Positions 1-64,000 of a stretch of DNA of 64,000 nt are shown here, piece after piece. Within the stretch, counting starts at the first letter, position 1, and each line of letters starts with the position of its first letter. The notes below the pieces were generated by a model. The model saw only the letters and a program-made list of their open reading frames with translations, was not told the origin of the DNA and did no database searches. The DNA is taken from NCBI GenBank assembly GCA_021811615.1, contig JAJZNW010000070.1, forward strand, positions 1 through 64,000, written 5' to 3'. The position numbers and the translations under genes were made by a program. The DNA is from Bacteroidota bacterium. GTDB taxonomy: Bacteria > Bacteroidota > Ignavibacteria > Kryptoniales > JAKASW01.

Positions 1-2
1 CT

Positions 3-161
3 GATGAGTGGTTAAATGAATTTGCTTATCACATAAACGTAAGTGCAGCGTCCGTCCTGATAACGTTCGTCGCAGGTGTGATCATCGTCCTGGTCGCAGT
101 CGGTTACCAGGCGCTTAAGGCGGCGACGGCCAATCCTGTTGAATCTTTGAGGTATGAGTGA
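3..161 (+). CDS. FtsX/MacB-type ABC transporter permease, C-terminal end (partial)
   Basis: The open frame enters from the left edge and encodes 52 residues: a short soluble stretch (DEWLNEFAYHINVS), one hydrophobic membrane helix rich in V, I and A, and the ending GYQALKA...ANPVESLRYE. That ending is typical of FtsX/MacB-like permeases of FCB bacteria, which form the membrane part of ABC transporters or mechanotransmission complexes. Only the last transmembrane segment lies in the window, so substrate and ATPase partner cannot be told. A second, degraded copy of the same ending lies at 1868-2059. Short repeats that keep the RYE-stop motif follow directly. Confidence 0.75.
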   Translation, partial: DEWLNEFAYHINVSAASVLITFVAGVIIVLVAVGYQALKAATANPVESLRYE

Positions 162-290
162 TGGCAGTGAAATGCCGTGAACCGGCATCGAAGGGCTGCG
201 ATATGAATGATAGCGAAGTGCGAAGACCCCGCTCTGCGGGGGTAGCACTGAGGCGCTGCGGTATGAGTGAGGACGAAGAGTGCGTAGCAT
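141..290 (+). repeat. Hairpin-bearing repeats at permease 3' end (array 1)
   Basis: Three copies of a core reading CTGCGGTATGAGTGA (with variants) occur with TATGAGTGA/TATGAATGA at 153-161, 202-210 and 262-270. Between cores lie inverted repeats whose arms differ in sequence: TGCCG/CGGCA at 173-187, and CCCCGC/GCGGGG with a 3-nt loop at 227-241. The first core is the natural end of the permease gene (LRYE stop); later cores would encode the same LRYE-stop if read in frame. An equivalent array follows the second permease remnant at 2045-2243. Confidence 0.6.
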
Positions 291-381
291 CAGAAGACCA
301 CCCAGCCCGCGGGAGCTCAGCGTGCACCCTGCTATGCATCGAATCTCCCGGCCCAACATGCCGGTCGGTATCTCACCCCGA

Positions 382-780
382 TCATCGACTGTCGAAATGT
401 GCCCCGATGATTGCGGTGATCGGCTTAGGTTCCCTTGTTGCAGGATCCACTTCCACCGCGAAAGTTGCGAGTGTCACTGCACCGATAGAATACAACGAAT
501 CCTTAGGGCCGAACACCACCGGATTGGTCGCAGTTTCGTTTAACTCACGAAGAGTTATCACCGCTTCACCCAGGAGCCCTCGGTCCCGCCGACCGTCCGC
601 GAGTGTGAACTCGCGTGTGCGCGACGGCTCAATCCCTATCTCTTCCAGGCGGCTTTCGGGAATAAACGTATACAGCGTTCCTTTGTCGATCCGGAACTCT
701 TCCTCGAAGAATCAATTCGGATCTTTTGGATTGGCAACCCTGGCCTTAACCTTGAACATTCCCATTTTCGTGTCTTCCAT
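382..780 (-). pseudogene. Broken retropepsin-like aspartic protease gene
   Basis: Read from ATG at 780, this strand gives a protein closely parallel to the intact copy at 2326-2733 (shared MGMFKVKARVANP, ESRLEEIGIEP, LLGEA, FGPKDSLY, TAIIG). Two lesions are visible. An in-frame TGA stands about 23 codons in, where the other copy has R, and the active-site D-T-G-A of the other copy reads D-K-G-T here. The family (clan AA, retropepsin-like) needs the Asp-Thr/Ser-Gly motif, so this copy should be inactive even if the stop were read through. It is convergent with the permease end at 161. Confidence 0.7.
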
Positions 781-913
781 CCTTTCTTCTCGACGGGAAT
801 TTATGGGGAACCGGAGGGAAAATCGACTGGCAAGCAGAGCGCAGGGAACAAAGGGCGAATCGGGAAAGACGAATAAGTGGAGGGAAGTCCGTGCTGAGAT
901 TATCCTTTGCCCC

Positions 914-1168
914 TCAACGGTAGGCTTCTTTTCTATGCTTGATGCGATAGATCGCTACTTCGTGTTTCTTGTCGTCGATCTCGAAAAGAATACGATATCT
1001 GCCCGCCCGTATTCTGTAGCCCCCGGCATCGGTAAGCTTCTGCACGCCGAATGGTCGTGGAGTAGAGGCAAGCGTTTCGATATGGCGGGAGATCCTCAAG
1101 ACTTCCTTGTCCGGAAGAAGTTGCAGGTCCTTCTGCGCGGAAGGCTTAATGATTATTGCGTAGGCCAC
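914..1168 (-). CDS. RelE/ParE-family toxin of a type II toxin-antitoxin pair
   Basis: This 84-residue protein has the compact RelE/ParE pattern: an N-terminal IIIKPSAQKDLQLLP helix, a middle GVQKLTDAGGYRIRAGRYRILFEID and a C-terminal VAIYRIKHRKEAYR. The GxYRIRxGxYRI(L/V) strand is the family hallmark; RelE-type members cleave ribosome-bound mRNA and ParE-type members poison gyrase, and I cannot tell which applies. It overlaps the upstream antitoxin gene by 23 bp, so the two are translated together. Size and order (antitoxin first) are normal. The pair sits inside decayed accessory DNA, a common place for such modules. Confidence 0.85.
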   Translation of the reverse strand: MAYAIIIKPSAQKDLQLLPDKEVLRISRHIETLASTPRPFGVQKLTDAGGYRIRAGRYRILFEIDDKKHEVAIYRIKHRKEAYR

Positions 1169-1361
1169 GACTCTTCAGATATTGATCCAAAGAAACGTCT
1201 TTCCCCTTCACGCTTTTTGAGTCATCCAGGTCGTACCTGTCTTCTATCAACTCGATTAATTCGGCAAACGCAGGATTATTGCGCAGCGCCTCCCAATCTT
1301 CCCTCGGTATGAGTATGTCGTCTTTTACCATCTTTGCGCGCGACTTTCCTTTTGTTATCAT
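1146..1361 (-). CDS. Antitoxin partner of the RelE/ParE-like toxin
   Basis: This 71-residue, acidic protein reads MITKGKSRAKMVKDDILIPREDW...LIELIEDRYDLDD...SLDQYLKSRGLRNNH. It lies immediately upstream of the toxin and overlaps it by 23 bp, which is the main reason for the call. The acidic central helix and basic C-terminal tail fit Phd/RelB-like antitoxins that wrap their toxin and repress their own promoter. ATG at 1361 has GAGG about 8 nt upstream; an alternative start is the internal Met at 1331. No intact DNA-binding motif is obvious by eye, so the subfamily is left open. Confidence 0.75.
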   Translation of the reverse strand: MITKGKSRAKMVKDDILIPREDWEALRNNPAFAELIELIEDRYDLDDSKSVKGKDVSLDQYLKSRGLRNNH

Positions 1362-1631
1362 CGCTTCGGCCTCACTTGATTCTCTCGAACCAAGTTAATT
1401 TGCCAACCGACCCCAGTCAATACTCGGCTGGCGCGTACAAGGTGCAACGACCGGATCGGGCGACGGGCTTTCCTGGTTCTCCGGTTCGTCATGTCTGGTC
1501 TTCTCTCCTTAAACATGAAAGCGAAATTTGCCGGATAGCGAGCGAATTGAAGACGCCGTCAGGCACGATCAAGCCCGCCACGATGTCTGCCGCCGTGGCG
1601 GTCGCACTGAGAATCGAGTATCCCGGCATGA

Positions 1632-2059
1632 ATGTTGTCAAGATTCTGTTTTCCGATCATGCCCTGCTCTATCTTGTTGACGATGGCCATGGCGAAGAAG
1701 TACTTCGGCAGCGAGAACCCGGTCGGCCGGACAATTACGCTGGACAATTCTCATTCTCTGAAAGTGACCGGAGTCCTGAAGAAGGTCCCGTCCAATTTGA
1801 AACCTTCCGCGAAGCTATTGCCCCGTACGCGTTCATGGACGATCCGGACTAACAGGACCAGCTGTCCGTGAAAATAAATGGGCTCGCGTGGTACGTCATG
1901 AACAACTGGCTCGACGATTTTGCATACAGGATCGACATCAGTGCATTTACATTCATTCTTTCAGCGGCAATCACTTTGTCGATCAAGTTACTCACTGTCG
2001 GCTACCAGGCAATCAAGGCAGCTGCAGCAAATCCGGTGGAGTCACTACGGTATGAGTAA
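1632..2059 (+). pseudogene. Remnant of an FtsX/MacB-like permease with frameshift and internal deletion
   Basis: Two recognisable pieces survive. The first (about 1686-1810) reads MAKKYFGSENPVGRTITLD...VTGVLKKVPSN, the periplasmic core of MacB-like permeases. The second (from about 1868, another frame) reads LAWYVMNNWLDDFAYRIDIS, a membrane helix and ANPVESLRYE, the family C-terminus. In intact members these blocks are separated by well over 200 residues containing further membrane helices; here they are a few tens of bases apart, so the middle is deleted and the frame broken. The C-terminal piece closely resembles that at 3-161, implying duplicated permease genes. Confidence 0.7.
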
Positions 2060-2243
2060 TATCGAAATGTGGAGATCCGTCCGGGGCGGATCGAGGCGCT
2101 GAGGTATGAGTGAGAGCGACGAAATGCCTCGAAGCGGCAGTGTGGTCCACGTTAAGAGCAGACTCGAAATCAGCCTTCGATCGCTTGATTACGTCGGGCT
2201 TGTCGGATTCGCTAATCGGATCGAACCTCTGAGATACGAATGA
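2045..2243 (+). repeat. Hairpin-bearing repeats at permease 3' end (array 2)
   Basis: TATGAGTAA at 2051-2059 is the natural permease end. TATGAGTGA recurs at 2105-2113 and a diverged TACGAATGA at 2235-2243. The spacers hold inverted repeats GATCCG/CGGATC (2074-2092) and TGCC/GGCA (2125-2139). The flanks CGAAATG before a hairpin and TCGAGGCGCTGAGG after it match array 1, although the stem sequences differ. Confidence 0.55.
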
Positions 2244-2325
2244 ATAAATGCATGGATCAAATGGCCGGACGTTCTCACCACGTCCAAATGGTCCGCCGGT
2301 TTCGAGGCTCAATTGGTCCGGCGGG

Positions 2326-2733
2326 TCATTCCTCAGGACGTGAGGCTATGAAGCCCCCGATAATAGCGGCCACCGGTTTGAGTTTGCCGGTCGCCGGGTC
2401 CGCCTCGACACCGAAGTTTTCGAGCGTAGTTGCGCCAAGAAGATACAAGGAGTCTTTCGGTCCGAAGATCACCATACAAGTTAGAGTTTCCTTCAAATCG
2501 GGTACAGTGATGGACGCCTCGCCGAGTAAACGGCGCTCTCGCTGCCCGTCAGCCAAGATTAATTCCCTGGTATGCAGGGGCTTGATGCCGATTTCTTCTA
2601 AACGATTTTCGGGAACAAAGCTGTGCAGCGCCCCCGTGTCGACCCAGAAGTCTTCCTCGAAATACCTCTTCGGGTCGGCAGGATTGGCGACCCTTGCTTT
2701 AACCTTGAACATGCCCATTTTCGTCTCTCCCAT
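2326..2733 (-). CDS. Retropepsin-like aspartic protease (clan AA)
   Basis: The product is about 135 residues, the size of single-domain bacterial retropepsin-like proteins, which act as homodimers. The active-site motif is visible as FWVDTGALHSFVPE, followed by a flap-like stretch (ELILADGQRERRLLGEA), a VIFGPKDSLYLLGATTLENFG segment equivalent to the hydrophobic LLG motif, and a short tail. No signal peptide is seen, so a cytosolic role is likely; the natural substrate is unknown. ATG at 2733 matches the start of the broken copy at 780; a Met six codons on has a better-spaced GGGAGAG. It is a paralogue of the pseudogene at 382-780. Confidence 0.75.
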   Translation of the reverse strand: MGETKMGMFKVKARVANPADPKRYFEEDFWVDTGALHSFVPENRLEEIGIKPLHTRELILADGQRERRLLGEASITVPDLKETLTCMVIFGPKDSLYLLGATTLENFGVEADPATGKLKPVAAIIGGFIASRPEE

Positions 2734-3069
2734 CCTTTCCTCTCGGCAGCAATTTAGCAGCGGGTGAACGGCAAAACAACAACCGAGCAAATGGCGCAAT
2801 GCAAGATCACGCAGCGCGCCATGCTCCTTGCGCTACGCTCCTGGCTCCCCTCTGCTGCTGGGGAGTTCTACTTCCTAAGCCGGTCGTTGGCCATCCATCA
2901 AACGCGAGGCACTATGAGTTAAATGCAGTTCAGCCTTTACAGACGGCAAGTGACTTACGCGTTTGACTTTTGAGTTTCCTCGGGGTAATTTCTTCACGAG
3001 ACATTAGGGCGAATACAGTCAGGGCAGCACCAGATCCGTGAACATAACAATCCAACACAGGAGGCATAT

Positions 3070-4404
3070 ATGCGTCGTGTCAATCATCTTCTGTTTGTGC
3101 TGATCGGCGTCGTCGGTCTGACAATGGCCGGTTGCAGCAAGAACGAATCCACAACCGCCTCGGAAGCCGACAAATCCAAAGCGGTGGAGAGAGTGGATCA
3201 AGCCAACCAAATCCTGGTTCCGAAATTGGCGATTTTAATCTCAACGCAGACTCCGGATACTTCTCTTATGAATATGTCTGCAGCGAAATCTTTGTACGAG
3301 GAAGCACTGTCGTATGATCCGGACAATCAGGATGCGCATTTTGGCGTGGCGGTATCAGAACTCATCACAGCGTTTGCGGATCCGTCGCTCCAGTCTGCTC
3401 TTGGCAAGAGTGGAGCTAATGCAGGTCCGGGTGCGTTCAGCACGGTGTTCAAAAATAAGACCGGCCTGGCGGGACTCAGTTCCGTTGTCGAGAAACAATT
3501 TCAATCCACGACAAGATCGCTTATAGCTCCCGCATTTATGCTCCAATTGCGCAAACCCTTCGCTGTCCAGGCGGCTACGGAGCCGGTAAGCTATTATCAG
3601 GGAATAGTTGAGAACAAGATTCTGCCGTCGATCTCGGACGCTATTACCCATTTGAATGAAGTCACAAAGCATTCCGACTTCGCGTTCTACATCACGCCGT
3701 CCCAGCTGGGTGAGCAGGTTGGCGACTCCATTCGTATCGGCCTCACTGAGGTTTATGCGGTCCTGGCTGTGTGCCAGCTTGTCGATGCAGGCGCATCGGC
3801 GTTTGTGTCGTACAACCTCGACTATAATCCCACGGATGGTGCAGCCGTGAAACAAGCGTGGACTTCGGGATCTGCTTTCTTCGCATTGAGAAACGGCGGC
3901 GCGCAAAGAATGAAAGACACAAAGACAAATCTGCTCGGTGCGCTTGCAAGCGTAAAGAGCGGATTACAATTCCTGCAGCAGCATCCTGGAGGTGGCATCA
4001 TTCCGTACAGGCCTGAAGACCAGATTCAGCTGGCTATGATATCCTCCGTGATTGATTCACTCACCGCGGTGATGTCTGGCCCCGTTCAGATTACCGAAGA
4101 TATTAACGGTGACGGCATGCAGGAGTCGTTAAGGTTGGATATGTCCAAGCTATTCGACAATGCCATACCTGATTTCAAAACGAAGATGCCTGCATATACG
4201 GTCGGCGTTTCGCTTAATAACGGCTACTACGACGCCGTTCTCACCTGGCAGGCGACATCGTTCACATCGTGGACTATTCCCGACCCGTCATTTAATGGAC
4301 TCTTTCCGGCGATCACCACCGACCAGCAATTCAAGCAGACGTTCGGTATAACCGCAGCTTCATGGCAGCAATCGGTTGTCATACCGGGCAACATGGGTGT
4401 ATAG
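3070..4404 (+). CDS. Lipoprotein with TPR-like segment, function unknown
   Basis: The 444-residue protein starts with a lipoprotein signal: MRRVNHLL, a hydrophobic core and lipobox TMAGC with Cys22. A TPR-like stretch (SAAKSLYEEALSYDPDNQDAHFGVAVSEL) follows near residues 75-105, and a D-rich INGDGMQES stretch near residue 345 looks like a calcium-binding loop. RBS AGGAGG stands 7 nt before the ATG. It overlaps the next gene (an outer-membrane beta-barrel candidate) by 29 bp, suggesting a two-gene envelope operon. I do not recognise a named family; a periplasm-facing scaffold or cell-surface lipoprotein is possible. Confidence 0.7.
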   Translation: MRRVNHLLFVLIGVVGLTMAGCSKNESTTASEADKSKAVERVDQANQILVPKLAILISTQTPDTSLMNMSAAKSLYEEALSYDPDNQDAHFGVAVSELITAFADPSLQSALGKSGANAGPGAFSTVFKNKTGLAGLSSVVEKQFQSTTRSLIAPAFMLQLRKPFAVQAATEPVSYYQGIVENKILPSISDAITHLNEVTKHSDFAFYITPSQLGEQVGDSIRIGLTEVYAVLAVCQLVDAGASAFVSYNLDYNPTDGAAVKQAWTSGSAFFALRNGGAQRMKDTKTNLLGALASVKSGLQFLQQHPGGGIIPYRPEDQIQLAMISSVIDSLTAVMSGPVQITEDINGDGMQESLRLDMSKLFDNAIPDFKTKMPAYTVGVSLNNGYYDAVLTWQATSFTSWTIPDPSFNGLFPAITTDQQFKQTFGITAASWQQSVVIPGNMGV

Positions 4405-5908
4405 AAAGAGCTGCATCTGTGACCGGCCGCGATCTCATTGGTTGTGGCCGGTTACGGTTTTTATCCTTACGATTGTCGCGAATCATCCCGCGAGCGCTCA
4501 GGAGATATTGCCGCTGTTTCAGCCGGGCGATGGAGCTTCCATGGGTATGGGCGGAAACCCGTTTCCTGCTGCGACCGGCGGTGTCTCATCATTTCTTTCC
4601 GGAAGGAGCAATAACAACGTATACGTCAGCCTGGAGTATCGGACTGACGATATTTATCGAGAAACACGGCTTGACGGATCCGAGACAATGCTGCGGGGAG
4701 ATTACAGGCGCCTCAGTCTTTCGGTCCCACTCTCCGATTCTCTCCTCTCGGCAAAGTTAGGCGTCAGCATCACCTCCTCAGGTTCCAGCGCATTGATTGA
4801 TGAATCTCCTTCCGAGCAGGCAGGCTATACAGGTGAGCATAACACCGTGTCTGTCAGTTATGAGATGCGTCCTTTCCCATCAATGCATCTCCAGGCCGCA
4901 TTCGGTCGGCGCTACGATGCCATGCGGTTTCCGGGGAACTACGAGGGTACGATCTCATTTTTCATCCCGGGGGGAATTACCGTGAGAGGGAAGCTCGGTA
5001 GCTGGGACTATTCGGAAGCCTTACAAATCGGAATCACAGATGTCCAGGGAATCCTCCCGCTGGATTACGTTCGTAGAGGTTGGGAGATTTCAGCCGATCT
5101 GCCATTAGAGAATCTTCAACTCGCGGGATTCGTGCGGGAGGACTTTTTCTCATCCGGTGCAAATCCGTCGCGCGACTACGACACGAGGTTTGTCCCCGAT
5201 GGAACGGGTCTCGGTATCGGCGTTCGGGGCGCCGCTGCAATTGGCGGAAACCGTAGAGTGCTTTTGTCGGTGAACGGTGAGAGGATCGATGGAAGCGGCG
5301 TGTTTTATTCGGCAGGTCAGAAATACGGTGAGATAGATAAGTTTGAACTCTTGAATCTCTCACTGATCGGAGGGTTTGAGCAGACTTTCGACTCAGGTGG
5401 GCTTCTCGAAGCAGACTTGACCTGGCGGCAGATCGGCGGTTCGCTGGAAGGTGAGGCGGAGAACTGGCCCTTCGTCAGCATTCTCGTATCACCGATTCCC
5501 GTCCGCGAAAATGTGAATCTAAATGGAAGCATCTCGTTCTGTCAGCTTCACGCGGGAGGAGATATACCCGTGGCGAAATTTCTACGGCTGAGTCTGGGGG
5601 CGAGTGCCATCAGGTTGTTTCCGAAGGTGACGATGGATTCATGGGAATCGAAGTATTTGGTTTTTGGAGTAAGGGGATACAAGGCGCGTAGTCTGAATAC
5701 GCGTTTCGTCGACGCGGCTATCGTCTCAGCCGGGGGACAGGTAAGTCTCCTTTCGTTTGTTTTGAATTACAGCATCACGCAACTCGTTCCGATCCGAATT
5801 GCCAAAACGCAAAGTCAAGGAGATGGTCTCACTCCAGCTTCAACGTCGCCGGTCACTCACAGCTCTGGCGGGCTCTTTCAATCCGTGACACTTTCTTACG
5901 AGTTCTGA
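4376..5908 (+). CDS. Outer-membrane beta-barrel-like protein, function unknown
   Basis: The frame encodes up to 510 residues with a signal peptide near its N-terminus (WPVTVFILTIVANHPASAQ). The remainder is rich in alternating polar/hydrophobic strands and ends VTLSYEF, with a terminal aromatic residue as in outer-membrane barrels. A glycine-rich start to the mature part (GDGASMGMGGNPFPAATGG) resembles PorV/FadL-like barrels of FCB bacteria, but I cannot confirm a family. The start is uncertain: the longest form begins at TTG 4376 inside the previous gene, and GTG 4397 is an alternative. It is cotranscribed with the upstream lipoprotein. Confidence 0.6.
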   Translation: MSYRATWVYRKSCICDRPRSHWLWPVTVFILTIVANHPASAQEILPLFQPGDGASMGMGGNPFPAATGGVSSFLSGRSNNNVYVSLEYRTDDIYRETRLDGSETMLRGDYRRLSLSVPLSDSLLSAKLGVSITSSGSSALIDESPSEQAGYTGEHNTVSVSYEMRPFPSMHLQAAFGRRYDAMRFPGNYEGTISFFIPGGITVRGKLGSWDYSEALQIGITDVQGILPLDYVRRGWEISADLPLENLQLAGFVREDFFSSGANPSRDYDTRFVPDGTGLGIGVRGAAAIGGNRRVLLSVNGERIDGSGVFYSAGQKYGEIDKFELLNLSLIGGFEQTFDSGGLLEADLTWRQIGGSLEGEAENWPFVSILVSPIPVRENVNLNGSISFCQLHAGGDIPVAKFLRLSLGASAIRLFPKVTMDSWESKYLVFGVRGYKARSLNTRFVDAAIVSAGGQVSLLSFVLNYSITQLVPIRIAKTQSQGDGLTPASTSPVTHSSGGLFQSVTLSYEF

Positions 5909-6147
5909 AGCAGGCAGATTACATCCATCTCTTCGTATTCAACAGGAAGCATGCTATCTCCGCCACCCGGCCGTCAACAACCGTTGATGAGGCTGCCCCC
6001 GCCCGAATTGGTGACTCACTTGCGCGATTTCTGCTTGACTTACCGGGCGGACTGCGTTATCGTTCCTTGCGAGAACCGCAGCCTGGTCAGCCCGTTTCCG
6101 CAGTCTGCGGCCGAAGGGTCAAATAATCAATGGAAGGTCCCCGGGTC

Positions 6148-8229
6148 ATGAACAGAATTATACCATCCTTTCAATTCATCAGAGTCCGAAATCATGCGGG
6201 TAACAACACGCTCCTTGCATTCGGACTGCTCCTTTTTTTGTCCTCTGTCCTATTTGTCGCTGCCCGAGCTGAGGCTCAGATCGGCCGAAAGAGGATACAA
6301 GTCTTCAGCCTTAGCGATGTGCGGCTTCTCCCCGGTCCGTTCAGGCATGCTCAGGAAATGGACGAACGCTACTTGCTTGAATTAGACCCAGATCGGCTCC
6401 TCGCACCGTACTTCAAAACGGCGGGACTTAAGCCAAAGGCCGAACAATACGGAGGCTGGGAATCGACGCAGCTTTCAGGAGCGATCCTCGGCCATTATTT
6501 ATCCGCGGCTTCGATGATGTACGCAGCAACGGGTAATCCTAAGCTGAAGGAGAGGGTCGATTATATAGTCGCTCAGTTGGGCAAATGCCAGGCGGCGCTC
6601 GGTACGGGGTACCTAGAAGCGCGGCCGAAAACCGCCTACGTAACCACAAAGTCTCGAAGGCACAAAGAACAACTCTCGGTTCTGCATCAATTGAGCTGAC
6701 TTGGTGTCTTGGTGACTTCGTGGTTAGACTTTTCGGCCAGCATCCTAGGCGGCATCCCCGATGGCGTGGAGCTTTGGAAGAAAGTGGAGAATGGCGAAAT
6801 CGTGGCACAGAGTTTCAGCCTGGACAGCGTGTGGTCGCCGTGGTATAACCTTCATAAGGCTTTCGCCGGCCTCCGCGACGCTTATCGGTATACCGGCAAC
6901 AACGAGGCAAAGGATGTGATGGTTAAGTTCGGAGACTGGGCGGTCGGCCTTTCAAGTCATCTGACCGATTCTCAATTCAGGGAGATGATCGTTTGCGAGT
7001 ACGGAGGCATGAACGAGGTGATGGCCGACCTCTACCAGATGACCGGCGAAAAGAAATTTCTCGATCTCGCAGAACGCTTCAACGATCAAAAACTCTTCAA
7101 GCCCCTCGAGATGGGTGTCGATTCGCTGGACGGCAACCATGTCAATATGCAGATACCGAAGATCATCGGAGCGGCAAAAGAATATGAAGTCGACGGCAGT
7201 GGTGCCATGAAAGACGTCGCCGACTATTTCTGGAAGGAAGTCACCGAAAAGAGAATCTACATCAACGGCGAAATGGGGGACAACGAATACTTTCACAAGA
7301 TCGCCGATCTCCCCGATGAGACGAACAAGGCGTCGGGCGAGACATGCAACGTCTACAACATGCTGAAGCTCACACGTCACCTTATGGAGTGGGATCCTGA
7401 GGCGGTCTACGCCGAATACTACGAGCGCGCGCTCTATAACGATATCCTCGCTTCGCAGGACCCGAAGACCGGGATGATGACTTACTTCATATCGCTCGAG
7501 CCGGGTTTCTTCAAAACGTTCAGCACGCCGTTCAATTCATTCTGGTGCTGCGTCGGCACCGGTATGGAAAACCATTCGAAGTACGGAAGATTCATTTACA
7601 TGCACAACGGCGACAGCCTGTACGTGAACCTTTTCATACCGTCGGTCCTCAACTGGAAGGAGAAGGGAATGACTGTTCGGCAGGAAACCCGGTTCCCGGA
7701 ATCACAGGAGACCGCACTACTACTGAAGATGGAACATAGTCAGAAGTTGACGTTGGAGATACGCCATCCCTGGTGGGCAGGAGCAGGCTTTGCCATCGAA
7801 GTCAACGGAAAGAGAGTCACTAACGCGGGGAAGGCAGGGAGCTACGTGAGCGTGTCGCGCGTGTGGCATAACGGCGATAAGGTATCGATCATTCTCCCGA
7901 TGCGGCTTCGAGTCGAACCTATGGCCGGCGACAGCGGCAAAGTCGCGATCATGTACGGCCCGATCGTCATGGCGGGCGAGCTGGGTGGTTACGTCCCGCT
8001 CCCATACGCGAAAGACAATAACCAGTTCTTCGATATGCCCGATGTAAGTGTGCCCGGTCTTGCCATCGAAGGTAAGCCGGTTAACGAGTGGTTGAAGCCT
8101 GTTGCCGGTCATCCGCTTCATTTCAAGACCGTCGGCGTCGGCAGGCCGAACGATGTAGAACTGAAGCCCCTCTATGAGATAAGCCATCAGCATTATACCG
8201 TCTACTGGGATATTGTCCGGCCGGATTAG
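6148..8229 (+). pseudogene. GH127-family glycoside hydrolase gene split by a MITE-like insertion
   Basis: Two same-frame pieces make one GH127 (beta-L-arabinofuranosidase-like) protein. The N-part has a signal peptide and the motifs LLPGPFRHAQEMDERYLL and GGWESTQLSGAILGHYLSA. The C-part carries ETCNVYN and FWCCVGTGMENHSKYG, which match the Glu and three Cys ligands of the family's zinc-dependent active site. The break falls inside LGTGYL/GGIPDGVELW. Removing 132 bp (one element plus one CTAG) restores that motif exactly and gives a 649-residue protein of normal size. The insert keeps the frame but brings one TGA at 6697-6699. Function is probably lost, or the halves are made separately. RBS GGAAGG supports ATG 6148. 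Confidence 0.85.
6617..6744 (+). mobile_element. MITE-like palindromic element, copy A (128 bp)
   Basis: A 128-bp non-coding element flanked by a 4-bp direct repeat CTAG (6613-6616 and 6745-6748). The ends are imperfect inverted repeats (AAGCGCGGCCGAAA and the complement of GATGCTGGCCGAAA). The interior continues the symmetry: TAACCACAAAGTC on the left, TAACCACGAAGTC on the right in reverse, so the whole can fold into one long hairpin. Copy B at 23798-23925 has the same length in opposite orientation; my hand alignment shows about 10 differences. It has no transposase and would need one supplied in trans. Confidence 0.8.
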
Positions 8230-8700
8230 CGCTGCACCGGGCGTTTCTAATTGCGGCTCACCTCTACCGGTTTCATATTCTGAGTGGCGTCGATTTCAAT
8301 CGATGCCTCTTTTGGGACAGCCTCAAGGTTAACTGAGCGCGGCCGGTTCCGCCGGCACCCTGTCGTACCTAAACATGCGTGTGGTATCGGCGGTGTCGGG
8401 TCTTTCCCCCGGGTCCGCAAAGGCCTGGACGGCTCTGAAGGCCAATTACATTGGGACTAAGACGAGACTAAGCCGGTTCTGAGCACCGTCTCATTCCTTC
8501 CTGTTTTGCCTTCTCGCTGCATGACTGTCGTTTGTGCCGCTAAACTAATGTTGAGTGTGGCGGCGCGGCGAAGGTATAAGGTGCTCTGTACGTACTCGTG
8601 TGGCTGAGTGGATCTGCGTCCCCGAAAACCAATCGGCTTACTGACACATGGGCGAATTCCTCTTTATATTTATGTGTTAATATTCTGAAAGGACATTGAA
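8230..8700. other. 471-bp intergenic stretch, no gene seen
   Basis: No frame here looks coding. It holds two short inverted repeats: TCGAT/ATCGA around 8287-8300, followed by CTCTTTTGGG, a possible weak terminator for the GH127 gene; and GCCGG/CCGGC at 8342-8356. The last 60 bases before the next ATG are AT-rich (TTTATATTTATGTGTTAATATT) and probably contain its promoter, but no clear -35 box is seen. Confidence 0.4.
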
Positions 8701-9348
8701 ATGAAAATAGAAATCTGGTCTGACGTCGTTTGTCCGTTTTGTTATATCGGAAAAAGAAAACTCGAGAACGCATTGGAACAATTTCAGCCGAAGGAAGATG
8801 TCGAGATACTATGGCACAGCTTCCAGCTCGATCCATCGGCAAAGAGGGAAGAGGGAAAGGACATCTACGACCATCTCGCTGAGAAGTACGGACAGGACCG
8901 CGAGTGGGCTTTGAACGTGAATAGTAATCTGGTTGAGAACGCGAAGAAGGTCGGCCTTGATTATCACTTCGAGAGAGTGATACCGGCAAATACTTTCGAC
9001 GCGCACAGGATGATACATCTTGCCGCCGCACACGGGTTGCAGGGGAAAGCCGAGGAGCGATATTTCGCCGCTTATTTCACAGAAGGAAGGAATCTGGGCG
9101 ATCCCTCCGCTTTAGCTGAGCTTGGAGTCGAAATCGGACTTGACGGGGAAGAAGTGAAACGAACGCTTGAGTCGTCGGACTATGCCGACGCCGTCAGAGG
9201 AGATATCGAAGAAGCGGAGTCGCTCGGGATAAACGCCGTTCCGTTCTTCGTGTTCAACAGGAAATACGCGATATCCGGTGCGCAGCCCACACATCTTTTC
9301 CTTGAGACGCTTCAGAAAGTTGCGGAGGAAGAAAAAGCGGCTGCCTGA
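8701..9348 (+). CDS. DsbA-family oxidoreductase, FrnE-like
   Basis: This 215-residue cytosolic protein has a thioredoxin-fold start (MKIEIWSDVVCPFCYIGKRKLE) with redox motif C11-P-F-C14, then the helical insertion usual for DsbA/HCCA-isomerase-like proteins. The cis-proline loop is visible as GINAVPFFVFNRKYAISGAQP. Length and motif order match the FrnE/YwbO subgroup of COG2761, thought to act in thiol-disulfide or stress redox chemistry; the substrate is unknown. There is no signal peptide. AAAGGA precedes the ATG. It converges on the porin gene at 9358 with only 9 bp between the stops. Confidence 0.9.
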   Translation: MKIEIWSDVVCPFCYIGKRKLENALEQFQPKEDVEILWHSFQLDPSAKREEGKDIYDHLAEKYGQDREWALNVNSNLVENAKKVGLDYHFERVIPANTFDAHRMIHLAAAHGLQGKAEERYFAAYFTEGRNLGDPSALAELGVEIGLDGEEVKRTLESSDYADAVRGDIEEAESLGINAVPFFVFNRKYAISGAQPTHLFLETLQKVAEEEKAAA

Positions 9349-9357
9349 CCGGCCCGA

Positions 9358-10677
9358 TCAGATGCTGACGTGCGCTCTTATCCCGAAGACGTTTACCGGG
9401 CCGCGCTGCGGGTTGTACGCGGGATTTACGATGTACTGGTAGTCTGCGCTTAAGGCGAGCATCTTATTGAGCTGGAACCGGTAGAACGTTTCCAGAACTT
9501 CGGCCGGAGCGTACTGGGGAAGCTTTCCGTCTCCGATTATGAACCCATATCCGCCGCTGGCGAGGTACTGACGGTGAGCTTTCGATATTCCGTCGACTGC
9601 TATTCCAATTCCGAACGCATCGTGCTTTCGCCCGAAGAATTCCGGTTTGGTGAGAATGCCGGCAGACACTGTGCGGTCGATCTCGGTGTAAGACCACGAT
9701 TCATTCTGGCCGTCGTTCCATCCTATCCTGGCAAACAATCCGGTGTTTCTGCAAAGACTCTGTTGAAAGTTTATTCCGAATCCGACCTTGGTCCTGCCGT
9801 ATTGCCTTGTCAATGCTATGTTGTGATTGTACTGAGGGTCGTTTGTAGCCTCCGCATAATTTCCGAAATGTCCGGTGTTGTAGTAAAGGAGCAGGCGGAC
9901 TTTCCCGCGCCGGTCACCGAGCCGATATGCGTAACCGCCTTGCAGGTTGAAACTGTGAGCCCTGGCTATATTAGGATCGTAGCTGGGGCCGTTCGCCGAA
10001 CTTGTCTGCATTGTTGCGGCGAATCGAAATGTAAAGATCGGGCTCAGGTATTCCGCCACGACTCCTGGGATATATCCTCGAGTGTCCGCGGCATAATCCC
10101 ATGCGCCGTTGTTCATCAGTGCCCAGTTCATGAACTGGGTCCTCGCATCATTGCTATATTTGTTTTTGTCGAAATAGCTGGCGAGGGATATTTTCCCGGC
10201 TATGATCGTTAGCATGGTCTCATCGGATGAGAGCCCTCTACCGGTAAGGCCGAAAGTTTTCACAAGGTAAAATTCGCCCGACGAGAATACCGGTGTCGGC
10301 TTTCCGATACGAAACGCGTCGCCGTTGGGGAAAGCGGCGAGTCCGACGGTGCCGCTCAACGCTTCTCCTCCGCTCATTTCCGGATTGAACACCGCCCTGA
10401 ATTGGTCCGGCAAATAGAGATCGAAGTGGAAGTTCGAGGTGAGCGACATTGCCGGCCGGTCTCTTGATAGGAAGCTGTTTTTGCCTGAGTAGGGGGAATG
10501 GAAGTTGTTGTTTGCCTGCTCTATGAGGGTCTGTTGAAAATGGAATTTCAGCTTGACGCCGTTATGGCCTCGATTTGTTGCGGCGAATGACGGGATCGCC
10601 CCACAGAAGAAAACGAGAAGGGTAAGAAGAACCGAACGTACGGACCTGGCCCGTCGATTTGCTGACGACAGAAGCAT
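9358..10677 (-). CDS. OprB-family carbohydrate porin
   Basis: The 439-residue precursor has a signal peptide (LLTLLVFFCGAIPSFAA) and a 16-strand-porin-like sequence. The C-terminal half is very typical of OprB (PF04966): LFARIGWNDGQNESW, AFGIGIAVDGIS, LASGGYGFIIGDG, ETFYRFQL and YQYIVNPAYNPQRGPVNVFG, ending in RAHVSI. Family members let sugars or other small solutes across the outer membrane. Genes nearby encode GH127 and GH3 enzymes and secreted peptidases, consistent with use of plant-type carbohydrate, but no direct operon link exists. It is a single gene. Confidence 0.85.
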   Translation of the reverse strand: MLLSSANRRARSVRSVLLTLLVFFCGAIPSFAATNRGHNGVKLKFHFQQTLIEQANNNFHSPYSGKNSFLSRDRPAMSLTSNFHFDLYLPDQFRAVFNPEMSGGEALSGTVGLAAFPNGDAFRIGKPTPVFSSGEFYLVKTFGLTGRGLSSDETMLTIIAGKISLASYFDKNKYSNDARTQFMNWALMNNGAWDYAADTRGYIPGVVAEYLSPIFTFRFAATMQTSSANGPSYDPNIARAHSFNLQGGYAYRLGDRRGKVRLLLYYNTGHFGNYAEATNDPQYNHNIALTRQYGRTKVGFGINFQQSLCRNTGLFARIGWNDGQNESWSYTEIDRTVSAGILTKPEFFGRKHDAFGIGIAVDGISKAHRQYLASGGYGFIIGDGKLPQYAPAEVLETFYRFQLNKMLALSADYQYIVNPAYNPQRGPVNVFGIRAHVSI

Positions 10678-10995
10678 GTGTTGCCTTTCCCGATAGTATT
10701 ATCTGCATAAAGTTCGAATCCCGTAACGGATTCAAATACATGCAACCACTCCGTTCCAATAAAATTAACAACCGGAAAGAGAGCGGGATGGTTCCAGTGT
10801 CGTCAGTTTATAGGGTCTGTTTCAAGTGAAGGGAGGAACTTCTGCGGATCGGTGCCGGCGGGGGGCGACTGAATACCCCGGCATAGGAAACTAATCATAG
10901 TGAGTAGAGTGGTCATGGATGATGCGGCCGGCGGCCGGTTAAGCCGAGGCTCCGGCCTTTCTTAAAAAGCCGAACGCCGGCCGCATCAGAACGTA
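10678..10995. other. Intergenic region between two minus-strand genes
   Basis: This 318-bp stretch separates the porin start from the end of the prolyl oligopeptidase gene, both on the minus strand. It should hold the porin promoter; an AT-rich ATAATACTAT-like stretch (complement of 10690-10705) is the best -10 candidate, without a clear -35. The oligopeptidase terminator hairpin lies at 10921-10987. I see no coding frame. Confidence 0.4.
10921..10987 (-). terminator. Long hairpin downstream of prolyl oligopeptidase
   Basis: Perfect 13-bp inverted repeat GATGCGGCCGGCG (10921-10933) and CGCCGGCCGCATC (10975-10987), enclosing smaller GC-rich pairings and a run TTTTTAAG when read on the minus strand. 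It begins 9 bp past the oligopeptidase stop, so it is probably its transcription terminator or an mRNA-stabilising structure. Confidence 0.6.
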
Positions 10996-13155
10996 CTATT
11001 TTACTCCGAGATTATATGCCATGAACGAAAGTACATCGGCTGCCTGGGCGATGCGCTTGTCGGTCGGCATGTAGTTGTGACTCGTTTTCGTCTCGACGCG
11101 AATCAGTATCGGATTGCCGCATGCCTGGTCGTGCTGCATCGCAGCCGTGAACTTGTACGAGTGACTCGGCACGACACGGTCATCATGGTCGGCGGTCGTG
11201 ACGATGGTCGGCGGGTAGCAGGTACCGGGCCTGATGTTCTCGACCGGCGAATATTTTATGAGCCACCGGAATGCCGTCGAGTCGTCAGAAGATCCATACT
11301 CAGGCACCCAGCCCACGCCGGCGGAGAACTTCTGGTATCTCAGCATATCCATCACGCCCGCGCCCGCATAGACTGCACCAAAGAGATCGGGACGTTCGGT
11401 CTCGCAGGCGCCGACAAGGAGACCGCCGTTCGAGTAACCTTCGATACCGAGCTTCGGCGTCGATGTGTACTTTTCCTTTATGAGATATTCCGCGGCAGCT
11501 ATGAAGTCATTGAATACGTTCTGCTTCTTGCCCAGCATGCCGGCATGATGCCATGCCTCGCCGTATTCTCCGCCGCCGCGGATGTTCGCGACCGCGTAGA
11601 TCCCGCCCATCTCAAGCCAGACTATGTTGACCGGGCTGAACGACGGTGTGATGCTGATATCGAATCCGCCATAACCGTACAGGAGTGTGGGGTTTTCGCC
11701 GTTCAGCTTGGTCCCTTTCTTCATCGTGATGAACATCGGGATGACCGTTCCATCCAGGGAGTGGTAGAAGACCTGCTTCGTGACGAAGGCTTTCGGATTG
11801 AAGTCGACACGAGGTGCATGAAATGCCGTGCTCCTGCCGGTTCTGAAGTCATATCTGAAAACCGTAGTCGGGTAAAGGAAAGATGTAAACGAGTAGAACA
11901 TCACCGGTAAATCTTCTCGGCCGTTCATCTCGCCGACAGTTCCGAGACCGGGAAGTTTCAACTCCTTCTGATGTGTGCCGTCGAGCGAATAAAAGGAGAC
12001 CTCGCTCTTCGCGTCAACGAGGTAGTTGACGACGATATGCCCGCCGGCGAGCATTGAGCCCTGGATGGCGTTCTTCGTTTCAGGAACTACTGTCTTCCAT
12101 GCTTCCGGAGATGGGTCGTCGATATTGAACGAGACAATTCTGCGGTTAGGCGCGCCGAGCGTGGTCTGCAAATAGATCGTCTTCCCGACGTTCCCAATCG
12201 GGTAGTACTCGGCATTATCCTTGGTGAAAAGCGGCGTGACGGGCGAAGAAAGATCGGGATGCTTAGCATCTTTCAAGTCGACGTAGTAGACCTTGTTCCG
12301 CGATTCGGTCCCCTTGTTGAGAATGATGAACAGGTAATGACCGTCGTCAGTGACGCTGCCTCCGACGTACCACCCGGGGAAGTCCTTCAGGCTGTAGAAG
12401 AGTTTGTCTTCGCTCTGCGGAGTTCCGATCTTGTGGTAGTAAAGCATCTGGCCCACCGCTTCGGACATCAGCGCGTCTCCTTTCTTCGGCTCAGGGAAGC
12501 GGGAGTAGAAGAATCCTTTGCTGTCTTTCGTCCAGGCGATGCCTGAGAACTTCACCCACTTCACCGTGTCCGTGAAGTCTTTGCCGGTGGCGATGTCCTT
12601 CACGTGGAATTCCTCCCAGTCGGCGCCGCCTTCGGACAGGCCGTAGCAGAAGTATTTGCCGTTGGGCGATGCGTCGTATTCCAAAAGGGCGATCGAGCCA
12701 TTCGGAGAGAGTTTGTTCGGATCGAGGACCAGCTTGGCTCTCCCTTTGACCATTTTCTCCATGTATACCGGGCTCTGGTTTTGCAGGCCCGTATTTTTGC
12801 TGTAGAAGAGAATGCCGTCGTGTTCGCTCGGGACACCGACCTTCGGATAGTTCCAAAGCGTGGTAATCCTTTTCTGAATCCGACTCCTGTATGGAATCCT
12901 GTCGAGGTAGGAGAAAGTTACCTTGTTCTCGGCTTCGACCCATTCTTCGACCTTCGGGCTGTTTTGTGCTTCCATCCATTGGTATGGGGCAGGCACTTTG
13001 GTCCCGAAATAATCGTTGACGACCGTGTCCCGAAATGTGTTGGGGTACTTTAACTGTTGAGCCATTGAAATCCCTGGTAAAGTCATGAAGGCGAAAATGA
13101 TGCAGGTTCCGAGAAGTGCCATAAGTAATTCTCGTTTCGTACTTCGCGCGATCAT
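10996..13155 (-). CDS. Secreted prolyl oligopeptidase (S9A family)
   Basis: The 719-residue protein has an N-terminal signal peptide (MALLGTCIIFAFMTLPGISMAQ) followed by the seven-bladed propeller and the C-terminal alpha/beta-hydrolase domain of S9A peptidases. The catalytic triad is visible: Ser in GIEGYSNGGLLVGA, Asp in TTADHDDRVVPSHS and His in ETKTSHNYMP. GGGGEYGEAWHHAG-like and GYGGFDISI segments are conserved family features. It should cleave proline-containing oligopeptides in the periplasm or outside. RBS AGGAGGT precedes ATG 13155. A GC-rich terminator follows. It is transcribed alone. Confidence 0.95.
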   Translation of the reverse strand: MIARSTKRELLMALLGTCIIFAFMTLPGISMAQQLKYPNTFRDTVVNDYFGTKVPAPYQWMEAQNSPKVEEWVEAENKVTFSYLDRIPYRSRIQKRITTLWNYPKVGVPSEHDGILFYSKNTGLQNQSPVYMEKMVKGRAKLVLDPNKLSPNGSIALLEYDASPNGKYFCYGLSEGGADWEEFHVKDIATGKDFTDTVKWVKFSGIAWTKDSKGFFYSRFPEPKKGDALMSEAVGQMLYYHKIGTPQSEDKLFYSLKDFPGWYVGGSVTDDGHYLFIILNKGTESRNKVYYVDLKDAKHPDLSSPVTPLFTKDNAEYYPIGNVGKTIYLQTTLGAPNRRIVSFNIDDPSPEAWKTVVPETKNAIQGSMLAGGHIVVNYLVDAKSEVSFYSLDGTHQKELKLPGLGTVGEMNGREDLPVMFYSFTSFLYPTTVFRYDFRTGRSTAFHAPRVDFNPKAFVTKQVFYHSLDGTVIPMFITMKKGTKLNGENPTLLYGYGGFDISITPSFSPVNIVWLEMGGIYAVANIRGGGEYGEAWHHAGMLGKKQNVFNDFIAAAEYLIKEKYTSTPKLGIEGYSNGGLLVGACETERPDLFGAVYAGAGVMDMLRYQKFSAGVGWVPEYGSSDDSTAFRWLIKYSPVENIRPGTCYPPTIVTTADHDDRVVPSHSYKFTAAMQHDQACGNPILIRVETKTSHNYMPTDKRIAQAADVLSFMAYNLGVK

Positions 13156-13510
13156 TGGACCTCCTGTTTTTTTTGTACGGAAAAATTACGGCTTCAAGAT
13201 TTTTGTCACTGAAGCATGCGCGCCTCTTTTGGAGTGTCGTGACTGTGAATTTGCTCCGGTGCCCGTTTTCGTTGCACGAATTGAATTACCTCGGGGGCAA
13301 GGCACACAGTCATTACGTTAAATATCGCATCGGTGTCCCCAGCATGCAAACGATTTACCTGATGCCTGAGGGACTATGGACTGGAGTACCGGTGAAGTTG
13401 AGTCGCTTGCCGGTTATTCCGGGAAGATGGAACAAAGCTGTGTCCATAAGGGTTTATACTTGGAACGACGTGGTAGAGAATATTAGACATACAAAACAGA
13501 GGAACAATCT
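13156..13510. other. Divergent intergenic region, promoters expected
   Basis: This 355-bp gap lies between the divergent prolyl oligopeptidase and DoxX genes. It contains the oligopeptidase RBS (CCTCC at 13162) beside a T8 run. On the plus side, CTTGGAACG...GAATATTAGAC lies 50 bp before the DoxX start and is a loose -35/-10 match with a short spacer. No gene or strong repeat is seen. Confidence 0.35.
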
Positions 13511-13927
13511 ATGGAAGCTGCGAAGAGTATATCTGAAGACCTCGGGAAATTAGTCCTGCGGTTGACCGTTGCCGGCCTTATGCTGTTTCACGGCGTGTCG
13601 AAAATCGAACACGGTGTAGCCTGGATGGCAGGTCCGCTCGCGGCAATTCACCTGCCGGCTTTCATAATGTACGGCGCTTATGTCGGCGAGGTAATTGCGC
13701 CCATCTTCATCATATTCGGACTTTATACGAGGATTGCAGGGCTAGTCCTGTCGTTCGACCTTTTCATGGCATTTGTCCTTGTGACTCACTCGCACTTTTT
13801 CATGCTCAATCCGGCTGGAGGCTGGGCTCTTGAACTGGATGCTTTTTACTTCCTCGGTGGAATATGTCTCTTCCTTTTTGGCGCAGGACGTATCAGCCTC
13901 GGGGGCTTGAAGGGGAAGTTTAATTGA
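13511..13927 (+). CDS. DoxX-family membrane protein
   Basis: This 138-residue integral membrane protein has four hydrophobic segments: LVLRLTVAGLMLFHGVSKI, LPAFIMYGAYVGEVIAPIFIIFGLYTRIAGLVLSF, FDLFMAFVLVTH, and YFLGGICLFLFGAG. The LRxxxGxxLxxHGxxK start and the GEVxxPxxIxxGLxTR motif are characteristic of DoxX (PF07681). The family's biochemical role is poorly known; members are linked to redox or thiosulfate chemistry. RBS AGAGGA lies before the ATG. A TGCCTC/GAGGCA hairpin follows at about 13938-13953. Confidence 0.85.
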   Translation: MEAAKSISEDLGKLVLRLTVAGLMLFHGVSKIEHGVAWMAGPLAAIHLPAFIMYGAYVGEVIAPIFIIFGLYTRIAGLVLSFDLFMAFVLVTHSHFFMLNPAGGWALELDAFYFLGGICLFLFGAGRISLGGLKGKFN

Positions 13928-14284
13928 AGAAATGAATTGCCTCTTTAGAGGCAGTTCGAATGCACGACATTCGCAATCGAACGAAGGTCCGCAATAGTAC
14001 CCGACGGTAGTGTTGACACTCTTCGTCACTGAGATTAACTTACCCGCGAGATCGTCTCTATGCAGGAATTTCAGATTTGGCCGGGCGATCCAAAACTGTC
14101 CGGAGACTGCGAGTCCACGAGACCGGCGCACATTCCGGCATTCCTTGTTGCGGAGCACCAATCCGATAACTCTTCTTCATACGACTCAGAGAAAGCACGT
14201 ATTCCCTAAGCTTAAGCGAACCGGCCTGACGGCGGCGCAGCAGTTCCGGCGGTAACGAAAAACGTAACCGTAAAGGAGGTCGTC
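13928..14284. other. Intergenic region with terminator-like hairpin and repeat motif
   Basis: Directly after DoxX lies the hairpin TGCCTC-TTTA-GAGGCA, without a T run. A 17-bp sequence, ACATTCCGGCATTCCTT, at 14130-14146 recurs exactly at 25662-25678. The frame reading across it on the minus strand has no support as a gene. The AAAGGAGGT ribosome binding site of the next gene ends the stretch. Confidence 0.4.
14013..14041 (+). promoter_or_regulatory. Candidate sigma-70-type promoter upstream of ybaK-like gene
   Basis: TTGACA at 14013-14018, a 17-bp spacer, then TAACTT at 14036-14041. The -35 box is perfect; the -10 keeps only the key TA...T positions. It would leave a leader of about 240 nt before the gene at 14285. 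Confidence 0.35.
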
Positions 14285-14749
14285 ATGAATCTGGACAAGT
14301 TGAAGGAATACCTGGACAACCACGGGGTGAAGTATGTGGTTATCAGCCATTCGCTTGGATACACCTCGCAGGAAATCGCACACTCGGCGCACGTGCCCAC
14401 CGACCAGCTCGCCAAAACGGTCATCGTGAAGATCGACGGCAGACTATGCATGGCTGTTCTCCCCGCTTCTCACAAAGTCGATCTGCACCTGCTCAGAGAT
14501 GTGACAGGTGCGAGGAAAGTAGAGCTCGCCACAGAAGACGAATTCGTCGGTAATTTTCACGGCTGTGAAGCCGGAGCTATGCCGCCGTTCGGGAACGTCT
14601 ACGGTATGGATGTATTTGTCTCCGAACTTCTGTCAGAGCAGGAAGAGATAGCATTTAACGCCTGCTCGCACAGGGAAGTCATTAAGATGTCTTACAGGGA
14701 CTTCGCGCGGCTTGTGCAGCCGAAAGTGATAGAGTTGGCCGAGCCGTAA
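14285..14749 (+). CDS. YbaK/ProX-type aminoacyl-tRNA deacylase
   Basis: The 154-residue protein belongs to the YbaK/ProRS-editing fold: an N-terminal helix (LDKLKEYLDNHGVKY), the LAKTVIVKIDG strand carrying the conserved Lys, AVLPASHKVDL, and the GCEAGAMPPFGNVYGMDVFVSE segment with the family GxxPPxG-like loop. Such free-standing proteins hydrolyse mischarged tRNAs (for example Cys- or Ala-tRNAPro). AAAGGAGGTCGTC precedes the ATG, a strong RBS. It stands alone between intergenic gaps. Substrate preference cannot be read from the sequence. Confidence 0.85.
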   Translation: MNLDKLKEYLDNHGVKYVVISHSLGYTSQEIAHSAHVPTDQLAKTVIVKIDGRLCMAVLPASHKVDLHLLRDVTGARKVELATEDEFVGNFHGCEAGAMPPFGNVYGMDVFVSELLSEQEEIAFNACSHREVIKMSYRDFARLVQPKVIELAEP

Positions 14750-15105
14750 GAGAGCTACGATTCCTTACTCTCTTAGATTAGTCCAGTTAAGCCGATAGAA
14801 TGGTTCGGCCCGCCGGCTGATTATTGGCTGCGCGGCAAAGGAGTCGAAGATGTCTCCGGCAGCCGCGCACTTCTCAGGCGGGTCGGCGCCGGCGCTTGAA
14901 CGGAGCTGTACATCTACGGGGGAAGATGGAATTTACAAGGCGAGGTCGGGGTATAAGCATTTCCACTAAAAGTGAACTTATTCATCACGGATTTGTTAAA
15001 CAGATATGGAAATGGTTGTTGCGTAAGCACCGACGGCGTGTACGGCATTCAGAATATGCGGTATAGAGCCTTGAGCAACAAAAATCATCACAGAGAGGAA
15101 ATGTA
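14750..15105. other. Intergenic stretch with one structured element
   Basis: There is no convincing gene in these 356 bp. The only clear structure is an inverted repeat TGCGCGGC (14829-14836) / GCCGCGCA (14862-14869) with an inner GGAGTC/GTCTCC partial pairing, which may be an RNA hairpin or terminator. AGAGAGGAAATGTA just before 15106 supplies the next RBS. Confidence 0.4.
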
Positions 15106-16089
15106 ATGAAGATTTTCGTTGCGGGGGGGACGGGTGTGCTGGGCAGAAGAGTTGTCCCTTTGCTGATCTCGCAGGGACACGATGTAATAGGCCTCAGTCG
15201 TTCGATCGACAACGACGATTTACTTGCTACACTTGGAGCGGAAGCGCGGCGTGGCGATTTGTTCGATCGTGAAGGGCTTTACTCCATTTCTGCGGATTGC
15301 GATACCTTTATTCATCTGGCCACGTCGATACCGACGAAATCCAGGACGAGCATAGATGACTGGGTTCTCAACGATAGAATAAAGATCGAGGGAACTGCGA
15401 ATCTTCTTTCGGCAGCCAAGAGAAACAGCGCCCAACTCTATATACAGTCGAGCGTGACATTCCTTTACGGGAGGAGACACGGCGAATGGGTAGACGAGAC
15501 TTGCCCGCCTGCAGACAATTTGCCCGCGGTAGTGGAATCTTCGGTTGAAACGGAACGATTGGTTCTCAACGCAATCACACGAGAGAAGCTACCAGGCCTT
15601 ATCCTAAGGTTCAGCAACGTTTACAGCCATGATTCCAAACATACGACGACGATGTATGACATGATCAGCCGGGGTAAATTTCCCTTGATCGAAAGGGGAA
15701 CCGGTTATTGGAATTTGGTCACGGCTGACGATGCTGCGGAAGCAGTAATTGCCGCCGTGAAGAGAGGGAAACAAAACATCGGCAAGGTTTACAACATCTG
15801 CGACGATGCACCGGTCAAGTACAAGGACCTTGTGGAATTTCTTGCCGCGGCTCTCGGCGCCCCGAAGCCGGGAAGCATTCCCATCTTCCTGGCCAAACAC
15901 GCGATCGGTGATATCACTGTCCAATACCTGCTTCAAAGCATGAAATGTATGAACAAACGTGCCAAAGAAGATCTCGGCTGGCGACTTCGTTATCCGACCT
16001 ATCGTGAAGGACATGAGGCGATAATGGAAAGGTGGCGAAGACAGCACATCCCTACCGGCACGAGCGGGGTAAGTACGTTCGCTCTTTGA
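15106..16089 (+). CDS. NAD(P)-dependent epimerase/dehydratase (extended SDR)
   Basis: This 327-residue protein opens with the Rossmann nucleotide-binding motif MKIFVAGGTGVLGRRVVPLL (GxxGxxG). SSVTFLYGRRHGEW replaces the usual S...YxxxK region, so the catalytic Tyr-Lys pair is only partly evident. The C-terminal half (NLVTADDAAEAVIAAVKRG...YNICDD) fits NAD-dependent epimerases. In this family the substrate is usually a nucleotide sugar, but the divergent active site suggests an atypical SDR (for example NmrA- or HSD3b-like). RBS AGAGAGGA is present. Neighbours give no pathway. Confidence 0.8.
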   Translation: MKIFVAGGTGVLGRRVVPLLISQGHDVIGLSRSIDNDDLLATLGAEARRGDLFDREGLYSISADCDTFIHLATSIPTKSRTSIDDWVLNDRIKIEGTANLLSAAKRNSAQLYIQSSVTFLYGRRHGEWVDETCPPADNLPAVVESSVETERLVLNAITREKLPGLILRFSNVYSHDSKHTTTMYDMISRGKFPLIERGTGYWNLVTADDAAEAVIAAVKRGKQNIGKVYNICDDAPVKYKDLVEFLAAALGAPKPGSIPIFLAKHAIGDITVQYLLQSMKCMNKRAKEDLGWRLRYPTYREGHEAIMERWRRQHIPTGTSGVSTFAL

Positions 16090-16551
16090 CGAATAACCCC
16101 AGGGTCTTTGAGAAAGGTTCACCGGCGGCGACGCCAGAGAGAATGTCGGACAAAGGCTAAGGGTTTGGCTCGCCCGGTCTCGCGCGGGCTTCGATGGCGT
16201 TTCCAGACGCTTCGTGGAACAGCTGCTGAATCTGCAAAACATAACCGCTCGGTAAGCTTTTCCGCGCCATACGTTGAAACGAACGGCTGATAAGAACACT
16301 TCCCCTTTGCGGTTTCTCGCGATTGCCAGGAGTCCATTTTATTGAATGACGTAGTGTCGATAACCGGTAACTCAGCGGTTACTGCAACGCATTTCTTGCA
16401 CTACTTTATCTCGTCCTCTTCTGTTATCTTCTGGGAGTAACAACCACCATCTCAACAATGCCATGATGCGACCGGCGTTCAATACCTTGCATCGCGTTTG
16501 TGTTTTGCGATGCAACCCAATTCTTCATTTTGAAAAACCGACAGGTCAAGA
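16090..16551. other. Intergenic region with two inverted repeats
   Basis: No gene is visible in these 462 bp. A GCCCG/CGGGC hairpin at 16172-16189 may end the epimerase transcript. A perfect 9-bp inverted repeat lies near the PhzF start and is listed separately. Confidence 0.4.
16487..16515 (+). promoter_or_regulatory. Perfect inverted repeat upstream of PhzF-like gene
   Basis: TTGCATCGC (16487-16495) and GCGATGCAA (16507-16515) are exact reverse complements separated by 11 bp, ending 36 bp before the ATG at 16552. It could be a repressor operator or a 5'-leader hairpin. There is no experimental or family support. Confidence 0.4.
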
Positions 16552-17331
16552 ATGAATATTCCAATTTATCAAATCGACGCTTTTACCGATGAAAGATTCC
16601 GCGGCAACCCGGCTGCGGTCTGTATTCTCGAGGGATGGCTACCAGACACAACCCTGCAAAACATCGCTGAAGAAAACAACCTTGCCGAGACGGCCTTCGT
16701 GGTGAGGAAGAATAACAGTATCGAGCTCAGATGGTTTACACCGGCGGTTGAGGTAGATCTCTGCGGGCACGCGACTCTTGCGACGGCATATACATTCAAG
16801 GAGCATCTCGAATACAAGGAGGACGAAATAAGCTTCAAGACGAAGAGCGGAATCCTGGAGGTCATATACGGCGGGGATATGATGTCATTGATTTTCCCGA
16901 GAAGAGAAGGCGCGGTGTATTCCGGTATTGATGAAATAGCGGCGGCGCTTGGAGCTCGACCTGTAGAGGTTTTCAAGTCGAGAGATATCATGGCGGTCTT
17001 CGAGGATGAGGGAACAGTAAAAGCTCTTGAGCCGGATTTAGATAAAATCAGGAGACTCGAGTGCCTCGGTGTAATCGCGACGGCACCTGGGAAGAATGCG
17101 GACTTCGTCTCGAGATACTTCGCACCTCAGGCGGGTATTAACGAAGATCCCGTTACGGGATCGGCCCACACGACGCTCATTCCATATTGGAGTTCGAGGC
17201 TGAGGAAGAGACAGCTTGCCGCAATGCAGATTTCGAGGAGAGGTGGAAAACTTTTCTGTGAAGACCTCGTGGATAAGGTTAAAATTTCAGGGAAGGCGGT
17301 CACTTATCTGACGGGGACTATTACTGTGTAG
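16552..17331 (+). CDS. PhzF-family isomerase-like protein
   Basis: The 259-residue protein has the PhzF (phenazine biosynthesis-like) signature: IYQIDAFTDERFRGNPAAVCIL, EENNLAETAFVV with the conserved active-site Glu region, LRWFTPAVEVDLCGHATLA, and the C-terminal FAPQAGINEDPVTGSAHTTL. It has the normal two-lobed length. Family members isomerise small acids by proton transfer; most are not involved in phenazines and the substrate here is unknown. The gene is single, 46 bp before the GH3 gene, with which it could be cotranscribed. Confidence 0.9.
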   Translation: MNIPIYQIDAFTDERFRGNPAAVCILEGWLPDTTLQNIAEENNLAETAFVVRKNNSIELRWFTPAVEVDLCGHATLATAYTFKEHLEYKEDEISFKTKSGILEVIYGGDMMSLIFPRREGAVYSGIDEIAAALGARPVEVFKSRDIMAVFEDEGTVKALEPDLDKIRRLECLGVIATAPGKNADFVSRYFAPQAGINEDPVTGSAHTTLIPYWSSRLRKRQLAAMQISRRGGKLFCEDLVDKVKISGKAVTYLTGTITV

Positions 17332-17377
17332 ATTTTCAGTTTCACATGTCAGGGACAACACGCGGGAGGGCTGCACA

Positions 17378-19666
17378 ATGTCCAGTCTGTCTGAAGGTAT
17401 GAAGCGGCTCATCGAGCCGCTCTCGTTTATCATCATAGTATTATCTATTTCCATCGCATTCGCGGGAGAAAAGATCGGGGGATCTCAGGATAAGAAATTT
17501 GGCTACGACTACCTCAATCCGAACATTCCAGTTGATAAGAGGGTCGAGGATTTGCTGAGTCGGATGAGTCTTGCAGAAAAGATCGGGCAGATGTGCCAGT
17601 ATAATGCCGGGATGAAGAATGCCGGGCAGCTCGCGCGAGACGGATCGGTAGGCTCGTTCCTGAACGTTACCGACCCGGGCGAGATCGAGAGGCTTCAACA
17701 TGCGGCGGTACGCGACTCGAGACTGGGAATTCCCATATTATTCGGGCTTGACGTAATACATGGCTATTCGACCATTTTCCCGATACCTATTGCATGGGCT
17801 AGCACATGGAATCCTGAAATAGTGAGGGAAAGTGCCGAGGTCTCGGCGAAAGAAGCTTGCTCGCAAGGGGTCAGGTGGACATTCTCGCCGATGGTGGATA
17901 TTGCCCGAGACCCTCGGTGGGGAAGAATTGCGGAGGGGGCCGGTGAAGATGTGTACCTCGGGATGGCTATGGCGAACGCGCTGGTGGAAGGTTACCAGGG
18001 AAGGAAGTTGGGGCCGGAGAGTCGCCTTGTCGCCTGCGCGAAGCATTATGTGGCATACGGTGCGGCGGCGGGAGGACGGGATTATAATTCTGCGGAAGTT
18101 TCCGAACGAACACTTCGCGAAGTCTATCTCCCTCCCTTCAAGGCAGCGGTCGATGCCGGTGCAGGGACCATCATGAGCGCGTTTGAAGACCTTAATGGAG
18201 TTCCCGCGACTGCGAACTCTTTCACGATCAGGGATATCCTTAAAGGCGAATGGCCGTTCAAAGGTTTTGTAGTGAGCGATTGGGATGCGGTGACTGAACT
18301 GATCAACCACGGGGTCGCTTGCGATTCGGCGGAGGCTGTGATGAAAGCCGTCATTGCGGGTGTGGATATGGATATGGTAGGGCCGTACCACGATCATCTG
18401 GAAGTATTAGTGCGGGAAGGGAAAATCCCGATCGAGCCGGTCAACGATGCGGTGAGGCGAATCCTCCGGATCAAATTCGAGATCGGTCTATTTGAGCATC
18501 CGTACCCGGATCCAGCGATGGCGAAGAGCGGCCTGATGCTCCCAGAGTACAGGAAGGTCTCGAGGGAAGCTGCCCGAGAAGCGATAGTGCTTTTGAAGAA
18601 TGACAGAAATATTCTTCCATTGAGCAGGAATATAGAAAGTATTGCCGTCATCGGCCCGCTCGCCGACAGCAAGCCGGACATGCTCGGTTGCTGGCCATGC
18701 CAGGGGAAGCCCGCTCCCGTAGTGACGCTGTTGGCCGGCATTAAGTCTGCTGCGTCGCCGCAGACTAAGGTGATGTATGCCGAGGGCTGCGGGGTTAGAG
18801 ATACCTCCCGCTCAGGATTCGCTGAAGCTATTGTGGCGGCTAAGGAATCGGATGTTGTGGTAATTGCTGTAGGGGAGCGAGCTGAGATGACTGGCGAGGC
18901 GGAGTCGCGATCGTCGCTCGACTTACCCGGCGTTCAGGAGGATCTGGTCAAAGCGATAGTTGCCACAGGAAAACCGGTCGTGGAGATTCTGATGAACGGC
19001 AGACCTCTCTCCATAAATTGGTCGGCGGAACACCTGCCCGCTATTCTCGAGACGTGGTTTTTGGGCACCGAAGCGGGAAACGCGATAGCGGATGTGCTTT
19101 TCGGCAATTACAATCCGAGCGGAAAACTTCCGGTCACATTTCCCAGAAGTGTCGGACAGGTTCCGATATTTTATAATCATATGAATACCGGGCGGCCGCC
19201 TTCGGCAGAACGTTTCACTTCCAGGTACACCGACATACCGTGGACCCCGCTGTTTTCATTCGGCTATGGGCTGAGCTACACGAAGTTTGGATTCTCCGAG
19301 CTGAATGTCATCCCGGACCCGGGCGTTAAGGATCGGTTTCTGGTTACTGTCGATGTCACGAATGAGGGAAAGAGAGACGGCATCGAGACGGTACAACTTT
19401 ACATCAGGCAGGACTGTGCTTCGGTCGCGAGACCGGTGAAGCAGCTTGCGGGTTTTCGGAGGGTGGAGCTGGCCGCAGGAGAGACGAAGACTGTAAGTTT
19501 CATACTCACTCCATATGACTTGTCGTTCATAAATGCCGGGATGGAGCGAGTCGTTGAATCGGGACCGCTCGAAGTGATGGCCGGAGGCAGCTCGGTGGAT
19601 CTCATCTCGAAAAGCACTGTAATCGAAAAATCGATGCCGGTGGCTGAAAAGGTCCCCATTTATTAA
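17378..19666 (+). CDS. bglX: Secreted GH3 beta-glucosidase (BglX-like)
   Basis: The 762-residue precursor has a signal peptide (PLSFIIIVLSISIAFAG) and the full GH3 layout: N-terminal TIM barrel, C-terminal alpha/beta domain and a fibronectin-III-like tail. The nucleophile Asp lies in GFVVSDWDAV; the substrate-binding block is ACAKHYVAYGAAAGGRDYN; the second domain carries GEAESRSSLDLPG with the probable acid/base Glu region; FSFGYGLSYTKF precedes the Fn3-like domain. It should release glucose or xylose from oligosaccharides in the periplasm. GGGAGGG lies 7 nt before ATG 17378. With GH127 and OprB nearby it suggests plant polysaccharide use. Confidence 0.9.
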   Translation: MSSLSEGMKRLIEPLSFIIIVLSISIAFAGEKIGGSQDKKFGYDYLNPNIPVDKRVEDLLSRMSLAEKIGQMCQYNAGMKNAGQLARDGSVGSFLNVTDPGEIERLQHAAVRDSRLGIPILFGLDVIHGYSTIFPIPIAWASTWNPEIVRESAEVSAKEACSQGVRWTFSPMVDIARDPRWGRIAEGAGEDVYLGMAMANALVEGYQGRKLGPESRLVACAKHYVAYGAAAGGRDYNSAEVSERTLREVYLPPFKAAVDAGAGTIMSAFEDLNGVPATANSFTIRDILKGEWPFKGFVVSDWDAVTELINHGVACDSAEAVMKAVIAGVDMDMVGPYHDHLEVLVREGKIPIEPVNDAVRRILRIKFEIGLFEHPYPDPAMAKSGLMLPEYRKVSREAAREAIVLLKNDRNILPLSRNIESIAVIGPLADSKPDMLGCWPCQGKPAPVVTLLAGIKSAASPQTKVMYAEGCGVRDTSRSGFAEAIVAAKESDVVVIAVGERAEMTGEAESRSSLDLPGVQEDLVKAIVATGKPVVEILMNGRPLSINWSAEHLPAILETWFLGTEAGNAIADVLFGNYNPSGKLPVTFPRSVGQVPIFYNHMNTGRPPSAERFTSRYTDIPWTPLFSFGYGLSYTKFGFSELNVIPDPGVKDRFLVTVDVTNEGKRDGIETVQLYIRQDCASVARPVKQLAGFRRVELAAGETKTVSFILTPYDLSFINAGMERVVESGPLEVMAGGSSVDLISKSTVIEKSMPVAEKVPIY

Positions 19667-19718
19667 TTTGTTTAGTTCGATCAAAGGAATTGTTCAAGTT
19701 GAAGAAAGCAGGTGTCGG

Positions 19719-20279
19719 ATGTCAGAAATGAATGCCATTATCTTGTCTCTCATGTTGATAGCATTGAGACCGATGGCTGCAAGAGCGCAGGCTGCTCCGT
19801 CGGATGCAAAGGTCGTCACTGTGGACTCGGTCGACTTAAATAGATACGTAGGTAAATGGTATGAGATAGCGAGGCTGCCGAACTTTTTCCAGAAGCAGTG
19901 TGCCATGAATACAACAGCGACATACACGCTTCTCAAGGACGGCGACATAGAAGTCGTAAACAAATGCACCAAGAGCGACGGCAGCGTCAGCGTAGCCAGG
20001 GGAATAGCAGAAGTGGTCGACCGGAAGACGGATGCGAAGCTGAAGGTGAGCTTTGTAAGTATATTGGGCATCCATCTGTTTTGGGGGGATTACTGGATAA
20101 TAGGACTCGACAAGGATTACCGGTACGCGGTAGTCGGTACGCCTTCCAGGAAATTCGGATGGATACTGAGCCGCACAACTTCCCTCACACCTTCGGAGAG
20201 GCAATCGGTGGACGACATATTGAAAAAGAACGGTTACAACCCTACCGATTTCATAGAGACCGAGCAGACGGCAAGATAA
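19719..20279 (+). CDS. Lipocalin (Blc-like)
   Basis: From ATG 19719 the protein has 186 residues: a signal-like N-terminus (IILSLMLIALRPMAARAQA), then the lipocalin signature YVGKWYEIARLPNFFQKQC (GxW motif), SFVSILGIHLFWGDYWIIGLDKDYRYAVVGTPSRKFGWILSR and a C-terminal helix SERQSVDDILKKNGYN. This is the bacterial lipocalin (Blc) pattern; members bind lysophospholipids or fatty acids in the outer membrane/periplasm. No lipobox Cys is seen, unlike E. coli Blc. The longest frame starts at 19668, but the signal peptide favours 19719. A T-tailed terminator hairpin follows at 20389. Confidence 0.85.
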   Translation: MSEMNAIILSLMLIALRPMAARAQAAPSDAKVVTVDSVDLNRYVGKWYEIARLPNFFQKQCAMNTTATYTLLKDGDIEVVNKCTKSDGSVSVARGIAEVVDRKTDAKLKVSFVSILGIHLFWGDYWIIGLDKDYRYAVVGTPSRKFGWILSRTTSLTPSERQSVDDILKKNGYNPTDFIETEQTAR

Positions 20280-20388
20280 ACTGAACATGGGAGTGATACT
20301 GGTCACTTTCCATGAGGTAACATTTACCCACCGCAGGTAAATAGTTCACAGCTTAACCGGGGTAAGATTCGTACGGAGTCAATACCAT

Positions 20389-20416
20389 AAAAGGATCGAC
20401 GAGTTTTGATCCTTTT
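20389..20416 (+). terminator. Rho-independent terminator after lipocalin gene
   Basis: AAAAGGATC (20389-20397) and GATCCTTTT (20408-20416) form a perfect 9-bp stem with a 10-nt loop, ending in a T run. It lies 110 bp past the lipocalin stop and before the leader of the first pilin-like cassette, so it separates the two transcription units. Confidence 0.6.
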
Positions 20417-20500
20417 GGGTGTTATTTCACCCATCAAAGTTGCGAACTTCGGCACAGAAGTGGTATGATCTGTAAGCGAGTTAACAACGATAGGGACGCG

Positions 20501-20543
20501 CCGAGGAAATGCCGGGATGGAGACCCGGGATTCGGTCCCTCGG
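20501..20543 (+). ncRNA. Structured 5' leader of pilin-like cassette 1
   Basis: Nested inverted repeats CCGAGG (20501-20506) / CCTCGG (20538-20543) enclose CCGGG (20512-20516) / CCCGG (20524-20528). An alternative outer pairing is AGGGAC/GTCCCT. It stands 40 nt before the ATG at 20583. I compared it by eye with c-di-GMP (GEMM) riboswitches and saw no match. It may be a simple leader hairpin or an unknown cis-regulatory RNA. A weak -24/-12-like sequence, CGGCACAGAAGTGGTA, lies upstream at 20450-20465. Confidence 0.35.
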
Positions 20544-20582
20544 TCACGATAATACACAGCGTAGTACAGAAGGGAATGAAGT

Positions 20583-21101
20583 ATGGGTACCGGTCAGACT
20601 CTGCTGACGATTGCAGCTATCATGCTTCTCGGTACTGTAATCCTCACCACGGACAGGACCATCAACGATACAGGGCAGGTTCTGCTCAATTCCAACATAG
20701 GTCTTGAAGAGGTCTCGCTGGCTACATCGACCATCGAGGAAGCCGAGGGGAAAGCATTCGATGAAAACACAGACACCAACAATGTGACGCAGCTTTCGCA
20801 GCTCACGCCTGCCAACCTGCTCGGCCAGGAAAACGGAGACCCCAACGATTTCAACGATTTCGACGATTACAACGGACTGAACCATGACGGGCTTCTGAGA
20901 ATCGACACCGTTACGGTAGACTCGGTAGTAACCGGAATATATTACGACTCGACTCGCGTCTATTACGTCGATCCTGCAAGCGGGCTCGATAATCCGGTCG
21001 ACCATCGCACATGGTACAAACTGCTCGATGTGTGGATTTGGAGCAAAGACGTTCCCGACACTGTCAAGATGCACACCGTTTACGGTTACTGGTATTTTTA
21101 G
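20583..21101 (+). CDS. PilV-like minor pilin, cassette 1 (type A)
   Basis: This 172-residue protein has one N-terminal hydrophobic helix (GQTLLTIAAIMLLGTVIL) and a globular C-terminal part. LATSTIEEAEGKAFDEN resembles the PilV/GspI pattern in which an a-helix is followed by FD(E). The end WIWSKDVPDTVKMHTVYGYWYF recurs in cassette 3. The leader would be only MGTG before Q at +1; residue 5 is Thr, not the Glu of true pilins. The gene is first of a three-gene cassette and is followed 11 bp later by a PilW-like gene. The assignment to the pilin superfamily is inference from helix, order and neighbours. Confidence 0.6.
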   Translation: MGTGQTLLTIAAIMLLGTVILTTDRTINDTGQVLLNSNIGLEEVSLATSTIEEAEGKAFDENTDTNNVTQLSQLTPANLLGQENGDPNDFNDFDDYNGLNHDGLLRIDTVTVDSVVTGIYYDSTRVYYVDPASGLDNPVDHRTWYKLLDVWIWSKDVPDTVKMHTVYGYWYF

Positions 21102-21112
21102 GAGAGGATGCG

Positions 21113-21718
21113 ATGGGCTCAAGTACAATGTTAGACATAATCAGCTCGATGCTGATAAGTGGATTCCTGCTTTTCACGGCTCTTCAAATGGACCAGCAGT
21201 CCATCAAGACTACTTACTACTCAGAGACAAACCTGACAGTTCAACAGAATCTGACTTCGCTCGTTGAGATTCTGGAATACGATTTCAGAAGGATGGGATA
21301 TTGCGCAGATCCCAACGTTCAACCGAATCCCGACATGTACATTGTAAAAGGCAGTTCAAGCTATATATGGTTTGTGGCGGACATGGATAATACGGGCGTG
21401 CTGGACACAGTGAAGTACTTTCTGGGGACGAATCCGATACCCGGATGTGCCAACAGAAACGTCAGGATGCTTTACAGGCAAATCAATAGCGATCCTCCTG
21501 TCGGCTCGAATCTTGGTGTCGTGCAGTTTGACTTAAAGTACCTTGATGGATTCGGGCAGGCTCTTCCCACACCGATCTACGCACCATCGCAGGTTCAGAT
21601 GGTCGAGATCACTCTGAAAATAGAGCCGACAGCGGCTTATGGCGATACCACTTACAATCAGAACTTTGCGTTGTGGAGGCAGACCAGATTGATTTCACGC
21701 AACTTAAGGAACAGGTAG
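21113..21718 (+). CDS. PilW-like minor pilin, cassette 1 (type B)
   Basis: The 201-residue protein starts MGSSTMLDIISSMLISGFLLFTAL, a pilin-type helix with Asp where Glu5 is expected. It continues with TVQQNLTSLVEILEYDFRRMGYC, typical of PilW proteins. The acidic loop VADMDNTGVLDTVKYFLG matches the PilW motif (F.AD.D.DG..D...Y) and may bind calcium. GGAGAGGATGCG precedes ATG 21113, which is chosen over longer upstream forms because it places the helix at the N-terminus as in the two paralogues. It is the second gene of the cassette and ends with a QTRLISRNLRNR tail shared with cassette 3. Confidence 0.65.
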   Translation: MGSSTMLDIISSMLISGFLLFTALQMDQQSIKTTYYSETNLTVQQNLTSLVEILEYDFRRMGYCADPNVQPNPDMYIVKGSSSYIWFVADMDNTGVLDTVKYFLGTNPIPGCANRNVRMLYRQINSDPPVGSNLGVVQFDLKYLDGFGQALPTPIYAPSQVQMVEITLKIEPTAAYGDTTYNQNFALWRQTRLISRNLRNR

Positions 21719-21727
21719 GGTACAGGT

Positions 21728-22972
21728 ATGGTTGGAAGAGGCACACTCATCGTAATACTCGGGTTTAGTCTTATATTCGCGCTGGCGGGCGGATATTGGG
21801 AAAGGACGAGTACGGACGCCGTGGACAATTTCGTCCAATACTACAACGAGACGGTAGCTCATAACATAGCAGTGAGCGCCGCAAACGTCGCAGCCGACAC
21901 CATCTTCAGAAACCCGGGGACTCCGGCCATCTCGATGTCGGGGAATTTTGCCGGAGGGTCTTACGATATTTCTACTTCGTCGTACGATAAGTTCGGTGTG
22001 ACCGATACCATGATTACTTCCGTCGGGAATTACGAGGATCTCCATGATACAGTTCAGGTATTGTTGAGCCCGTATTCTTTCACCAAGTATGCCTTCTTCT
22101 CGGTGATAGAGTCGGGCATTTACTGGATCACAGGCGATACGATGTGGGGACCGTATCACACCGAGTCGAAACTCTTCATATCCGGAAGCCCGGTCTTTTA
22201 TGGGAAGGTTACCACGAGGCTCGGAACGAATCCGAAACTGCCGAGCAGAAGCGCCCATCCGTACTTCTACGGAGGTTACCAGTCGGGAGTTAGCATTAAT
22301 CTTCCCAACAGTCTTTCGACCCTGCAGACGGCTTCACAGGGAGGGAAAGTCTTTTCGAACCCGGGTAGCGGTCAGTATGATGTCTATCTGACATTCAATT
22401 CCGATGGAACTGTCACATACAAGGATAACACGATGTCTCAGGACTCGACAGTTCCTCTCAGCACGCTTGCACCGAACGGCGTGATTTACATTTCAAAAGG
22501 GAATGCCCATGTCCAGGGCGTAGTTAACGGAAGGGCCACCGTTGTTGCCGACGGGAGCTCTGGACTTGGTTACGGGAATGTCTATATCGACGGGAACATC
22601 ACATATGCACACGATCCCTCGACGGGACCCAGCAACGATATGCTCGGTCTGGTGGCCAACAACAACGTTACGATTTCTGAGACCTCGCCACCGATGCAAA
22701 ACGTATACATCGACGCAGGAATTTTCGCGCGGTCGGGCGCTTTTGGCTACCAGGGATATAACGATGTAAATGCCGGACCTCTTGGAAGTATTTATCTCTA
22801 TGGGTCAATTACCAATTATCAGAGAGGGGACGTAGGTCAATTCAATTCCTATAGCGATCAGTTGGAGAGTGGCTACCACAAGCACTACCGGTATGACAAT
22901 CGGTTCGATACAGAAGCGCCTCCTTTCTTCCCGACGGCTTCAGGCTTTCAGATAGTCGCGTGGCGAGGTTGA
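21728..22972 (+). CDS. PilX-like large minor pilin, cassette 1 (type C)
   Basis: The 414-residue protein has an N-terminal helix (RGTLIVILGFSLIFALAGG) and a long beta-rich domain. The C-terminal half resembles PilX/DUF4900-type proteins: MLGLVANNNVTI, YIDAGIFARSGAFGYQGYN, IYLYGSITNYQRGDVGQFN, and a GYHKHYRYDNRF...PPFFPTASG end. DUF4900-like proteins accompany minor pilins in other phyla. No canonical prepilin peptidase site is seen; MVGRG could be a very short leader. It is the third gene of the cassette, 9 bp after the PilW-like gene, and is probably exported and exposed at the tip of a pilus-like fibre. Confidence 0.6.
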   Translation: MVGRGTLIVILGFSLIFALAGGYWERTSTDAVDNFVQYYNETVAHNIAVSAANVAADTIFRNPGTPAISMSGNFAGGSYDISTSSYDKFGVTDTMITSVGNYEDLHDTVQVLLSPYSFTKYAFFSVIESGIYWITGDTMWGPYHTESKLFISGSPVFYGKVTTRLGTNPKLPSRSAHPYFYGGYQSGVSINLPNSLSTLQTASQGGKVFSNPGSGQYDVYLTFNSDGTVTYKDNTMSQDSTVPLSTLAPNGVIYISKGNAHVQGVVNGRATVVADGSSGLGYGNVYIDGNITYAHDPSTGPSNDMLGLVANNNVTISETSPPMQNVYIDAGIFARSGAFGYQGYNDVNAGPLGSIYLYGSITNYQRGDVGQFNSYSDQLESGYHKHYRYDNRFDTEAPPFFPTASGFQIVAWRG

Positions 22973-23287
22973 GACGAAGGTACTGAGGGGAGAGGTGTCA
23001 GCTGCAAGATGGCATCCATCAGTACCAAAGAGGTGTTTTCTTTCCGGTTGCCGCCGGGACTCATTGGACACGGTCTCATAACGAGCAAGGGATCGTCCCG
23101 GAACTTTCGCTTAAGGCGGAAAGAATACCTGTAGCCTGTAAATATTTCCGACCTTTTCCAAATCCCACTCCCATTTCACCAAGAATCGCACCTTCTTGCC
23201 CGGCATACATATTGCCGATTCATATGCGGGTGAGGAGTTGTTATTGTTCCCCGAATGCACCCGAACCATTGATCGAGGAGAAAATAA
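22973..23287. other. Intergenic region before pilin-like cassette 2
   Basis: These 315 bp contain no convincing gene. TCGCACCTTCTTGCC near 23189 looks like a -24/-12 site but its spacing is 1 nt short. TCGAGGAGAAAATAA supplies the RBS of the next gene. No terminator with a T run is seen after cassette 1. Confidence 0.35.
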
Positions 23288-23797
23288 ATGGGTACCGGAC
23301 AGATGCTGCTGGCGCTGCTGGCGCTTACCATCCTTGCGAGCGTTACCATATCCGCTAATCAGCTCTTGCTCAATCAGACAGATACCGTGTACGGTTCTGA
23401 AGCGATGATCACCGGTACTGCAATCGGACAGGCGATGATTGAAGAGATTACCGTAAAATACTTCGACCACAATGTCCTTCCCCCTTTGACTACAGACAGC
23501 GCCTCAGCATTTACTCCACCCGATCGACTCGGACCCGACGCCAGCGATGTGCCCGGGGTAGACACCACTTATGACGATATCAGCGACTACAACGGATTTG
23601 TTGATTCGGTATCGACGCCCCGACTCGGATATTTCAAAAGGTATTGCAGCGTATACTATGTTGATGGAAACGGGGACAGCAGCACGGTTCAGACCTTCTA
23701 CAAGAAAATTGTCGTGTTAGTTGAGAACCCGTATATCAGCACTCCTACTCATACGCTTGAGCTGTCCGATATCGTGTCTTACAGGTATAAAAACTAG
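23288..23797 (+). CDS. PilV-like minor pilin, cassette 2 (type A)
   Basis: A 169-residue paralogue of the type A proteins at 20583 and 25991: MGTGQMLLALLALTILASVTI starts with the same MGTGQ. The GTAIGQAMIEEITVKYFDHN segment matches the others' LATS.I.EA....FD. The C-terminal end is shorter (LELSDIVSYRYKN). Residue 5 after the putative cleavage is Ala. The stop codon TAG lies inside the CTAG target repeat of the MITE-like element, which inserted right behind the gene. RBS GAGGAGA precedes the ATG. Function as part of a pilus-like assembly is inferred. Confidence 0.6.
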   Translation: MGTGQMLLALLALTILASVTISANQLLLNQTDTVYGSEAMITGTAIGQAMIEEITVKYFDHNVLPPLTTDSASAFTPPDRLGPDASDVPGVDTTYDDISDYNGFVDSVSTPRLGYFKRYCSVYYVDGNGDSSTVQTFYKKIVVLVENPYISTPTHTLELSDIVSYRYKN

Positions 23798-23925
23798 GAA
23801 GCCGGCCGAAATGTCTAACCACGAAGTCACCAAGACACCAATTCAGCTCAATTGATGCAGAACCGACAACTTTTCTTTGTGCCTTCGAGACTTTGTGGTT
23901 ACATAGGCGGCTTTCGGCCGCGCTT
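23798..23925 (-). mobile_element. MITE-like palindromic element, copy B (128 bp)
   Basis: Same element as at 6617-6744 in reverse orientation. Flanking direct repeats are CTAG (23794-23797) and CTAA (23926-23929), one base changed. The ends read GAAGCCGGCCGAAA and the complement of AAGCGCGGCCGAAA. It lies between the first and second genes of pilin-like cassette 2 and separates genes that would otherwise be about 10 bp apart. It carries no coding capacity, but the long hairpin could process or attenuate the operon mRNA. Confidence 0.8.
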
Positions 23926-23937
23926 CTAAGGACGAAC

Positions 23938-24528
23938 ATGGATACAATGATAGATACGGCGGGTTCGATTATAATGGCGGGGCTAGTGATGCTGGCAGTG
24001 TTGAAAATGAATGCAGCCTTGTCCGATGCTGGCTCAGATACCAATGTCTCAGTGATAACTCAGTCGAACATCACCGCAATCGCAAATACAATTACCTATG
24101 ACTTTTACAAAATCGGCTACCGGGCTTCACCTGCGATATTGTTGGCGGACTCGAATGCCATCGTCTTTCGCGCCGACCTCGAACAAGACGGGCATCCGGA
24201 CACAGTACACTATTGGGTCAGCGCTCCTTTGTCGGGATCGGGCCTTAATCCGAACATGAGGATTTTATACCGCTCTGTGAACAACGGTACCCCTACTGGG
24301 GCAACGCTTGGACAGACATACTTCAACCTTCAGTACTTCGACAGTACGGGAGCCAGGCTAAACATATCGGGTGCTGATACAACAAATCTGAGCATCCTTG
24401 CAAGGATAAAGTCCATCAGAGTTGCAGTTTCGGTGGAGAGTCCCAATAAACTCATGTCTGATTCGACTTATGCCGGAGCATATTGGGAAGAGTATATCAG
24501 CCCAAAGAACCTTCGGACCCTGATGTGA
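23938..24528 (+). CDS. PilW-like minor pilin, cassette 2 (type B)
   Basis: This 196-residue protein starts MDTMIDTAGSIIMAGLVMLAVLKM, with Asp in the Glu5-like position, followed by VITQSNITAIANTITYDFYKIGYR and the PilW-like acidic loop FRADLEQDGHPDTVHYW. GARLNISGADTTNLSILARIKSIRVAVSVES matches the C-terminal part of its paralogues. ATG 23938 follows only 9 bp after the MITE-like target repeat, with AAGGAC as a poor RBS. It is clearly more diverged from the cassette 1 and 3 copies than they are from each other. Confidence 0.6.
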   Translation: MDTMIDTAGSIIMAGLVMLAVLKMNAALSDAGSDTNVSVITQSNITAIANTITYDFYKIGYRASPAILLADSNAIVFRADLEQDGHPDTVHYWVSAPLSGSGLNPNMRILYRSVNNGTPTGATLGQTYFNLQYFDSTGARLNISGADTTNLSILARIKSIRVAVSVESPNKLMSDSTYAGAYWEEYISPKNLRTLM

Positions 24529-24542
24529 TTGGAGGATAGGCA

Positions 24543-25580
24543 ATGGGAAGATTTGCAATCATCGCAGTCGTTATGCTTCTGTTCTCACTCTCGATAGTGG
24601 GATACAATATGAACAGGCGAGCGACATCTGCCGTGAATAATTACACGAATTACTACGGCGAGACGCGCGCAGAGGACGTCGCATCGAGTGCGGCCGAAAT
24701 TTTCATCCGGAAACTGAACGACGACCCCACAATGCGGGGAACGTACACGATCGATCCGTTACTTGAGGGAAGCGCGACGGTTCAGATAGATTCCATCACA
24801 GGCATTTATGATACCCTGGCCGGTCAGACGCTGGATACTCTCATGATGACAAGCATCGGGGTCTATGATGGAGACAGCGATGTGATCATGAATAAACTTT
24901 ACCCGGTTCCTCTTCAGATACCGTCACCTCCGGGTGCCGTATCGATGTCCGCCGGCAAGTCAGTGACAATTGAAGTCGGGGGAAACGCGACGACCAGCGG
25001 TATCGACACTAATGTAATAAATGGCTCGCCTGCTCCCGACTCTGTTGCCGGTGTTGCAATTAACTCGGCGACTCCATCGTCAAACATATCGGTGAACGAC
25101 AACGTTTTCGGCAGGGGAGGCATGGTACCGGATACGATGAGGGTATCTGGCTCGCCGAACTATACAGCGTTTGCCAATGCGATGATTCGACTTGCCAAAG
25201 TATACAGCGGCCAGACATTCAGCTCCGGCGCACTCGGTACCGATGCGTCACCGCAGATAACATACTTCACGGGGAACACAAATATTGCGGGGCCCGTTAC
25301 CGGCTCCGGGATACTAATCGTAGACGGGTCGCTGAACATTTCCGGGAAATTCACATTTCATGGACTGGTAATTGTTTACGGGACAACTATAATTTCCACG
25401 TCTTCAACATCGTTCACTCAGGAAGGCAGTTCTGCAATCTATGGCGGCGTCGTCGTGGCAGGGGAGAACACGACCTACTCCCAGAGAGGAAACTCACTCG
25501 TCCGGTACAGTAAAGCTGCGATCCAAAACGTGCAGGATAAGACTGTCGGCAAGTATCTCATCATGGATTGGTGGCAATAG
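24543..25580 (+). CDS. PilX-like minor pilin, cassette 2 (type C)
   Basis: At 345 residues this is the shortest of the three type C proteins. It has an N-terminal helix (MGRFAIIAVVMLLFSLSIVGYNMN), a YYGETRAEDVASSAAEIFI stretch shared with its paralogues, and a C-terminal beta-helix-like part (ILIVDGSLNISGKFTFHGLVIVYGT). That part and SAIYGGVVVAGE are typical of PilX/DUF4900-like pseudopilin partners. It lacks the GYN-K-Y-YDPR...PP-FP end of cassettes 1 and 3. GGAGGATAGGCA precedes the ATG, giving tight spacing behind the PilW-like gene. Confidence 0.6.
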   Translation: MGRFAIIAVVMLLFSLSIVGYNMNRRATSAVNNYTNYYGETRAEDVASSAAEIFIRKLNDDPTMRGTYTIDPLLEGSATVQIDSITGIYDTLAGQTLDTLMMTSIGVYDGDSDVIMNKLYPVPLQIPSPPGAVSMSAGKSVTIEVGGNATTSGIDTNVINGSPAPDSVAGVAINSATPSSNISVNDNVFGRGGMVPDTMRVSGSPNYTAFANAMIRLAKVYSGQTFSSGALGTDASPQITYFTGNTNIAGPVTGSGILIVDGSLNISGKFTFHGLVIVYGTTIISTSSTSFTQEGSSAIYGGVVVAGENTTYSQRGNSLVRYSKAAIQNVQDKTVGKYLIMDWWQ

Positions 25581-25990
25581 TACTTTTGAACCAAGCTGTT
25601 CCACGATAGAGCTACCTTTCGAGTAGCGCCGTCCCTTCGCACCAGTTCCCAGAGTTCCCTTACATTCCGGCATTCCTTTTTTGCTTTGATCCAGGACACA
25701 TAGTCCTCTCGGGCGGTTGCATTCCAGAGAGGTGCCCGATATATTTTCTGCGAGTAGAATACTACTCGATCAAAAAGAGTCGTGTGAAGGGCAATGATCC
25801 GAGGTTCAAACAAATACTTCGGGGGAGCGGGCGGCAAAAATCACATTCTGCCAAGGCCATTTGACGTGGAAATCCGCCACGAGGCTTTACATTGTGGCCC
25901 TTCAACTACTGAAAAGCGGGGGCGCCGGAAAACGCTTAAGAACATTCTCCCCGTAACGGGACGGGGAAACCAAAGAATGGAGATAAGTTG
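25581..25990. other. Intergenic region before pilin-like cassette 3
   Basis: This 410-bp gap has no supported gene. It holds hairpins GCTAC/GTAGC (25611-25627), likely ending cassette 2, and CGAGTAG/CTACTCG (25751-25768). The 17-bp repeat ACATTCCGGCATTCCTT lies at 25662-25678. A GTGG/CCAC repeat sits near 25867-25881, and a CCCCGT/ACGGGG leader hairpin about 30 nt before the next start. A minus-strand frame of 120 codons crosses it but overlaps the end of the cassette 2 gene and has no recognisable features. Confidence 0.4.
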
Positions 25991-26509
25991 ATGGGGACTG
26001 GGCAGATGTTAATGACTATAGCGGCAATGCTATTGTTGGGAACTGTCATACTGGGTACAAACCGCGGCATCAACGCGACTCAGTATACGCTTGTGAGAAC
26101 GAATTGTCAGATCGATGCCGTTTCGCTTGCCACATCGATTATCCAGGAGGCGAGCAATCTGCCTTTCGATCAGGCGACAGTAGGCGGTGCGGCGCCCGGA
26201 ATTACCATGTTCACGGCTCCGGATTCACTCGGGCAGGAGAATGGTCCGACCGACCTCGATGATCTTGACGATTACAATGGGCTGAACAACGCCGGCCGGA
26301 TCGAAACCGATACTCTCGGCACAGGGACATACTTCGTACGCACGAGAGTGTCATACGTGGGCGATTACAAGGATCTGAGCGTGAATTCCACAACAAGGAC
26401 AAGACTCAAAAGGCTCGACATCTGGGTCTGGAACAAGGATTTGCCCGACACACTTTTTATGCAGGCGGTGTTCGGGTATTGGTTCTTTGGCAGAGTCGGG
26501 AGGATCTGA
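25991..26509 (+). CDS. PilV-like minor pilin, cassette 3 (type A)
   Basis: From ATG 25991 the 172-residue product starts MGTGQMLMTIAAMLLLGTVILGT, closely matching the cassette 1 copy. SLATSIIQEASNLPFDQAT is the PilV-like helix and FD element; LDDYNGLNNAGRIETDT and IWVWNKDLPDTLFMQAVFGYWFFG recur from cassette 1. A TTG three bases earlier is also in frame, but ATG gives the MGTGQ start shared by all three type A genes. GGAGATAAGTTG is the RBS. Cassettes 1 and 3 are more alike than either is to cassette 2. Confidence 0.6.
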   Translation: MGTGQMLMTIAAMLLLGTVILGTNRGINATQYTLVRTNCQIDAVSLATSIIQEASNLPFDQATVGGAAPGITMFTAPDSLGQENGPTDLDDLDDYNGLNNAGRIETDTLGTGTYFVRTRVSYVGDYKDLSVNSTTRTRLKRLDIWVWNKDLPDTLFMQAVFGYWFFGRVGRI

Positions 26510-26511
26510 TC

Positions 26512-27126
26512 ATGGGGAGCCTTACCTTACTTGACCTGCTTAGTTCAATCGTGGTGAGCAGCCTTTTGTTCCTGACGGCACTTTCGATGAATGAAAGGGC
26601 GTCCAGCAACACTTATGCGGCGCAAACCGCGCTCACTGTGCAGCAGAATATGACCTCAGTCGTGGAGAACCTTGAATGGGATTTTCGGCTGGTAGGTTAC
26701 TGCAACAGCTTCACAAATGCGACCCCATCGAGCGAGTATATCGTATCGGGTGATACGAACTCGATAGCATTTCAGGCCGACCTTAATAATGACGGGGTGA
26801 TGGATAGGGTTCAGTGGTCGCTCGGCACCACCCCTATCCCGGGATGCCCCAATCCGAACGTTCGCATGCTGACGCGGACTACGACCATCAACGGTGTCAC
26901 GAAAACATATAGCTCGAATCTCGGAGTGACAGTATTCCACCTCACTTATTTCGATGCGATCGGAGATACCGTTTATACTCCGTTTACTAATCCGTCCACC
27001 GTACAACTCATTCGAGTCGAACTCAGGCTGGAACCGGTTGCGGCCTACGCCGACACTGCGAACAAGCAGATATTTTCGTCCTGGATGCAAACGAGACTTG
27101 TAAGTAAGAATTTGAATAACAGGTAG
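26512..27126 (+). CDS. PilW-like minor pilin, cassette 3 (type B)
   Basis: The 204-residue protein starts MGSLTLLDLLSSIVVSSLLFLTAL (Asp in the Glu5-like position), continues LTVQQNMTSVVENLEWDFRLVGYC as in cassette 1, and has the PilW acidic loop FQADLNNDGVMDRVQWSLG. The tail TRLVSKNLNNR also matches cassette 1. ATG 26512 follows the previous stop by 2 bp with GGGAGG upstream, so translation is coupled. Longer starts inside the preceding gene would put charged residues before the helix and are rejected. Confidence 0.65.
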   Translation: MGSLTLLDLLSSIVVSSLLFLTALSMNERASSNTYAAQTALTVQQNMTSVVENLEWDFRLVGYCNSFTNATPSSEYIVSGDTNSIAFQADLNNDGVMDRVQWSLGTTPIPGCPNPNVRMLTRTTTINGVTKTYSSNLGVTVFHLTYFDAIGDTVYTPFTNPSTVQLIRVELRLEPVAAYADTANKQIFSSWMQTRLVSKNLNNR

Positions 27127-27136
27127 GAGGCATATC

Positions 27137-28519
27137 ATGGTCGGCAATGGGACTTTGGTTGTGATACTAAGCTTTGCGATGGCTTTTGCGTTTGCAGGGA
27201 GATACTGGAACAAGGAGGCGACTCAAGGTGTGGAGACTGCATCTGCATACTACGGTCAGGCCAATGTTTACAACGTGGCTTGTGCCGGTGCAAATATTGG
27301 GTGCGATTCGCTGTTTGTGAATACCGCGGCCACAAATCTGGATTTGTCTGGAAAGATGGGAAGCGCAAGCTATAGAGTTACGGTTACTCCTATGGCCGTG
27401 GGAAGTGGCAGCGGATGCGTCCTGCGTTCAATCGGTACCTACAGCGATGCTGCAGCCGATTACACTGACGAGGTCGATGTCATCCTCACTATGAGGCAAT
27501 ACTCGCAGTGGCAGTTCTACTCCAACAATGAGAACGGCATCTGGTGGACTACCGGCGACGTCGTGACAGGTCCGTTATACACCAACGACGTATTGAATGT
27601 CTCGGGCAAACCGGTTTTCAACGGCCAGGTCCGCACCGGCGGGGGAGTTGTGTACGATCCCAATGCGAAAAACAAGCCGCAATTTCTCGGAGGTCTCGTA
27701 ACCGGCGGACCAAACAACACGATGGCGAGTGTGCTGCCGACCGCCGCCGCCGCCGGCCCTGCTTCAACGTTCACCAATCCAAACCCAGATCCGAGCAGCA
27801 CTTACGATCTATACATGACTTTCGGGTCTGACGCCAGCGGTGGGAATGTAACATACTACACGACGGGAAAACACGATTCGAGCTACACACAGACATATAC
27901 GACTTTCTGGGGAACTATAAAGACAAGAACGGTAACTGTGACTGTAACCAGCACCACACCAAGTCAGACCGTCCCTTTGAGTACGTTTGCACCTCAAGGT
28001 GTTGTAGCGGTCGTAAATGGAGACGCTCATGTCCAGGGGACTTTGCAGGGCACGTTGACGGTTGTATCCCAGCAAGGCAATTGCGGTAGCGGCAATAGCG
28101 GTAACGTGTTTATCGATGCGGATGTCAAATACAAAACCGACCCGACAAAGAATGCCGGCAGCACCGATATGCTTGGGCTGGTCGCCGACAACAATGTGAC
28201 ATTGACGGGTACGCAGGAGGATGTCACTATCCAGGCTGCTATCTACGCAAAGAACGGATCATTTAGCTATCAGGGATATGATAAGAACGGGCCATACGAC
28301 AAGATCAATCTGTACGGCTCAATTGCGAACAATATCCGGGGGCCAGTCGGAACATTCACCACCGACTGGAGTGGGAAGACCGTTATACAGACAGGGTACA
28401 ACAAGAACTATGTGTATGATCCGCGACTGTCTACTTCAGCGCCTCCATCGTTTCCCTATACCGGGAATTTTGGAATTGTGACATGGCGCGAGGCGCCTCC
28501 GACCATCGTGTACCATTGA
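27137..28519 (+). CDS. PilX-like large minor pilin, cassette 3 (type C)
   Basis: At 460 residues this is the longest type C protein. It starts MVGNGTLVVILSFAMAFAFAG and has a Thr-rich insert near residues 245-280 (repeated TVT/TTT) not found in the others. MLGLVADNNVTLT, IQAAIYAKNGSFSYQGYD, INLYGSIANNIRGPVGTF and GYNKNYVYDPRLSTSAPPSFP match the DUF4900/PilX-like end. Two Cys (GAGANIGCDS and GNCGSG regions) could form a disulfide after export. RBS AGGAGG lies upstream. The cassette ends here; a sigma-54 activator gene converges from the other strand. Confidence 0.6.
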   Translation: MVGNGTLVVILSFAMAFAFAGRYWNKEATQGVETASAYYGQANVYNVACAGANIGCDSLFVNTAATNLDLSGKMGSASYRVTVTPMAVGSGSGCVLRSIGTYSDAAADYTDEVDVILTMRQYSQWQFYSNNENGIWWTTGDVVTGPLYTNDVLNVSGKPVFNGQVRTGGGVVYDPNAKNKPQFLGGLVTGGPNNTMASVLPTAAAAGPASTFTNPNPDPSSTYDLYMTFGSDASGGNVTYYTTGKHDSSYTQTYTTFWGTIKTRTVTVTVTSTTPSQTVPLSTFAPQGVVAVVNGDAHVQGTLQGTLTVVSQQGNCGSGNSGNVFIDADVKYKTDPTKNAGSTDMLGLVADNNVTLTGTQEDVTIQAAIYAKNGSFSYQGYDKNGPYDKINLYGSIANNIRGPVGTFTTDWSGKTVIQTGYNKNYVYDPRLSTSAPPSFPYTGNFGIVTWREAPPTIVYH

Positions 28520-28613
28520 TCGGGAACAATTGGACTTTTGCAGGCTCTTAACCGGAGGATATGATTCACTCCGTCTCGAACGCATCGCGATGAGTAAGGG
28601 CAACGGGTGGTGA

Positions 28614-30341
28614 TCAAGTATTGCCTGTCCGATGTCCCCCGGAACCTGACTTGAGCTTTCTCCATAGTGTCGACACGTCTATTCCGAGGATGCGCGCGGC
28701 CTTGGATTTATTTCCTCCCGTGAGATTCAGGACTCTTTCGATATAAGCACGCTCCATATCTTCGAGCGACGGATTGGTATCGAGGACGGCTTCGAAAGAC
28801 TTCTTACTCGCATTGACTAAAGCAGGGGGCAAGTGCTGGGGGAGGATATTCCCGTCCGGACTGAGTATCGCAGCACGCTCGATCACGTTTTCCAACTCTC
28901 TCACGTTTCCGGGCCAGCCATAATCCTGCAAGTAGTCGATGCACGAAGAGTCGATGTGCAGATTCCTGATGTGGAGCTTCTTCGACATCCTGTCTATGAA
29001 GAACCTGGTAAGGGGGAGTATATCCTCTTTTCGTTCGCGCAGAGCCGGGACATTCAGCTCCATGACGCTGAGCCGGTAATAGAGGTCCTCTCTGAACTTG
29101 TCTCGCGCGATCATGTCCTGCAGGTTCTTGTTCGTGGCGGCGATTATCCTGATGTCGACCTTTCTCGGTGTGCTTTCCCCGACGCGCATAATCTCGCGCT
29201 CCTGAAGAACTCTCAGTATCTTCAGCTGCATAGTCTCGCTTATGTCGCCTATCTCGTCGAGGAATATCGTCCCTTTATCGGCCTCCTCGAACAGGCCGAC
29301 TCTATCCTTTACCGCGCCGGTGAAGGACCCTGCCTTATGTCCGAATAATTCGCTCTCGAGAAGCGACTCGGGAAGTGCCCCGCAGTTCACCGCAACGAAA
29401 GACTGTTTTGACCGGGGCGACAGCCGGTGAATGTATTTCGCGAGTACTTCCTTTCCCGCACCGGTCTCACCAGTGATGAGAACCGTTGAATCGAAGCGGG
29501 CCACTTTGTTGGCGACGAGAAGGACCTGTTTGTAGGCTTTGCTGTGGATCTCTATGAATGAAGGCTTCGCAGCGGTCCCGAGTGCGGCGATCTCCTTCTC
29601 GTATTTCCTCAGGAGTGAAGACTTCTGTTTCAGCTGATCGGTGAGTTTCTCGATCCGGAGTTTTATGTCGTGTGTCTTGAAATAGCCGATGTACGGCTTG
29701 ATCTCATCGCCCCATGAAGCCAAATCTTTTCCGATGGCATGGCAAACCTTCTCACCCTGCGCCTTGCATGACTGTTCAATAAAATAGACATCGATGCCCA
29801 GGCTCAGCGAAACGAAACCGGTGAAGTAACCTGTTAGAATCCAGCAGATTGGCTGGGCGGCAGGGCCGATGGTGTAAAGATGTTCCAGTGCCTCTTTTGA
29901 ATCATGCCAGCTTATCTCCATCAGGAAATGATGCGAGCCGGGCTCGTATTCCAGTGTGTTTACGATGTCTCTCGCAATCCCTTCAAGAGAATGAAGTTTG
30001 CATCCTGCCCGTATCAATTCTTCCTTATCGTCCCACTTGAAATTATTCATGAGGTCGGAGGCGTCAGCCTGTCCCTGAAAATAGCCGAACCTCGAAAGGA
30101 TGCTTCTCGCGTGTTCGAGACCGGCTGTGTCGATAAGATCTTTTCTTATTTGGGCGAACGCGTGAAGGCTGTGAAGCACTACCTCGCGTCCTCGAAGCGT
30201 CAACGCTCCCTCTGAGAAGTTTACTAACTCGTCTAACCTTAGATCTTCTGCTTTCATGCTTTCAACCGTTGAGATAACAAACTCAGCCCCGCCTTTAATT
30301 TGACCGAACCATCGAAGTATTTTGCTTTGCAATACAACCAT
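28614..30341 (-). CDS. XylR/DmpR-type sigma-54-dependent activator with V4R domain
   Basis: The protein has the order XylR_N (DELVNFSEGALTLRGREVVLHSLHAF...FGYFQGQADA), V4R (GYFTGFVSLSLGIDVYFIEQSC..GEKVCHAIGKD), a coiled-coil linker, an AAA+ sigma-54 domain and a Fis-type helix-turn-helix (NKSKAARILGIDVSTLWRKLK). Walker A is GETGAGKE, the sigma-54 contact loop reads GSFTGA, and Walker B is GTIFLDEIGD. V4R domains bind small, often aromatic, ligands in the family. The start is uncertain (TTG 30353, ATG 30341 or ATG 30257). It is divergent from an M20-acetate kinase operon that carries a -24/-12-like promoter, and convergent with the pilin-like cassettes. Confidence 0.9.
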   Translation of the reverse strand: MVVLQSKILRWFGQIKGGAEFVISTVESMKAEDLRLDELVNFSEGALTLRGREVVLHSLHAFAQIRKDLIDTAGLEHARSILSRFGYFQGQADASDLMNNFKWDDKEELIRAGCKLHSLEGIARDIVNTLEYEPGSHHFLMEISWHDSKEALEHLYTIGPAAQPICWILTGYFTGFVSLSLGIDVYFIEQSCKAQGEKVCHAIGKDLASWGDEIKPYIGYFKTHDIKLRIEKLTDQLKQKSSLLRKYEKEIAALGTAAKPSFIEIHSKAYKQVLLVANKVARFDSTVLITGETGAGKEVLAKYIHRLSPRSKQSFVAVNCGALPESLLESELFGHKAGSFTGAVKDRVGLFEEADKGTIFLDEIGDISETMQLKILRVLQEREIMRVGESTPRKVDIRIIAATNKNLQDMIARDKFREDLYYRLSVMELNVPALRERKEDILPLTRFFIDRMSKKLHIRNLHIDSSCIDYLQDYGWPGNVRELENVIERAAILSPDGNILPQHLPPALVNASKKSFEAVLDTNPSLEDMERAYIERVLNLTGGNKSKAARILGIDVSTLWRKLKSGSGGHRTGNT

Positions 30342-30347
30342 TGCAAA
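30326..30347 (+). promoter_or_regulatory. Candidate upstream activator site (inverted repeat)
   Basis: TTTGCAAT (30326-30333) and ATTGCAAA (30340-30347) are exact reverse complements with a 6-bp spacer. They lie about 80-110 bp upstream of the -24/-12-like site at 30418, the usual distance for an enhancer bound by a sigma-54 activator, and at the 5' end of the activator gene itself. Confidence 0.5.
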
Positions 30348-30417
30348 ATACAAAGCGTTCCCATCAGCAACAATGCAGAATCTCGCGGATTGGAGGTTTT
30401 CTTAGCGCCATAATGTT

Positions 30418-30433
30418 CGGCACGCCTCTTGAG
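30418..30433 (+). promoter_or_regulatory. Candidate sigma-54 (-24/-12) promoter of M20-acetate kinase operon
   Basis: CGGCACGCCTCTTGAG fits TGGCACG-N4-TTGCW with exact spacing: GGCACG at -24, TTG at -12, but A instead of C after the G. Transcription would start near 30445, some 20-25 nt before ATG 30468. A divergent sigma-54 activator gene next door supports it. Confidence 0.5.
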
Positions 30434-30467
30434 CCATAATCAGATGAAACCAAGAAAGGGAAAAACG

Positions 30468-31697
30468 ATGTACACACTTCTGAAAGAACACGCGAACCAC
30501 CTTGGAAAGCAGGCCGCGGAATTTGCATCCGAACTCGTCAGAACACCCAGCCATAGTCTCTGCGAGAACAGTGTCGCAAGGCTCGTCGAGAGACGTATGT
30601 ACCAGCTAGGCTACGACAAAGTGGTCGTGGATGATTTTGGCAACGTGTTCGGCATTATTTACGGAATCGATCCGTCACCGGTGGTGATGCTCAACTCCCA
30701 TTTGGACACTGTCGCACCCAACGAGGAGGATGGATTGTGGGAGATGCCTCCATACTCGGGTGAGCTGACAGGTGGAAGGCTCCACGGTGTGGGTAGCTCC
30801 GACTGCAAGGGCGGACTGGCTGCACAGATATACGCAGGTTACCTCCTGAAGCGGGTTATGCTTCCGTTGCGCGGAACACTGATAGTAGCCGCTACCGTTT
30901 CAGAAGAAAATGGATTGAGTCTCGGGGTACAGCACCTGATCTCGAAGACACTCGCGGAAATGAAAATCAAAGTGGATTATGCGATACTCGGCGAGCCGAC
31001 AGGGCTCGGCCTTTTTTACGGACACGATGGATGGGTGGAATTCAGAATTGGCATGGATTCACCGAATCCTAATTTCCTGCAGGATGCTGCCAATGTCGTG
31101 TTCCAGAATTTGTTGAACGCGAGCGAGCTGAAGGGGGTCCCCGGCTACCTCGAGCTCATGAATGTTGAGAAACCGAAGTTTGCCACCGAATCGCAAAATG
31201 TCTCCATAACTTTTAACCGGAGGCTCTTCCCGGAGGACGACACTGAGAAACTCGCGGAGAAGATCCGGAACTACAGCCTGCAGAATGTTTCACTCGAACA
31301 CAATCTGCAATTCGATATCAAAGTAAGGGAAGAGGTTCAAAAATTGCAGAGCGGACAGACGGTACAGGTACGATACCTCAGCAACGCATGGGAGACGAAT
31401 CCATTCTCTTCTTTGATGGATCGGGCACGGGAGGCTCTCACTTCGGCCGGCTGCAAGAACCAACCAGGCAAATGGAAACTTCCTCATCTTGGAATGGGTA
31501 CAGCGGGATCGATACTGACGAAGCGTTTCAACATACCGACGATAGGCTACGGCCCCGGACTCGAAGAAACCGCTCATTCTGAAAATGAATATGTAGAGAC
31601 AGATAAAATCACGGAAGCCATCCTCGGAACGTCCTCGATCGTCCACAGTCTGGTCGGAGTTCCCGTGTTCGGCTGGACGGCTGACCTGGAAATATGA
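30468..31697 (+). CDS. M20-family metallopeptidase/deacylase
   Basis: From ATG 30468 (GAAAGGG upstream) the protein has 409 residues with the di-zinc M20 pattern: MLNSHLDTVAP (His and catalytic Asp), VGSSDCKGG (bridging Asp), VSEENG (Glu pair), LGEPTGL (Glu/Asp ligand) and ETAHSENE (His). A dimerisation domain lies between (DGWVEFRIG...). It probably removes an acyl or amino acid group from a small substrate, like ArgE, DapE or YgeY; which one is unknown. It is first in a likely operon with acetate kinase and an acetate-kinase-like protein, which points to fermentation or acyl-phosphate metabolism of its product. Confidence 0.9.
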   Translation: MYTLLKEHANHLGKQAAEFASELVRTPSHSLCENSVARLVERRMYQLGYDKVVVDDFGNVFGIIYGIDPSPVVMLNSHLDTVAPNEEDGLWEMPPYSGELTGGRLHGVGSSDCKGGLAAQIYAGYLLKRVMLPLRGTLIVAATVSEENGLSLGVQHLISKTLAEMKIKVDYAILGEPTGLGLFYGHDGWVEFRIGMDSPNPNFLQDAANVVFQNLLNASELKGVPGYLELMNVEKPKFATESQNVSITFNRRLFPEDDTEKLAEKIRNYSLQNVSLEHNLQFDIKVREEVQKLQSGQTVQVRYLSNAWETNPFSSLMDRAREALTSAGCKNQPGKWKLPHLGMGTAGSILTKRFNIPTIGYGPGLEETAHSENEYVETDKITEAILGTSSIVHSLVGVPVFGWTADLEI

Positions 31698-31797
31698 GAA
31701 TGAGAATGGGATTGTGGACTGATGGAACAAACGATGTAGGTCGACGGCAGAAAATGCTGAGATAGAAGAAAACTGGAGTCATTATTACGAAAGACAT

Positions 31798-33060
31798 ATG
31801 AACATATTTGTTTTGAATTGCGGCAGCTCTTCTTTGAAATACAGGATGATTTCCATGCCTTCCGGGGAAGAGATATTGGGCGGAGAAGTACAGAGAATCG
31901 GAGGAAGAACGGCTGAGTCATCCCGAATAGTTCACCGTGACCGGAAAGGTGAGAGTGTGCGGCGCATTGCCGTAAGCAGTTATAAGGAAGCGTTTACGGA
32001 GGTGATGAAAACACTCGCGAGCGAGTCGGGACCTTCTCCGGATATTTTTGCCCACCGTCTCGTACAGGGTGGGATGGAGTTCCGGTCTAATACCATCATA
32101 AGGGACGACGACTTTGAGTCACTCGAGATGATCAAAGGACTTGCACCGATCCATAATCCCCCGGTCGTGGAAATAATCGAGGAATGCCGCAGGGCTTACC
32201 CCGAGATCCCGCAGGCAGTCGTGCTCGATACAGCTTTTCACTCGACTATCCCGAGCTACGCCTATACGTATCCAATTCCGTCGGATGTGGTGGAGGAACT
32301 CGGGATAAGGAAATACGGATTCCATGGTATAAGTCATCAATATGTTACCGGGGAAACTGCCGAATATTTACACATCCCGCTCGGGGAACTCAATGTTGTC
32401 AGCTGCCACCTCGGTTCGGGAGGGGCGAGCCTCTGCGCAGTCGTGGGTGGAAAATCGGTAGACAACACAATGGGGTTCTCGCCGCTTCAGGGGTTGGTAA
32501 TGAGCACAAGATGCGGGGATCTGGATCCGGCGCTTATCCTTAAGCTGATTGCGTATTCCGGAGGAGACTATTCGAGAGTCAATGATCTTCTCAACAAGAA
32601 GAGCGGTGTACTCGGTTTGTCGGGGCTTTCATCGGACATCAGGGATATTATTTCGCGCGCTACCAAGACTGACGACGAGAGATCTCAAATGACGCTCGAC
32701 GTGTACTTATGGCGGGTAAGGAAATACCTGGGAGCATACCTGACGGTCGTTGGTTCCCCCCATGCCATAATATTCACCGATACTATCGGCGAATCTGTGC
32801 CATACGTCCGGGAAGCCGTATGCAGGAACCTGGATTTCTTCGGTGTCAGACTTGATGAGTGGAAAAACAGAAAGATCTCAAATTATCCGGCGGACATTTC
32901 GGCCAAGGATAGCCGTGTACGCATAATTGTAGTTAAGACCAACGAAGAACTGGCGATTGCCAAGAACGCGTACGAACTTTTCGTCTCGGCAGAACGCAGA
33001 TCGTCGGAATTAGAAAAAGGAGGATGTCTCGATGAGCAGGTTAATTGTCTTAATTCCTGA
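31798..33060 (+). CDS. ackA: Acetate kinase
   Basis: The 420-residue protein has the ASKHA-fold motifs of acetate kinase, which makes acetyl-phosphate or ATP from acetate metabolism: LNCGSSSLKY (Asn7), HRLVQGG (Arg87), VLDTAFHSTIP (Asp144), RKYGFHGISHQYV (His176), CHLGSGGAS, NTMGFSPLQGLVMSTRCGDLDP (Arg238), SGVLGLSGLSSDIR and KTNEELAIA (Glu). These match the catalytic residues known from the M. thermophila enzyme. Changes from consensus are VHGG to VQGG and GGIGENS to DTIGESV, so another short acyl acid could be the substrate. It overlaps the next gene by 29 bp. Confidence 0.85.
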   Translation: MNIFVLNCGSSSLKYRMISMPSGEEILGGEVQRIGGRTAESSRIVHRDRKGESVRRIAVSSYKEAFTEVMKTLASESGPSPDIFAHRLVQGGMEFRSNTIIRDDDFESLEMIKGLAPIHNPPVVEIIEECRRAYPEIPQAVVLDTAFHSTIPSYAYTYPIPSDVVEELGIRKYGFHGISHQYVTGETAEYLHIPLGELNVVSCHLGSGGASLCAVVGGKSVDNTMGFSPLQGLVMSTRCGDLDPALILKLIAYSGGDYSRVNDLLNKKSGVLGLSGLSSDIRDIISRATKTDDERSQMTLDVYLWRVRKYLGAYLTVVGSPHAIIFTDTIGESVPYVREAVCRNLDFFGVRLDEWKNRKISNYPADISAKDSRVRIIVVKTNEELAIAKNAYELFVSAERRSSELEKGGCLDEQVNCLNS

Positions 33061-34132
33061 AGGGTATTTCATAGAGTACTTCGTCTATTCCGTCGCCCGT
33101 GACGATGAAGTGACGGACAGATATCACGGCCCGACAGGTGAAATGTGCAAAGTCGAATGGACAGGGAAGATTCGGTTCAGAGGCGAGGGCCTGACATCGG
33201 AAGAATTGCGCAAACTCATCGGCAGGTACTCACCGGAAGCGATTGCCGTGCGACTCCTTTATGGCGGCGAAGAGTTCAAGAAGACGCAGGTGTATGACCG
33301 GGCAGTACTTGAGAGACTCAAATCACTTGCAGCGCAGTCGCCGCTTCATATTCCAACTGCGGTCAGATTGCTGAAGATTCTGGAACGAATAGTCCCTACG
33401 CCGGAGATTTTACTTTTCTTTGAGACGGCGTTCTTTGCTAACCTGCCGCTCAGCGAAAGAACCTACGCCATCGATGGGAACCTGCCGGACTCTTACGGTG
33501 AAGGGCTCGGTGATGTAAGAAGATTTGGATATCATGGAATTTTCCATGGCGCCCTTGCCCGCAAGATCAGGCAGAAAGGTATCGAAGCGCGAAGGGTGCT
33601 CTCGATTTGTCTGGAACCTATTCCCGAAGTAGCGGGCATTTACGACGGGAAGCCGGTAACCGTTTCGAGCGGGTCCACCCCGATGGAAGGTTTGCCCGGG
33701 AACACTACCTGCGGGGAGATCGACCCCGGTATCATACTACTGCTGGAGGAAAAAAAGAAATGGGGGCCGGAGACGATAAACGAGATGCTTTCCAGGAAAA
33801 GCGGGTTAACGGCTCTTGCCGGGAAGAATGTGACGATAGCGGATGTGGTCCTACGAGAGGGAGAGTTCGGACGTGCCAGAGATCTTTTGGAGTACAGGCT
33901 CCTCCTGAGTTGTGGGGCAGCGATCGGCGTTATGGGCGGATTCGACACCGTCGCATTCTCGGGCAGGTATGTCGCAGTCGCCGACAGACTAGCCGAACGG
34001 ATCGTCCCCAAATTGGCTCGGGGAGCCGCGGAGCCGTCTCTCCCGTCGCTGTTCTTCATGCAGGAATCTCTCGACAGACTGATGGCCGAAAGCTACTGCC
34101 GCTCGAAGCTACAGGCCGAAATCATTCACTGA
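33032..34132 (+). CDS. Acetate-kinase-like protein lacking catalytic residues
   Basis: This 366-residue protein follows the upstream acetate kinase motif by motif: VRLLYGG for HRLVQGG, FFETAFFANLP for LDTAFHSTIP, RRFGYHGIFH for RKYGFHGISH, TPMEGLPGNTTCGEIDP for SPLQGLVMSTRCGDLDP and KSGLTALAG. The Asn of the NCGSSS loop is lost (VLIPEGYF), the catalytic Asp is Glu, and the Arg before CGD is Thr. The NEEL motif is absent. A pseudo-kinase or partner subunit is likely. GGAGG 8 nt before ATG 33032 and the 29-bp overlap with ackA imply coupled translation. Confidence 0.75.
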   Translation: MSRLIVLIPEGYFIEYFVYSVARDDEVTDRYHGPTGEMCKVEWTGKIRFRGEGLTSEELRKLIGRYSPEAIAVRLLYGGEEFKKTQVYDRAVLERLKSLAAQSPLHIPTAVRLLKILERIVPTPEILLFFETAFFANLPLSERTYAIDGNLPDSYGEGLGDVRRFGYHGIFHGALARKIRQKGIEARRVLSICLEPIPEVAGIYDGKPVTVSSGSTPMEGLPGNTTCGEIDPGIILLLEEKKKWGPETINEMLSRKSGLTALAGKNVTIADVVLREGEFGRARDLLEYRLLLSCGAAIGVMGGFDTVAFSGRYVAVADRLAERIVPKLARGAAEPSLPSLFFMQESLDRLMAESYCRSKLQAEIIH

Positions 34133-34718
34133 TTTCGTTACCGATGAACTCACTGCGGGAGCGGCAACATAAACCGTCAGGTTGGAACGGCACAATCTGA
34201 GTCTTAAGATTGGCTCTTCAGCCGGGGCCGTCTCGCAGGAACTTATTCGAACCCGAATGTGTCAATATCAACATGACGAACGGGAAAGGAATGGTCTCAG
34301 ACGGCCGAAGCAGGATTGCCGGTTACATACTGGTTGTCTACTTCGTGACTGTCGGCTCATTTCAGCTAGGTCGTTTCGGCTCAACACCTTTCGGCAATCT
34401 GAACCGTCAGTCTGAACTGAACCCGTTCACAAGCGCACTCAATCTGGTTCAGAGCGCGCACACCTGCCCGGCGCAAGTCTATGCGCAGACCGCAGTAAGC
34501 CCCGGCATAGTCACCGCGGACATTTTTGTGCCTGCCCGCCATACGATTGTTTCAGTTAGCGGAAGCAGGGCTGAATGTTCAAAGCGCGTCTTTGTCTCTA
34601 CAGGACGTGCTCCTCCTCCATTCTCTCTCTGATATCATTCCCAATAATGGCCGGCCAGCCACTATCTATGTGGTAATTGCCGCCGGTTTTATCGAAAACC
34701 ATTCTCAAGGAGAAAGAA
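34133..34718. other. Long gap after the acetate-kinase-like gene
   Basis: These 586 bp hold at most one doubtful small frame (34273-34632, listed separately). No terminator with a T run or repeat stands out. AAGGAGA at 34707-34713 is the RBS for the propeller protein that starts with GTG at 34719. Confidence 0.35.
34273..34632 (+). CDS. Doubtful small secreted protein
   Basis: A 119-codon frame reads MTNGKGMVSDGRSRIAGYIL, a hydrophobic stretch VVYFVTVGSF, then a Ser/Ala/Thr-rich part with four Cys. The hydrophobic segment could be a signal peptide. There is no clear RBS, no family I recognise and no link with neighbours. It may be a chance frame in the gap between the acetate-kinase-like gene and the propeller gene. 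Confidence 0.25.
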   Translation: MTNGKGMVSDGRSRIAGYILVVYFVTVGSFQLGRFGSTPFGNLNRQSELNPFTSALNLVQSAHTCPAQVYAQTAVSPGIVTADIFVPARHTIVSVSGSRAECSKRVFVSTGRAPPPFSL

Positions 34719-36170
34719 GTGTTTACAAGAATCTTCATGGCATCAGCCATACTTGCTGTGTTGCAATTTGTGCCGGCATTTGCCCAGGTTAAGGGTGACA
34801 ATCCGGTCGCAACAGAATTTCCATATCAGTATTATCCGGCGAACCTGCCGCAAGCCGATTACGCGAAGTATTTTCCCGCATCCTGGACCACGTATGCTTC
34901 TAACGCAGGACGAAACGCCGACTTTCAGTTGACAAAAGATGCTCCCCGCATTTTGCGCGAAGGGGTTAAATGGGAGTTCGCAGGTGCGGGAGCTATTCCT
35001 CTTGATGGACCTCCACTAGATAACAGCATAATCACGACCGCCTATGGTGTCGGCATGCCCGTGGGAGCTTCAGTTGTCGGCGGAATCGCATATATCGGGA
35101 GCGATAACGGTTACACCTACGCGCTTAACGCGATCACCGGCAAGTTGATATGGGCTCATTACGGATGGAACATGAACATGAGCAATCCTCTTGTCGTCGA
35201 TGGGCGCGTGTTTGTTTCAACGGGGAGTGCATACTTCAACTATGCGAACACGATGGCTTACGTTCAGGGACGACGCCCGACGCGCGGCCCGGGGTTGAAT
35301 TCGCTTTACGCTCTTAATGCAAGAACTGGAAAAGAGCTTTGGGTTTATCACTTCGCGGGCGAAGCAATGCCAACTGCAGCGTACGAACACGGCAGCCTCT
35401 ATATCGGCACCGGCGACGGCCACGTTTACAAGCTGAACGCACTGACAGGTAAGCCGGTTTGGATTTCGGATATCGTCTCATTTGTAAGCATGTCCTCCCC
35501 GGTTCTGGGAGGCAGGTACCTTTTCGTCGGCGGGACTCACCCGAATTTCTTCTATGCCCTGAATAAGAAGACGGGGAAGGTTGCCTGGCGAATGACCCTC
35601 CCGAAACTGGTTGCCACCGGCATGGGCGATTGCACGCCTGCCTATTCGGACGGCATTGTGGTACAGCAGGCAACCGTTCAGACCGGGGATCGAGGAAAGC
35701 CCGTGGCTAATGTCCTTCTTGCTCTTGATGCAGCAACAGGAAAGATTCTATGGCAGAAGGAGTTCTCACAAGGGCCGATTCCGCCTGCCATGAAGACAGC
35801 CACTCCGATGATTGCCGGTGGGAAAGTCTTCGAGGGAAGTCCCGTGACGGGAAACTACTATGCATTCGATCTGAAAACAGGCAGGGAACTATGGAAAGTC
35901 CACCTTGGCGCGCAGATCCGCGCCGGCGCCGTGCTAGATCACGGGATACTTTACGTGCCCTACAAGTCAGGCGATATTGCGGCAATTGAGTCATCGGACG
36001 GCAGGCTGATTACAAACAGACACATCGGCGGGGCCTTCGGTCCGTCTTCTCCCGTGATAGTTGGCGGGACACTGTACGTCTCGAACATATACGGCTGGCT
36101 TCTGGCTATGCCGCTGCCGGAGATATTGTCCGGCGGGAAAGCCGCAACTGGCCGGTCTGCATCTCGATGA
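34719..36170 (+). CDS. Secreted PQQ-type beta-propeller protein
   Basis: From GTG 34719 (AAGGAGA 5 nt upstream) the 483-residue protein has a signal peptide ending VPAFAQ. Repeated propeller blades follow with the tryptophan-docking pattern (YALNAITGKLIWAHYG, YALNARTGKELWVYHF, YKLNALTGKPVWISDI, YALNKKTGKVAWRM, LALDAATGKILWQKEF, YAFDLKTGRELWKVHL). This is the quinoprotein-type fold, found in BamB and in PQQ-dependent dehydrogenases. At 483 residues it is between those, and no PQQ-coordinating residues are obvious, so enzyme or structural role is open. A perfect hairpin terminator follows directly. Confidence 0.85.
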   Translation: MFTRIFMASAILAVLQFVPAFAQVKGDNPVATEFPYQYYPANLPQADYAKYFPASWTTYASNAGRNADFQLTKDAPRILREGVKWEFAGAGAIPLDGPPLDNSIITTAYGVGMPVGASVVGGIAYIGSDNGYTYALNAITGKLIWAHYGWNMNMSNPLVVDGRVFVSTGSAYFNYANTMAYVQGRRPTRGPGLNSLYALNARTGKELWVYHFAGEAMPTAAYEHGSLYIGTGDGHVYKLNALTGKPVWISDIVSFVSMSSPVLGGRYLFVGGTHPNFFYALNKKTGKVAWRMTLPKLVATGMGDCTPAYSDGIVVQQATVQTGDRGKPVANVLLALDAATGKILWQKEFSQGPIPPAMKTATPMIAGGKVFEGSPVTGNYYAFDLKTGRELWKVHLGAQIRAGAVLDHGILYVPYKSGDIAAIESSDGRLITNRHIGGAFGPSSPVIVGGTLYVSNIYGWLLAMPLPEILSGGKAATGRSASR

Positions 36171-36561
36171 ACGTGTGTTGTTGCCGGGCGGAAGACGATT
36201 CCGCCCGGCAACAATTGACAGTGGCTTCCGAGGGTTCTCTGGAGGCGGCCCGACGATGCGATCTTGTCCTGTGCGCTTTCCTTTTCATAGCGACTGGAAA
36301 CCGGACGCCGAAAATGCTTAAGATTACGCTAATAGTTCCGATATATGATCGTGATGGTGGAGACGAGCGAGACCATCTAAGGAGTGTGAAAATGACAGGA
36401 GAAAAGGGAGAAGGGCGGAGAGTATCTATGCTGTTTCAGTTTATATGGGCGCCGGAGGATGGGACATTCTCTCTTAAGACACATCTCTTCATAAGTTGAA
36501 CGGGCGTGTGACGAATCAGCCGGCTTATATGTCACCGAATCGCGAGAGGCGGGGCTTTAAC
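36171..36561. other. Gap before first sensor kinase, possible 35-aa leader ORF
   Basis: This stretch starts with the terminator of the propeller gene. A small frame at 36392-36499 (35 codons, MTGEKGEGRRVS...THLFIS) has AAGGAG-N7-ATG, a good ribosome binding site, and could be a leader peptide; nothing else supports it. No larger gene is seen. Confidence 0.3.
36178..36214 (+). terminator. Perfect 16-bp hairpin after propeller gene
   Basis: TTGTTGCCGGGCGGAA (36178-36193) pairs exactly with TTCCGCCCGGCAACAA (36199-36214) around a 5-nt loop, beginning 8 bp past the stop codon. There is no T run, so it may act as a terminator or as an mRNA 3'-end protector. Confidence 0.65.
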
Positions 36562-39066
36562 ATGAAAATGAATTTACCATTCAAACCTTCCGTCGAAGGC
36601 GATCCCAAGACGGGATCTCTCGCGTGGGATTTCTACTACTATATCTGGCTCTCGACCGGTGCATTGACGCTGCTTTGGGCAGCACTCACGATCTTTCATC
36701 CGGCCAATTCCATCGTATGGATGACCTTCTTCCTTCCTATGACGGTTGCATTTTGTGTCGGTCTCAAGATGAACTCCGGCGGAAGAACGAGGCCGGCGAT
36801 TATTCTTCTACTCATAACTGCGTGGGGAGTTCTGACGCTCGTCGGTGTTCTTTATTCAAACCGGGTACCTCTCGACAACAATCGATACCTGCTGGTGGTC
36901 GTTACGGCGGGACTACTTTTCGGAAAGCGGGCTGGATATTTGGCGGCGGCTGTCTGTGCGGTGACGGAATTTGTCTTTGCTCTTCTCATAAGGGACGGAG
37001 TCATCCACTCCTTATCGAAAGGGCTTTCGATGGGCATGCTCCTGCCGCATATCTTCTTTCTTCTTCTGGCAGCATCTGTTTCGATTTTTGCGACTCGGCG
37101 AGTGAGACTGGCATTGCGGGTGGCGGAGGAGGAGCGCGAGGAAATGCGGCGCTCCGAGGAGATCGCACGGGAGAATGAAATGCGCTACATCGAATTCATC
37201 GACAGCTCCCGCGACGCGATCGTGATCCACTCCGGTGGAAAGTTCGTGTACCTTAATCCGGCTTCACTCGGGCTATTGAAAGCCGGTTCATCAGAGTGGC
37301 TTATTGGAAATTCGATAATGACCGTGGTGCATCCCGATTCCCGGGAGCTTGTCGGCAGGCTACTCGAAAGGTCGAACGAAAAGGCGATTTCATCGCAGCC
37401 GCGGGAAGGGAAACTTTTGAGGCTTGACGGATCCGTGGCATTTGTCGAAGTGACGAGTATGCCTATCGCATTCAGGGGACAGTCTGCTATACAGACTATC
37501 GTCAAGGACGTCACCGAATTGCGGGTGCTCCAGGAAGAAATGCACCTTCGTATGGCAGCATTGAACTCGGCGGGGAACGCAATCATCATAACCGACCGGG
37601 AAGGGTACATCGTGTGGGCCAATCCTGCCTTCGAGACTCTTAGCGGTTACACGCTCGAGGAGGTGGCGGGAAGGAATCCAAGAGATTTGGTAGCGTCCGG
37701 GAAACAGAGGCTACAGTTTTACCAGGACATGTGGGATTCAATTTTGGCCGGTAACGTGTGGCACGGAGAACTGGTGAACAGGCGTAAAGACGGATCTCTA
37801 TACGATGAGTCTATGACGATCACCCCGGTGCGCAACGATCGCGGTGAAATCACGAATTTCGTCGCCGTCAAACAGGATATCAGCGCGCGGAAGCTTCTCG
37901 AGGAACAGCTCCTTCAATCGCAGAAGCTCGAAGGCATAGGGCAGCTTGCCGGCGGCGTCGCGCACGATTACAATAACATCCTAAACGTTGTCGTGGGATA
38001 CAGCGACCTGCTTAAACGGAAACTTCCCGCAGACGACCCCTCCAGGCAGCCGCTGGAGGCTATTCTTGCAGCGGCAAGGCGCGGTGCCGACCTCACAAGA
38101 CAGCTCCTCGCATTTGCCAGGAAAGAGATCGTCTCTCCGAAAGTATTAAACGTAAACTCGGCCATCGAATCTATCATGAATATGCTCCATAGGATCATAG
38201 GTGAGAACCTTCGGCTAGTGTTCATACCTGAGGAGGGACTATGGAACATCAATATCGACCCTACGCAGTTCGACCAGATAGTTGTTAACCTCGTAACAAA
38301 TGCGAAGGATGCGATCGACGACGTCGGTGCGATCACGATTCGGACATTCAATAAAAAATTCCTTAATGGGGATGTCCCACACGGTACAAGATTAACCCCG
38401 GGAGAGTACGTCGTTGTGGAATTCGAGGATAGCGGGAGAGGAATCGACACGCAGATTCAGAAGCGCCTTTTTGAGCCGTTTTTTACCACAAAGCCGAAAG
38501 GCCATGGTACAGGATTAGGACTCTCGACGGTTTACGGAATTCTCAGACAGGCCGGAGGAACGATCGAAGTGAAGAGCGAACTCGGGAAGGGAAGCAAGTT
38601 CACGGTTTACGTTCCGAGGTTTGCCGGGACTATACAGAGTATCGAGCTGGTATCGGCCGATGAGTCGCTGAAAGGTACGGAGACTGTACTGGTTGTGGAG
38701 GATCAGGCGGATCTGCTCAATTTGACAAAGACTTTCCTTGAAGAGTGCGGATACAACGTCATAATTGCGGCCGATCCTGTCGACGCCGAAGTCATATCGC
38801 GCTCTTACTCCGGGGAAATTCATCTCCTTCTGACGGATGTAATCATGCCTAAGATGAGCGGCAAAGAGCTCAGTGAAAAATTATCCATGCGAAGGAACGG
38901 CTTGAAGACGCTCTACATGTCCGGATATGATTCCAATAAATTCGGCGAGGGGATGAAGGGAGGGAAGCCCGGCGAATTGATCCAGAAACCATTTGACCTC
39001 ACCGAGCTGGCGCTTAGAATCCGCCAGGTCCTGTCACAGAAGAGTCACTCGGTCTCTCTGAACTAA
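36562..39066 (+). CDS. Membrane hybrid histidine kinase (PAS-PAS-HisKA-HATPase-REC)
   Basis: From ATG 36562 (GAGGCGGGG upstream) the protein has 834 residues. Five to six membrane segments lie in the first 190 residues, followed by two PAS domains (RYIEFIDSSRDAIVIH and NAIIITDREGYIVWANPAFETL...GYTLEEVAGRNP). The H-box GGVAHDYNNILN carries the phospho-accepting His. The HATPase shows [27 protein letters not shown] and [13 protein letters not shown]-terminal receiver has Asp in LLTDVIMPKMSG. It senses an unknown membrane or intracellular signal. No output regulator gene is adjacent; two further sensor kinases follow. Confidence 0.9.
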   Translation: MKMNLPFKPSVEGDPKTGSLAWDFYYYIWLSTGALTLLWAALTIFHPANSIVWMTFFLPMTVAFCVGLKMNSGGRTRPAIILLLITAWGVLTLVGVLYSNRVPLDNNRYLLVVVTAGLLFGKRAGYLAAAVCAVTEFVFALLIRDGVIHSLSKGLSMGMLLPHIFFLLLAASVSIFATRRVRLALRVAEEEREEMRRSEEIARENEMRYIEFIDSSRDAIVIHSGGKFVYLNPASLGLLKAGSSEWLIGNSIMTVVHPDSRELVGRLLERSNEKAISSQPREGKLLRLDGSVAFVEVTSMPIAFRGQSAIQTIVKDVTELRVLQEEMHLRMAALNSAGNAIIITDREGYIVWANPAFETLSGYTLEEVAGRNPRDLVASGKQRLQFYQDMWDSILAGNVWHGELVNRRKDGSLYDESMTITPVRNDRGEITNFVAVKQDISARKLLEEQLLQSQKLEGIGQLAGGVAHDYNNILNVVVGYSDLLKRKLPADDPSRQPLEAILAAARRGADLTRQLLAFARKEIVSPKVLNVNSAIESIMNMLHRIIGENLRLVFIPEEGLWNINIDPTQFDQIVVNLVTNAKDAIDDVGAITIRTFNKKFLNGDVPHGTRLTPGEYVVVEFEDSGRGIDTQIQKRLFEPFFTTKPKGHGTGLGLSTVYGILRQAGGTIEVKSELGKGSKFTVYVPRFAGTIQSIELVSADESLKGTETVLVVEDQADLLNLTKTFLEECGYNVIIAADPVDAEVISRSYSGEIHLLLTDVIMPKMSGKELSEKLSMRRNGLKTLYMSGYDSNKFGEGMKGGKPGELIQKPFDLTELALRIRQVLSQKSHSVSLN

Positions 39067-39290
39067 TCGGGTAACAGTTTCTTCCGGCATACGTTACCCA
39101 ATCGTTACTCGAAGAGAAAGTACACCCGCAAATCCTTTGTACGGTTGAAGAATTTGCGGGAATAACGTGGCACACCACTTGAGGCATTCAGCTGAGCATG
39201 CGGGAACAATTCGTGCGAGCTGGAAAGCTCTGGTTTTTTGTTCACTTGCTGATATACTAGTTCAAACTGTGAAACTTAAAATCTATCATC

Positions 39291-39629
39291 ATGAGAATAC
39301 CAGATCTCTGCGGTGTCAGTCACATTTGGAACGTAAAGTGGATTTCTTTGAACGAAGACGAGACGTTCGTCGGAGGATGCTTTTCGGACTGGCAGGTGGT
39401 CGTGTCGAGGGACAACAAGGTCCTGGAAGTGAAACAGATGAGCATCGACATGCCCAACACCAGATTGAAACCTATCTATTCGATGACGGGGGATCTGACG
39501 ATAGTCATACTTGCTGAATCGCGTAAGGCAGCGGAGAACAGGGGACAGAAGATCGCCACGCGTATTGCGGACGCGGGGCTGTGGGGACTGGACTTTCTGG
39601 ATCTCATGGAGTTGCAGTTCGACAAATAG
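39291..39629 (+). CDS. Small hypothetical protein
   Basis: The 112-residue frame has no signal peptide or membrane segment and a balanced composition: a start MRIPDLCGVSHIWNVKW, a middle FVGGCFSDWQVVVSRDNKVLEVKQMSIDMPN and a helical end KAAENRGQKIATRIADAGLWGLDFLDLMEL. It is cytosolic if made. There is no strong RBS before the ATG. I do not recognise a family. It lies between two sensor kinase genes and could belong to signalling, but nothing shows this. Confidence 0.4.
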   Translation: MRIPDLCGVSHIWNVKWISLNEDETFVGGCFSDWQVVVSRDNKVLEVKQMSIDMPNTRLKPIYSMTGDLTIVILAESRKAAENRGQKIATRIADAGLWGLDFLDLMELQFDK

Positions 39630-39934
39630 CGCTCCTGAAACATGTGAATCGGGGTCACGGGAGCGGTGTTGAAAATCTCAGCGGCACGGGAACCTCACCC
39701 TCGAACTTCTTGTTACGGAAATTGAAGATACTGTTTTAGCCTGGATTGCAGGTTTGTCAGGCCACGATTCACTCTGCTCTGATTCTAAGGGCATTCGTAG
39801 GTCGCACTGCTATTTGAGTTGCATAAGAGATGGTAGCGGCTCCTGCATCTGCAGGAACGATGGAAACTCAACCTAGCGGTTATCCTTGCCCCCCGGACCG
39901 GGTTGAGAGATAAGTCAGCTTTCGGAGTGCTACT
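39630..39934. other. Intergenic region before second sensor kinase
   Basis: These 305 bp show no gene, strong repeat or clear promoter. The sequence just before ATG 39935 (TTCGGAGTGCTACT) offers a moderate RBS. Confidence 0.3.
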
Positions 39935-41827
39935 ATGGGTAAGCCTCAAACAATGACGGTAGGGGGTAAACTTTCCGAGGAGCTTTTGCTGCGTTATGCC
40001 GCGATAATAGAAGGGACGGACGACGCAATAATAGGAAAGACTCTCGGCGGAATCATAACGAGTTGGAATCCCGGCGCCGAAAGGATTTTCGGCTACAGGG
40101 CGGAAGAAGCCATCGGTGAATCGGTGCTCATCCTCTTTCCGCGGGAAAGGGTGGATGAGGAGATAGAGATACTTCAGAAAGTCTCGCGGGGGGAGAGGGT
40201 GAGTAATTTCGAGACTGTGAGGAAGCGGAAAGACGGGACCCTCATCGATGTGTCTGTGACTGTCTCACCGCTGATAGATTTGTCCGGTCAGATAGTCGGT
40301 GTATCCAAGATTGTCCGCGACATCACTCCTTTGAAAAGAGCCGAAGAAGATCTTCAGCGCAGGGCGGAAGAGTACACACTTGCTTTCAACGAGAGCCCCC
40401 TTCCGATGTGGATATTCGATATCGACTCGCTATCGTTTCTCGCTGTGAACGATGAAGCTCTGATGGCGTACGGTTATTCACGAGATGAGTTCTTGGCAAT
40501 GACGATCAAGGATATCAGGCCGCCGGAGGATGTAGGCTCTCTCGTTGCAAATGTCAGGCAGGTTGTTTCAAGGGCAGATCAAGGGACATGGCGGCACCGA
40601 AGAAAAGACGGAACGATAATTACTGTTGAAGTTACCTCGCGGCCGATACAATTCAACGGAAAAGAAGCGAGACTCGTTTTGGCAAACGACATAACCTCGC
40701 GGCGGCGTGCGGAGGAAGCTCTGGTCAGTGCCGAGCACAGATACCGGGATGTGTTGGACAACATGATGGAAGGCTGCCAGATTATCGGTTTCGATTGGCG
40801 GTACATATACGTTAACGATGTCGCCGCCGCACAGCGGAGGAAGAGGAAATCCGAGCTGGTCGAACACAGCGTGATGGAGGTTTATCCGGGCATCGAAAGG
40901 ACTGAGATGTTTGCCGCACTCAGACGCTGTATGGAAAGCCGCATCGCATCTGCAATGGAAACCGCGCTGAGTTTCGACGATTGGACGACCGGCTGGTTCA
41001 GATTGAGCATCGAGCCTGTTGAAGACGGAGTCTTCGTTCTTTCTCAGGACATAACGCACGAAAAGAAGGACGCGGAGGAATTGGAAAAATACCGCTCCCA
41101 TTTGGAAGAGCTCGTGTCGGCGCGGACGGCGGCCCTCGAGGACGTCAACAAGGAACTCGAGGCCTTTTCTTATTCCGTTTCTCACGATCTGAGGACACCT
41201 CTTCGCCACATCGACGGGTTTGCGGGGTTGCTTGCGAGGAAGATTGAAGGGACGTTAGACCAGGAATCCAGGAAGTATTTGGATTCGATCAGGACGGCGT
41301 GCAAAGGGATGTGGACGCTTATAGAAGACTTGATAGACTTCTCGAGAAACGCTCGCATGGAGATTGCCAAGTCTAAAGTGTCGGCAAGAGCGCTATTCGA
41401 CCGTGCCATCATAGAGTTGGAAGGCGAGACGCGCGGAAGAAAAATCGAGTGGAACCTGGGACCACTGCCCGAGATCGAAGCGGATCAGAGACTCCTGTAC
41501 CTCGTCGTCCTTAATCTTCTCTCAAATGCGGTGAAGTATTCCTCCAAAAGAGAGGACGCCGTCATCACGATTCAGCACTCGAAAGGCGATGACGAAGACA
41601 TATTTGTCGTAAGGGATAACGGGGTAGGTTTCGATATGAAATATGTCGATAAGCTTTTCGGAGTGTTTCAAAGACTTCACGACGATGAAGAGTTCAAAGG
41701 AACCGGTATCGGTCTGGCGAATGTCAGAAGAATCATTTCCCGTCATGGTGGAAGGACCTGGGCTGAGGGGAAAGTCGGGGAAGGGGCGTCCTTTTATTTT
41801 TCTATCCCATCGGCGACCGGCTATTGA
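39935..41827 (+). CDS. Cytosolic multi-PAS histidine kinase
   Basis: The 630-residue protein has no membrane segment. Three PAS domains are visible: one at about 20-140 (DDAIIGKTLGGIITSWNPGAERIFGY), a second at about 150-270 (NESPLPMWIFDIDSLSFLAVND), and a third at about 275-385 (GCQIIGFDWRYIYVND). They are followed by HisKA (SYSVSHDLRTPLRHIDGF, with the phospho-accepting His) and HATPase (LNLLSNAVKYSS, VRDNGVGFD, GTGIGLANVRRI). It resembles phytochrome-type HWE/HisKA kinases in its catalytic part. It lacks a receiver domain, so phosphate must pass to another protein, perhaps the REC domain of the next gene product. Confidence 0.9.
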   Translation: MGKPQTMTVGGKLSEELLLRYAAIIEGTDDAIIGKTLGGIITSWNPGAERIFGYRAEEAIGESVLILFPRERVDEEIEILQKVSRGERVSNFETVRKRKDGTLIDVSVTVSPLIDLSGQIVGVSKIVRDITPLKRAEEDLQRRAEEYTLAFNESPLPMWIFDIDSLSFLAVNDEALMAYGYSRDEFLAMTIKDIRPPEDVGSLVANVRQVVSRADQGTWRHRRKDGTIITVEVTSRPIQFNGKEARLVLANDITSRRRAEEALVSAEHRYRDVLDNMMEGCQIIGFDWRYIYVNDVAAAQRRKRKSELVEHSVMEVYPGIERTEMFAALRRCMESRIASAMETALSFDDWTTGWFRLSIEPVEDGVFVLSQDITHEKKDAEELEKYRSHLEELVSARTAALEDVNKELEAFSYSVSHDLRTPLRHIDGFAGLLARKIEGTLDQESRKYLDSIRTACKGMWTLIEDLIDFSRNARMEIAKSKVSARALFDRAIIELEGETRGRKIEWNLGPLPEIEADQRLLYLVVLNLLSNAVKYSSKREDAVITIQHSKGDDEDIFVVRDNGVGFDMKYVDKLFGVFQRLHDDEEFKGTGIGLANVRRIISRHGGRTWAEGKVGEGASFYFSIPSATGY

Positions 41828-41908
41828 TGAATGGAATCGACTTCTCACCGGAAAAATGTCGGCATGCACCGTCTCGACGTGCGGCATGCCCCGAGGACAC
41901 GAAGGTAG

Positions 41909-44692
41909 ATGCCTGACGAAGAAAGTAGCACATTCGAAGTTCTCCATGTGGAGGACAACCCGATGGATGCTGAAATCATTCGCGCCACGCTGGCCGAGTC
42001 GGGTGTAAATTGCAGGCTATATGTGGTCAAGACCCGTGAGGCATTTGAGGCTGCCATCTCGACGGAGAAATATGACTTGGTCCTCTCTGACCTCTCACTT
42101 CCTTCGTTTGACGGGCGGGAAGCACTAAGGATTTCAAAAGCGTGCATACCGGATATACCTTTCGTTTTTGTTTCGGGCACTCTTGGGGAAGACGCGGCCA
42201 TCGAGTGTTTGCTGGACGGTGCGACGGACTACGTGTTGAAATCAAAGCTTGCAAGACTGGCGCCCGCTGTCCGGCGGGCAATAATGGAATCGAAGTCGCA
42301 GGAGCAGCTTAAGCTGGCGGAAAAGCAACGCGAGTCGGCTCTTGAGAACCTCAGGCAAAGCGAAGCCAGGTTCAGAGGACTTCTGGAAAGCGCTCCCGAT
42401 TCCGCGCTTGTCGTGGACTCTGCAGGGCTGATCACATTCGCTAACGCACATACCGAGAGCATGTTCGGGTACTGCCGAGATGAGCTTATCGGCCACCCAC
42501 TTGAGATACTGATCCCCGACAGGTTCAGGGGGTCCCATCGCGGCCACATGGGATCTTACAGGGTCGCGCCTCATGCCCGGGCGCTGAACTCGGGGCTCGA
42601 GTTGGTTGGAAAAAGGAAAGATGGAAGCGAGTTTCCCGCCGATATAATGCTGTCCCCTATGCGAAGCGACGGTGAGATATCCGTCCTTGCGATGATCCGG
42701 GATATCACCGTCTCAAGAAAGACGGAGAGGGCCCTGCGCGAAAGCGAGGAGATGTTCAGAGGGATATTCGAGTCCTCTCCGGTAGCCATGACAAATGTGA
42801 CTCCTGACGGGCGAATATTGAAATCGAATCTTGCCGCGACGAAGCTCCTCGGTTACAGTGCAGATGAACTATATGACAGGCATTTCAACGATTTCACTCA
42901 TCCGGACGACAGAGATATCGGTACGAAAATGATGGGCGATCTTCAGGCCGGCAAATCTGAGATCGTCCAGTTCGAAAAGAGATACCTCAGGAAAGACGGG
43001 ACGATTATCAGGGTACATCTTACCATTTCTGCGATCCGAAACGAAGACAGAAGTCTCCGGTATGCGATAACGATCGCACAGGACATTACGGAGCAGTGGC
43101 GGGCGGAGGAATCGCTCCGCCGTTCAGAAGAGAGATACCGAAGGCTTGTGGACGGCGCACGGGATGCAATCTATACATTGTCGAGCGGGGGAATTATAGT
43201 AAGCATCAACCCTGCCTTTGAGACTTTGACCGGCTGGAGACGCGATGAGTGGCTTGGAAGGAGTTTCACTGACCTGATTCATCCGGACGACAGGAAGCGT
43301 GCGGCCGAGATATTCCGCGCGACTCTAAGGGGGGAGCTTGCAGACTTCATCAAGTACCGCGTGGCAAAAAGATCGGGCGAGTATGTCGTAGGCGAGTTCA
43401 GCACGACCCGTTACACAGCTGAAGATGGCTCGATCGGGATTCTGGGTATTGCAAGGGATGTGACAGCTCAGATCGCACTTGAGGAACAGCTGCGCCAATC
43501 ACAGAAAATGGAAAGCCTCGGCACGCTTGCGGGAGGAATAGCACACGATTTCAACAATCTGCTCGGGATAATTATCGGCTATGCCGATCTCACATTGCGT
43601 TCCCTGGAGAAGGACAAGGCCCTGGTTCGGAATCTTCGTTCAATTGAGTCCGCTGCCGACCGGGGAGTAGGCCTGGTTCGCCAGTTGTTGATGTTCGCAA
43701 GAAAACAGGAGAGAGTGCTTCAGACGCTCAACATAAACGCCATTGTCAGGGATCTGTACAAGATGATAGAAGAAACCTTCCCGAAAGTCATTTCCATAAA
43801 TATCTCTACAGGCAATACGGAGCTTCTGGTCCACTGCGATCAGACGGAGATCCACCAGTCGGTCCTGAACCTCTGCGTGAATGCCCGCGATGCTATGATG
43901 TACCGTCCTGCAGGTGTCATGGCGGGAGGGACACTTACGATTTCAACCGGTTTGGAGAAGGGGATCGATGTGCGCGAAAGGCAGCAGACGGCTCGGGCCG
44001 AGGCATACGCCCGCATTTCGGTTTCGGACACCGGGATTGGATTCAGTGAAGAAACCAGGAAGAGAATGTTCGAGCCCTTCTTCACTACGAAAGAGAGGGG
44101 TAAGGGGACGGGGCTTGGATTATCCACCGTATACGGAATCGTCAGCTCTTATGAAGGATTCATCGAGGTGGAGAGTAAGCCGGGAGCAGGTTCTACTTTC
44201 ACGATTCTGCTCCCCGCGCGGACGAAACCAGACGGTCAAAGCGAGCATGCGTCTTCCGAATCGGATGCCGGTCTGGGCGGCGACGAGAGCATACTTGTGG
44301 TCGAAGACGAGCCCGGTCTCAGGGAGCTGCTCTTCGAAGTGCTCAGAGACAATGGATATCACGTTCTCACAGCTGAAGACGGGCAAGGGGCGCTCGATAT
44401 CTTCATGGAAAACAAGAGTGTGCAGCTTGTAATATCGGATATAGGTCTCCCTAATGTCGGGGGACTTGATCTCTTTGTTCAGCTAAGAAAGTCGAATCCG
44501 AACGTGAAAGTTGTTTTGGCGAGCGGATTCGTCGATGAATCGGACCGGAAAAAGATGATCGAAGCTGGAGTCGACATGTTCATACAAAAGCCATACAGCC
44601 CAATGGACATACTCCGGAAGATCAGGGAATTGCTCGACGATAACGGTCATCGCGGGAGATACGGGTCATCGCAAGTTGAGGGCGATGGATAA
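41909..44692 (+). CDS. Hybrid histidine kinase with receiver domains at both ends
   Basis: The 927-residue soluble protein runs REC ([15 protein letters not shown]...[13 protein letters not shown]), three PAS domains ([62 protein letters not shown]), HisKA ([12 protein letters not shown], His), HATPase ([37 protein letters not shown]) and a second REC ([13 protein letters not shown]). The N-terminal receiver directly follows the preceding kinase that lacks one, so a phosphorelay between the two is plausible. It overlaps no gene and ends 45 bp before a convergent gene. Confidence 0.9.
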
Positions 44693-44740
44693 GGATGAAA
44701 TGTGAGCTGCGGCGCTTGCGGCCGCTGAAGAGCATCAAGT

Positions 44741-46747
44741 TCAGCGGTAGTGATCTTTGGACAGCGCTATTGGAACTTCAGAAGCGTCGAGCATATTTTC
44801 CGCAAAACGCCGGACAGAGTTGTAATATCGGTGCGAGATGAATCTCGAAGCTATCGCGAACGACTCGCCGATGCTGAAATGGCTGCTATCGATCTCGCTG
44901 TAGTATTTTGTGAAATAGAGTCCATCGGCATGTAGGGCCACCTTCATCGGAAGTTTGGAGATCTTGTACCCGACTGGCAGAGCGACGTCGATAGTTTTGG
45001 TGACCAGCCTGGGGTATTGAAAATCCATTGCATATTTTCTTGAGTTGTCGGACAGCCAGCTCCAGTCACCGGTAATGCTGAACGGGTCTACGTTGAGAAT
45101 ATTGAAACCATCCTGGTCCTGCAGGGTATTCGAAGCTTTCAGCCGAAATTTCAGCACCAGGTTGGCGTCCGGATCGGCCATGTTTGTGAACGAATAGTTT
45201 TCCACCTGTGCGTTGATGTAGTTCCTGGCCACGAGTGATTTGCAGTAGTCGACTATGTCGTCGTGGCTTTCACCTGTAAGGTAGGATCTTGCGGCGAGGT
45301 TATCCTGCCCTGTGAATCGAATCTCGACAGAGAAGGTGGCGCTTCCGTCCGTGTTCACCCTCACCTGTACCACTATGTTTTGAGCGTTCCGGGTAAACGA
45401 GCTGGAAGGGATCGTTTCGATTCGCGAAGTGTTGTCGTAATTGAGGACGAGGGCGTTTGTACCCTGGTCCATATAGGGGATTTCTCCGAGAGCGCAGTGA
45501 TCGGCCGTCGCGTCGAGCCAGTAAGCTTTGCCGCTGCTCGTCGTGGCTTTGACGATCATGTGATTGAACATCCAGCTGGGGAATGCCGGATCCACTACGC
45601 CTTGATCCGAGGTCAACACGAGGACGGGTTTTGCGGTTATACCGATACTCCTCAGCAGACTGACCAGCAGAATCGATTCGTCCTTGCAATCGCCGTACAT
45701 CCTTCTCATCACGGTTTCCGGTTTAGAGGGCTGGTATCCCCCTTCGCCGAGCTCCACAGCAACATATCTCATGCCCTGCACAAAGTCGAACAGCTTTTCG
45801 ATCTTTTCCGGCTCGGTCCTGCAGTTCTTGGTCAGCTCTTTCGCTTTTCTGACGATGTCCGGTGTTATATCGAGTTGGGGTTTGAAAAGGTAGCCATAAT
45901 ACCATTTCGAGATGTCGTCCCAGGTTTTCCAGGAGGAAGGCGCGAATTTGACGTACTTGATGTAGTCCATAATCGGCGGCATCATCGATTCCGGTTTGAA
46001 TGCCGGGATATCGCGTTTCGTCCACGTCAAAGTTATGGTCTGTTCGCTTGGAGGCGTGTTGGAGCCCAAATCCTGCCGGTACTTTGGTTTGCCGATGCTA
46101 CTGTTATAGATCTTATATCTCCAGTTCCATCCATAACCGCCATTGGCGGGTGAGAGGAGGAGGAGGACGGGGAGGGTAAGGCGGTAAGTGTTCAAAAGTT
46201 CGGGGTACCTGCTCTGGATTTGCCAGACATCCTGGACGAAGGGATGAGTTTCGTTTATCCCGTAATGGTATTCTATGATGCAATTCCTTCGGACGGCGGG
46301 GAATGTGAAGCGTATCTTCTTTTCGTCCGAATAGAAGATGTAATCGCTGCCCGCACCGGTGATAGTATGAAAGTCGCGTTTGGAGAGGATGATCGATTTT
46401 CCGTCTGGCTCGATCGTTCGCGCCCTCAGCCCGTAAATACTCTGACCGCTGTAGAGATCTATTTGGACAGAGGCGTGCTGATCGACGTTCCGGAGAAGTT
46501 TGATGACCTTCGTTATGGATTCGTCAGTTTCGACATCGCCGTCGCGATCGATCAATGCATGGACATCGTGGGTGTTGGACAGTATGACGGCGTCGTCGTC
46601 GGGAAACTGTCTTCTTCCGGGGAAACGCGCCAGGTCAAGTCTCGATTTCAGCGATCCCAGATCGACGAACGATTCATAGGAGCACGAGGCGAGTAAGAGC
46701 GAAAGAGAGGCAAGTGAAACGACTAGCACGTGCCGGAGGGTTCCCAT
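44741..46747 (-). CDS. Transglutaminase-like lipoprotein with DUF3857-type N-domain
   Basis: From ATG 46747 the protein has 668 residues. It begins with a lipoprotein signal (MGTLRHVLVVSLASLSLLLASC, Cys22). The N-half (VIKLLRNVDQHASVQIDLYSGQSIYGLRARTIEPDGK) matches DUF3857, common beside transglutaminase-like cores in Bacteroidota. The TGase core shows RRMYGDCKDES (Cys), MFNHMIVKA (His) and YWLDATAD (Asp). The function of these surface or periplasmic proteins is unsettled. The frame continues upstream to 46903, but that part (proline- and serine-rich) is not convincing. There is no adjacent partner on this strand. Confidence 0.85.
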   Translation of the reverse strand: MGTLRHVLVVSLASLSLLLASCSYESFVDLGSLKSRLDLARFPGRRQFPDDDAVILSNTHDVHALIDRDGDVETDESITKVIKLLRNVDQHASVQIDLYSGQSIYGLRARTIEPDGKSIILSKRDFHTITGAGSDYIFYSDEKKIRFTFPAVRRNCIIEYHYGINETHPFVQDVWQIQSRYPELLNTYRLTLPVLLLLSPANGGYGWNWRYKIYNSSIGKPKYRQDLGSNTPPSEQTITLTWTKRDIPAFKPESMMPPIMDYIKYVKFAPSSWKTWDDISKWYYGYLFKPQLDITPDIVRKAKELTKNCRTEPEKIEKLFDFVQGMRYVAVELGEGGYQPSKPETVMRRMYGDCKDESILLVSLLRSIGITAKPVLVLTSDQGVVDPAFPSWMFNHMIVKATTSSGKAYWLDATADHCALGEIPYMDQGTNALVLNYDNTSRIETIPSSSFTRNAQNIVVQVRVNTDGSATFSVEIRFTGQDNLAARSYLTGESHDDIVDYCKSLVARNYINAQVENYSFTNMADPDANLVLKFRLKASNTLQDQDGFNILNVDPFSITGDWSWLSDNSRKYAMDFQYPRLVTKTIDVALPVGYKISKLPMKVALHADGLYFTKYYSEIDSSHFSIGESFAIASRFISHRYYNSVRRFAENMLDASEVPIALSKDHYR

Positions 46748-47031
46748 TCCCGGAAGGCAAGGATGCGGGCGGAGCATCGACGCGCGCCGGGGATTAGAAT
46801 GTATTGCGGGTCCGGCCGTGTCCGGGCATGCTCCCTGGCTGGCCGGCGAGCTGTTGCTTGGAGCCCGTCCGCCGGAAAGTTGTAACCGGTTCATATGCAT
46901 CACTGTAATATCAGAAGGTCCATTAGAATGTTCTGGAAAAGATAGTAAAGTTGAGATACAAATTCTGTCTTGCGAGTCATAGGTGGACTCAGATGGTTTG
47001 ATTCTGGGGGGCGGCTCTGATAAATTTTCAC

Positions 47032-47421
47032 ATGCCGCTTCATGCGAGGCACTTCACACTCGGGGAGGCCCGACTGCTCGTAGATACGATCCGTTCGGAT
47101 CTCGCGCGAATCGTCGAGATCAAGAGATCGCTTGATTCGAAGAGCTACGATGTCTACAGACACCGTTACTTCGGGGGAGCGGGTCCCAACGGCTCGGGGA
47201 CTTACCCGCAGGAGCTCGACGAGCTGGTGAATACTGTCAGGAACCTAAATGAGCAGGGCGTTCTTGTCAAAAGCCTTGACGACGGCCTGATAGACTTTCC
47301 GCATTTCAGGGAGAATGGGGAAGAAGTTTACCTTTGTTACAAACTAGGTGAGGAGGACATTTTGTTCTGGCATCCGATCGATTCGGGATATGCCGGGCGT
47401 AGAAGCACAACCCAACTCTAA
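47032..47421 (+). CDS. DUF2203-family protein
   Basis: The 129-residue protein matches the DUF2203 pattern: RHFTLGEARLLVDTIRSDLARIVEIK at the N-terminus, ELDELVNTVRNLNEQGVLVKSLDDGLIDFPHFRENGEEVYLCYKLGEEDILFWHPIDSGYAGR at the C-terminus. The C-terminal part is the most conserved block of the family, with the conserved GLVDFP and CWxxGE-like motifs. The role is unknown. It is cytosolic and lies 11 bp upstream of proline dehydrogenase, so the two form a likely operon. Confidence 0.8.
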   Translation: MPLHARHFTLGEARLLVDTIRSDLARIVEIKRSLDSKSYDVYRHRYFGGAGPNGSGTYPQELDELVNTVRNLNEQGVLVKSLDDGLIDFPHFRENGEEVYLCYKLGEEDILFWHPIDSGYAGRRSTTQL

Positions 47422-47432
47422 ACGGAGAATAA

Positions 47433-48335
47433 ATGAACCCGCTGAACAATGTCATAGTTTCGACGCTTCAGCTTTTCCCAAAAGGATTCGTGAAGCGTTT
47501 CGCCATGCGTTACATCGCAGGCGAGCATATCGAAGATGCAAACAAGGTGGTACGAGAGCTCAATTCCAAGAAGATGATGGCGACGATCGACGTCCTCGGT
47601 GAAAACGTGAACACCAGGGAGGAAGCCTCCGCATCGTCCGATGCAGCCATCGAAGTCCTGAAGATGATCGATAGGAACAAGCTCGATGCGAACCTCTCGA
47701 TCAAGCTTACGCAATTCGGCCTGAACATCGACAGGGATTTTTGCTTCGAGAACGTGAAGAGGATAATGGATACTGCGAAGGGCCTCGGCATTTTTGTCCG
47801 TATCGACATGGAAGACTCGAGCGTCACCACTGCCACGCTCGATACATACGAGAGATTCCGCAATGCCGGGTTCGACAACACGGGCATCGTGATACAGGCA
47901 TATCTTCGCCGGAGCCAGGAAGATGTCAGGCGGTTAATCGGGATGAAGGCAAGCGTGCGGCTTTGCAAGGGCATTTATATCGAGCCGGAGACTATCGCAT
48001 TTAAGGGCAAGGATGAGATCCGTAAGAATTACGTGAAGCTTATGGGGATGCTGATGGAAGGGGGCTGCAGGATCGGAATTGCCACGCACGACGATTTGCT
48101 GGTCCGGGCGGCGTACGATCTTCTCAGCCGGGACCATCTGCAGCCCGACAGTTATGAGTTCCAGATGCTCTACGGCGTGAGGCAGGATCTTCGCGACAGG
48201 ATCGTGGCAGACGGGCACAAGCTGCGGGTGTATGTCCCATTCGGGAAGCAGTGGTACGCGTATTCGATAAGGAGATTCAAGGAAAATCCGCAGGTGGCGG
48301 GATACGTGTTCAAGTCGGTCATGACAGGGAGGTAG
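47433..48335 (+). CDS. putB: Proline dehydrogenase
   Basis: The 300-residue FAD-dependent TIM-barrel enzyme oxidises proline to pyrroline-5-carboxylate. The family strands are visible: MATIDVLGENV, NLSIKLTQFGLN, FVRIDMEDSSVT, GIVIQAYLRRS, VRLCKGIYIEP, IGIATHD (His-Asp), YEFQMLYGVR and the C-terminal RVYVPFGKQWYAYSIRRFKENP with the substrate-binding Tyr/Arg pair. Length fits the monofunctional PutB/PRODH of Bacteroidota and Gram-positives rather than bifunctional PutA. GGAGAATAA precedes the ATG. A P5C dehydrogenase is not in the window. Confidence 0.9.
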   Translation: MNPLNNVIVSTLQLFPKGFVKRFAMRYIAGEHIEDANKVVRELNSKKMMATIDVLGENVNTREEASASSDAAIEVLKMIDRNKLDANLSIKLTQFGLNIDRDFCFENVKRIMDTAKGLGIFVRIDMEDSSVTTATLDTYERFRNAGFDNTGIVIQAYLRRSQEDVRRLIGMKASVRLCKGIYIEPETIAFKGKDEIRKNYVKLMGMLMEGGCRIGIATHDDLLVRAAYDLLSRDHLQPDSYEFQMLYGVRQDLRDRIVADGHKLRVYVPFGKQWYAYSIRRFKENPQVAGYVFKSVMTGR

Positions 48336-48650
48336 AAGGAGACTTGGGAGACAAGGAAACGGGGGAAGCAAGAACGGAGGTATAAAGTGAGACGGACATC
48401 ATCGATTCTCGGCGGAGTTTATTTCTATCGTCTCCAGGCCGGAAGTTTCACAGAGACTAAGAAGCTGATGCTGTTAAAGTAGGAGGAAGTTCCCTCCGAA
48501 AGCCTGTCCGCGTAGGAGAGTCCCGAGAAGTCGGTTGCACTTCCTTTTCATGCTGTTGGGGCGTCGAGAGTTTTTGGTATTTGCCGATCCATTTCGTTTT
48601 TCTGCGGCGCGGGGTTAGATTTATACGAGGATAAGATCTAAGGAAAGCAG
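48336..48650. other. Gap between proline dehydrogenase and uvrB
   Basis: These 315 bp contain the T9SS 3' fragment and otherwise nothing clear. AT-rich TTAGATTTATACGAGGATAAGAT before uvrB probably includes its -10 region; no good -35 is visible. AAGGAAAGC serves as RBS for ATG 48651. Confidence 0.35.
48387..48482 (+). pseudogene. Orphan 3' fragment of a T9SS sorting-domain gene
   Basis: The frame GTG 48387 to TAG 48482 gives 31 residues whose core GGVYFYRLQAGSFTETKKLMLLK is the hallmark end of T9SS type A C-terminal sorting domains (consensus SGVYFYRL..G.F..T+K...L+). No upstream frame carries the rest of a cargo protein, so this is a relic. GGAGG lies 6 nt before the GTG, by chance or by selection. 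It is in the 315-bp gap between proline dehydrogenase and uvrB, where I see no other gene. Confidence 0.6.
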
Positions 48651-50669
48651 ATGCTCAATAAATTCCAGCTGGTATCGGACTATAAGCCCTCCGGCGATCA
48701 ACCGCAGGCCATAAAGGAGCTCACGGAAGGGATAAGGAAGGGGCTGAACCATCAGACGCTTCTCGGAGTGACGGGAAGCGGGAAGACGTACACGATGGCC
48801 CAAATCATGCAGAACATCAACCGGCCAACGCTTGTAATTTCACACAACAAGACTCTCGCCGCACAACTGTACGGAGAATTCAAGCAGCTCTTCCCCGAGA
48901 ACGTCGTCGAGTTCTTCATTTCCTACTACGACTATTATCAGCCCGAAGCTTACATCCCTCAGACCGACACGTACATAGAAAAGGATTCATCAATCAACGA
49001 CGAGATAGACAGACTTCGACTCCGTGCGACCAGTTCACTCCTGAGCGGTCGGAGCGATGTCGTAGTCGTCGCGTCGGTCTCGTGCATTTACGGAATAGGC
49101 TCCCCGCACGACTACAAGAGCGAAATGGTAATGATCCGGAAAGGCGAGAAGATGGGGAGGCGTCATCTCCAGCAGCTTTTGATCGAAAGCCTATACGCGC
49201 GAAACGACGTCGAGTTTCTCCGGGGAGTATTCAGGGTAAGGGGAGATGTCGTCGAGATATTCCCTGCGTATGAACTTGAGGAAGCGATAAGGGTGGAGTT
49301 TTTCGGAGATGAGATAGAATCGATCAAGACGTTCGACCCGCTCACCGGTGTACCGGCGATAGACATGGAAGAGGTCGCGATATACCCGGCAAGGCACTTC
49401 GTCACGAGCGAGGAAAACCTTCAGCGTGCAATTGTCGGAATAGAAGCGGAGCTCGTCAACCGGCTTACGGAGCTTCGGGCGCTCGGGAAATATCTCGAGG
49501 CGCAGCGTCTGGAACAACGAACCCGCTTCGACATCGAGATGATGAAGGAAGTGGGGTACTGCAGCGGGATCGAGAACTATTCAAGGCACATCACGGGGAG
49601 GGAGCCCGGTCAGAGGCCGTACACGCTCCTCGACTATTTCCCTAAGGATTTCCTGATGTTCATCGACGAGTCTCACCAGACTCTTCCCCAGCTTCACGCG
49701 ATGTACCATGGCGACCGTTCACGGAAGATGACGCTGGTCGAATACGGGTTCAGGCTCCCGTCGGCGCTCGACAACCGGCCGCTGAAATTCGAGGAGTTCG
49801 AGTCCATGGTGAACCAGGCGATATACGTGAGTGCGACCCCAGACGAATACGAGCTCGAGAAGAGCGGCGGGGTATTTGTCGAGCAGGTCATCAGGCCGAC
49901 GGGCATCGTAGATCCTGAAGTCGAGGTAAGGCCGGTGAAGAACCAGATGGACGATCTCCTGCACGAGATACGCGAGCGCGTCGCCGTCAAGGAACGCACG
50001 CTGGTGACGACGCTCACCAAGAGAATGGCCGAAGACCTTACGGAGTACCTGCGCGGGCTGAACATAAGGGTCAGATACGTCCACTCGGACATAGACTCTC
50101 TCGAGCGGGTCTCGATTCTGAGGGACCTCCGGCTCGGCGAGTTCGACGTCCTCGTGGGCGTCAACCTTCTCCGGGAAGGGCTGGATCTGCCGGAAGTATC
50201 GCTCGTCGCCATACTCGACGCAGACAAGGAAGGTTTCCTCAGGTCGGAAAAGAGTTTGATACAGACAGCCGGCCGTGCCGCCAGGAACATCGGCAGCAGA
50301 GTCATCCTGTATGCCGATACTATCACCAAGAGCATGCGAAGGATGATCGATGAGACTGAGCGGCGCAGGAAGATACAGACAAGCTATAATACCGAGCACA
50401 ACATCAAGCCGAGGTCGATCGTGAAAACTGCCGAGGAGATCATGGCGTCCACGGCGATTGCGGACGTGCGTACCGAAGCCGAAGAGAGGACGAGGCGGCT
50501 GCAGGAAGCAAGCGTGGCGGAGCCGAGACAAGAGTACCTGACCGACCTCCAGAAAAAGGAACTTGTCGAAAGGCTTACCAAGGAAATGTATGAGGCGGCA
50601 AAAGACCTCGACTTCGAGAAGGCCGCGGAGTTGCGCGACGAGATACACAGGCTGGGCGGAAAGAAATAG
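48651..50669 (+). CDS. uvrB: Excinuclease ABC subunit B
   Basis: The 672-residue protein is full-length UvrB, the DNA-damage-verifying helicase-like subunit that recruits UvrC. Seen: Walker [14 protein letters not shown], the damage-probing beta-hairpin [25 protein letters not shown]-type FIDESH, the helicase motifs [46 protein letters not shown] and QTAGRAARN, and the C-terminal UVR motif [29 protein letters not shown] for UvrC contact. It begins a run of housekeeping genes on the same strand. Confidence 0.98.
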
Positions 50670-50752
50670 TTGAACGGCAATTCCGGCGGCCGATATGCAA
50701 CCGGCGCCGGCAATGCTGCGGACTAACGACATAACAAACCTGTCAGGGTATC

Positions 50753-51457
50753 GTGGCTCATATCTTGAGACTTACGGAAGCGCTCGTGAATTTCATCTAC
50801 CCTCCGGTTTGCTCGACATGCGAGAGAAATCTGAGGAGGGGTGAAGTGTATGTCTGTTCGGGCTGCTGGGAAGACTTCGAGCGGGTGTCGACGACTGAAA
50901 CGATCACGCAATTAATTGAGACCAAGTTCCTCGCAGACGAGACTATCGACAGGATCGATTCTGTTTTTCTTTTCGAGCAGGATCCCAGGGTACGGGAAGC
51001 GGTGCACCTTCTGAAATACCGCGGCGCCGAAGGAATCGCCGAGAGGTTCGGCTTCTATATCTCGAAAAAGATAGTGAACGACGCCAAGCTTTCGCTGTGC
51101 AATACCATCATACCCGTACCTCTCCATCCTGCACGACGGCGCGAAAGGGGATACAACCAGAGCGAGCTTATCGCCGGCAGCGTCGGAAGGTTCCTGCAAG
51201 TGAGGCATGTACCCGGACTTTTGGTGAGGCTCCGCCAGACCCGGACGCAGACCTCTTTCGATGCCGAGGGGAGACGGAAGAACGTGGAGGGCGCGTTCGG
51301 ACTTGGAAAAGTGGATCGGCGAGAAGTGGAAGGCAAGAGAATACTCCTCATCGATGACGTGATTACAACCGGCGCAACCATAAAGGAATGTGCAAGGGCA
51401 CTCAAATTCAACGGAGCATCGGAAGTCTATGCAGCATCGGCGGCGATCGCAATCTGA
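50753..51457 (+). CDS. comF: ComF-family phosphoribosyltransferase-like protein
   Basis: The 234-residue protein has the N-terminal zinc-ribbon-like YPPVCSTCERNLRRGEVYVCSGCW (two CxxC pairs) and a PRTase domain with IIPVPLHPARRRERGYNQSELIA and the PRPP loop ILLIDDVITTGATIKECA. ComF proteins are linked to DNA uptake in competent bacteria, but the gene is widespread and its exact role is unsettled. The start is GTG 50753, with no strong RBS. No other competence gene is near. Confidence 0.9.
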   Translation: MAHILRLTEALVNFIYPPVCSTCERNLRRGEVYVCSGCWEDFERVSTTETITQLIETKFLADETIDRIDSVFLFEQDPRVREAVHLLKYRGAEGIAERFGFYISKKIVNDAKLSLCNTIIPVPLHPARRRERGYNQSELIAGSVGRFLQVRHVPGLLVRLRQTRTQTSFDAEGRRKNVEGAFGLGKVDRREVEGKRILLIDDVITTGATIKECARALKFNGASEVYAASAAIAI

Positions 51458-51606
51458 CATCATATCCCATTCACCATCCGGTCCGGATTTCGAGCCGCGG
51501 TTTCAGTGGCGGAGCGTTAGCGGTTTTTTCCCGCATGAGAGATTGGGAATTCAGCGTTCTTTACTGTATGCTTTGGAAATTCCTGTCACAATCTTTAAAC
51601 TTCTCT

Positions 51607-52596
51607 ATGAAAAAGCTTCTCTTTGTGTTTGCGGCCGCGATAGTCCTCACCTCCTGCGCAAAAAAAACGAAGAATGGGCAGGCTAACGAGGCACAAAGAA
51701 GTCAGGACCAGACCACCATCATACCGAATGTTCCGATGCCAAAGTTCAATTCCACACAGGCTTTCAGTTATCTTGTTAAGCAGGTGGATTTTGGTCCGCG
51801 AGCTCCGAACAGCGAAGCTCATGCCAAATGCCTGCAATATCTCCAGCACGAGCTGAGTCTATACGCCGACTCTGTCGAGGTTCAGAAATTCAATGTTCCA
51901 GGGTACGACGGTGTCGTCCTTCATCTTGCGAACGTCATAGCTCATTTCAATCTAAAATCCAAGGTGCGGATCCTGCTTTCGGCGCATTGGGACAGCCGTC
52001 CACGTGCCGACCATCAGCCAGGCGGGCCGGTGGACAAGCCGATTCCCGGAGCTGACGACGGTGCCAGCGGTGTCGCTGTGCTTCTCGAGCTTGCCAGAGA
52101 TTTCAAAGAATCTCCGCCTCCGGTGGGCATCGACATAATGCTTTGGGACGGCGAGGACTACGGCAAAGAAGGCGATATGAATTATTATTGTCTCGGCTCG
52201 AAGTACTGGGCCGCAACAAAACCATCCACGTATCAGCCTCTCTTTGCGATAAACCTGGACATGATCGGCCAGAAGGACTTGAGCATTCCGAAAGAGGCGT
52301 ACTCTGTGGAATATGCGCCTGACGTCGTCAACCTGATCTGGAACACGGCCAGGGAGATGGGAATCAGTCAATTTGCAGACAGTACCAGCGGATATATCTA
52401 TGACGATCATCTTCAGCTCGATGATATTGGGATCAAGGCCGTCGACCTGATCGATTTCAATTACAAATACTGGCACACGCTCGAAGACACTCCCGACAAG
52501 TGCAGTCCTGAGAGTCTCGACGCTGTGGGAAGAGTGTTGCTTGAAGTGATATACAGAAAATTAAACAGCTATCCGTATACTCGATATGCGGGATAA
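51607..52596 (+). CDS. Glutaminyl-cyclase-like M28 lipoprotein
   Basis: From ATG 51607 the protein has 329 residues and a lipobox (MKKLLFVFAAAIVLTSC, Cys17). The M28-fold part resembles the type II glutaminyl cyclase of Bacteroidota: FGPRAPNSEAH, LLSAHWDSRPRADH, ADDGASGVAVLLELAR (Zn Asp), LWDGEDYG (Zn Glu) and DFNYKYWHTLEDTPDKC (Zn His). Only one zinc is bound in this group. It should convert N-terminal Gln of exported proteins to pyroglutamate, though peptidase activity cannot be excluded. It overlaps prmA by 11 bp. Longer in-frame starts lack a signal peptide. Confidence 0.85.
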   Translation: MKKLLFVFAAAIVLTSCAKKTKNGQANEAQRSQDQTTIIPNVPMPKFNSTQAFSYLVKQVDFGPRAPNSEAHAKCLQYLQHELSLYADSVEVQKFNVPGYDGVVLHLANVIAHFNLKSKVRILLSAHWDSRPRADHQPGGPVDKPIPGADDGASGVAVLLELARDFKESPPPVGIDIMLWDGEDYGKEGDMNYYCLGSKYWAATKPSTYQPLFAINLDMIGQKDLSIPKEAYSVEYAPDVVNLIWNTAREMGISQFADSTSGYIYDDHLQLDDIGIKAVDLIDFNYKYWHTLEDTPDKCSPESLDAVGRVLLEVIYRKLNSYPYTRYAG

Positions 52597-53437
52597 ATTT
52601 TTTGAATTGCTTGTGTCTACGGATTCACCTGTCAACGACCTCGTGGTCGGGTTACTTAGCGACGTCGGGGCGGAGGGATTTATCGAAGAGGGAAACGAAC
52701 TCAAATGTTACTTTGCCGAGGCCAAATGGAAGCCGGAATACAGGGAAGAGGTCGCCAGATTTCTCGGACATCTGAAAAATGAAGGCAAAGTCGGAAAATA
52801 TGCAGTCAAAGTTTCTGAAATAATGAATCAGGATTGGAACATGAAGTGGGAAGAATCTATAGTGCCGATTGAGGTAACCGACAACATAGCGATCAAACCG
52901 AGCTGGAAGGAATATAACGGGAACGCGAAGATTGTTATTGAGATCGACCCGAAGATGTCGTTCGGAACTGGGCACCATGAGACAACAAGGATGATGGTAC
53001 GTCTCCTCGAAAAATACATAAAGGGCGGCGAAAGAATCCTGGATGTCGGTACCGGCACAGGTGTTCTCGCGATTGCCGCCATTAAGCTGGGTGCCAAACG
53101 CTGTATCGCAGTGGACCGGGACGAATGGTCGATCGATAATTCAGTCGAGAACATCAGGATGAACGGTGTCCTGGAGAATGTCGAGGTTATTCGAGGAGAG
53201 ATTTCGTCCATAGGGGAGGAAGAATTCGACATTGAGGTGGCTAACCTGAACAGGAACACTCTTTTGTATATCGAGCCGGAGCTGCGGAAACGATGCAGGA
53301 CAGGAGGAGTGCTTCTTCTGACAGGTCTCCTCACCCTCGACGAGGAGGACATCGTCAACTCATATACGAAATCCGGATTCAAGGTGATAGAAACGCTGCA
53401 TGAAGCCGAATGGTCGGCTCTCGCGTTGAGCAAATGA
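52586..53437 (+). CDS. prmA: Ribosomal protein L11 methyltransferase
   Basis: The 283-residue protein has the PrmA layout: an N-terminal substrate-recognition domain, a linker and a class I methyltransferase domain. SAM-binding motif I is ILDVGTGTGVLAIAAIKLGA, then CIAVDRDEWSIDNSVENIRMNG; the family motif KMSFGTGHHETTRMM precedes it. EVANLNRNTLLYIEPEL is motif IV-like. Its product trimethylates L11. The start overlaps the previous gene by 11 bp, and its TGA overlaps the next ATG (ATGA), implying translational coupling. Confidence 0.93.
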   Translation: MRDKFFELLVSTDSPVNDLVVGLLSDVGAEGFIEEGNELKCYFAEAKWKPEYREEVARFLGHLKNEGKVGKYAVKVSEIMNQDWNMKWEESIVPIEVTDNIAIKPSWKEYNGNAKIVIEIDPKMSFGTGHHETTRMMVRLLEKYIKGGERILDVGTGTGVLAIAAIKLGAKRCIAVDRDEWSIDNSVENIRMNGVLENVEVIRGEISSIGEEEFDIEVANLNRNTLLYIEPELRKRCRTGGVLLLTGLLTLDEEDIVNSYTKSGFKVIETLHEAEWSALALSK

Positions 53438-54360
53438 GGTATGCGTCGATCGACATCGGGACAAACACGATCCTGATGCTCATAGGGGAAATCGACGGGA
53501 CCGAATCGATAGCGCCGATAAAGGATTTCTACTCCGTCCCGCGCATTGGCAAGAGCGTTTCCTCAACACGGCTGCTCGACGGTGAATCCATTTCAAGGGC
53601 GACAGAGATACTCAGGGACTATCGAAGGATTGCTGAGAGATACGGTGTCGATCGCATCTTTGCGTCGGCTACGAGTGCCGTTCGCGACGCGCTTAACAGA
53701 GACCAATTCATTTCTGCCGTCAGGGATTCGTGCGGGATCGAAGTTGAAGTCATAGCCGGTGAGATTGAGGCAAAGTTGAGTTTTCTGGGAGCAGTGAGCG
53801 GCGATGCCGACAGGTCGGCCCGATCGCTGGTTATCGACATTGGAGGCGGGAGTACAGAATTCAGTTACGGTACCGGCGCCAAACCGGCCCGAGTCGAGAG
53901 CATTAACGTCGGGGCGGTGCGCATCACCGAGATGTTTCTCAAGCATACGCCTCCTTCCGACGAAGAGCTCGTCCGGGCTGAGGAATACATCGGGGATGAG
54001 CTGAAGAGGTTTCCTTTTTCCGAGGTCGAGCCGGACCGGATATTCGCTGTCGCAGGAACCGCAACTACGATCGCCCTCATCGCACAGGGACAATATGAGT
54101 TTACACCCGAGGCAGTGAATAATTACCGGATGTCCTCGCCTGCCCTCGAGGAGGTCTTCGATCTGTTAAGGGAGAAGATGCCCGGGGAAATCCGGAAATT
54201 AACCGAGGCGGCCGAGGGAAGGGAGGATGTAATTCTTGCCGGGGCTCTGATACTCAGGAAGGCAGTGCAGGCGGCCAGTGCCCGTGAGTTCCTCACAACG
54301 GATCGCGGCCTTCGTTACGGCTATCTTCTCTACAAACACATGCAATCATCAGGGCGATGA
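53434..54360 (+). CDS. ppx: Exopolyphosphatase/GppA-family phosphatase
   Basis: From ATG 53434 (overlapping the prmA stop as ATGA) the protein has 308 residues of the ASKHA Ppx/GppA family: ASIDIGTNTILMLIGEIDG, phosphate loop; FASATSAVRDALNRDQF; LSFLGAVSGDA; LVIDIGGGSTEFSYG; INVGAVRITEMFLKH; FAVAGTATTIA. Members degrade polyphosphate or pppGpp. It is the short, two-domain form without the C-terminal HD-like part, typical for many FCB bacteria. Which substrate it prefers cannot be told. Its own stop overlaps the rsmB start. Confidence 0.9.
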   Translation: MRYASIDIGTNTILMLIGEIDGTESIAPIKDFYSVPRIGKSVSSTRLLDGESISRATEILRDYRRIAERYGVDRIFASATSAVRDALNRDQFISAVRDSCGIEVEVIAGEIEAKLSFLGAVSGDADRSARSLVIDIGGGSTEFSYGTGAKPARVESINVGAVRITEMFLKHTPPSDEELVRAEEYIGDELKRFPFSEVEPDRIFAVAGTATTIALIAQGQYEFTPEAVNNYRMSSPALEEVFDLLREKMPGEIRKLTEAAEGREDVILAGALILRKAVQAASAREFLTTDRGLRYGYLLYKHMQSSGR

Positions 54361-55670
54361 ATCCTTCGTCTCTGGCCGGGCACACTGTCGAGCTCCTCGA
54401 CAGCGTGGTGAAGAGTACACTTCCATCAGACAGGGTAATACAGGATTTCTTCAGGGGGAGGCGATACCTGGGGTCTCACGACAGAAGGTGGATCAGCGAC
54501 AAGATCTACGATATCATAAGAAATTTCATTCTTCTTCGGGATTTGTCGGAAAAGTGCGCCGCCTCGATCGGTCCACTTCGTGTTTTTTTGACACATGAGA
54601 TAATCATGGATGGAATGAATGCCGCACAGCTGGAGAGTGCTTACCCTTCGCTGATCGAGTCGTACAGACTGTCGGGCGAAAGACTGGATCTGGCAGCATG
54701 GGAGACGTGCATAAGGGGCGGTTATGATGCCGTCGCTGAGACTCGTCGCGAAGATCCGTTGTTCTATTCCTTTCCCGATTTCTTCCCGGCTCTTTTGCCG
54801 GAGAGTCTAGTAGGCGAAGGGGTCCCTATGATGAGAGCGCTCAACCATGAAGCGGGTCTCTGCATCCGCGTCGACACAAACAAAATGCCGCGCGAAGAGG
54901 CTGCGCTGAAGTTTCTAGCAGGGGGAAATCCCGCCGAAGAGACGGAGTATTCTCCGATGGGGCTGATATTGTCAAAGAGACTGAACCTCAACAATGACGA
55001 CCTTTACCGTGCCGGTGTCATTGAAGTTCAGGAGGAAGCGAGTCAACTTGTCGGTCTGCTTGTCGATCCCCGGAAGGATGAGACGATCGTCGATGCATGT
55101 GCCGGGGCGGGAGGGAAGAGCCTGGAGATAGCGGCTTTAGCCGGCGGGGATTGCAGGATATTTGCGCTGGATGTGGACGACACACGGCTCCGCAATTTGG
55201 TCGCGCGCGCAAGCAGGAACGGTTACACAAATATCTCTCCCATCAGGGTAAAGGAAGGCGATCTCGGTGAAGCCGGAAAACTCATCGGGACAGCGGATAA
55301 GGTCATCGTGGATGCGCCATGTTCGGGCAGCGGGACGATCAGGCGCAATCCTGACAAGAAATTCAGGTTAACAAAAGAATTGGTTGCTGGATACGCTCGC
55401 CATCAAAAAGAGATTCTCGAACAGTATGCGAAGCTCGTCAGGGTCGGCGGAATATTGGTGTACTCTACGTGCAGCGTTTTTTCGGAAGAAAACATCGGGG
55501 TCGTGGAATCGTTTCTGGAGTCGAGGGGGGACTTCAGCCGGGAAAATGCGGCTGACTACCTGCCGGGAGAAGAGTTTAGCAGGTTGGTTGAAAACGGTCT
55601 TTTTGCGACTTATCCGCACCGTCACAACATGGACGGATTTTTCGCGGCCGTTATGAAGCGGGTGAGCTGA
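54357..55670 (+). CDS. rsmB: RsmB-like 16S rRNA cytosine-C5 methyltransferase
   Basis: The 437-residue protein combines an N-terminal helical NusB-like part (LDSVVKSTLPSDRVIQDFFRGRRYLGSHDRRWISDKIYDI) with a NOL1/NOP2/Sun methyltransferase domain. SAM motif DACAGAGGKSLEIAA, VIVDAPCSGSGTIRRNPD (motif IV Cys) and VYSTCSVFSEEN (motif VI catalytic Cys) are all present. It probably makes m5C967 or a related rRNA mark. ATG 54357 overlaps the ppx stop (ATGA). The 3' end overlaps the convergent cysteine desulfurase gene by 20 bp. Confidence 0.88.
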   Translation: MNPSSLAGHTVELLDSVVKSTLPSDRVIQDFFRGRRYLGSHDRRWISDKIYDIIRNFILLRDLSEKCAASIGPLRVFLTHEIIMDGMNAAQLESAYPSLIESYRLSGERLDLAAWETCIRGGYDAVAETRREDPLFYSFPDFFPALLPESLVGEGVPMMRALNHEAGLCIRVDTNKMPREEAALKFLAGGNPAEETEYSPMGLILSKRLNLNNDDLYRAGVIEVQEEASQLVGLLVDPRKDETIVDACAGAGGKSLEIAALAGGDCRIFALDVDDTRLRNLVARASRNGYTNISPIRVKEGDLGEAGKLIGTADKVIVDAPCSGSGTIRRNPDKKFRLTKELVAGYARHQKEILEQYAKLVRVGGILVYSTCSVFSEENIGVVESFLESRGDFSRENAADYLPGEEFSRLVENGLFATYPHRHNMDGFFAAVMKRVS

Positions 55671-56832
55671 TCTTCTTCCGTTTGCCGATCCTGGCAACGA
55701 TCCGAACAAACGTATCTGCCGCTGTCTGAACTTCTTCCTCGCTCGTGAACCTGCCGAAAGAGAACCGGACGGTCGCATTAGTCGTCCGGTCGTCCCGTCC
55801 GAGGGCTTTTATGACATGAGACGGTTGAAGGCTGCCTGAGGAGCAAGCGGATCCGCTGGTGACCGCCACCCCTTCCAGGTCCATGTTGATGATGAGGGCT
55901 TCTCCATCTATCTCGATCTCGCTGCTGTCTATCGAAACATTCAGTATATTCGGCAGGGCGCGATCGACGGGCGAATTGAATACGACGCCGGGGACTTCGT
56001 CACCGATCCGTTTTCTGAGAAGCTTATTTAAGCTGCTTAGCCTGGCGAGCTCTTCCGGCATTTCCTGGACGGACAACTCAGCGGATTTCGCAAACCCGAC
56101 GGCGAGCGGGACGCTTTCAGTGCCCGGTCGCCTGTTGCGTTCCTGTGAACCACCATGGAAGGTGGGAACAAATTCTATCCCGCGTTTGACGTAAAGAGCG
56201 CCGATTCCTTTCGGGCCGTAGATTTTATGGGCAGTGAAGGAAGCGAGGTCGACTTCGGATTCGGCTACGCTGAAAGGGATTTTGCCGAACGACTGTACTG
56301 CATCGGTATGAAAGAAAGCTCCGGCGCCGTGGACGATCGATGCAAGCGTTTTCAGGTCCTGCGTCGAACCTATTTCGTTATTCGCATGAATTATGCTTAC
56401 GAGTAGCGTTCTGTCGGTGACAGCCTTTCTCAATTCATCGGGCGACACAAAACCGTATTCGTCGACAGGGAGGAGTGTGACATCGATCCCTTTCCGTTCG
56501 AGGTTCTTCGCTGCATGCAAAACGGCATGATGTTCGATCGAGGAGATGACGATGTGATTCCTTCCGGAGCCGGAGTGTGCGAGCACAATTCCGGTCAAGG
56601 CAGAATTGTCCGATTCAGTTCCGCCGCTCGTGAAGAAGAGCTCGGAGGGGCGCGCGCCCATGAGAGGGGCTATCGACTCGCGCGCACTTTCGAGAGCGGC
56701 TTTTGCTTCCCTTCCATATGAATGAATGCTGGAGGCATTCCCGAAAGTCTCGGTGAAAAATGGTGCCATCGCCTGTACGACTCGTTTATCCACCGGCGTC
56801 GTGGCCGTGTAATCGAGATATATCCTTCTCAT
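55651..56832 (-). CDS. iscS: Cysteine desulfurase (NifS/IscS type)
   Basis: The 393-residue PLP enzyme starts MRRIYLDYTATTPVD. PLP-binding Lys lies in SFTAHKIYGPKGIGALYV, FFTSGGTESDN, ISSIEHHAVLHA, FHTDAVQSFGKI and the catalytic Cys in TSGSACSSGSLQPSHV (a long Cys loop). It supplies sulfur for Fe-S clusters and thiolated tRNAs. Lack of an adjacent IscU/SufU leaves IscS or NifS open. It is divergent from the crp-like gene across a 214-bp region holding an 8-bp inverted repeat, and it converges with rsmB with a 20-bp overlap. Confidence 0.92.
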   Translation of the reverse strand: MRRIYLDYTATTPVDKRVVQAMAPFFTETFGNASSIHSYGREAKAALESARESIAPLMGARPSELFFTSGGTESDNSALTGIVLAHSGSGRNHIVISSIEHHAVLHAAKNLERKGIDVTLLPVDEYGFVSPDELRKAVTDRTLLVSIIHANNEIGSTQDLKTLASIVHGAGAFFHTDAVQSFGKIPFSVAESEVDLASFTAHKIYGPKGIGALYVKRGIEFVPTFHGGSQERNRRPGTESVPLAVGFAKSAELSVQEMPEELARLSSLNKLLRKRIGDEVPGVVFNSPVDRALPNILNVSIDSSEIEIDGEALIINMDLEGVAVTSGSACSSGSLQPSHVIKALGRDDRTTNATVRFSFGRFTSEEEVQTAADTFVRIVARIGKRKKISSPAS

Positions 56833-56872
56833 GTCCTTCTCTGTGAGGCCATAATCATCAGTAAATATAGAA

Positions 56873-56900
56873 CTCGCGAAGACAAGTTTTAGTTCGCGAG
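56873..56900. promoter_or_regulatory. Inverted repeat between cysteine desulfurase and crp-like gene
   Basis: CTCGCGAA (56873-56880) and TTCGCGAG (56893-56900) are exact reverse complements with a 12-bp spacer. It lies 41 bp upstream of the desulfurase ATG, within its likely promoter, and about 65 bp before the -35 box of the divergent regulator gene. It is a good operator candidate; the binding protein is unknown. Confidence 0.45.
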
Positions 56901-56965
56901 ATGTATGATTTGCCTGTGCCTACTTCGGCAACAAATTACCGGACCGATAGGCTCGCCCGGTGGCG

Positions 56966-56994
56966 TTGACTTTATGTCGGGGTGCTTCTATATT
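56966..56994 (+). promoter_or_regulatory. Sigma-70-type promoter of the Crp/Fnr-like gene
   Basis: TTGACT (56966-56971), a 17-bp spacer and TATATT (56989-56994): near-consensus boxes at ideal spacing. Transcription would begin about 57001, giving a leader of some 45 nt before ATG 57047. Confidence 0.6.
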
Positions 56995-57046
56995 TTCAGT
57001 TAGAAATCTTAGGCAGTTTTTGCTAAAGAAACGTGGGAGCCCTGGC

Positions 57047-57730
57047 ATGAGAGAAGCAATGGAGTTTCTGAAAAATGCTCCGATTTTCGAGGAGTTGGAA
57101 GAAAGAGATTTTGCCCGAATCAGTGCTTGCGGAGTAAGGAAGACTTACAAGAAGGGGGAGGTGATCCTGATGGAGGAAGAATCGGGATCGGCATTGTTCG
57201 TCATAGTAAACGGAGAAGTCAAGGTGGTCCGGGTTGGAGAAGACGGGCGTGAAGTTATTCTAGGTATACTCGGCCCGAGCGATATTTTCGGAGAGATGGC
57301 ATTACTCGACGGCGAGGCGAGGTCGGCAAGTGTCGTCGCGCTCGACGATGCGGAATTGTTCGTCATTCACCGCAAGGATTTCCTCGGACTGCTGCACGAG
57401 TACCCGAGTATAGCGATATCGCTTCTCAAGCATTTGACCCAGCGTCTCAGACGCGCGGATGCCCTGATCAAGAGTCTGTCGCTGAAGGATGCGTACCACC
57501 GGGTCGGTTATGTCCTCCTTCAGTTCGCAGATGAGAGGGGGAGGATCAAACAGGGGAAGGTAGAGATCGATAACCTTCCCGTCCAGCAGGAAATAGCTAA
57601 CATGGCGGGGACTACGAGAGAGACCGTCTCGCGTACATTCAGCAAGATGGAGAAGTTGAAGCTTCTCCAGGTGGAAGGCAATGCAGTGACGATTCTCGAT
57701 TACGATTTGTTCAGGCAGAAATTTACATGA
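57047..57730 (+). CDS. Crp/Fnr-family transcription regulator
   Basis: From ATG 57047 (GGGAG upstream) the 227-residue protein has a cyclic-nucleotide-binding-like N-domain (KGEVILMEEESGSALFVIVNGEVKVVR, GPSDIFGEMALLDGEARSASVVA), a dimerisation helix and a C-terminal winged helix (LPVQQEIANMAGTTRETVSRTFSKMEKLKLL). The PBC loop FGEMALLDGEARSA keeps Glu and Arg positions used by cAMP-binding proteins. There are no Fnr-type clustered Cys. It can read a nucleotide signal, but its target genes are unknown. The PHP gene follows at once, suggesting a small operon. Confidence 0.92.
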   Translation: MREAMEFLKNAPIFEELEERDFARISACGVRKTYKKGEVILMEEESGSALFVIVNGEVKVVRVGEDGREVILGILGPSDIFGEMALLDGEARSASVVALDDAELFVIHRKDFLGLLHEYPSIAISLLKHLTQRLRRADALIKSLSLKDAYHRVGYVLLQFADERGRIKQGKVEIDNLPVQQEIANMAGTTRETVSRTFSKMEKLKLLQVEGNAVTILDYDLFRQKFT

Positions 57731-57731
57731 T

Positions 57732-58580
57732 GTGCTTGTGGATAAAAGAACGCATTCCGATAAGATAGACTTTCACACTCATACAAATTCGTCCGATGGG
57801 GCGTTGGCAGTACGCGCTTTGATGACGAGGGCTGCCGACGCCGGGATCACGACGCTTGGGATATGCGACCACGACACGGTTCTTTCGCTGGAGGAAGGCA
57901 TTCGTTTCTCGAAAGAGTTGTCCATGACGGTTGTGCCCGGCATTGAGATTACGACCCGCTACAAGCGTTTCCAGCTTCACGTACTCGGCTACTTCATCGA
58001 TTACGAAGACAGAAGATTTCTCGCGCAGCTGACTGAACTGAGAGAAGGGCGGATTCAGCGTGCGAAGCGCATAGTAGCAAAGCTTAACGGCATAAAGATC
58101 CCGTTGAAATTCGAATCGGTGTTCGTGAAGGCCGGAGAGAACGGCGCTGTCGGACGCCCTCACATAGCGAACACTATGGTGGAGGAAGGCTTTGCCAGCA
58201 CTTACGACGAGGTGTTTGAGAAGTACATCGGTATAGGCCGTCCCGCTTACGAGGCAAATTATCCTTTCCCGCCGGATAAGGCTATATCGATGGTAGCAGC
58301 AGCCGGAGGTTTGAGTTTCCTGGCACACCCTTCTCATTACGTCAATGAGGATCTCCTGGGTTTTCTCCTGAAGAGCGGACTTGACGGGATCGAAGTCATT
58401 CACCCGTCACATTCGGAGGAGGAGACGTTATACTACTCGAAGTTTGCCGACGACCACTCGGTTCTCAAGACAGGTGGAAGCGATTTTCACGGCGGACTAA
58501 AGAATGACGATGCAAATCTCGGCAGATATGTTATCGGAAATGATTGGGTAAACGGTATGCTGGAGAAATTGCACAAGTAA
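57732..58580 (+). CDS. PHP-domain phosphoesterase (TrpH/RNase AM-like)
   Basis: The 282-residue protein starts at GTG 57732, 1 bp after the crp-like stop. Metal-binding motifs of the PHP fold are seen: DFHTHTNSSDG, ICDHDTV, VPGIEITTRY, LHVLGYFID, LAHPSHYV, EVIHPSH and GGSDFHGG. This is the pattern of TrpH/YciV-type enzymes, which hydrolyse 3',5'-nucleoside bisphosphates (pAp) or act as 5'-3' exoribonucleases on short RNAs. It is likely cotranscribed with the upstream regulator and followed by ribH. Confidence 0.88.
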   Translation: MLVDKRTHSDKIDFHTHTNSSDGALAVRALMTRAADAGITTLGICDHDTVLSLEEGIRFSKELSMTVVPGIEITTRYKRFQLHVLGYFIDYEDRRFLAQLTELREGRIQRAKRIVAKLNGIKIPLKFESVFVKAGENGAVGRPHIANTMVEEGFASTYDEVFEKYIGIGRPAYEANYPFPPDKAISMVAAAGGLSFLAHPSHYVNEDLLGFLLKSGLDGIEVIHPSHSEEETLYYSKFADDHSVLKTGGSDFHGGLKNDDANLGRYVIGNDWVNGMLEKLHK

Positions 58581-58614
58581 TTTCAGTATTCAATTTAGAA
58601 CGGAGGCAACAAGA

Positions 58615-59076
58615 TTGGTAAATCACGAAGGATCGCTCGACGGAAACGGGCTCAAGATTGCCATCATAGTGAGCAGGTTCAATAGCATCGTCACCGACCG
58701 GTTATTGTCGGGAGCGATCGATGGTTTAGTTCGCCGGGGCGTTTCGGACAAGGAGATAGATATTTACAGATGCCCCGGTGCGTTCGAGATTCCCTCGGTG
58801 GCAAAGAGAGTCATTGACACGAAGAAACACGATGCAGTAATATGTCTGGGAGCGGTGGTCCGCGGCGAGACGCCTCATTTCGACTACGTCGCAGGCGAAT
58901 CGGCGAAAGGAATAGGTCAGCTTTCGCTGGCAGCCCAGGTGCCGGTGATTTACAGCGTTCTGACGACCGATTCTATGGAACAGGCTGCCGACCGTGCCGG
59001 AGGTAAATCCGGGAACAAAGGCTTTGACGCTGCGGCAGACGCGATCGAAATGGTCAATCTTTTCAAACACATTTGA
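58615..59076 (+). CDS. ribH: 6,7-dimethyl-8-ribityllumazine synthase
   Basis: The 153-residue protein carries the lumazine synthase pattern: LKIAIIVSRFNSIVTDRLLSGAIDGL, YRCPGAFEIPSVAKR, VICLGAVVRGETPHFDYVAGE with the catalytic His, and IYSVLTTDSMEQAADRAGGKSGNKGFDAA. It catalyses the penultimate step of riboflavin synthesis and forms icosahedral or pentameric particles. The start codon is TTG at 58615, placed 8 nt after GGAGG (58602-58606); no ATG gives a better start. No other rib gene is close. Confidence 0.93.
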   Translation: MVNHEGSLDGNGLKIAIIVSRFNSIVTDRLLSGAIDGLVRRGVSDKEIDIYRCPGAFEIPSVAKRVIDTKKHDAVICLGAVVRGETPHFDYVAGESAKGIGQLSLAAQVPVIYSVLTTDSMEQAADRAGGKSGNKGFDAAADAIEMVNLFKHI

Positions 59077-59083
59077 TGGCTGG

Positions 59084-61330
59084 ATGATTCGAAGACTCTC
59101 TCTCTTTCTCCTTTCCATGGCTGTTGCATGTCCCGCATTTTCTCAGATCCCGACATGGAAGAACTACACATGCATGTATGACATTAACGGGATCGCTATC
59201 TCCGCCGGGAAAGTATGGGCAGCCACGAGCGGAGGAGTCTTTTCCTACAACCCGGCGACTGGCGGCTATTCCGAATTCACCACTACCGAAGGGCTTTCAA
59301 ACATTCAGGCGACGGCGATATGTTCCGATTCGTCAAGCCGTTTAATCGTAGGTGAAGCCGACGGTTCCATCGACGAGATGGATTCAACGGGAGCGGTGTT
59401 CAGGAGCCAGCCGGCGATAGCCAACTCGACGAAGATTTCCAAACAGGTAACGGCTCTTTCAGTTGCCGGAGATACGATTTTTGCGAGCACCAATTTCGGC
59501 GTCGTTCTGATCTCGCGGAAGACTTTCAATGTGCTTGATACTTATTCGCACTTCGATCCTGCGAAGGGTTCGATACAGTCGAACGGCGTCGCGGTGTTCG
59601 GCGGGAGAATTTACGTAGCAAGTCAATTCGGTCTGTCTTACGCTCCGAGGACGGCGATCAACCTTCGGGCTCCCGATTTATGGCAGATCTCGGATACGCT
59701 CGGGTTTGGCGCCGGCGTAAACGATCTGAAGGTCTTCGACGGTGAAATGTTCGTTGCGACGCAGAGCGGGCTGTATTATACGAGCGACGGTACGACGTTC
59801 CAGCCCGTCGCCGGGTCGCCAGGCGGTGTAATATATACTTTGACGGCGACCTCGACCCGATTGCTTGTGAACGCGGCTTCCGGGTTGTACGCCATGAGCG
59901 TGGGAAGCAATTCCTTTGAGACACTCTATTCGGGTGGCACGCAGCTCAACGGAGCGGCGGTATTTTCGGACACGCTTACTTTCGCCGCGACAGCAAACGG
60001 GATGATAATGATAGGGTCGTCGGCCCGGAATCTGTTTCCGCCTGGCCCTGCGACCAATACCGTATCGGGTCTTACAGTCGACGCGTCCGGCAATCTCTGG
60101 TGCGCGGCGAACAACACCAATCCCGACGGAGTGGCTTTCATGGAATTCAACGGGACTGACTGGATAAATTACTATAAGAGCCAGATACCGCAGCTAAAGA
60201 CAAACCAGAATGTGAAATCCATAAGCTCGGTTTGTGGAAACAGGATAATCCTGGGGACGTGGGGGTACGGAGCGCTTATGCTTTCCGGAGATACGACGAA
60301 GTATTTTGACAACACAAATTCTTCTCTCGTCGGAGAGCCGAACGCCGCGAATTTTGTCCTTGCCGGCGATGCGGCATGCGATCAGTCCGGCAACATCTGG
60401 ATGACGAACCCCCTGGCGTATAACGGGAATGTCCTGGATGTCTATTCCCCATCGGATTCTACCTGGTATTCGTTCCATGATGGATTGAGCGAGACGTCAG
60501 GATTCATACCGATAGCCATCGATGCGTACGGCGGTGTCTGGACGGGGGATGCGTTCGGAAATATCGCGAGCACGGCGTTCAACGGTTTGTTTTATTACAA
60601 CGACAACGGGACGCTAAGCAACACGTCGGATGACCAATCGTATGTTTTCAACACAAACAATTCATCCTTGCTCAGCAACCAGGTCAACTCCGTTATCGTC
60701 GACGGCGACGACCAGGTTTGGATAGGCACTGCGCTCGGTCTTGAAGTGATATTCGATCCGGACCCGACGGCGGGGTTCTACATCAGCACGATTTACTCTT
60801 TGTACGACCAGTATATCAACGACATCGATTACGATGCGCTGGATCAAAAGTGGGTCGCGACTAATACGGGCGTTTATGTGATCTCCAAGGATGGAAGCAG
60901 CATCGTGACTATTTATAATACATTGAATGGTTTCCTGCCGAGCGACAAGGTGGTATCTATCGCCTGCGATAGAAAAGACGGGATAGTGTATATGGCGACC
61001 GAATACGGTATTACGGAGTTGAAGACCGGTGTGAAACAGCCGCTTCAGAACTTCTCCAAGCTGAAGGTGTTCCCGGATCCTGCAATCCTATCGGGGTCGC
61101 AGCCGGTACAAATACATATCGTGGGTTTGGTTGCAAACAGTGACATAAAGATATTCAGTGTCGACGGAAGGCTGGTGGATCAGTTCCAGGCGCAGGGAGG
61201 AGACGTTGCGTACTGGAACGGCACCGATTTTTCGGGCAAATATCTGCCCACGGGAATTTACATAGTAGTCGCATACAGCTCCGACGGCAGTCAGAGTTCC
61301 GTCACGAAGATCGCATTGATTCACAAGTAG
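59084..61330 (+). CDS. Secreted beta-propeller protein with T9SS-type C-terminal domain
   Basis: From ATG 59084 the 748-residue protein has a signal peptide (IRRLSLFLLSMAVACPAFSQ) and repeated propeller motifs (INGIAISAGKVWAATSGGVFSYNP, FASTNFGVVLISRK, LKVFDGEMFVATQSGLYY, VWIGTALGLEVIFDP, KWVATNTGVYVISKDG), similar to two-component-regulator propeller repeats. The C-terminus (LKVFPDPAILSGSQPVQIH...IKIFSVDGRLV...YWNGTDFSGKYLPTGIYIVVAYSSDG) is a T9SS type A/FlgD-like sorting domain. It is probably exported through the outer membrane. The start just after ribH is weakly supported by an RBS. Confidence 0.82.
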   Translation: MIRRLSLFLLSMAVACPAFSQIPTWKNYTCMYDINGIAISAGKVWAATSGGVFSYNPATGGYSEFTTTEGLSNIQATAICSDSSSRLIVGEADGSIDEMDSTGAVFRSQPAIANSTKISKQVTALSVAGDTIFASTNFGVVLISRKTFNVLDTYSHFDPAKGSIQSNGVAVFGGRIYVASQFGLSYAPRTAINLRAPDLWQISDTLGFGAGVNDLKVFDGEMFVATQSGLYYTSDGTTFQPVAGSPGGVIYTLTATSTRLLVNAASGLYAMSVGSNSFETLYSGGTQLNGAAVFSDTLTFAATANGMIMIGSSARNLFPPGPATNTVSGLTVDASGNLWCAANNTNPDGVAFMEFNGTDWINYYKSQIPQLKTNQNVKSISSVCGNRIILGTWGYGALMLSGDTTKYFDNTNSSLVGEPNAANFVLAGDAACDQSGNIWMTNPLAYNGNVLDVYSPSDSTWYSFHDGLSETSGFIPIAIDAYGGVWTGDAFGNIASTAFNGLFYYNDNGTLSNTSDDQSYVFNTNNSSLLSNQVNSVIVDGDDQVWIGTALGLEVIFDPDPTAGFYISTIYSLYDQYINDIDYDALDQKWVATNTGVYVISKDGSSIVTIYNTLNGFLPSDKVVSIACDRKDGIVYMATEYGITELKTGVKQPLQNFSKLKVFPDPAILSGSQPVQIHIVGLVANSDIKIFSVDGRLVDQFQAQGGDVAYWNGTDFSGKYLPTGIYIVVAYSSDGSQSSVTKIALIHK

Positions 61331-61570
61331 CCTGTCGACCGGAAATCGATTTCCAGGCGCCCGATTCGCCGGTACTTTTTGGGGCTCGATGTTCCTACGG
61401 TGTTCACGATATCGATCTGCCGACGATGATAGGCGTCTTGTGAAACGGCTCGAAGCCGGGACTTAGTGGAGCATGAAAGACTTCTTCCCCTTGAGATGAA
61501 AACGCAACGGTCCCCAGACACTTTCGATTAGAATTGCGCAGATCATAGCTATGCCCCCGCGTGCGCTCTG

Positions 61571-61600
61571 TTGGCATTTTTCTGACGTGAAATATATATT
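61571..61600 (+). promoter_or_regulatory. Candidate promoter of the serine palmitoyltransferase-like gene
   Basis: TTGGCA (61571-61576), an 18-bp spacer and TATATT (61595-61600), or TATATA with 16 bp. Transcription would begin near 61607, just ahead of the ATG at 61610, which supports the later TTG start at 61652. Confidence 0.5.
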
Positions 61601-61610
61601 AGACCAACGA

Positions 61611-61625
61611 TGGAAACAGTTTCCA
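61611..61625 (+). promoter_or_regulatory. Palindrome at predicted transcription start
   Basis: TGGAAAC-A-GTTTCCA is a perfect 15-bp palindrome positioned at about +4 to +18 of the predicted transcript. Its place makes it a plausible repressor operator for the sphingolipid-type gene that follows. Confidence 0.4.
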
Positions 61626-61651
61626 CATCCACTAATAGGAGGCAAACTCGA

Positions 61652-62845
61652 TTGGACATATTTCAAAAGTGCAGTGATTACACGCTTGCAGACGAGGTGA
61701 AGAAGCAGGGACTCTATCCGTATTCACATGCGTTCCAGGAAAACGAGGGACCGGTAGTCATGATAGGGGGAAGGAAAGTTGTTATGGCCGGTTCCAATAA
61801 TTACCTCGGGCTGACGACGCATCCGAGAGTTCAAGAAGCGGCCAAGAAGGCCATCGAGAAGTATGGGACCGGATGCTCGGGCTCCCGGTATCTGACCGGC
61901 ACTGTCGATCTCCATATCGAGCTTGAAGAACGCCTTGCGAAGTTTATGGGCAAGGAAGCCTGCTTGACTTATTCGACAGGATTCCAGACGGCGCTCGGTG
62001 TCATTTCCACCCTGGTGGGACACGGGGATTACGTTATCTCGGATCGCGACAATCATGCCTGTATCGTCCTCGGGACGCTCATCTCGAAAGGGCAGACTGC
62101 GGAGCTTGTCCGGTACAAACACAACGACATGCAGAATTTGGAAAGCGTGATGTCGCGGCTCCCTGCGGATGCTCCGAAGCTTATAGTCTCCGACGGAGTA
62201 TTCTCGACCAGCGGAGACATAGTGGACTTGCCGGGTATGGTCGCTGTCGCGAAGAAGTACAATGCGAGAGTGATGATAGACGATGCACACTCGGTGGGTG
62301 TAATCGGGAAGGGCGGTCGAGGGACTGCCAGTTATTTCGGACTGGACAACGACGTGGATCTTGTGATGGGCACATTCTCGAAGACGTTCGCTTCACTCGG
62401 AGGATTTGTGGTCGGCAGCAGGTCCGTCATAAACTACCTCAGGCACAATTCTCCGGCTTATATCTTCAGCGCGAGCCCGACCCCTTCATCGGTGGCGGCG
62501 ACGATCGAGGCACTGAAGATATTGGAAGAAGAACCGGAACGCGTGGACAGGCTGATAAACAACGCCGACAGAGTCAGGCAGGGGCTGAAACAGCTTGGGT
62601 TCAAAGTGCACGAGAACAAGACCGCCATCATTCCGGTAATCATCGGGGACACGATGAAGACACTTCTTTTTTGGAAGAACCTGTTCGATGCGGGTGTTTA
62701 CGCCAACGCTTTCGTCCGGCCCGGTGTGCCTCCCGGCCAGGAATTGTTGAGGACCAGCTATATGGCGACTCACGAGAAGGAGCACCTCGACAGGATTGTC
62801 GAGCTTTTCGGAGTTATTGGCAAAGAGCTTGGAGTCATCGCCTGA
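61652..62845 (+). CDS. spt: Serine palmitoyltransferase-like alpha-oxoamine synthase
   Basis: From TTG 61652 (AGGAGG at 61637-61642, 9-nt spacer) the 397-residue PLP enzyme has the family blocks [79 protein letters not shown] and the PLP-Lys motif [12 protein letters not shown]. The overall pattern is closest to Bacteroidota serine palmitoyltransferase, which makes 3-ketosphinganine, rather than to KBL or BioF. A GNAT-like gene follows. ATG 61610 is an alternative but would leave almost no leader. Confidence 0.85.
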
Positions 62846-62900
62846 TAATCGGGCTTTCTACCGGAATTCCAATACTGTAGCACAAATCAGAGGAAACCAG

Positions 62901-64000
62901 ATGAGCAATATTACCGTCGAACCTGTCCGCACGAGCAAGGACCTCATGACTTTCATAAAACTGCAATGGAAGATCTACAAGGGAGATCCTTACTGGGTTC
63001 CTCCTCTGATCATGGATCGTAAAAAGCTCGTGGATACGAAGAAGAACCCTTTTTACAAACATTCCGACATGGAGATGTTTCTGGCGAGAAAGGACGGTGA
63101 GGTTGTAGGAAGAATTGCAGGGATTATTAACTACAACCACAACAAGTTTCAGGAAGAAGAGATCGGATTCTTCGGATTTTTCGAGTCGATAAACGATCAG
63201 GAGGTGGCGAACAGCCTTCTGGATACAGTGAAAGACTGGATCGTCAAGAAAGGGTTCAAAGCAATGCGCGGGCCTATGAACCCATCGACGAACGATGAGG
63301 TAGGACTTCTCGTTGAAGGCTTCGACAGCAGCCCCTTGGTCCTGATGACTTACAATCCCAAGTACTATCTGGATTTGTTCGCGAACTACGGGCTCAAGAA
63401 AGAGAAGGATCTTTATGCCTATCACGTGTCGAGCGACAAAGTATTTACAGAAAAGCTGGACAGAGTGGCGAGGATGGTGACCCATAAGGAAGGGCTCACA
63501 TTTAGAAGCATCAACATGAAGGATCTGAACAACGAGATAAGACTCGTCAAAGACGTTTACAACGAGGCGTGGAGCAAGAATTGGGGGTTCGTCCCTATGA
63601 CAGATGATGAATTCGATTTTCTTGCCGAAGACCTCAAACAGGTTGTTGTGCCGGACCTTGCGATATTCGCTCTGGCAAAAGGAAAGCCGGTGGGATTTGC
63701 ACTGTCTCTTCCCGACATTAACTATGCGTTGAAGTTCAACAGGAAAGGTCATATCCTGCCCGGTGTGTATCACTTGCTTACTAAGAAGAAGGACATCCAC
63801 TGGGTGAGGATAATGGTGCTCGGCGTGATTCACAGTTATCAACAGACAGGGATAGCCGCAGTATTGTTCCACGAAACGGCAAAGAGAGGTATTGCGCTGG
63901 GATACAACGACGGTGAGGCTTCATGGGTTCTGGAAGACAACGTGATGATGAACCGGAGCGCCGACCTGATGAACGCAGAACGTTACAAGACTTACAGAGT
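62901..64000 (+). CDS. GNAT-like acyltransferase (cut by window end)
   Basis: The frame runs from ATG 62901 (AGAGGAAACC upstream) to the edge, at least 366 residues. It starts MSNITVEPVRTSKDLMTFIKL, then WKIYKGDPYWVPPLIMDRK, a motif typical of a large GNAT-like family of FCB bacteria, MFLARKDGEVVGRIAGIINYNHN, MRGPMNPSTNDEVGLLVEGF and a second GNAT-like half (AIFALAKGKPVGFALSLPDIN, MVLGVIHSYQQTGIAAVLFHETAKRGIALGYNDGEASWVLEDNVMMNRSAD). It follows the serine palmitoyltransferase-like gene by 55 bp. A role in acylating a sphingoid base is possible but is only inference. Confidence 0.75.
   Translation, partial: MSNITVEPVRTSKDLMTFIKLQWKIYKGDPYWVPPLIMDRKKLVDTKKNPFYKHSDMEMFLARKDGEVVGRIAGIINYNHNKFQEEEIGFFGFFESINDQEVANSLLDTVKDWIVKKGFKAMRGPMNPSTNDEVGLLVEGFDSSPLVLMTYNPKYYLDLFANYGLKKEKDLYAYHVSSDKVFTEKLDRVARMVTHKEGLTFRSINMKDLNNEIRLVKDVYNEAWSKNWGFVPMTDDEFDFLAEDLKQVVVPDLAIFALAKGKPVGFALSLPDINYALKFNRKGHILPGVYHLLTKKKDIHWVRIMVLGVIHSYQQTGIAAVLFHETAKRGIALGYNDGEASWVLEDNVMMNRSADLMNAERYKTYR

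Follow-up and report, generated by a model that had tools for sequence, protein, structure and literature searches.

Nine plus-strand open reading frames between positions 20583 and 28519 of the window (as we call the whole 64,000-nucleotide stretch of Bacteroidota DNA analysed here) form three consecutive copies of one gene order, A-B-C (Table 1). All nine are intact, and their head-to-tail arrangement is as described in the sequence-only reading that preceded this analysis. The same reading had singled out cassettes 1 and 3 as the closest pair, and the aligned identities of all three gene types agree: 51% for A1/A3 vs 31% for A1/A2, 49% for B1/B3 vs 32% for B1/B2, and 42% for C1/C3 vs 27% for C1/C2. 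A fourth A-B-C triplet resides on a different contig of the same genome, bringing its total to four divergent cassettes, spread over two loci. The inverted-repeat element separating A2 from B2 has a second copy at about 6641-6726, and the corresponding site between A2 and B2 is empty in two relatives. A sigma-54 activator is encoded at 28614-30353, a neighbourhood shared only by the closest relatives. The sigma-54 control of the cassettes that it suggested was discarded, since such promoters were no commoner 5' of the cassettes than in shuffled sequence; a search of the same regions for riboswitches or RNA control gave no Rfam match.

Table 1. Minor-pilin cassette genes and the inserted element in the window.
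Feature	Position	Strand	Remarks
A1, GspI/PilV-like minor pilin, cassette 1	20583..21101	+	172 aa, leaderless, starts MGTGQTLLTIAA
B1, GspJ/PilW-like minor pilin, cassette 1	21113..21718	+	201 aa, starts MGSSTMLDIISS
C1, GspK/PilX-position large minor pilin, cassette 1	21728..22972	+	414 aa, weak DUF4900
A2, minor pilin, cassette 2	23288..23797	+	169 aa
Element with terminal inverted repeats, between A2 and B2	23811..23942	.	about 130 bp
B2, minor pilin, cassette 2	23938..24528	+	196 aa, starts MDTMIDTAGS
C2, short-type large minor pilin, cassette 2	24543..25580	+	345 aa
A3, minor pilin, cassette 3	25991..26509	+	172 aa
B3, minor pilin, cassette 3	26512..27126	+	204 aa
C3, large minor pilin, cassette 3	27137..28519	+	460 aa, DUF4900 E 2.3e-5

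The PilW-like acidic loop reported for type B proteins, AD..(N/D)xG..D, is indeed conserved, with the consensus TDxDxDGxxD across 53 homologues, and so is the FD motif of type A (F59 D60). For type C a DUF4900/PilX-like end had been proposed. DUF4900 itself was recovered, being matched by 26 of 44 homologues (best E 1.9e-8) and, under the Pfam cut-off in both cases, by C1 (E 0.01) and C3 (Table 1); the terminal position was not, as the match lies in the middle of the protein, at about residues 111-168. Three of the 44 type C members also touch the Bactofilin beta-helix profile. The best NCBIfam match of B3 is NF007848 (prepilin peptidase dependent protein; E 8.8e-6, under its cut-off). Profile searches with type A returned no match in Pfam, NCBIfam or PDB sequences, and those against PDB sequences gave nothing for type B, chance-level matches for the MGQQQ major pilin (see below) and a non-significant match to ComZ (E 0.095) for type C.

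The model of B1 (pLDDT 85.8) comprises a helix at residues 3-59 followed by a beta sheet, and its best match in the PDB, the GspJ-like Thermus pilin Tt1219 (5g23; prob 1.00, weak Foldseek E 2.8e-3), is also the sole convincing one. The MGQQQ major pilin is modelled (pLDDT 88.2) as a helix at residues 2-55 with a four-stranded sheet, and superimposes on full-length PAK pilin at TM 0.63/0.61, with a weak Foldseek E of 0.56. Both models are thus predicted to have the pilin fold, a long N-terminal helix with a beta-sheet head. Type B is classed as GspJ-like by its fold, and types A and C by their position, C being also weakly ComZ-like. Neither the pilin helix and head nor the profile similarity, as checked for type B and its partner major pilin, was refuted, and the minor-pilin identity proposed from the sequence is upheld by the B1 fold, the B3 profile match and the occurrence of the triplet in type IV pilus operons of relatives.

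The A-B-C order recurs in relatives far beyond chance. Complete cassettes number 143 in their loci, with the window counted in, only 3 of 149 B genes (contig ends excluded) lie outside any cassette, and the gaps between genes of one cassette have a median of 9-10 bp. The distance matrices of A, B and C are concordant (r 0.93-0.95; 0 of 2000 permutations as good), which suggests that cassettes act as units, a pattern of matching A, B and C trees that linked inheritance by itself would likewise yield. Orthologues of cassettes 1 and 2 were found in two relatives and of cassette 3 in one, at about 86-96% identity, whereas the window's own cassettes are about 50-70% apart. Orthologues of cassettes 2 and 3 also occur singly, at other loci of other genomes. 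Since these separate loci hold the nearest out-of-array kin of cassettes 2 and 3, simple in-place tandem duplication is ruled out. The three cassettes of the window derive from different old cassette lineages, and fibres with different tips are therefore most likely.

The sequence-only reading had found no pilus machine nearby, which holds for the 64-kb window and fails for the genome, where a machine operon lacking the triplet was located on contig C91 (L164). It encodes a platform PilC (T2SSF 9.7e-32), an extension ATPase PilB (T2SSE 8.5e-106; top NCBIfam model TIGR02538 PilB, 1.4e-133, under the equivalog cut-off), a second T2SSE protein that passes the cut-off for PilT/PilU (TIGR01420, 324.9 bits vs 319.1), a secretin (Secretin 2.2e-28; under the NCBIfam cut-off) and weakly matching alignment-complex genes (Amuc_1101 PilM-like 2.9e-7, PilO 0.0035). 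PilN gave a weak match (0.0043) in a relative, and the pattern used for the AIRNLIRE motif had no match in the C91 PilT. Judged from these profiles, the T4aP-like parts PilB, PilT, PilC and secretin PilQ appear to be present. Many relatives share the operon order pilin - PilC - PilB - (A-B-C) - PilT - PilM/N-like - PilO-like - secretin, the triplet lying between PilB and PilT at L171/L082, L175, L180, L191, L123, L126, L189 and L101, and two tandem triplets occupying this position at L185. Among 395 Bacteroidota, type B is present in 112 genomes, the MGQQQ pilin in 129 and both in 109 (Fisher p 5e-72). The window's genome, whose assembly is 84% complete, also harbours on contig C34 a classical T2SS-like locus with N_methyl pilin, A24 peptidase, GspE-like and GspD-like genes.

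Published class III leaders span 6-26 residues (PMC4471445). Start codons of the pilins studied here fall at the position of the mature pilin, and stops lie 0-5 codons 5' of the ATG in most of them. All 78 distinct MGQQQ sequences have an in-frame upstream stop, within five codons in 50, and 74 have no alternative start; Gln5 and Gly2 are each found in 77, and K or R at residues 1-8 in none. The start likewise coincides with the mature position in types A (n=120), B (n=121) and C (n=128). Within the window, an in-frame TGA precedes the ATG of A1 by two codons and a TAG that of C2, also by two codons, while the TAA stop of A2 touches its ATG, making a leader impossible; the upstream stop abuts the ATG in two MGQQQ pilins as well. 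Judged by their gene starts, all four pilin classes lack a class III leader. A literature search found no report of type IV pilins that lack a leader or do without the peptidase, and the pilD suppressors of Synechocystis still produce a leader (PMC8546353).

The prepilin peptidase is equally scarce. PF01478 scores above its cut-off in 16 of the 129 MGQQQ pilin carriers among Bacteroidota and in none of the other 113, and its presence is independent of the MGQQQ pilin (odds ratio 0.97). Its occurrence in the 16 is explained by their classical N_methyl pilins, which all 16 possess, vs 2 of the 113 peptidase-less carriers. A gene hidden in assembly gaps is ruled out, as PF01478 is missing from 12 of 13 single-contig carriers and from the genomes of the closed chromosomes CP053447 and CP070637. 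A very divergent peptidase outside PF01478 may exist, but with no leader on the pilins it would have no substrate to cut. The window's own genome does carry a peptidase, adjoining the T2SS-like locus on C34. Melioribacter roseus, reportedly without pilA and pilD, is plausibly so described because its pilins are leaderless; leaderless, peptidase-free pilins would resolve this published puzzle.

Could the cassettes be GspI-J-K pseudopilin sets of a type II secretion system, working in protein secretion and not in a surface pilus? The I-J-K gene order, the resemblance of B1 to GspJ-like Tt1219 and the classical T2SS-like locus of the same genome all point this way. T2SS have no PilT, however, and pair this lack of a retraction ATPase with GspC/GspL/GspM and class III pseudopilins, whereas here the operon around the triplet also encodes PilB and a PilT-family ATPase, and class III leaders are missing; furthermore, most genomes with both type B and the MGQQQ pilin have no classical pilin and no peptidase (PF01478 missing in 95 of 109). 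We regard this reading as unlikely. Redundancy or decay of the three tandem cassettes, with no separate function for each, seems quite improbable: the insertion that parts A2 from B2 does break their coupling, but the reading frames are intact, the orthologues far more alike than the cassettes are to one another, and cassettes 2 and 3 have relatives standing alone elsewhere.

An extremely short leader, M-G, cut after Gly2, would make the near-invariant glycine the counterpart of Gly-1 of class III leaders. Set against this are the replacement of Gly2, by Asn in 47 of 120 type A proteins and in many type C proteins by Val, Ala or Ser, the far greater length of published leaders, the 113 peptidase-less carriers, and the residue numbering, in which Gln falls on the Glu5 position with Met as residue 1 and not with a cut after Gly2. 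Such a leader is very doubtful.

We favour, at a probability of about 0.8, a T4aP-like retractable filament with leaderless, peptidase-independent pilins, A-B-C minor-pilin tip cassettes and its machine on C91. Each triplet would supply a GspI/PilV-like, a GspJ/PilW-like and a GspK/PilX/ComZ-like minor pilin, in this order, which together would form a small complex that initiates and caps the pilus at its tip; homology with GspI-J-K and Thermus PilA-ComZ makes such a role, at the tip or in priming, plausible. The C91 machine (MGQQQ major pilin, PilC, PilB, PilT, PilM/N-like, PilO-like, secretin) would build the pilus from subunits of every class made without a leader, their first residue being residue 1 of the mature pilin. 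These would enter the inner membrane via their own N-terminal helix and polymerise directly, bypassing any prepilin peptidase; both the major pilin and type A have Gln5 instead of Glu5. Extension of the fibre would be the task of PilB and retraction that of PilT, and the divergent cassettes would give fibres with different tips, which may bind different targets. This pilus type is known from sequence and prediction alone. It is fairly likely that an entire type IV pilus lineage in Bacteroidota/Ignavibacteria, reaching LCP-89 and Marinimicrobia, consists of retractable filaments whose pilins are translated mature, with Met as residue 1 and Gln5, so that leader and peptidase are not universal, and that duplicated cassettes provide alternative tips for one machine.

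The class III leader is regarded as a well-defined, distinctive motif and its peptidase as a universally conserved enzyme (PMC4471445); together they are used both to define type IV pilins and to search for them. Pilus machinery is normally thought to need both, and this fibre family seems to be made without either. If so, leader-based surveys overlook the pilins of a large group, and the purpose of prepilin processing and of Glu5, as well as the membrane orientation of a pilin without positive leader residues, become testable in natural material. The cassettes, in turn, offer a series of natural genomes in which one machine has many tips.

Several minor-pilin sets in one genome, which the sequence-only reading had put forward as new, are already known: Myxococcus xanthus has three clusters (FimU-PilV-PilW-PilX with PilY1) for one machine, with a priming/tip complex (PMC7541494). 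The unusual feature is instead the missing leader together with the mostly missing peptidase. M. xanthus pilins all bear class III leaders and belong to a classical T4aP with FimU and PilY1 in the clusters, whereas the window's cassettes comprise three genes only, with no PilY1, FimU or leader. Thermus thermophilus TTHA1218-TTHA1219 with ComZ likewise combines a small GspI-like, a GspJ-like and a large third pilin (PMC5131608, PMC6561018), a likeness echoed by the B1 and type C matches above; unlike here, PilFind recognises the Thermus pilins as class III prepilins (ComZ atypical), and their competence role is known. The type IVa machine is matched in having extension and retraction ATPases, platform and secretin in one operon, which also contains candidate PilM/N/O-like genes with weak profile matches. 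It differs in its class III leader of 6-26 residues, in its Glu5, replaced here by Gln5 in the major pilin, and in its prepilin peptidase, which most carriers lack; moreover, PilM and PilN are apparently merged in one gene here, and PilP and PilY1 were not recognised. Divergent type IV filament systems are also represented by the T2SS of Cytophaga hutchinsonii (PMC5553014) and by MSH pili (PMC6668835). The Cytophaga cluster encodes a Peptidase_A24 protein (PMC5553014). MSH loci resemble the operons described here in having no peptidase gene of their own; MSH is thought to borrow the peptidase of another system of the genome (PMC6668835), whereas most of the carriers studied here lack such a gene genome-wide.

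Judged from their gene sequences, the major pilins of the machine that partners the cassettes (N-terminus MGQQQLLLIVLGVIIVGIA; MGQQQ pilins) are made without a leader peptide. An in-frame stop codon lies upstream of the start in all 78 distinct major pilins, no more than five codons away in 50 of them, and 74 have no alternative start codon; published leaders span 6-26 residues (PMC4471445). The same leaderless picture holds for 29 further pilins, many of which come from other families of the phylum, and in two of the 29 the stop codon abuts the ATG. The minor pilins of the cassettes (types A, B and C) likewise begin at the mature position, in most cases no more than ten codons after a stop; in window A2, a TAA stands immediately 5' of the ATG. 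With Met as residue 1, Gln occupies the canonical Glu5 place in 77/78 major pilins and 104/120 type A proteins, and both this register and the location of the hydrophobic stretch agree with a mature pilin. Formyl-Met may be retained, which would make the charge-neutralising Glu5 unnecessary.

Among 61 genomes (the window's own and its relatives), 39 encode an MGQQQ pilin and only 6 match the prepilin peptidase profile (PF01478). Across 395 Bacteroidota genomes, pilin (129 genomes) and peptidase (56) are statistically independent (odds ratio 0.97), and the pilin is tightly associated with type B, being found in 109 of the 112 genomes that carry one to six type B copies (p = 5e-72). All 16 pilin carriers with an above-cut-off peptidase also possess classical N_methyl pilins, as opposed to 2 of the 113 other carriers, and the peptidase in those 16 is therefore accounted for by a separate classical system, like the one on contig C34 of the window's own genome. 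PF01478 was not found in 12 of 13 single-contig carriers, nor in the genomes of the closed chromosomes CP053447 and CP070637, which encode one and five MGQQQ pilins, respectively; the search gave a match in 12 of 14 control genomes. Outside the phylum, the carriers (LCP-89, Marinimicrobia and two others among twelve checked) possess a peptidase, so the lack of one is characteristic of the carriers within Bacteroidota.

The machine operon of many Ignavibacteria, and of others in the phylum, comprises one to four copies of the major pilin, then PilC, PilB, A-B-C, PilT, PilM/N-like and PilO-like proteins and a secretin. An Ig-domain lipoprotein often accompanies it and might serve the fibre as an adhesin or as a partner in the outer membrane. 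The sequence-only reading had noted no machine nearby; none indeed lies by the cassettes in the window, but the same genome has a machine operon, without a triplet, on contig C91. Pfam and NCBIfam profiles firmly support its PilC, PilB, PilT (above the curated NCBIfam cut-off) and secretin, and PilM/N/O weakly. At one locus (L185) a tandem pair of triplets occupies the A-B-C position, and in one family (f37) a gene of roughly 170 aa fills the PilB-PilT gap and the cassettes are placed elsewhere. Since MGQQQ pilin genes are also scattered beyond the machine operon (contigs C19 and C131 of the window's own genome; up to ten copies in genome G008), the fibres may differ in their shafts too.

Coordinates of the features discussed
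Feature	Location	Strand	Remarks
Classical T2SS-like locus, own genome	G000:C34 (L168 about 8618-13676)		N_methyl pilin, A24 peptidase, GspE-like, GspD-like
Element of roughly 130 bp, terminal inverted repeats (TAACCACRAAGTC...)	window 23811-23942 and about 6641-6726		two copies in window
XylR/V4R-type sigma-54 activator	window 28614-30353	-	convergent to cassette 3
Machine operon, own genome	C91 (L164), pilin 10265-10723, secretin to 19980		order: pilin, PilC, PilB, PilT, PilM/N-like, PilO-like, secretin
PilM/N-like protein	L164 16264-17793		only profile match Amuc_1101 of Akkermansia
Ig-domain (Big_1, Invasin_D3) lipoprotein	L082 17118-20645, L101 12183-13931, L123 1062-2450		regular machine-operon neighbour
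Roughly 170-aa gene seen in one family (f37)	L184 5850-6350, L186 5718-6233		replaces A-B-C between PilB and PilT

The three A-B-C repeats of the window (nine ORFs, plus strand) have the order and positions first described, and cassettes 1 and 3 are, as claimed, the closer pair (42-51% identity gene by gene, against 27-32% for cassettes 2 and 1). Contig C63 of the same genome carries a fourth cassette. The 143 complete cassettes recovered, with median internal gaps of 9-10 bp, mark the triplet as a real genetic unit; contig ends excluded, only 3 B genes fall outside a complete one. Comparison within the genus gave concordant distance matrices for A, B and C (r 0.93-0.95; 0/2000 permutations); the three genes therefore travel together. 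An origin of the array by one recent tandem duplication was rejected on the type B tree, in which cassette 2 clusters with its two array orthologues and with cassettes that stand singly elsewhere in G011 and G002. Another such single cassette of G011, at a different locus, is grouped with cassette 3, and cassette 1 clusters with array cassettes from four relatives. The array was therefore put together from old, separate cassette lineages. Each cassette is conserved at ~86-96% identity in the nearest relatives having it, which argues that every one is in use. One copy of the ~130-bp element separates A2 from B2; in two relatives the spacing at this site is only about 8 bp. The sigma-54 activator recurs at the same place in one further locus (L035), and none was seen near the cassettes of the other relatives inspected.

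The assignment to minor-pilin families proved right in kind. A major pilin (L082) was modelled with good confidence as a helix (2-55) that leads into a four-stranded sheet, and the one Foldseek match with global similarity, of weak E-value, is full-length PAK pilin (TM 0.63/0.61). Window B1 is predicted to form a helix (3-59) and a sheet, and is best matched by Thermus Tt1219 (5g23; probability 1.00), called GspJ-like by its authors (PMC5131608). DUF4900 is matched by 26/44 type C members; comparison of type C with ComZ, a Thermus tip pilin with a beta-solenoid (PMC6561018), gave a non-significant E-value of 0.095. The Thermus order GspI-like, GspJ-like, ComZ-like parallels A-B-C, and together with these matches it identifies B strongly as GspJ-like, suggests that C is ComZ-like and, by position, would make A GspI-like. 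Residues 89-98 of B1 and their equivalents in type B have the consensus TDxDxDGxxD, which resembles a calcium-binding loop; the tip may depend on calcium.

The analysis shows gene content and order, co-occurrence, the absence of leaders, the mostly absent peptidase and the predicted folds. The mechanism proposed is inferred: pilins would enter the membrane via the N-terminal helix alone and be polymerised directly by PilB and PilC. The fibre would leave through the secretin and be retracted by PilT; A-B-C would prime it and form its tip, and a change of cassette would give a different tip.

The sequence-only reading held that several exchangeable tip complexes would be new, but M. xanthus is already known to serve one machine with more than one set of minor pilins, and either cluster 1 or cluster 3 is sufficient by itself there (PMC7541494), so this feature of the proposed system is a parallel and no novelty. 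The system behind the cassettes is nevertheless more unusual than that reading supposed. Our literature search, with subscription papers and preprints outside its scope, did not turn up any account of type IV pilins that lack a leader, and earlier reports are possible. A survey of type IV filaments describes MSH loci without a peptidase, yet with one elsewhere in those genomes (PMC6668835), and an older review lists only Nanoarchaeota as without a detectable peptidase (PMC4471445). Melioribacter roseus has been published as lacking pilA and pilD; in the genome record of that name (L049, G439) PF01478 was not found and three MGQQQ pilins are present. The leaderless family would fill the place of its missing pilA and leave it with no need of a pilD.
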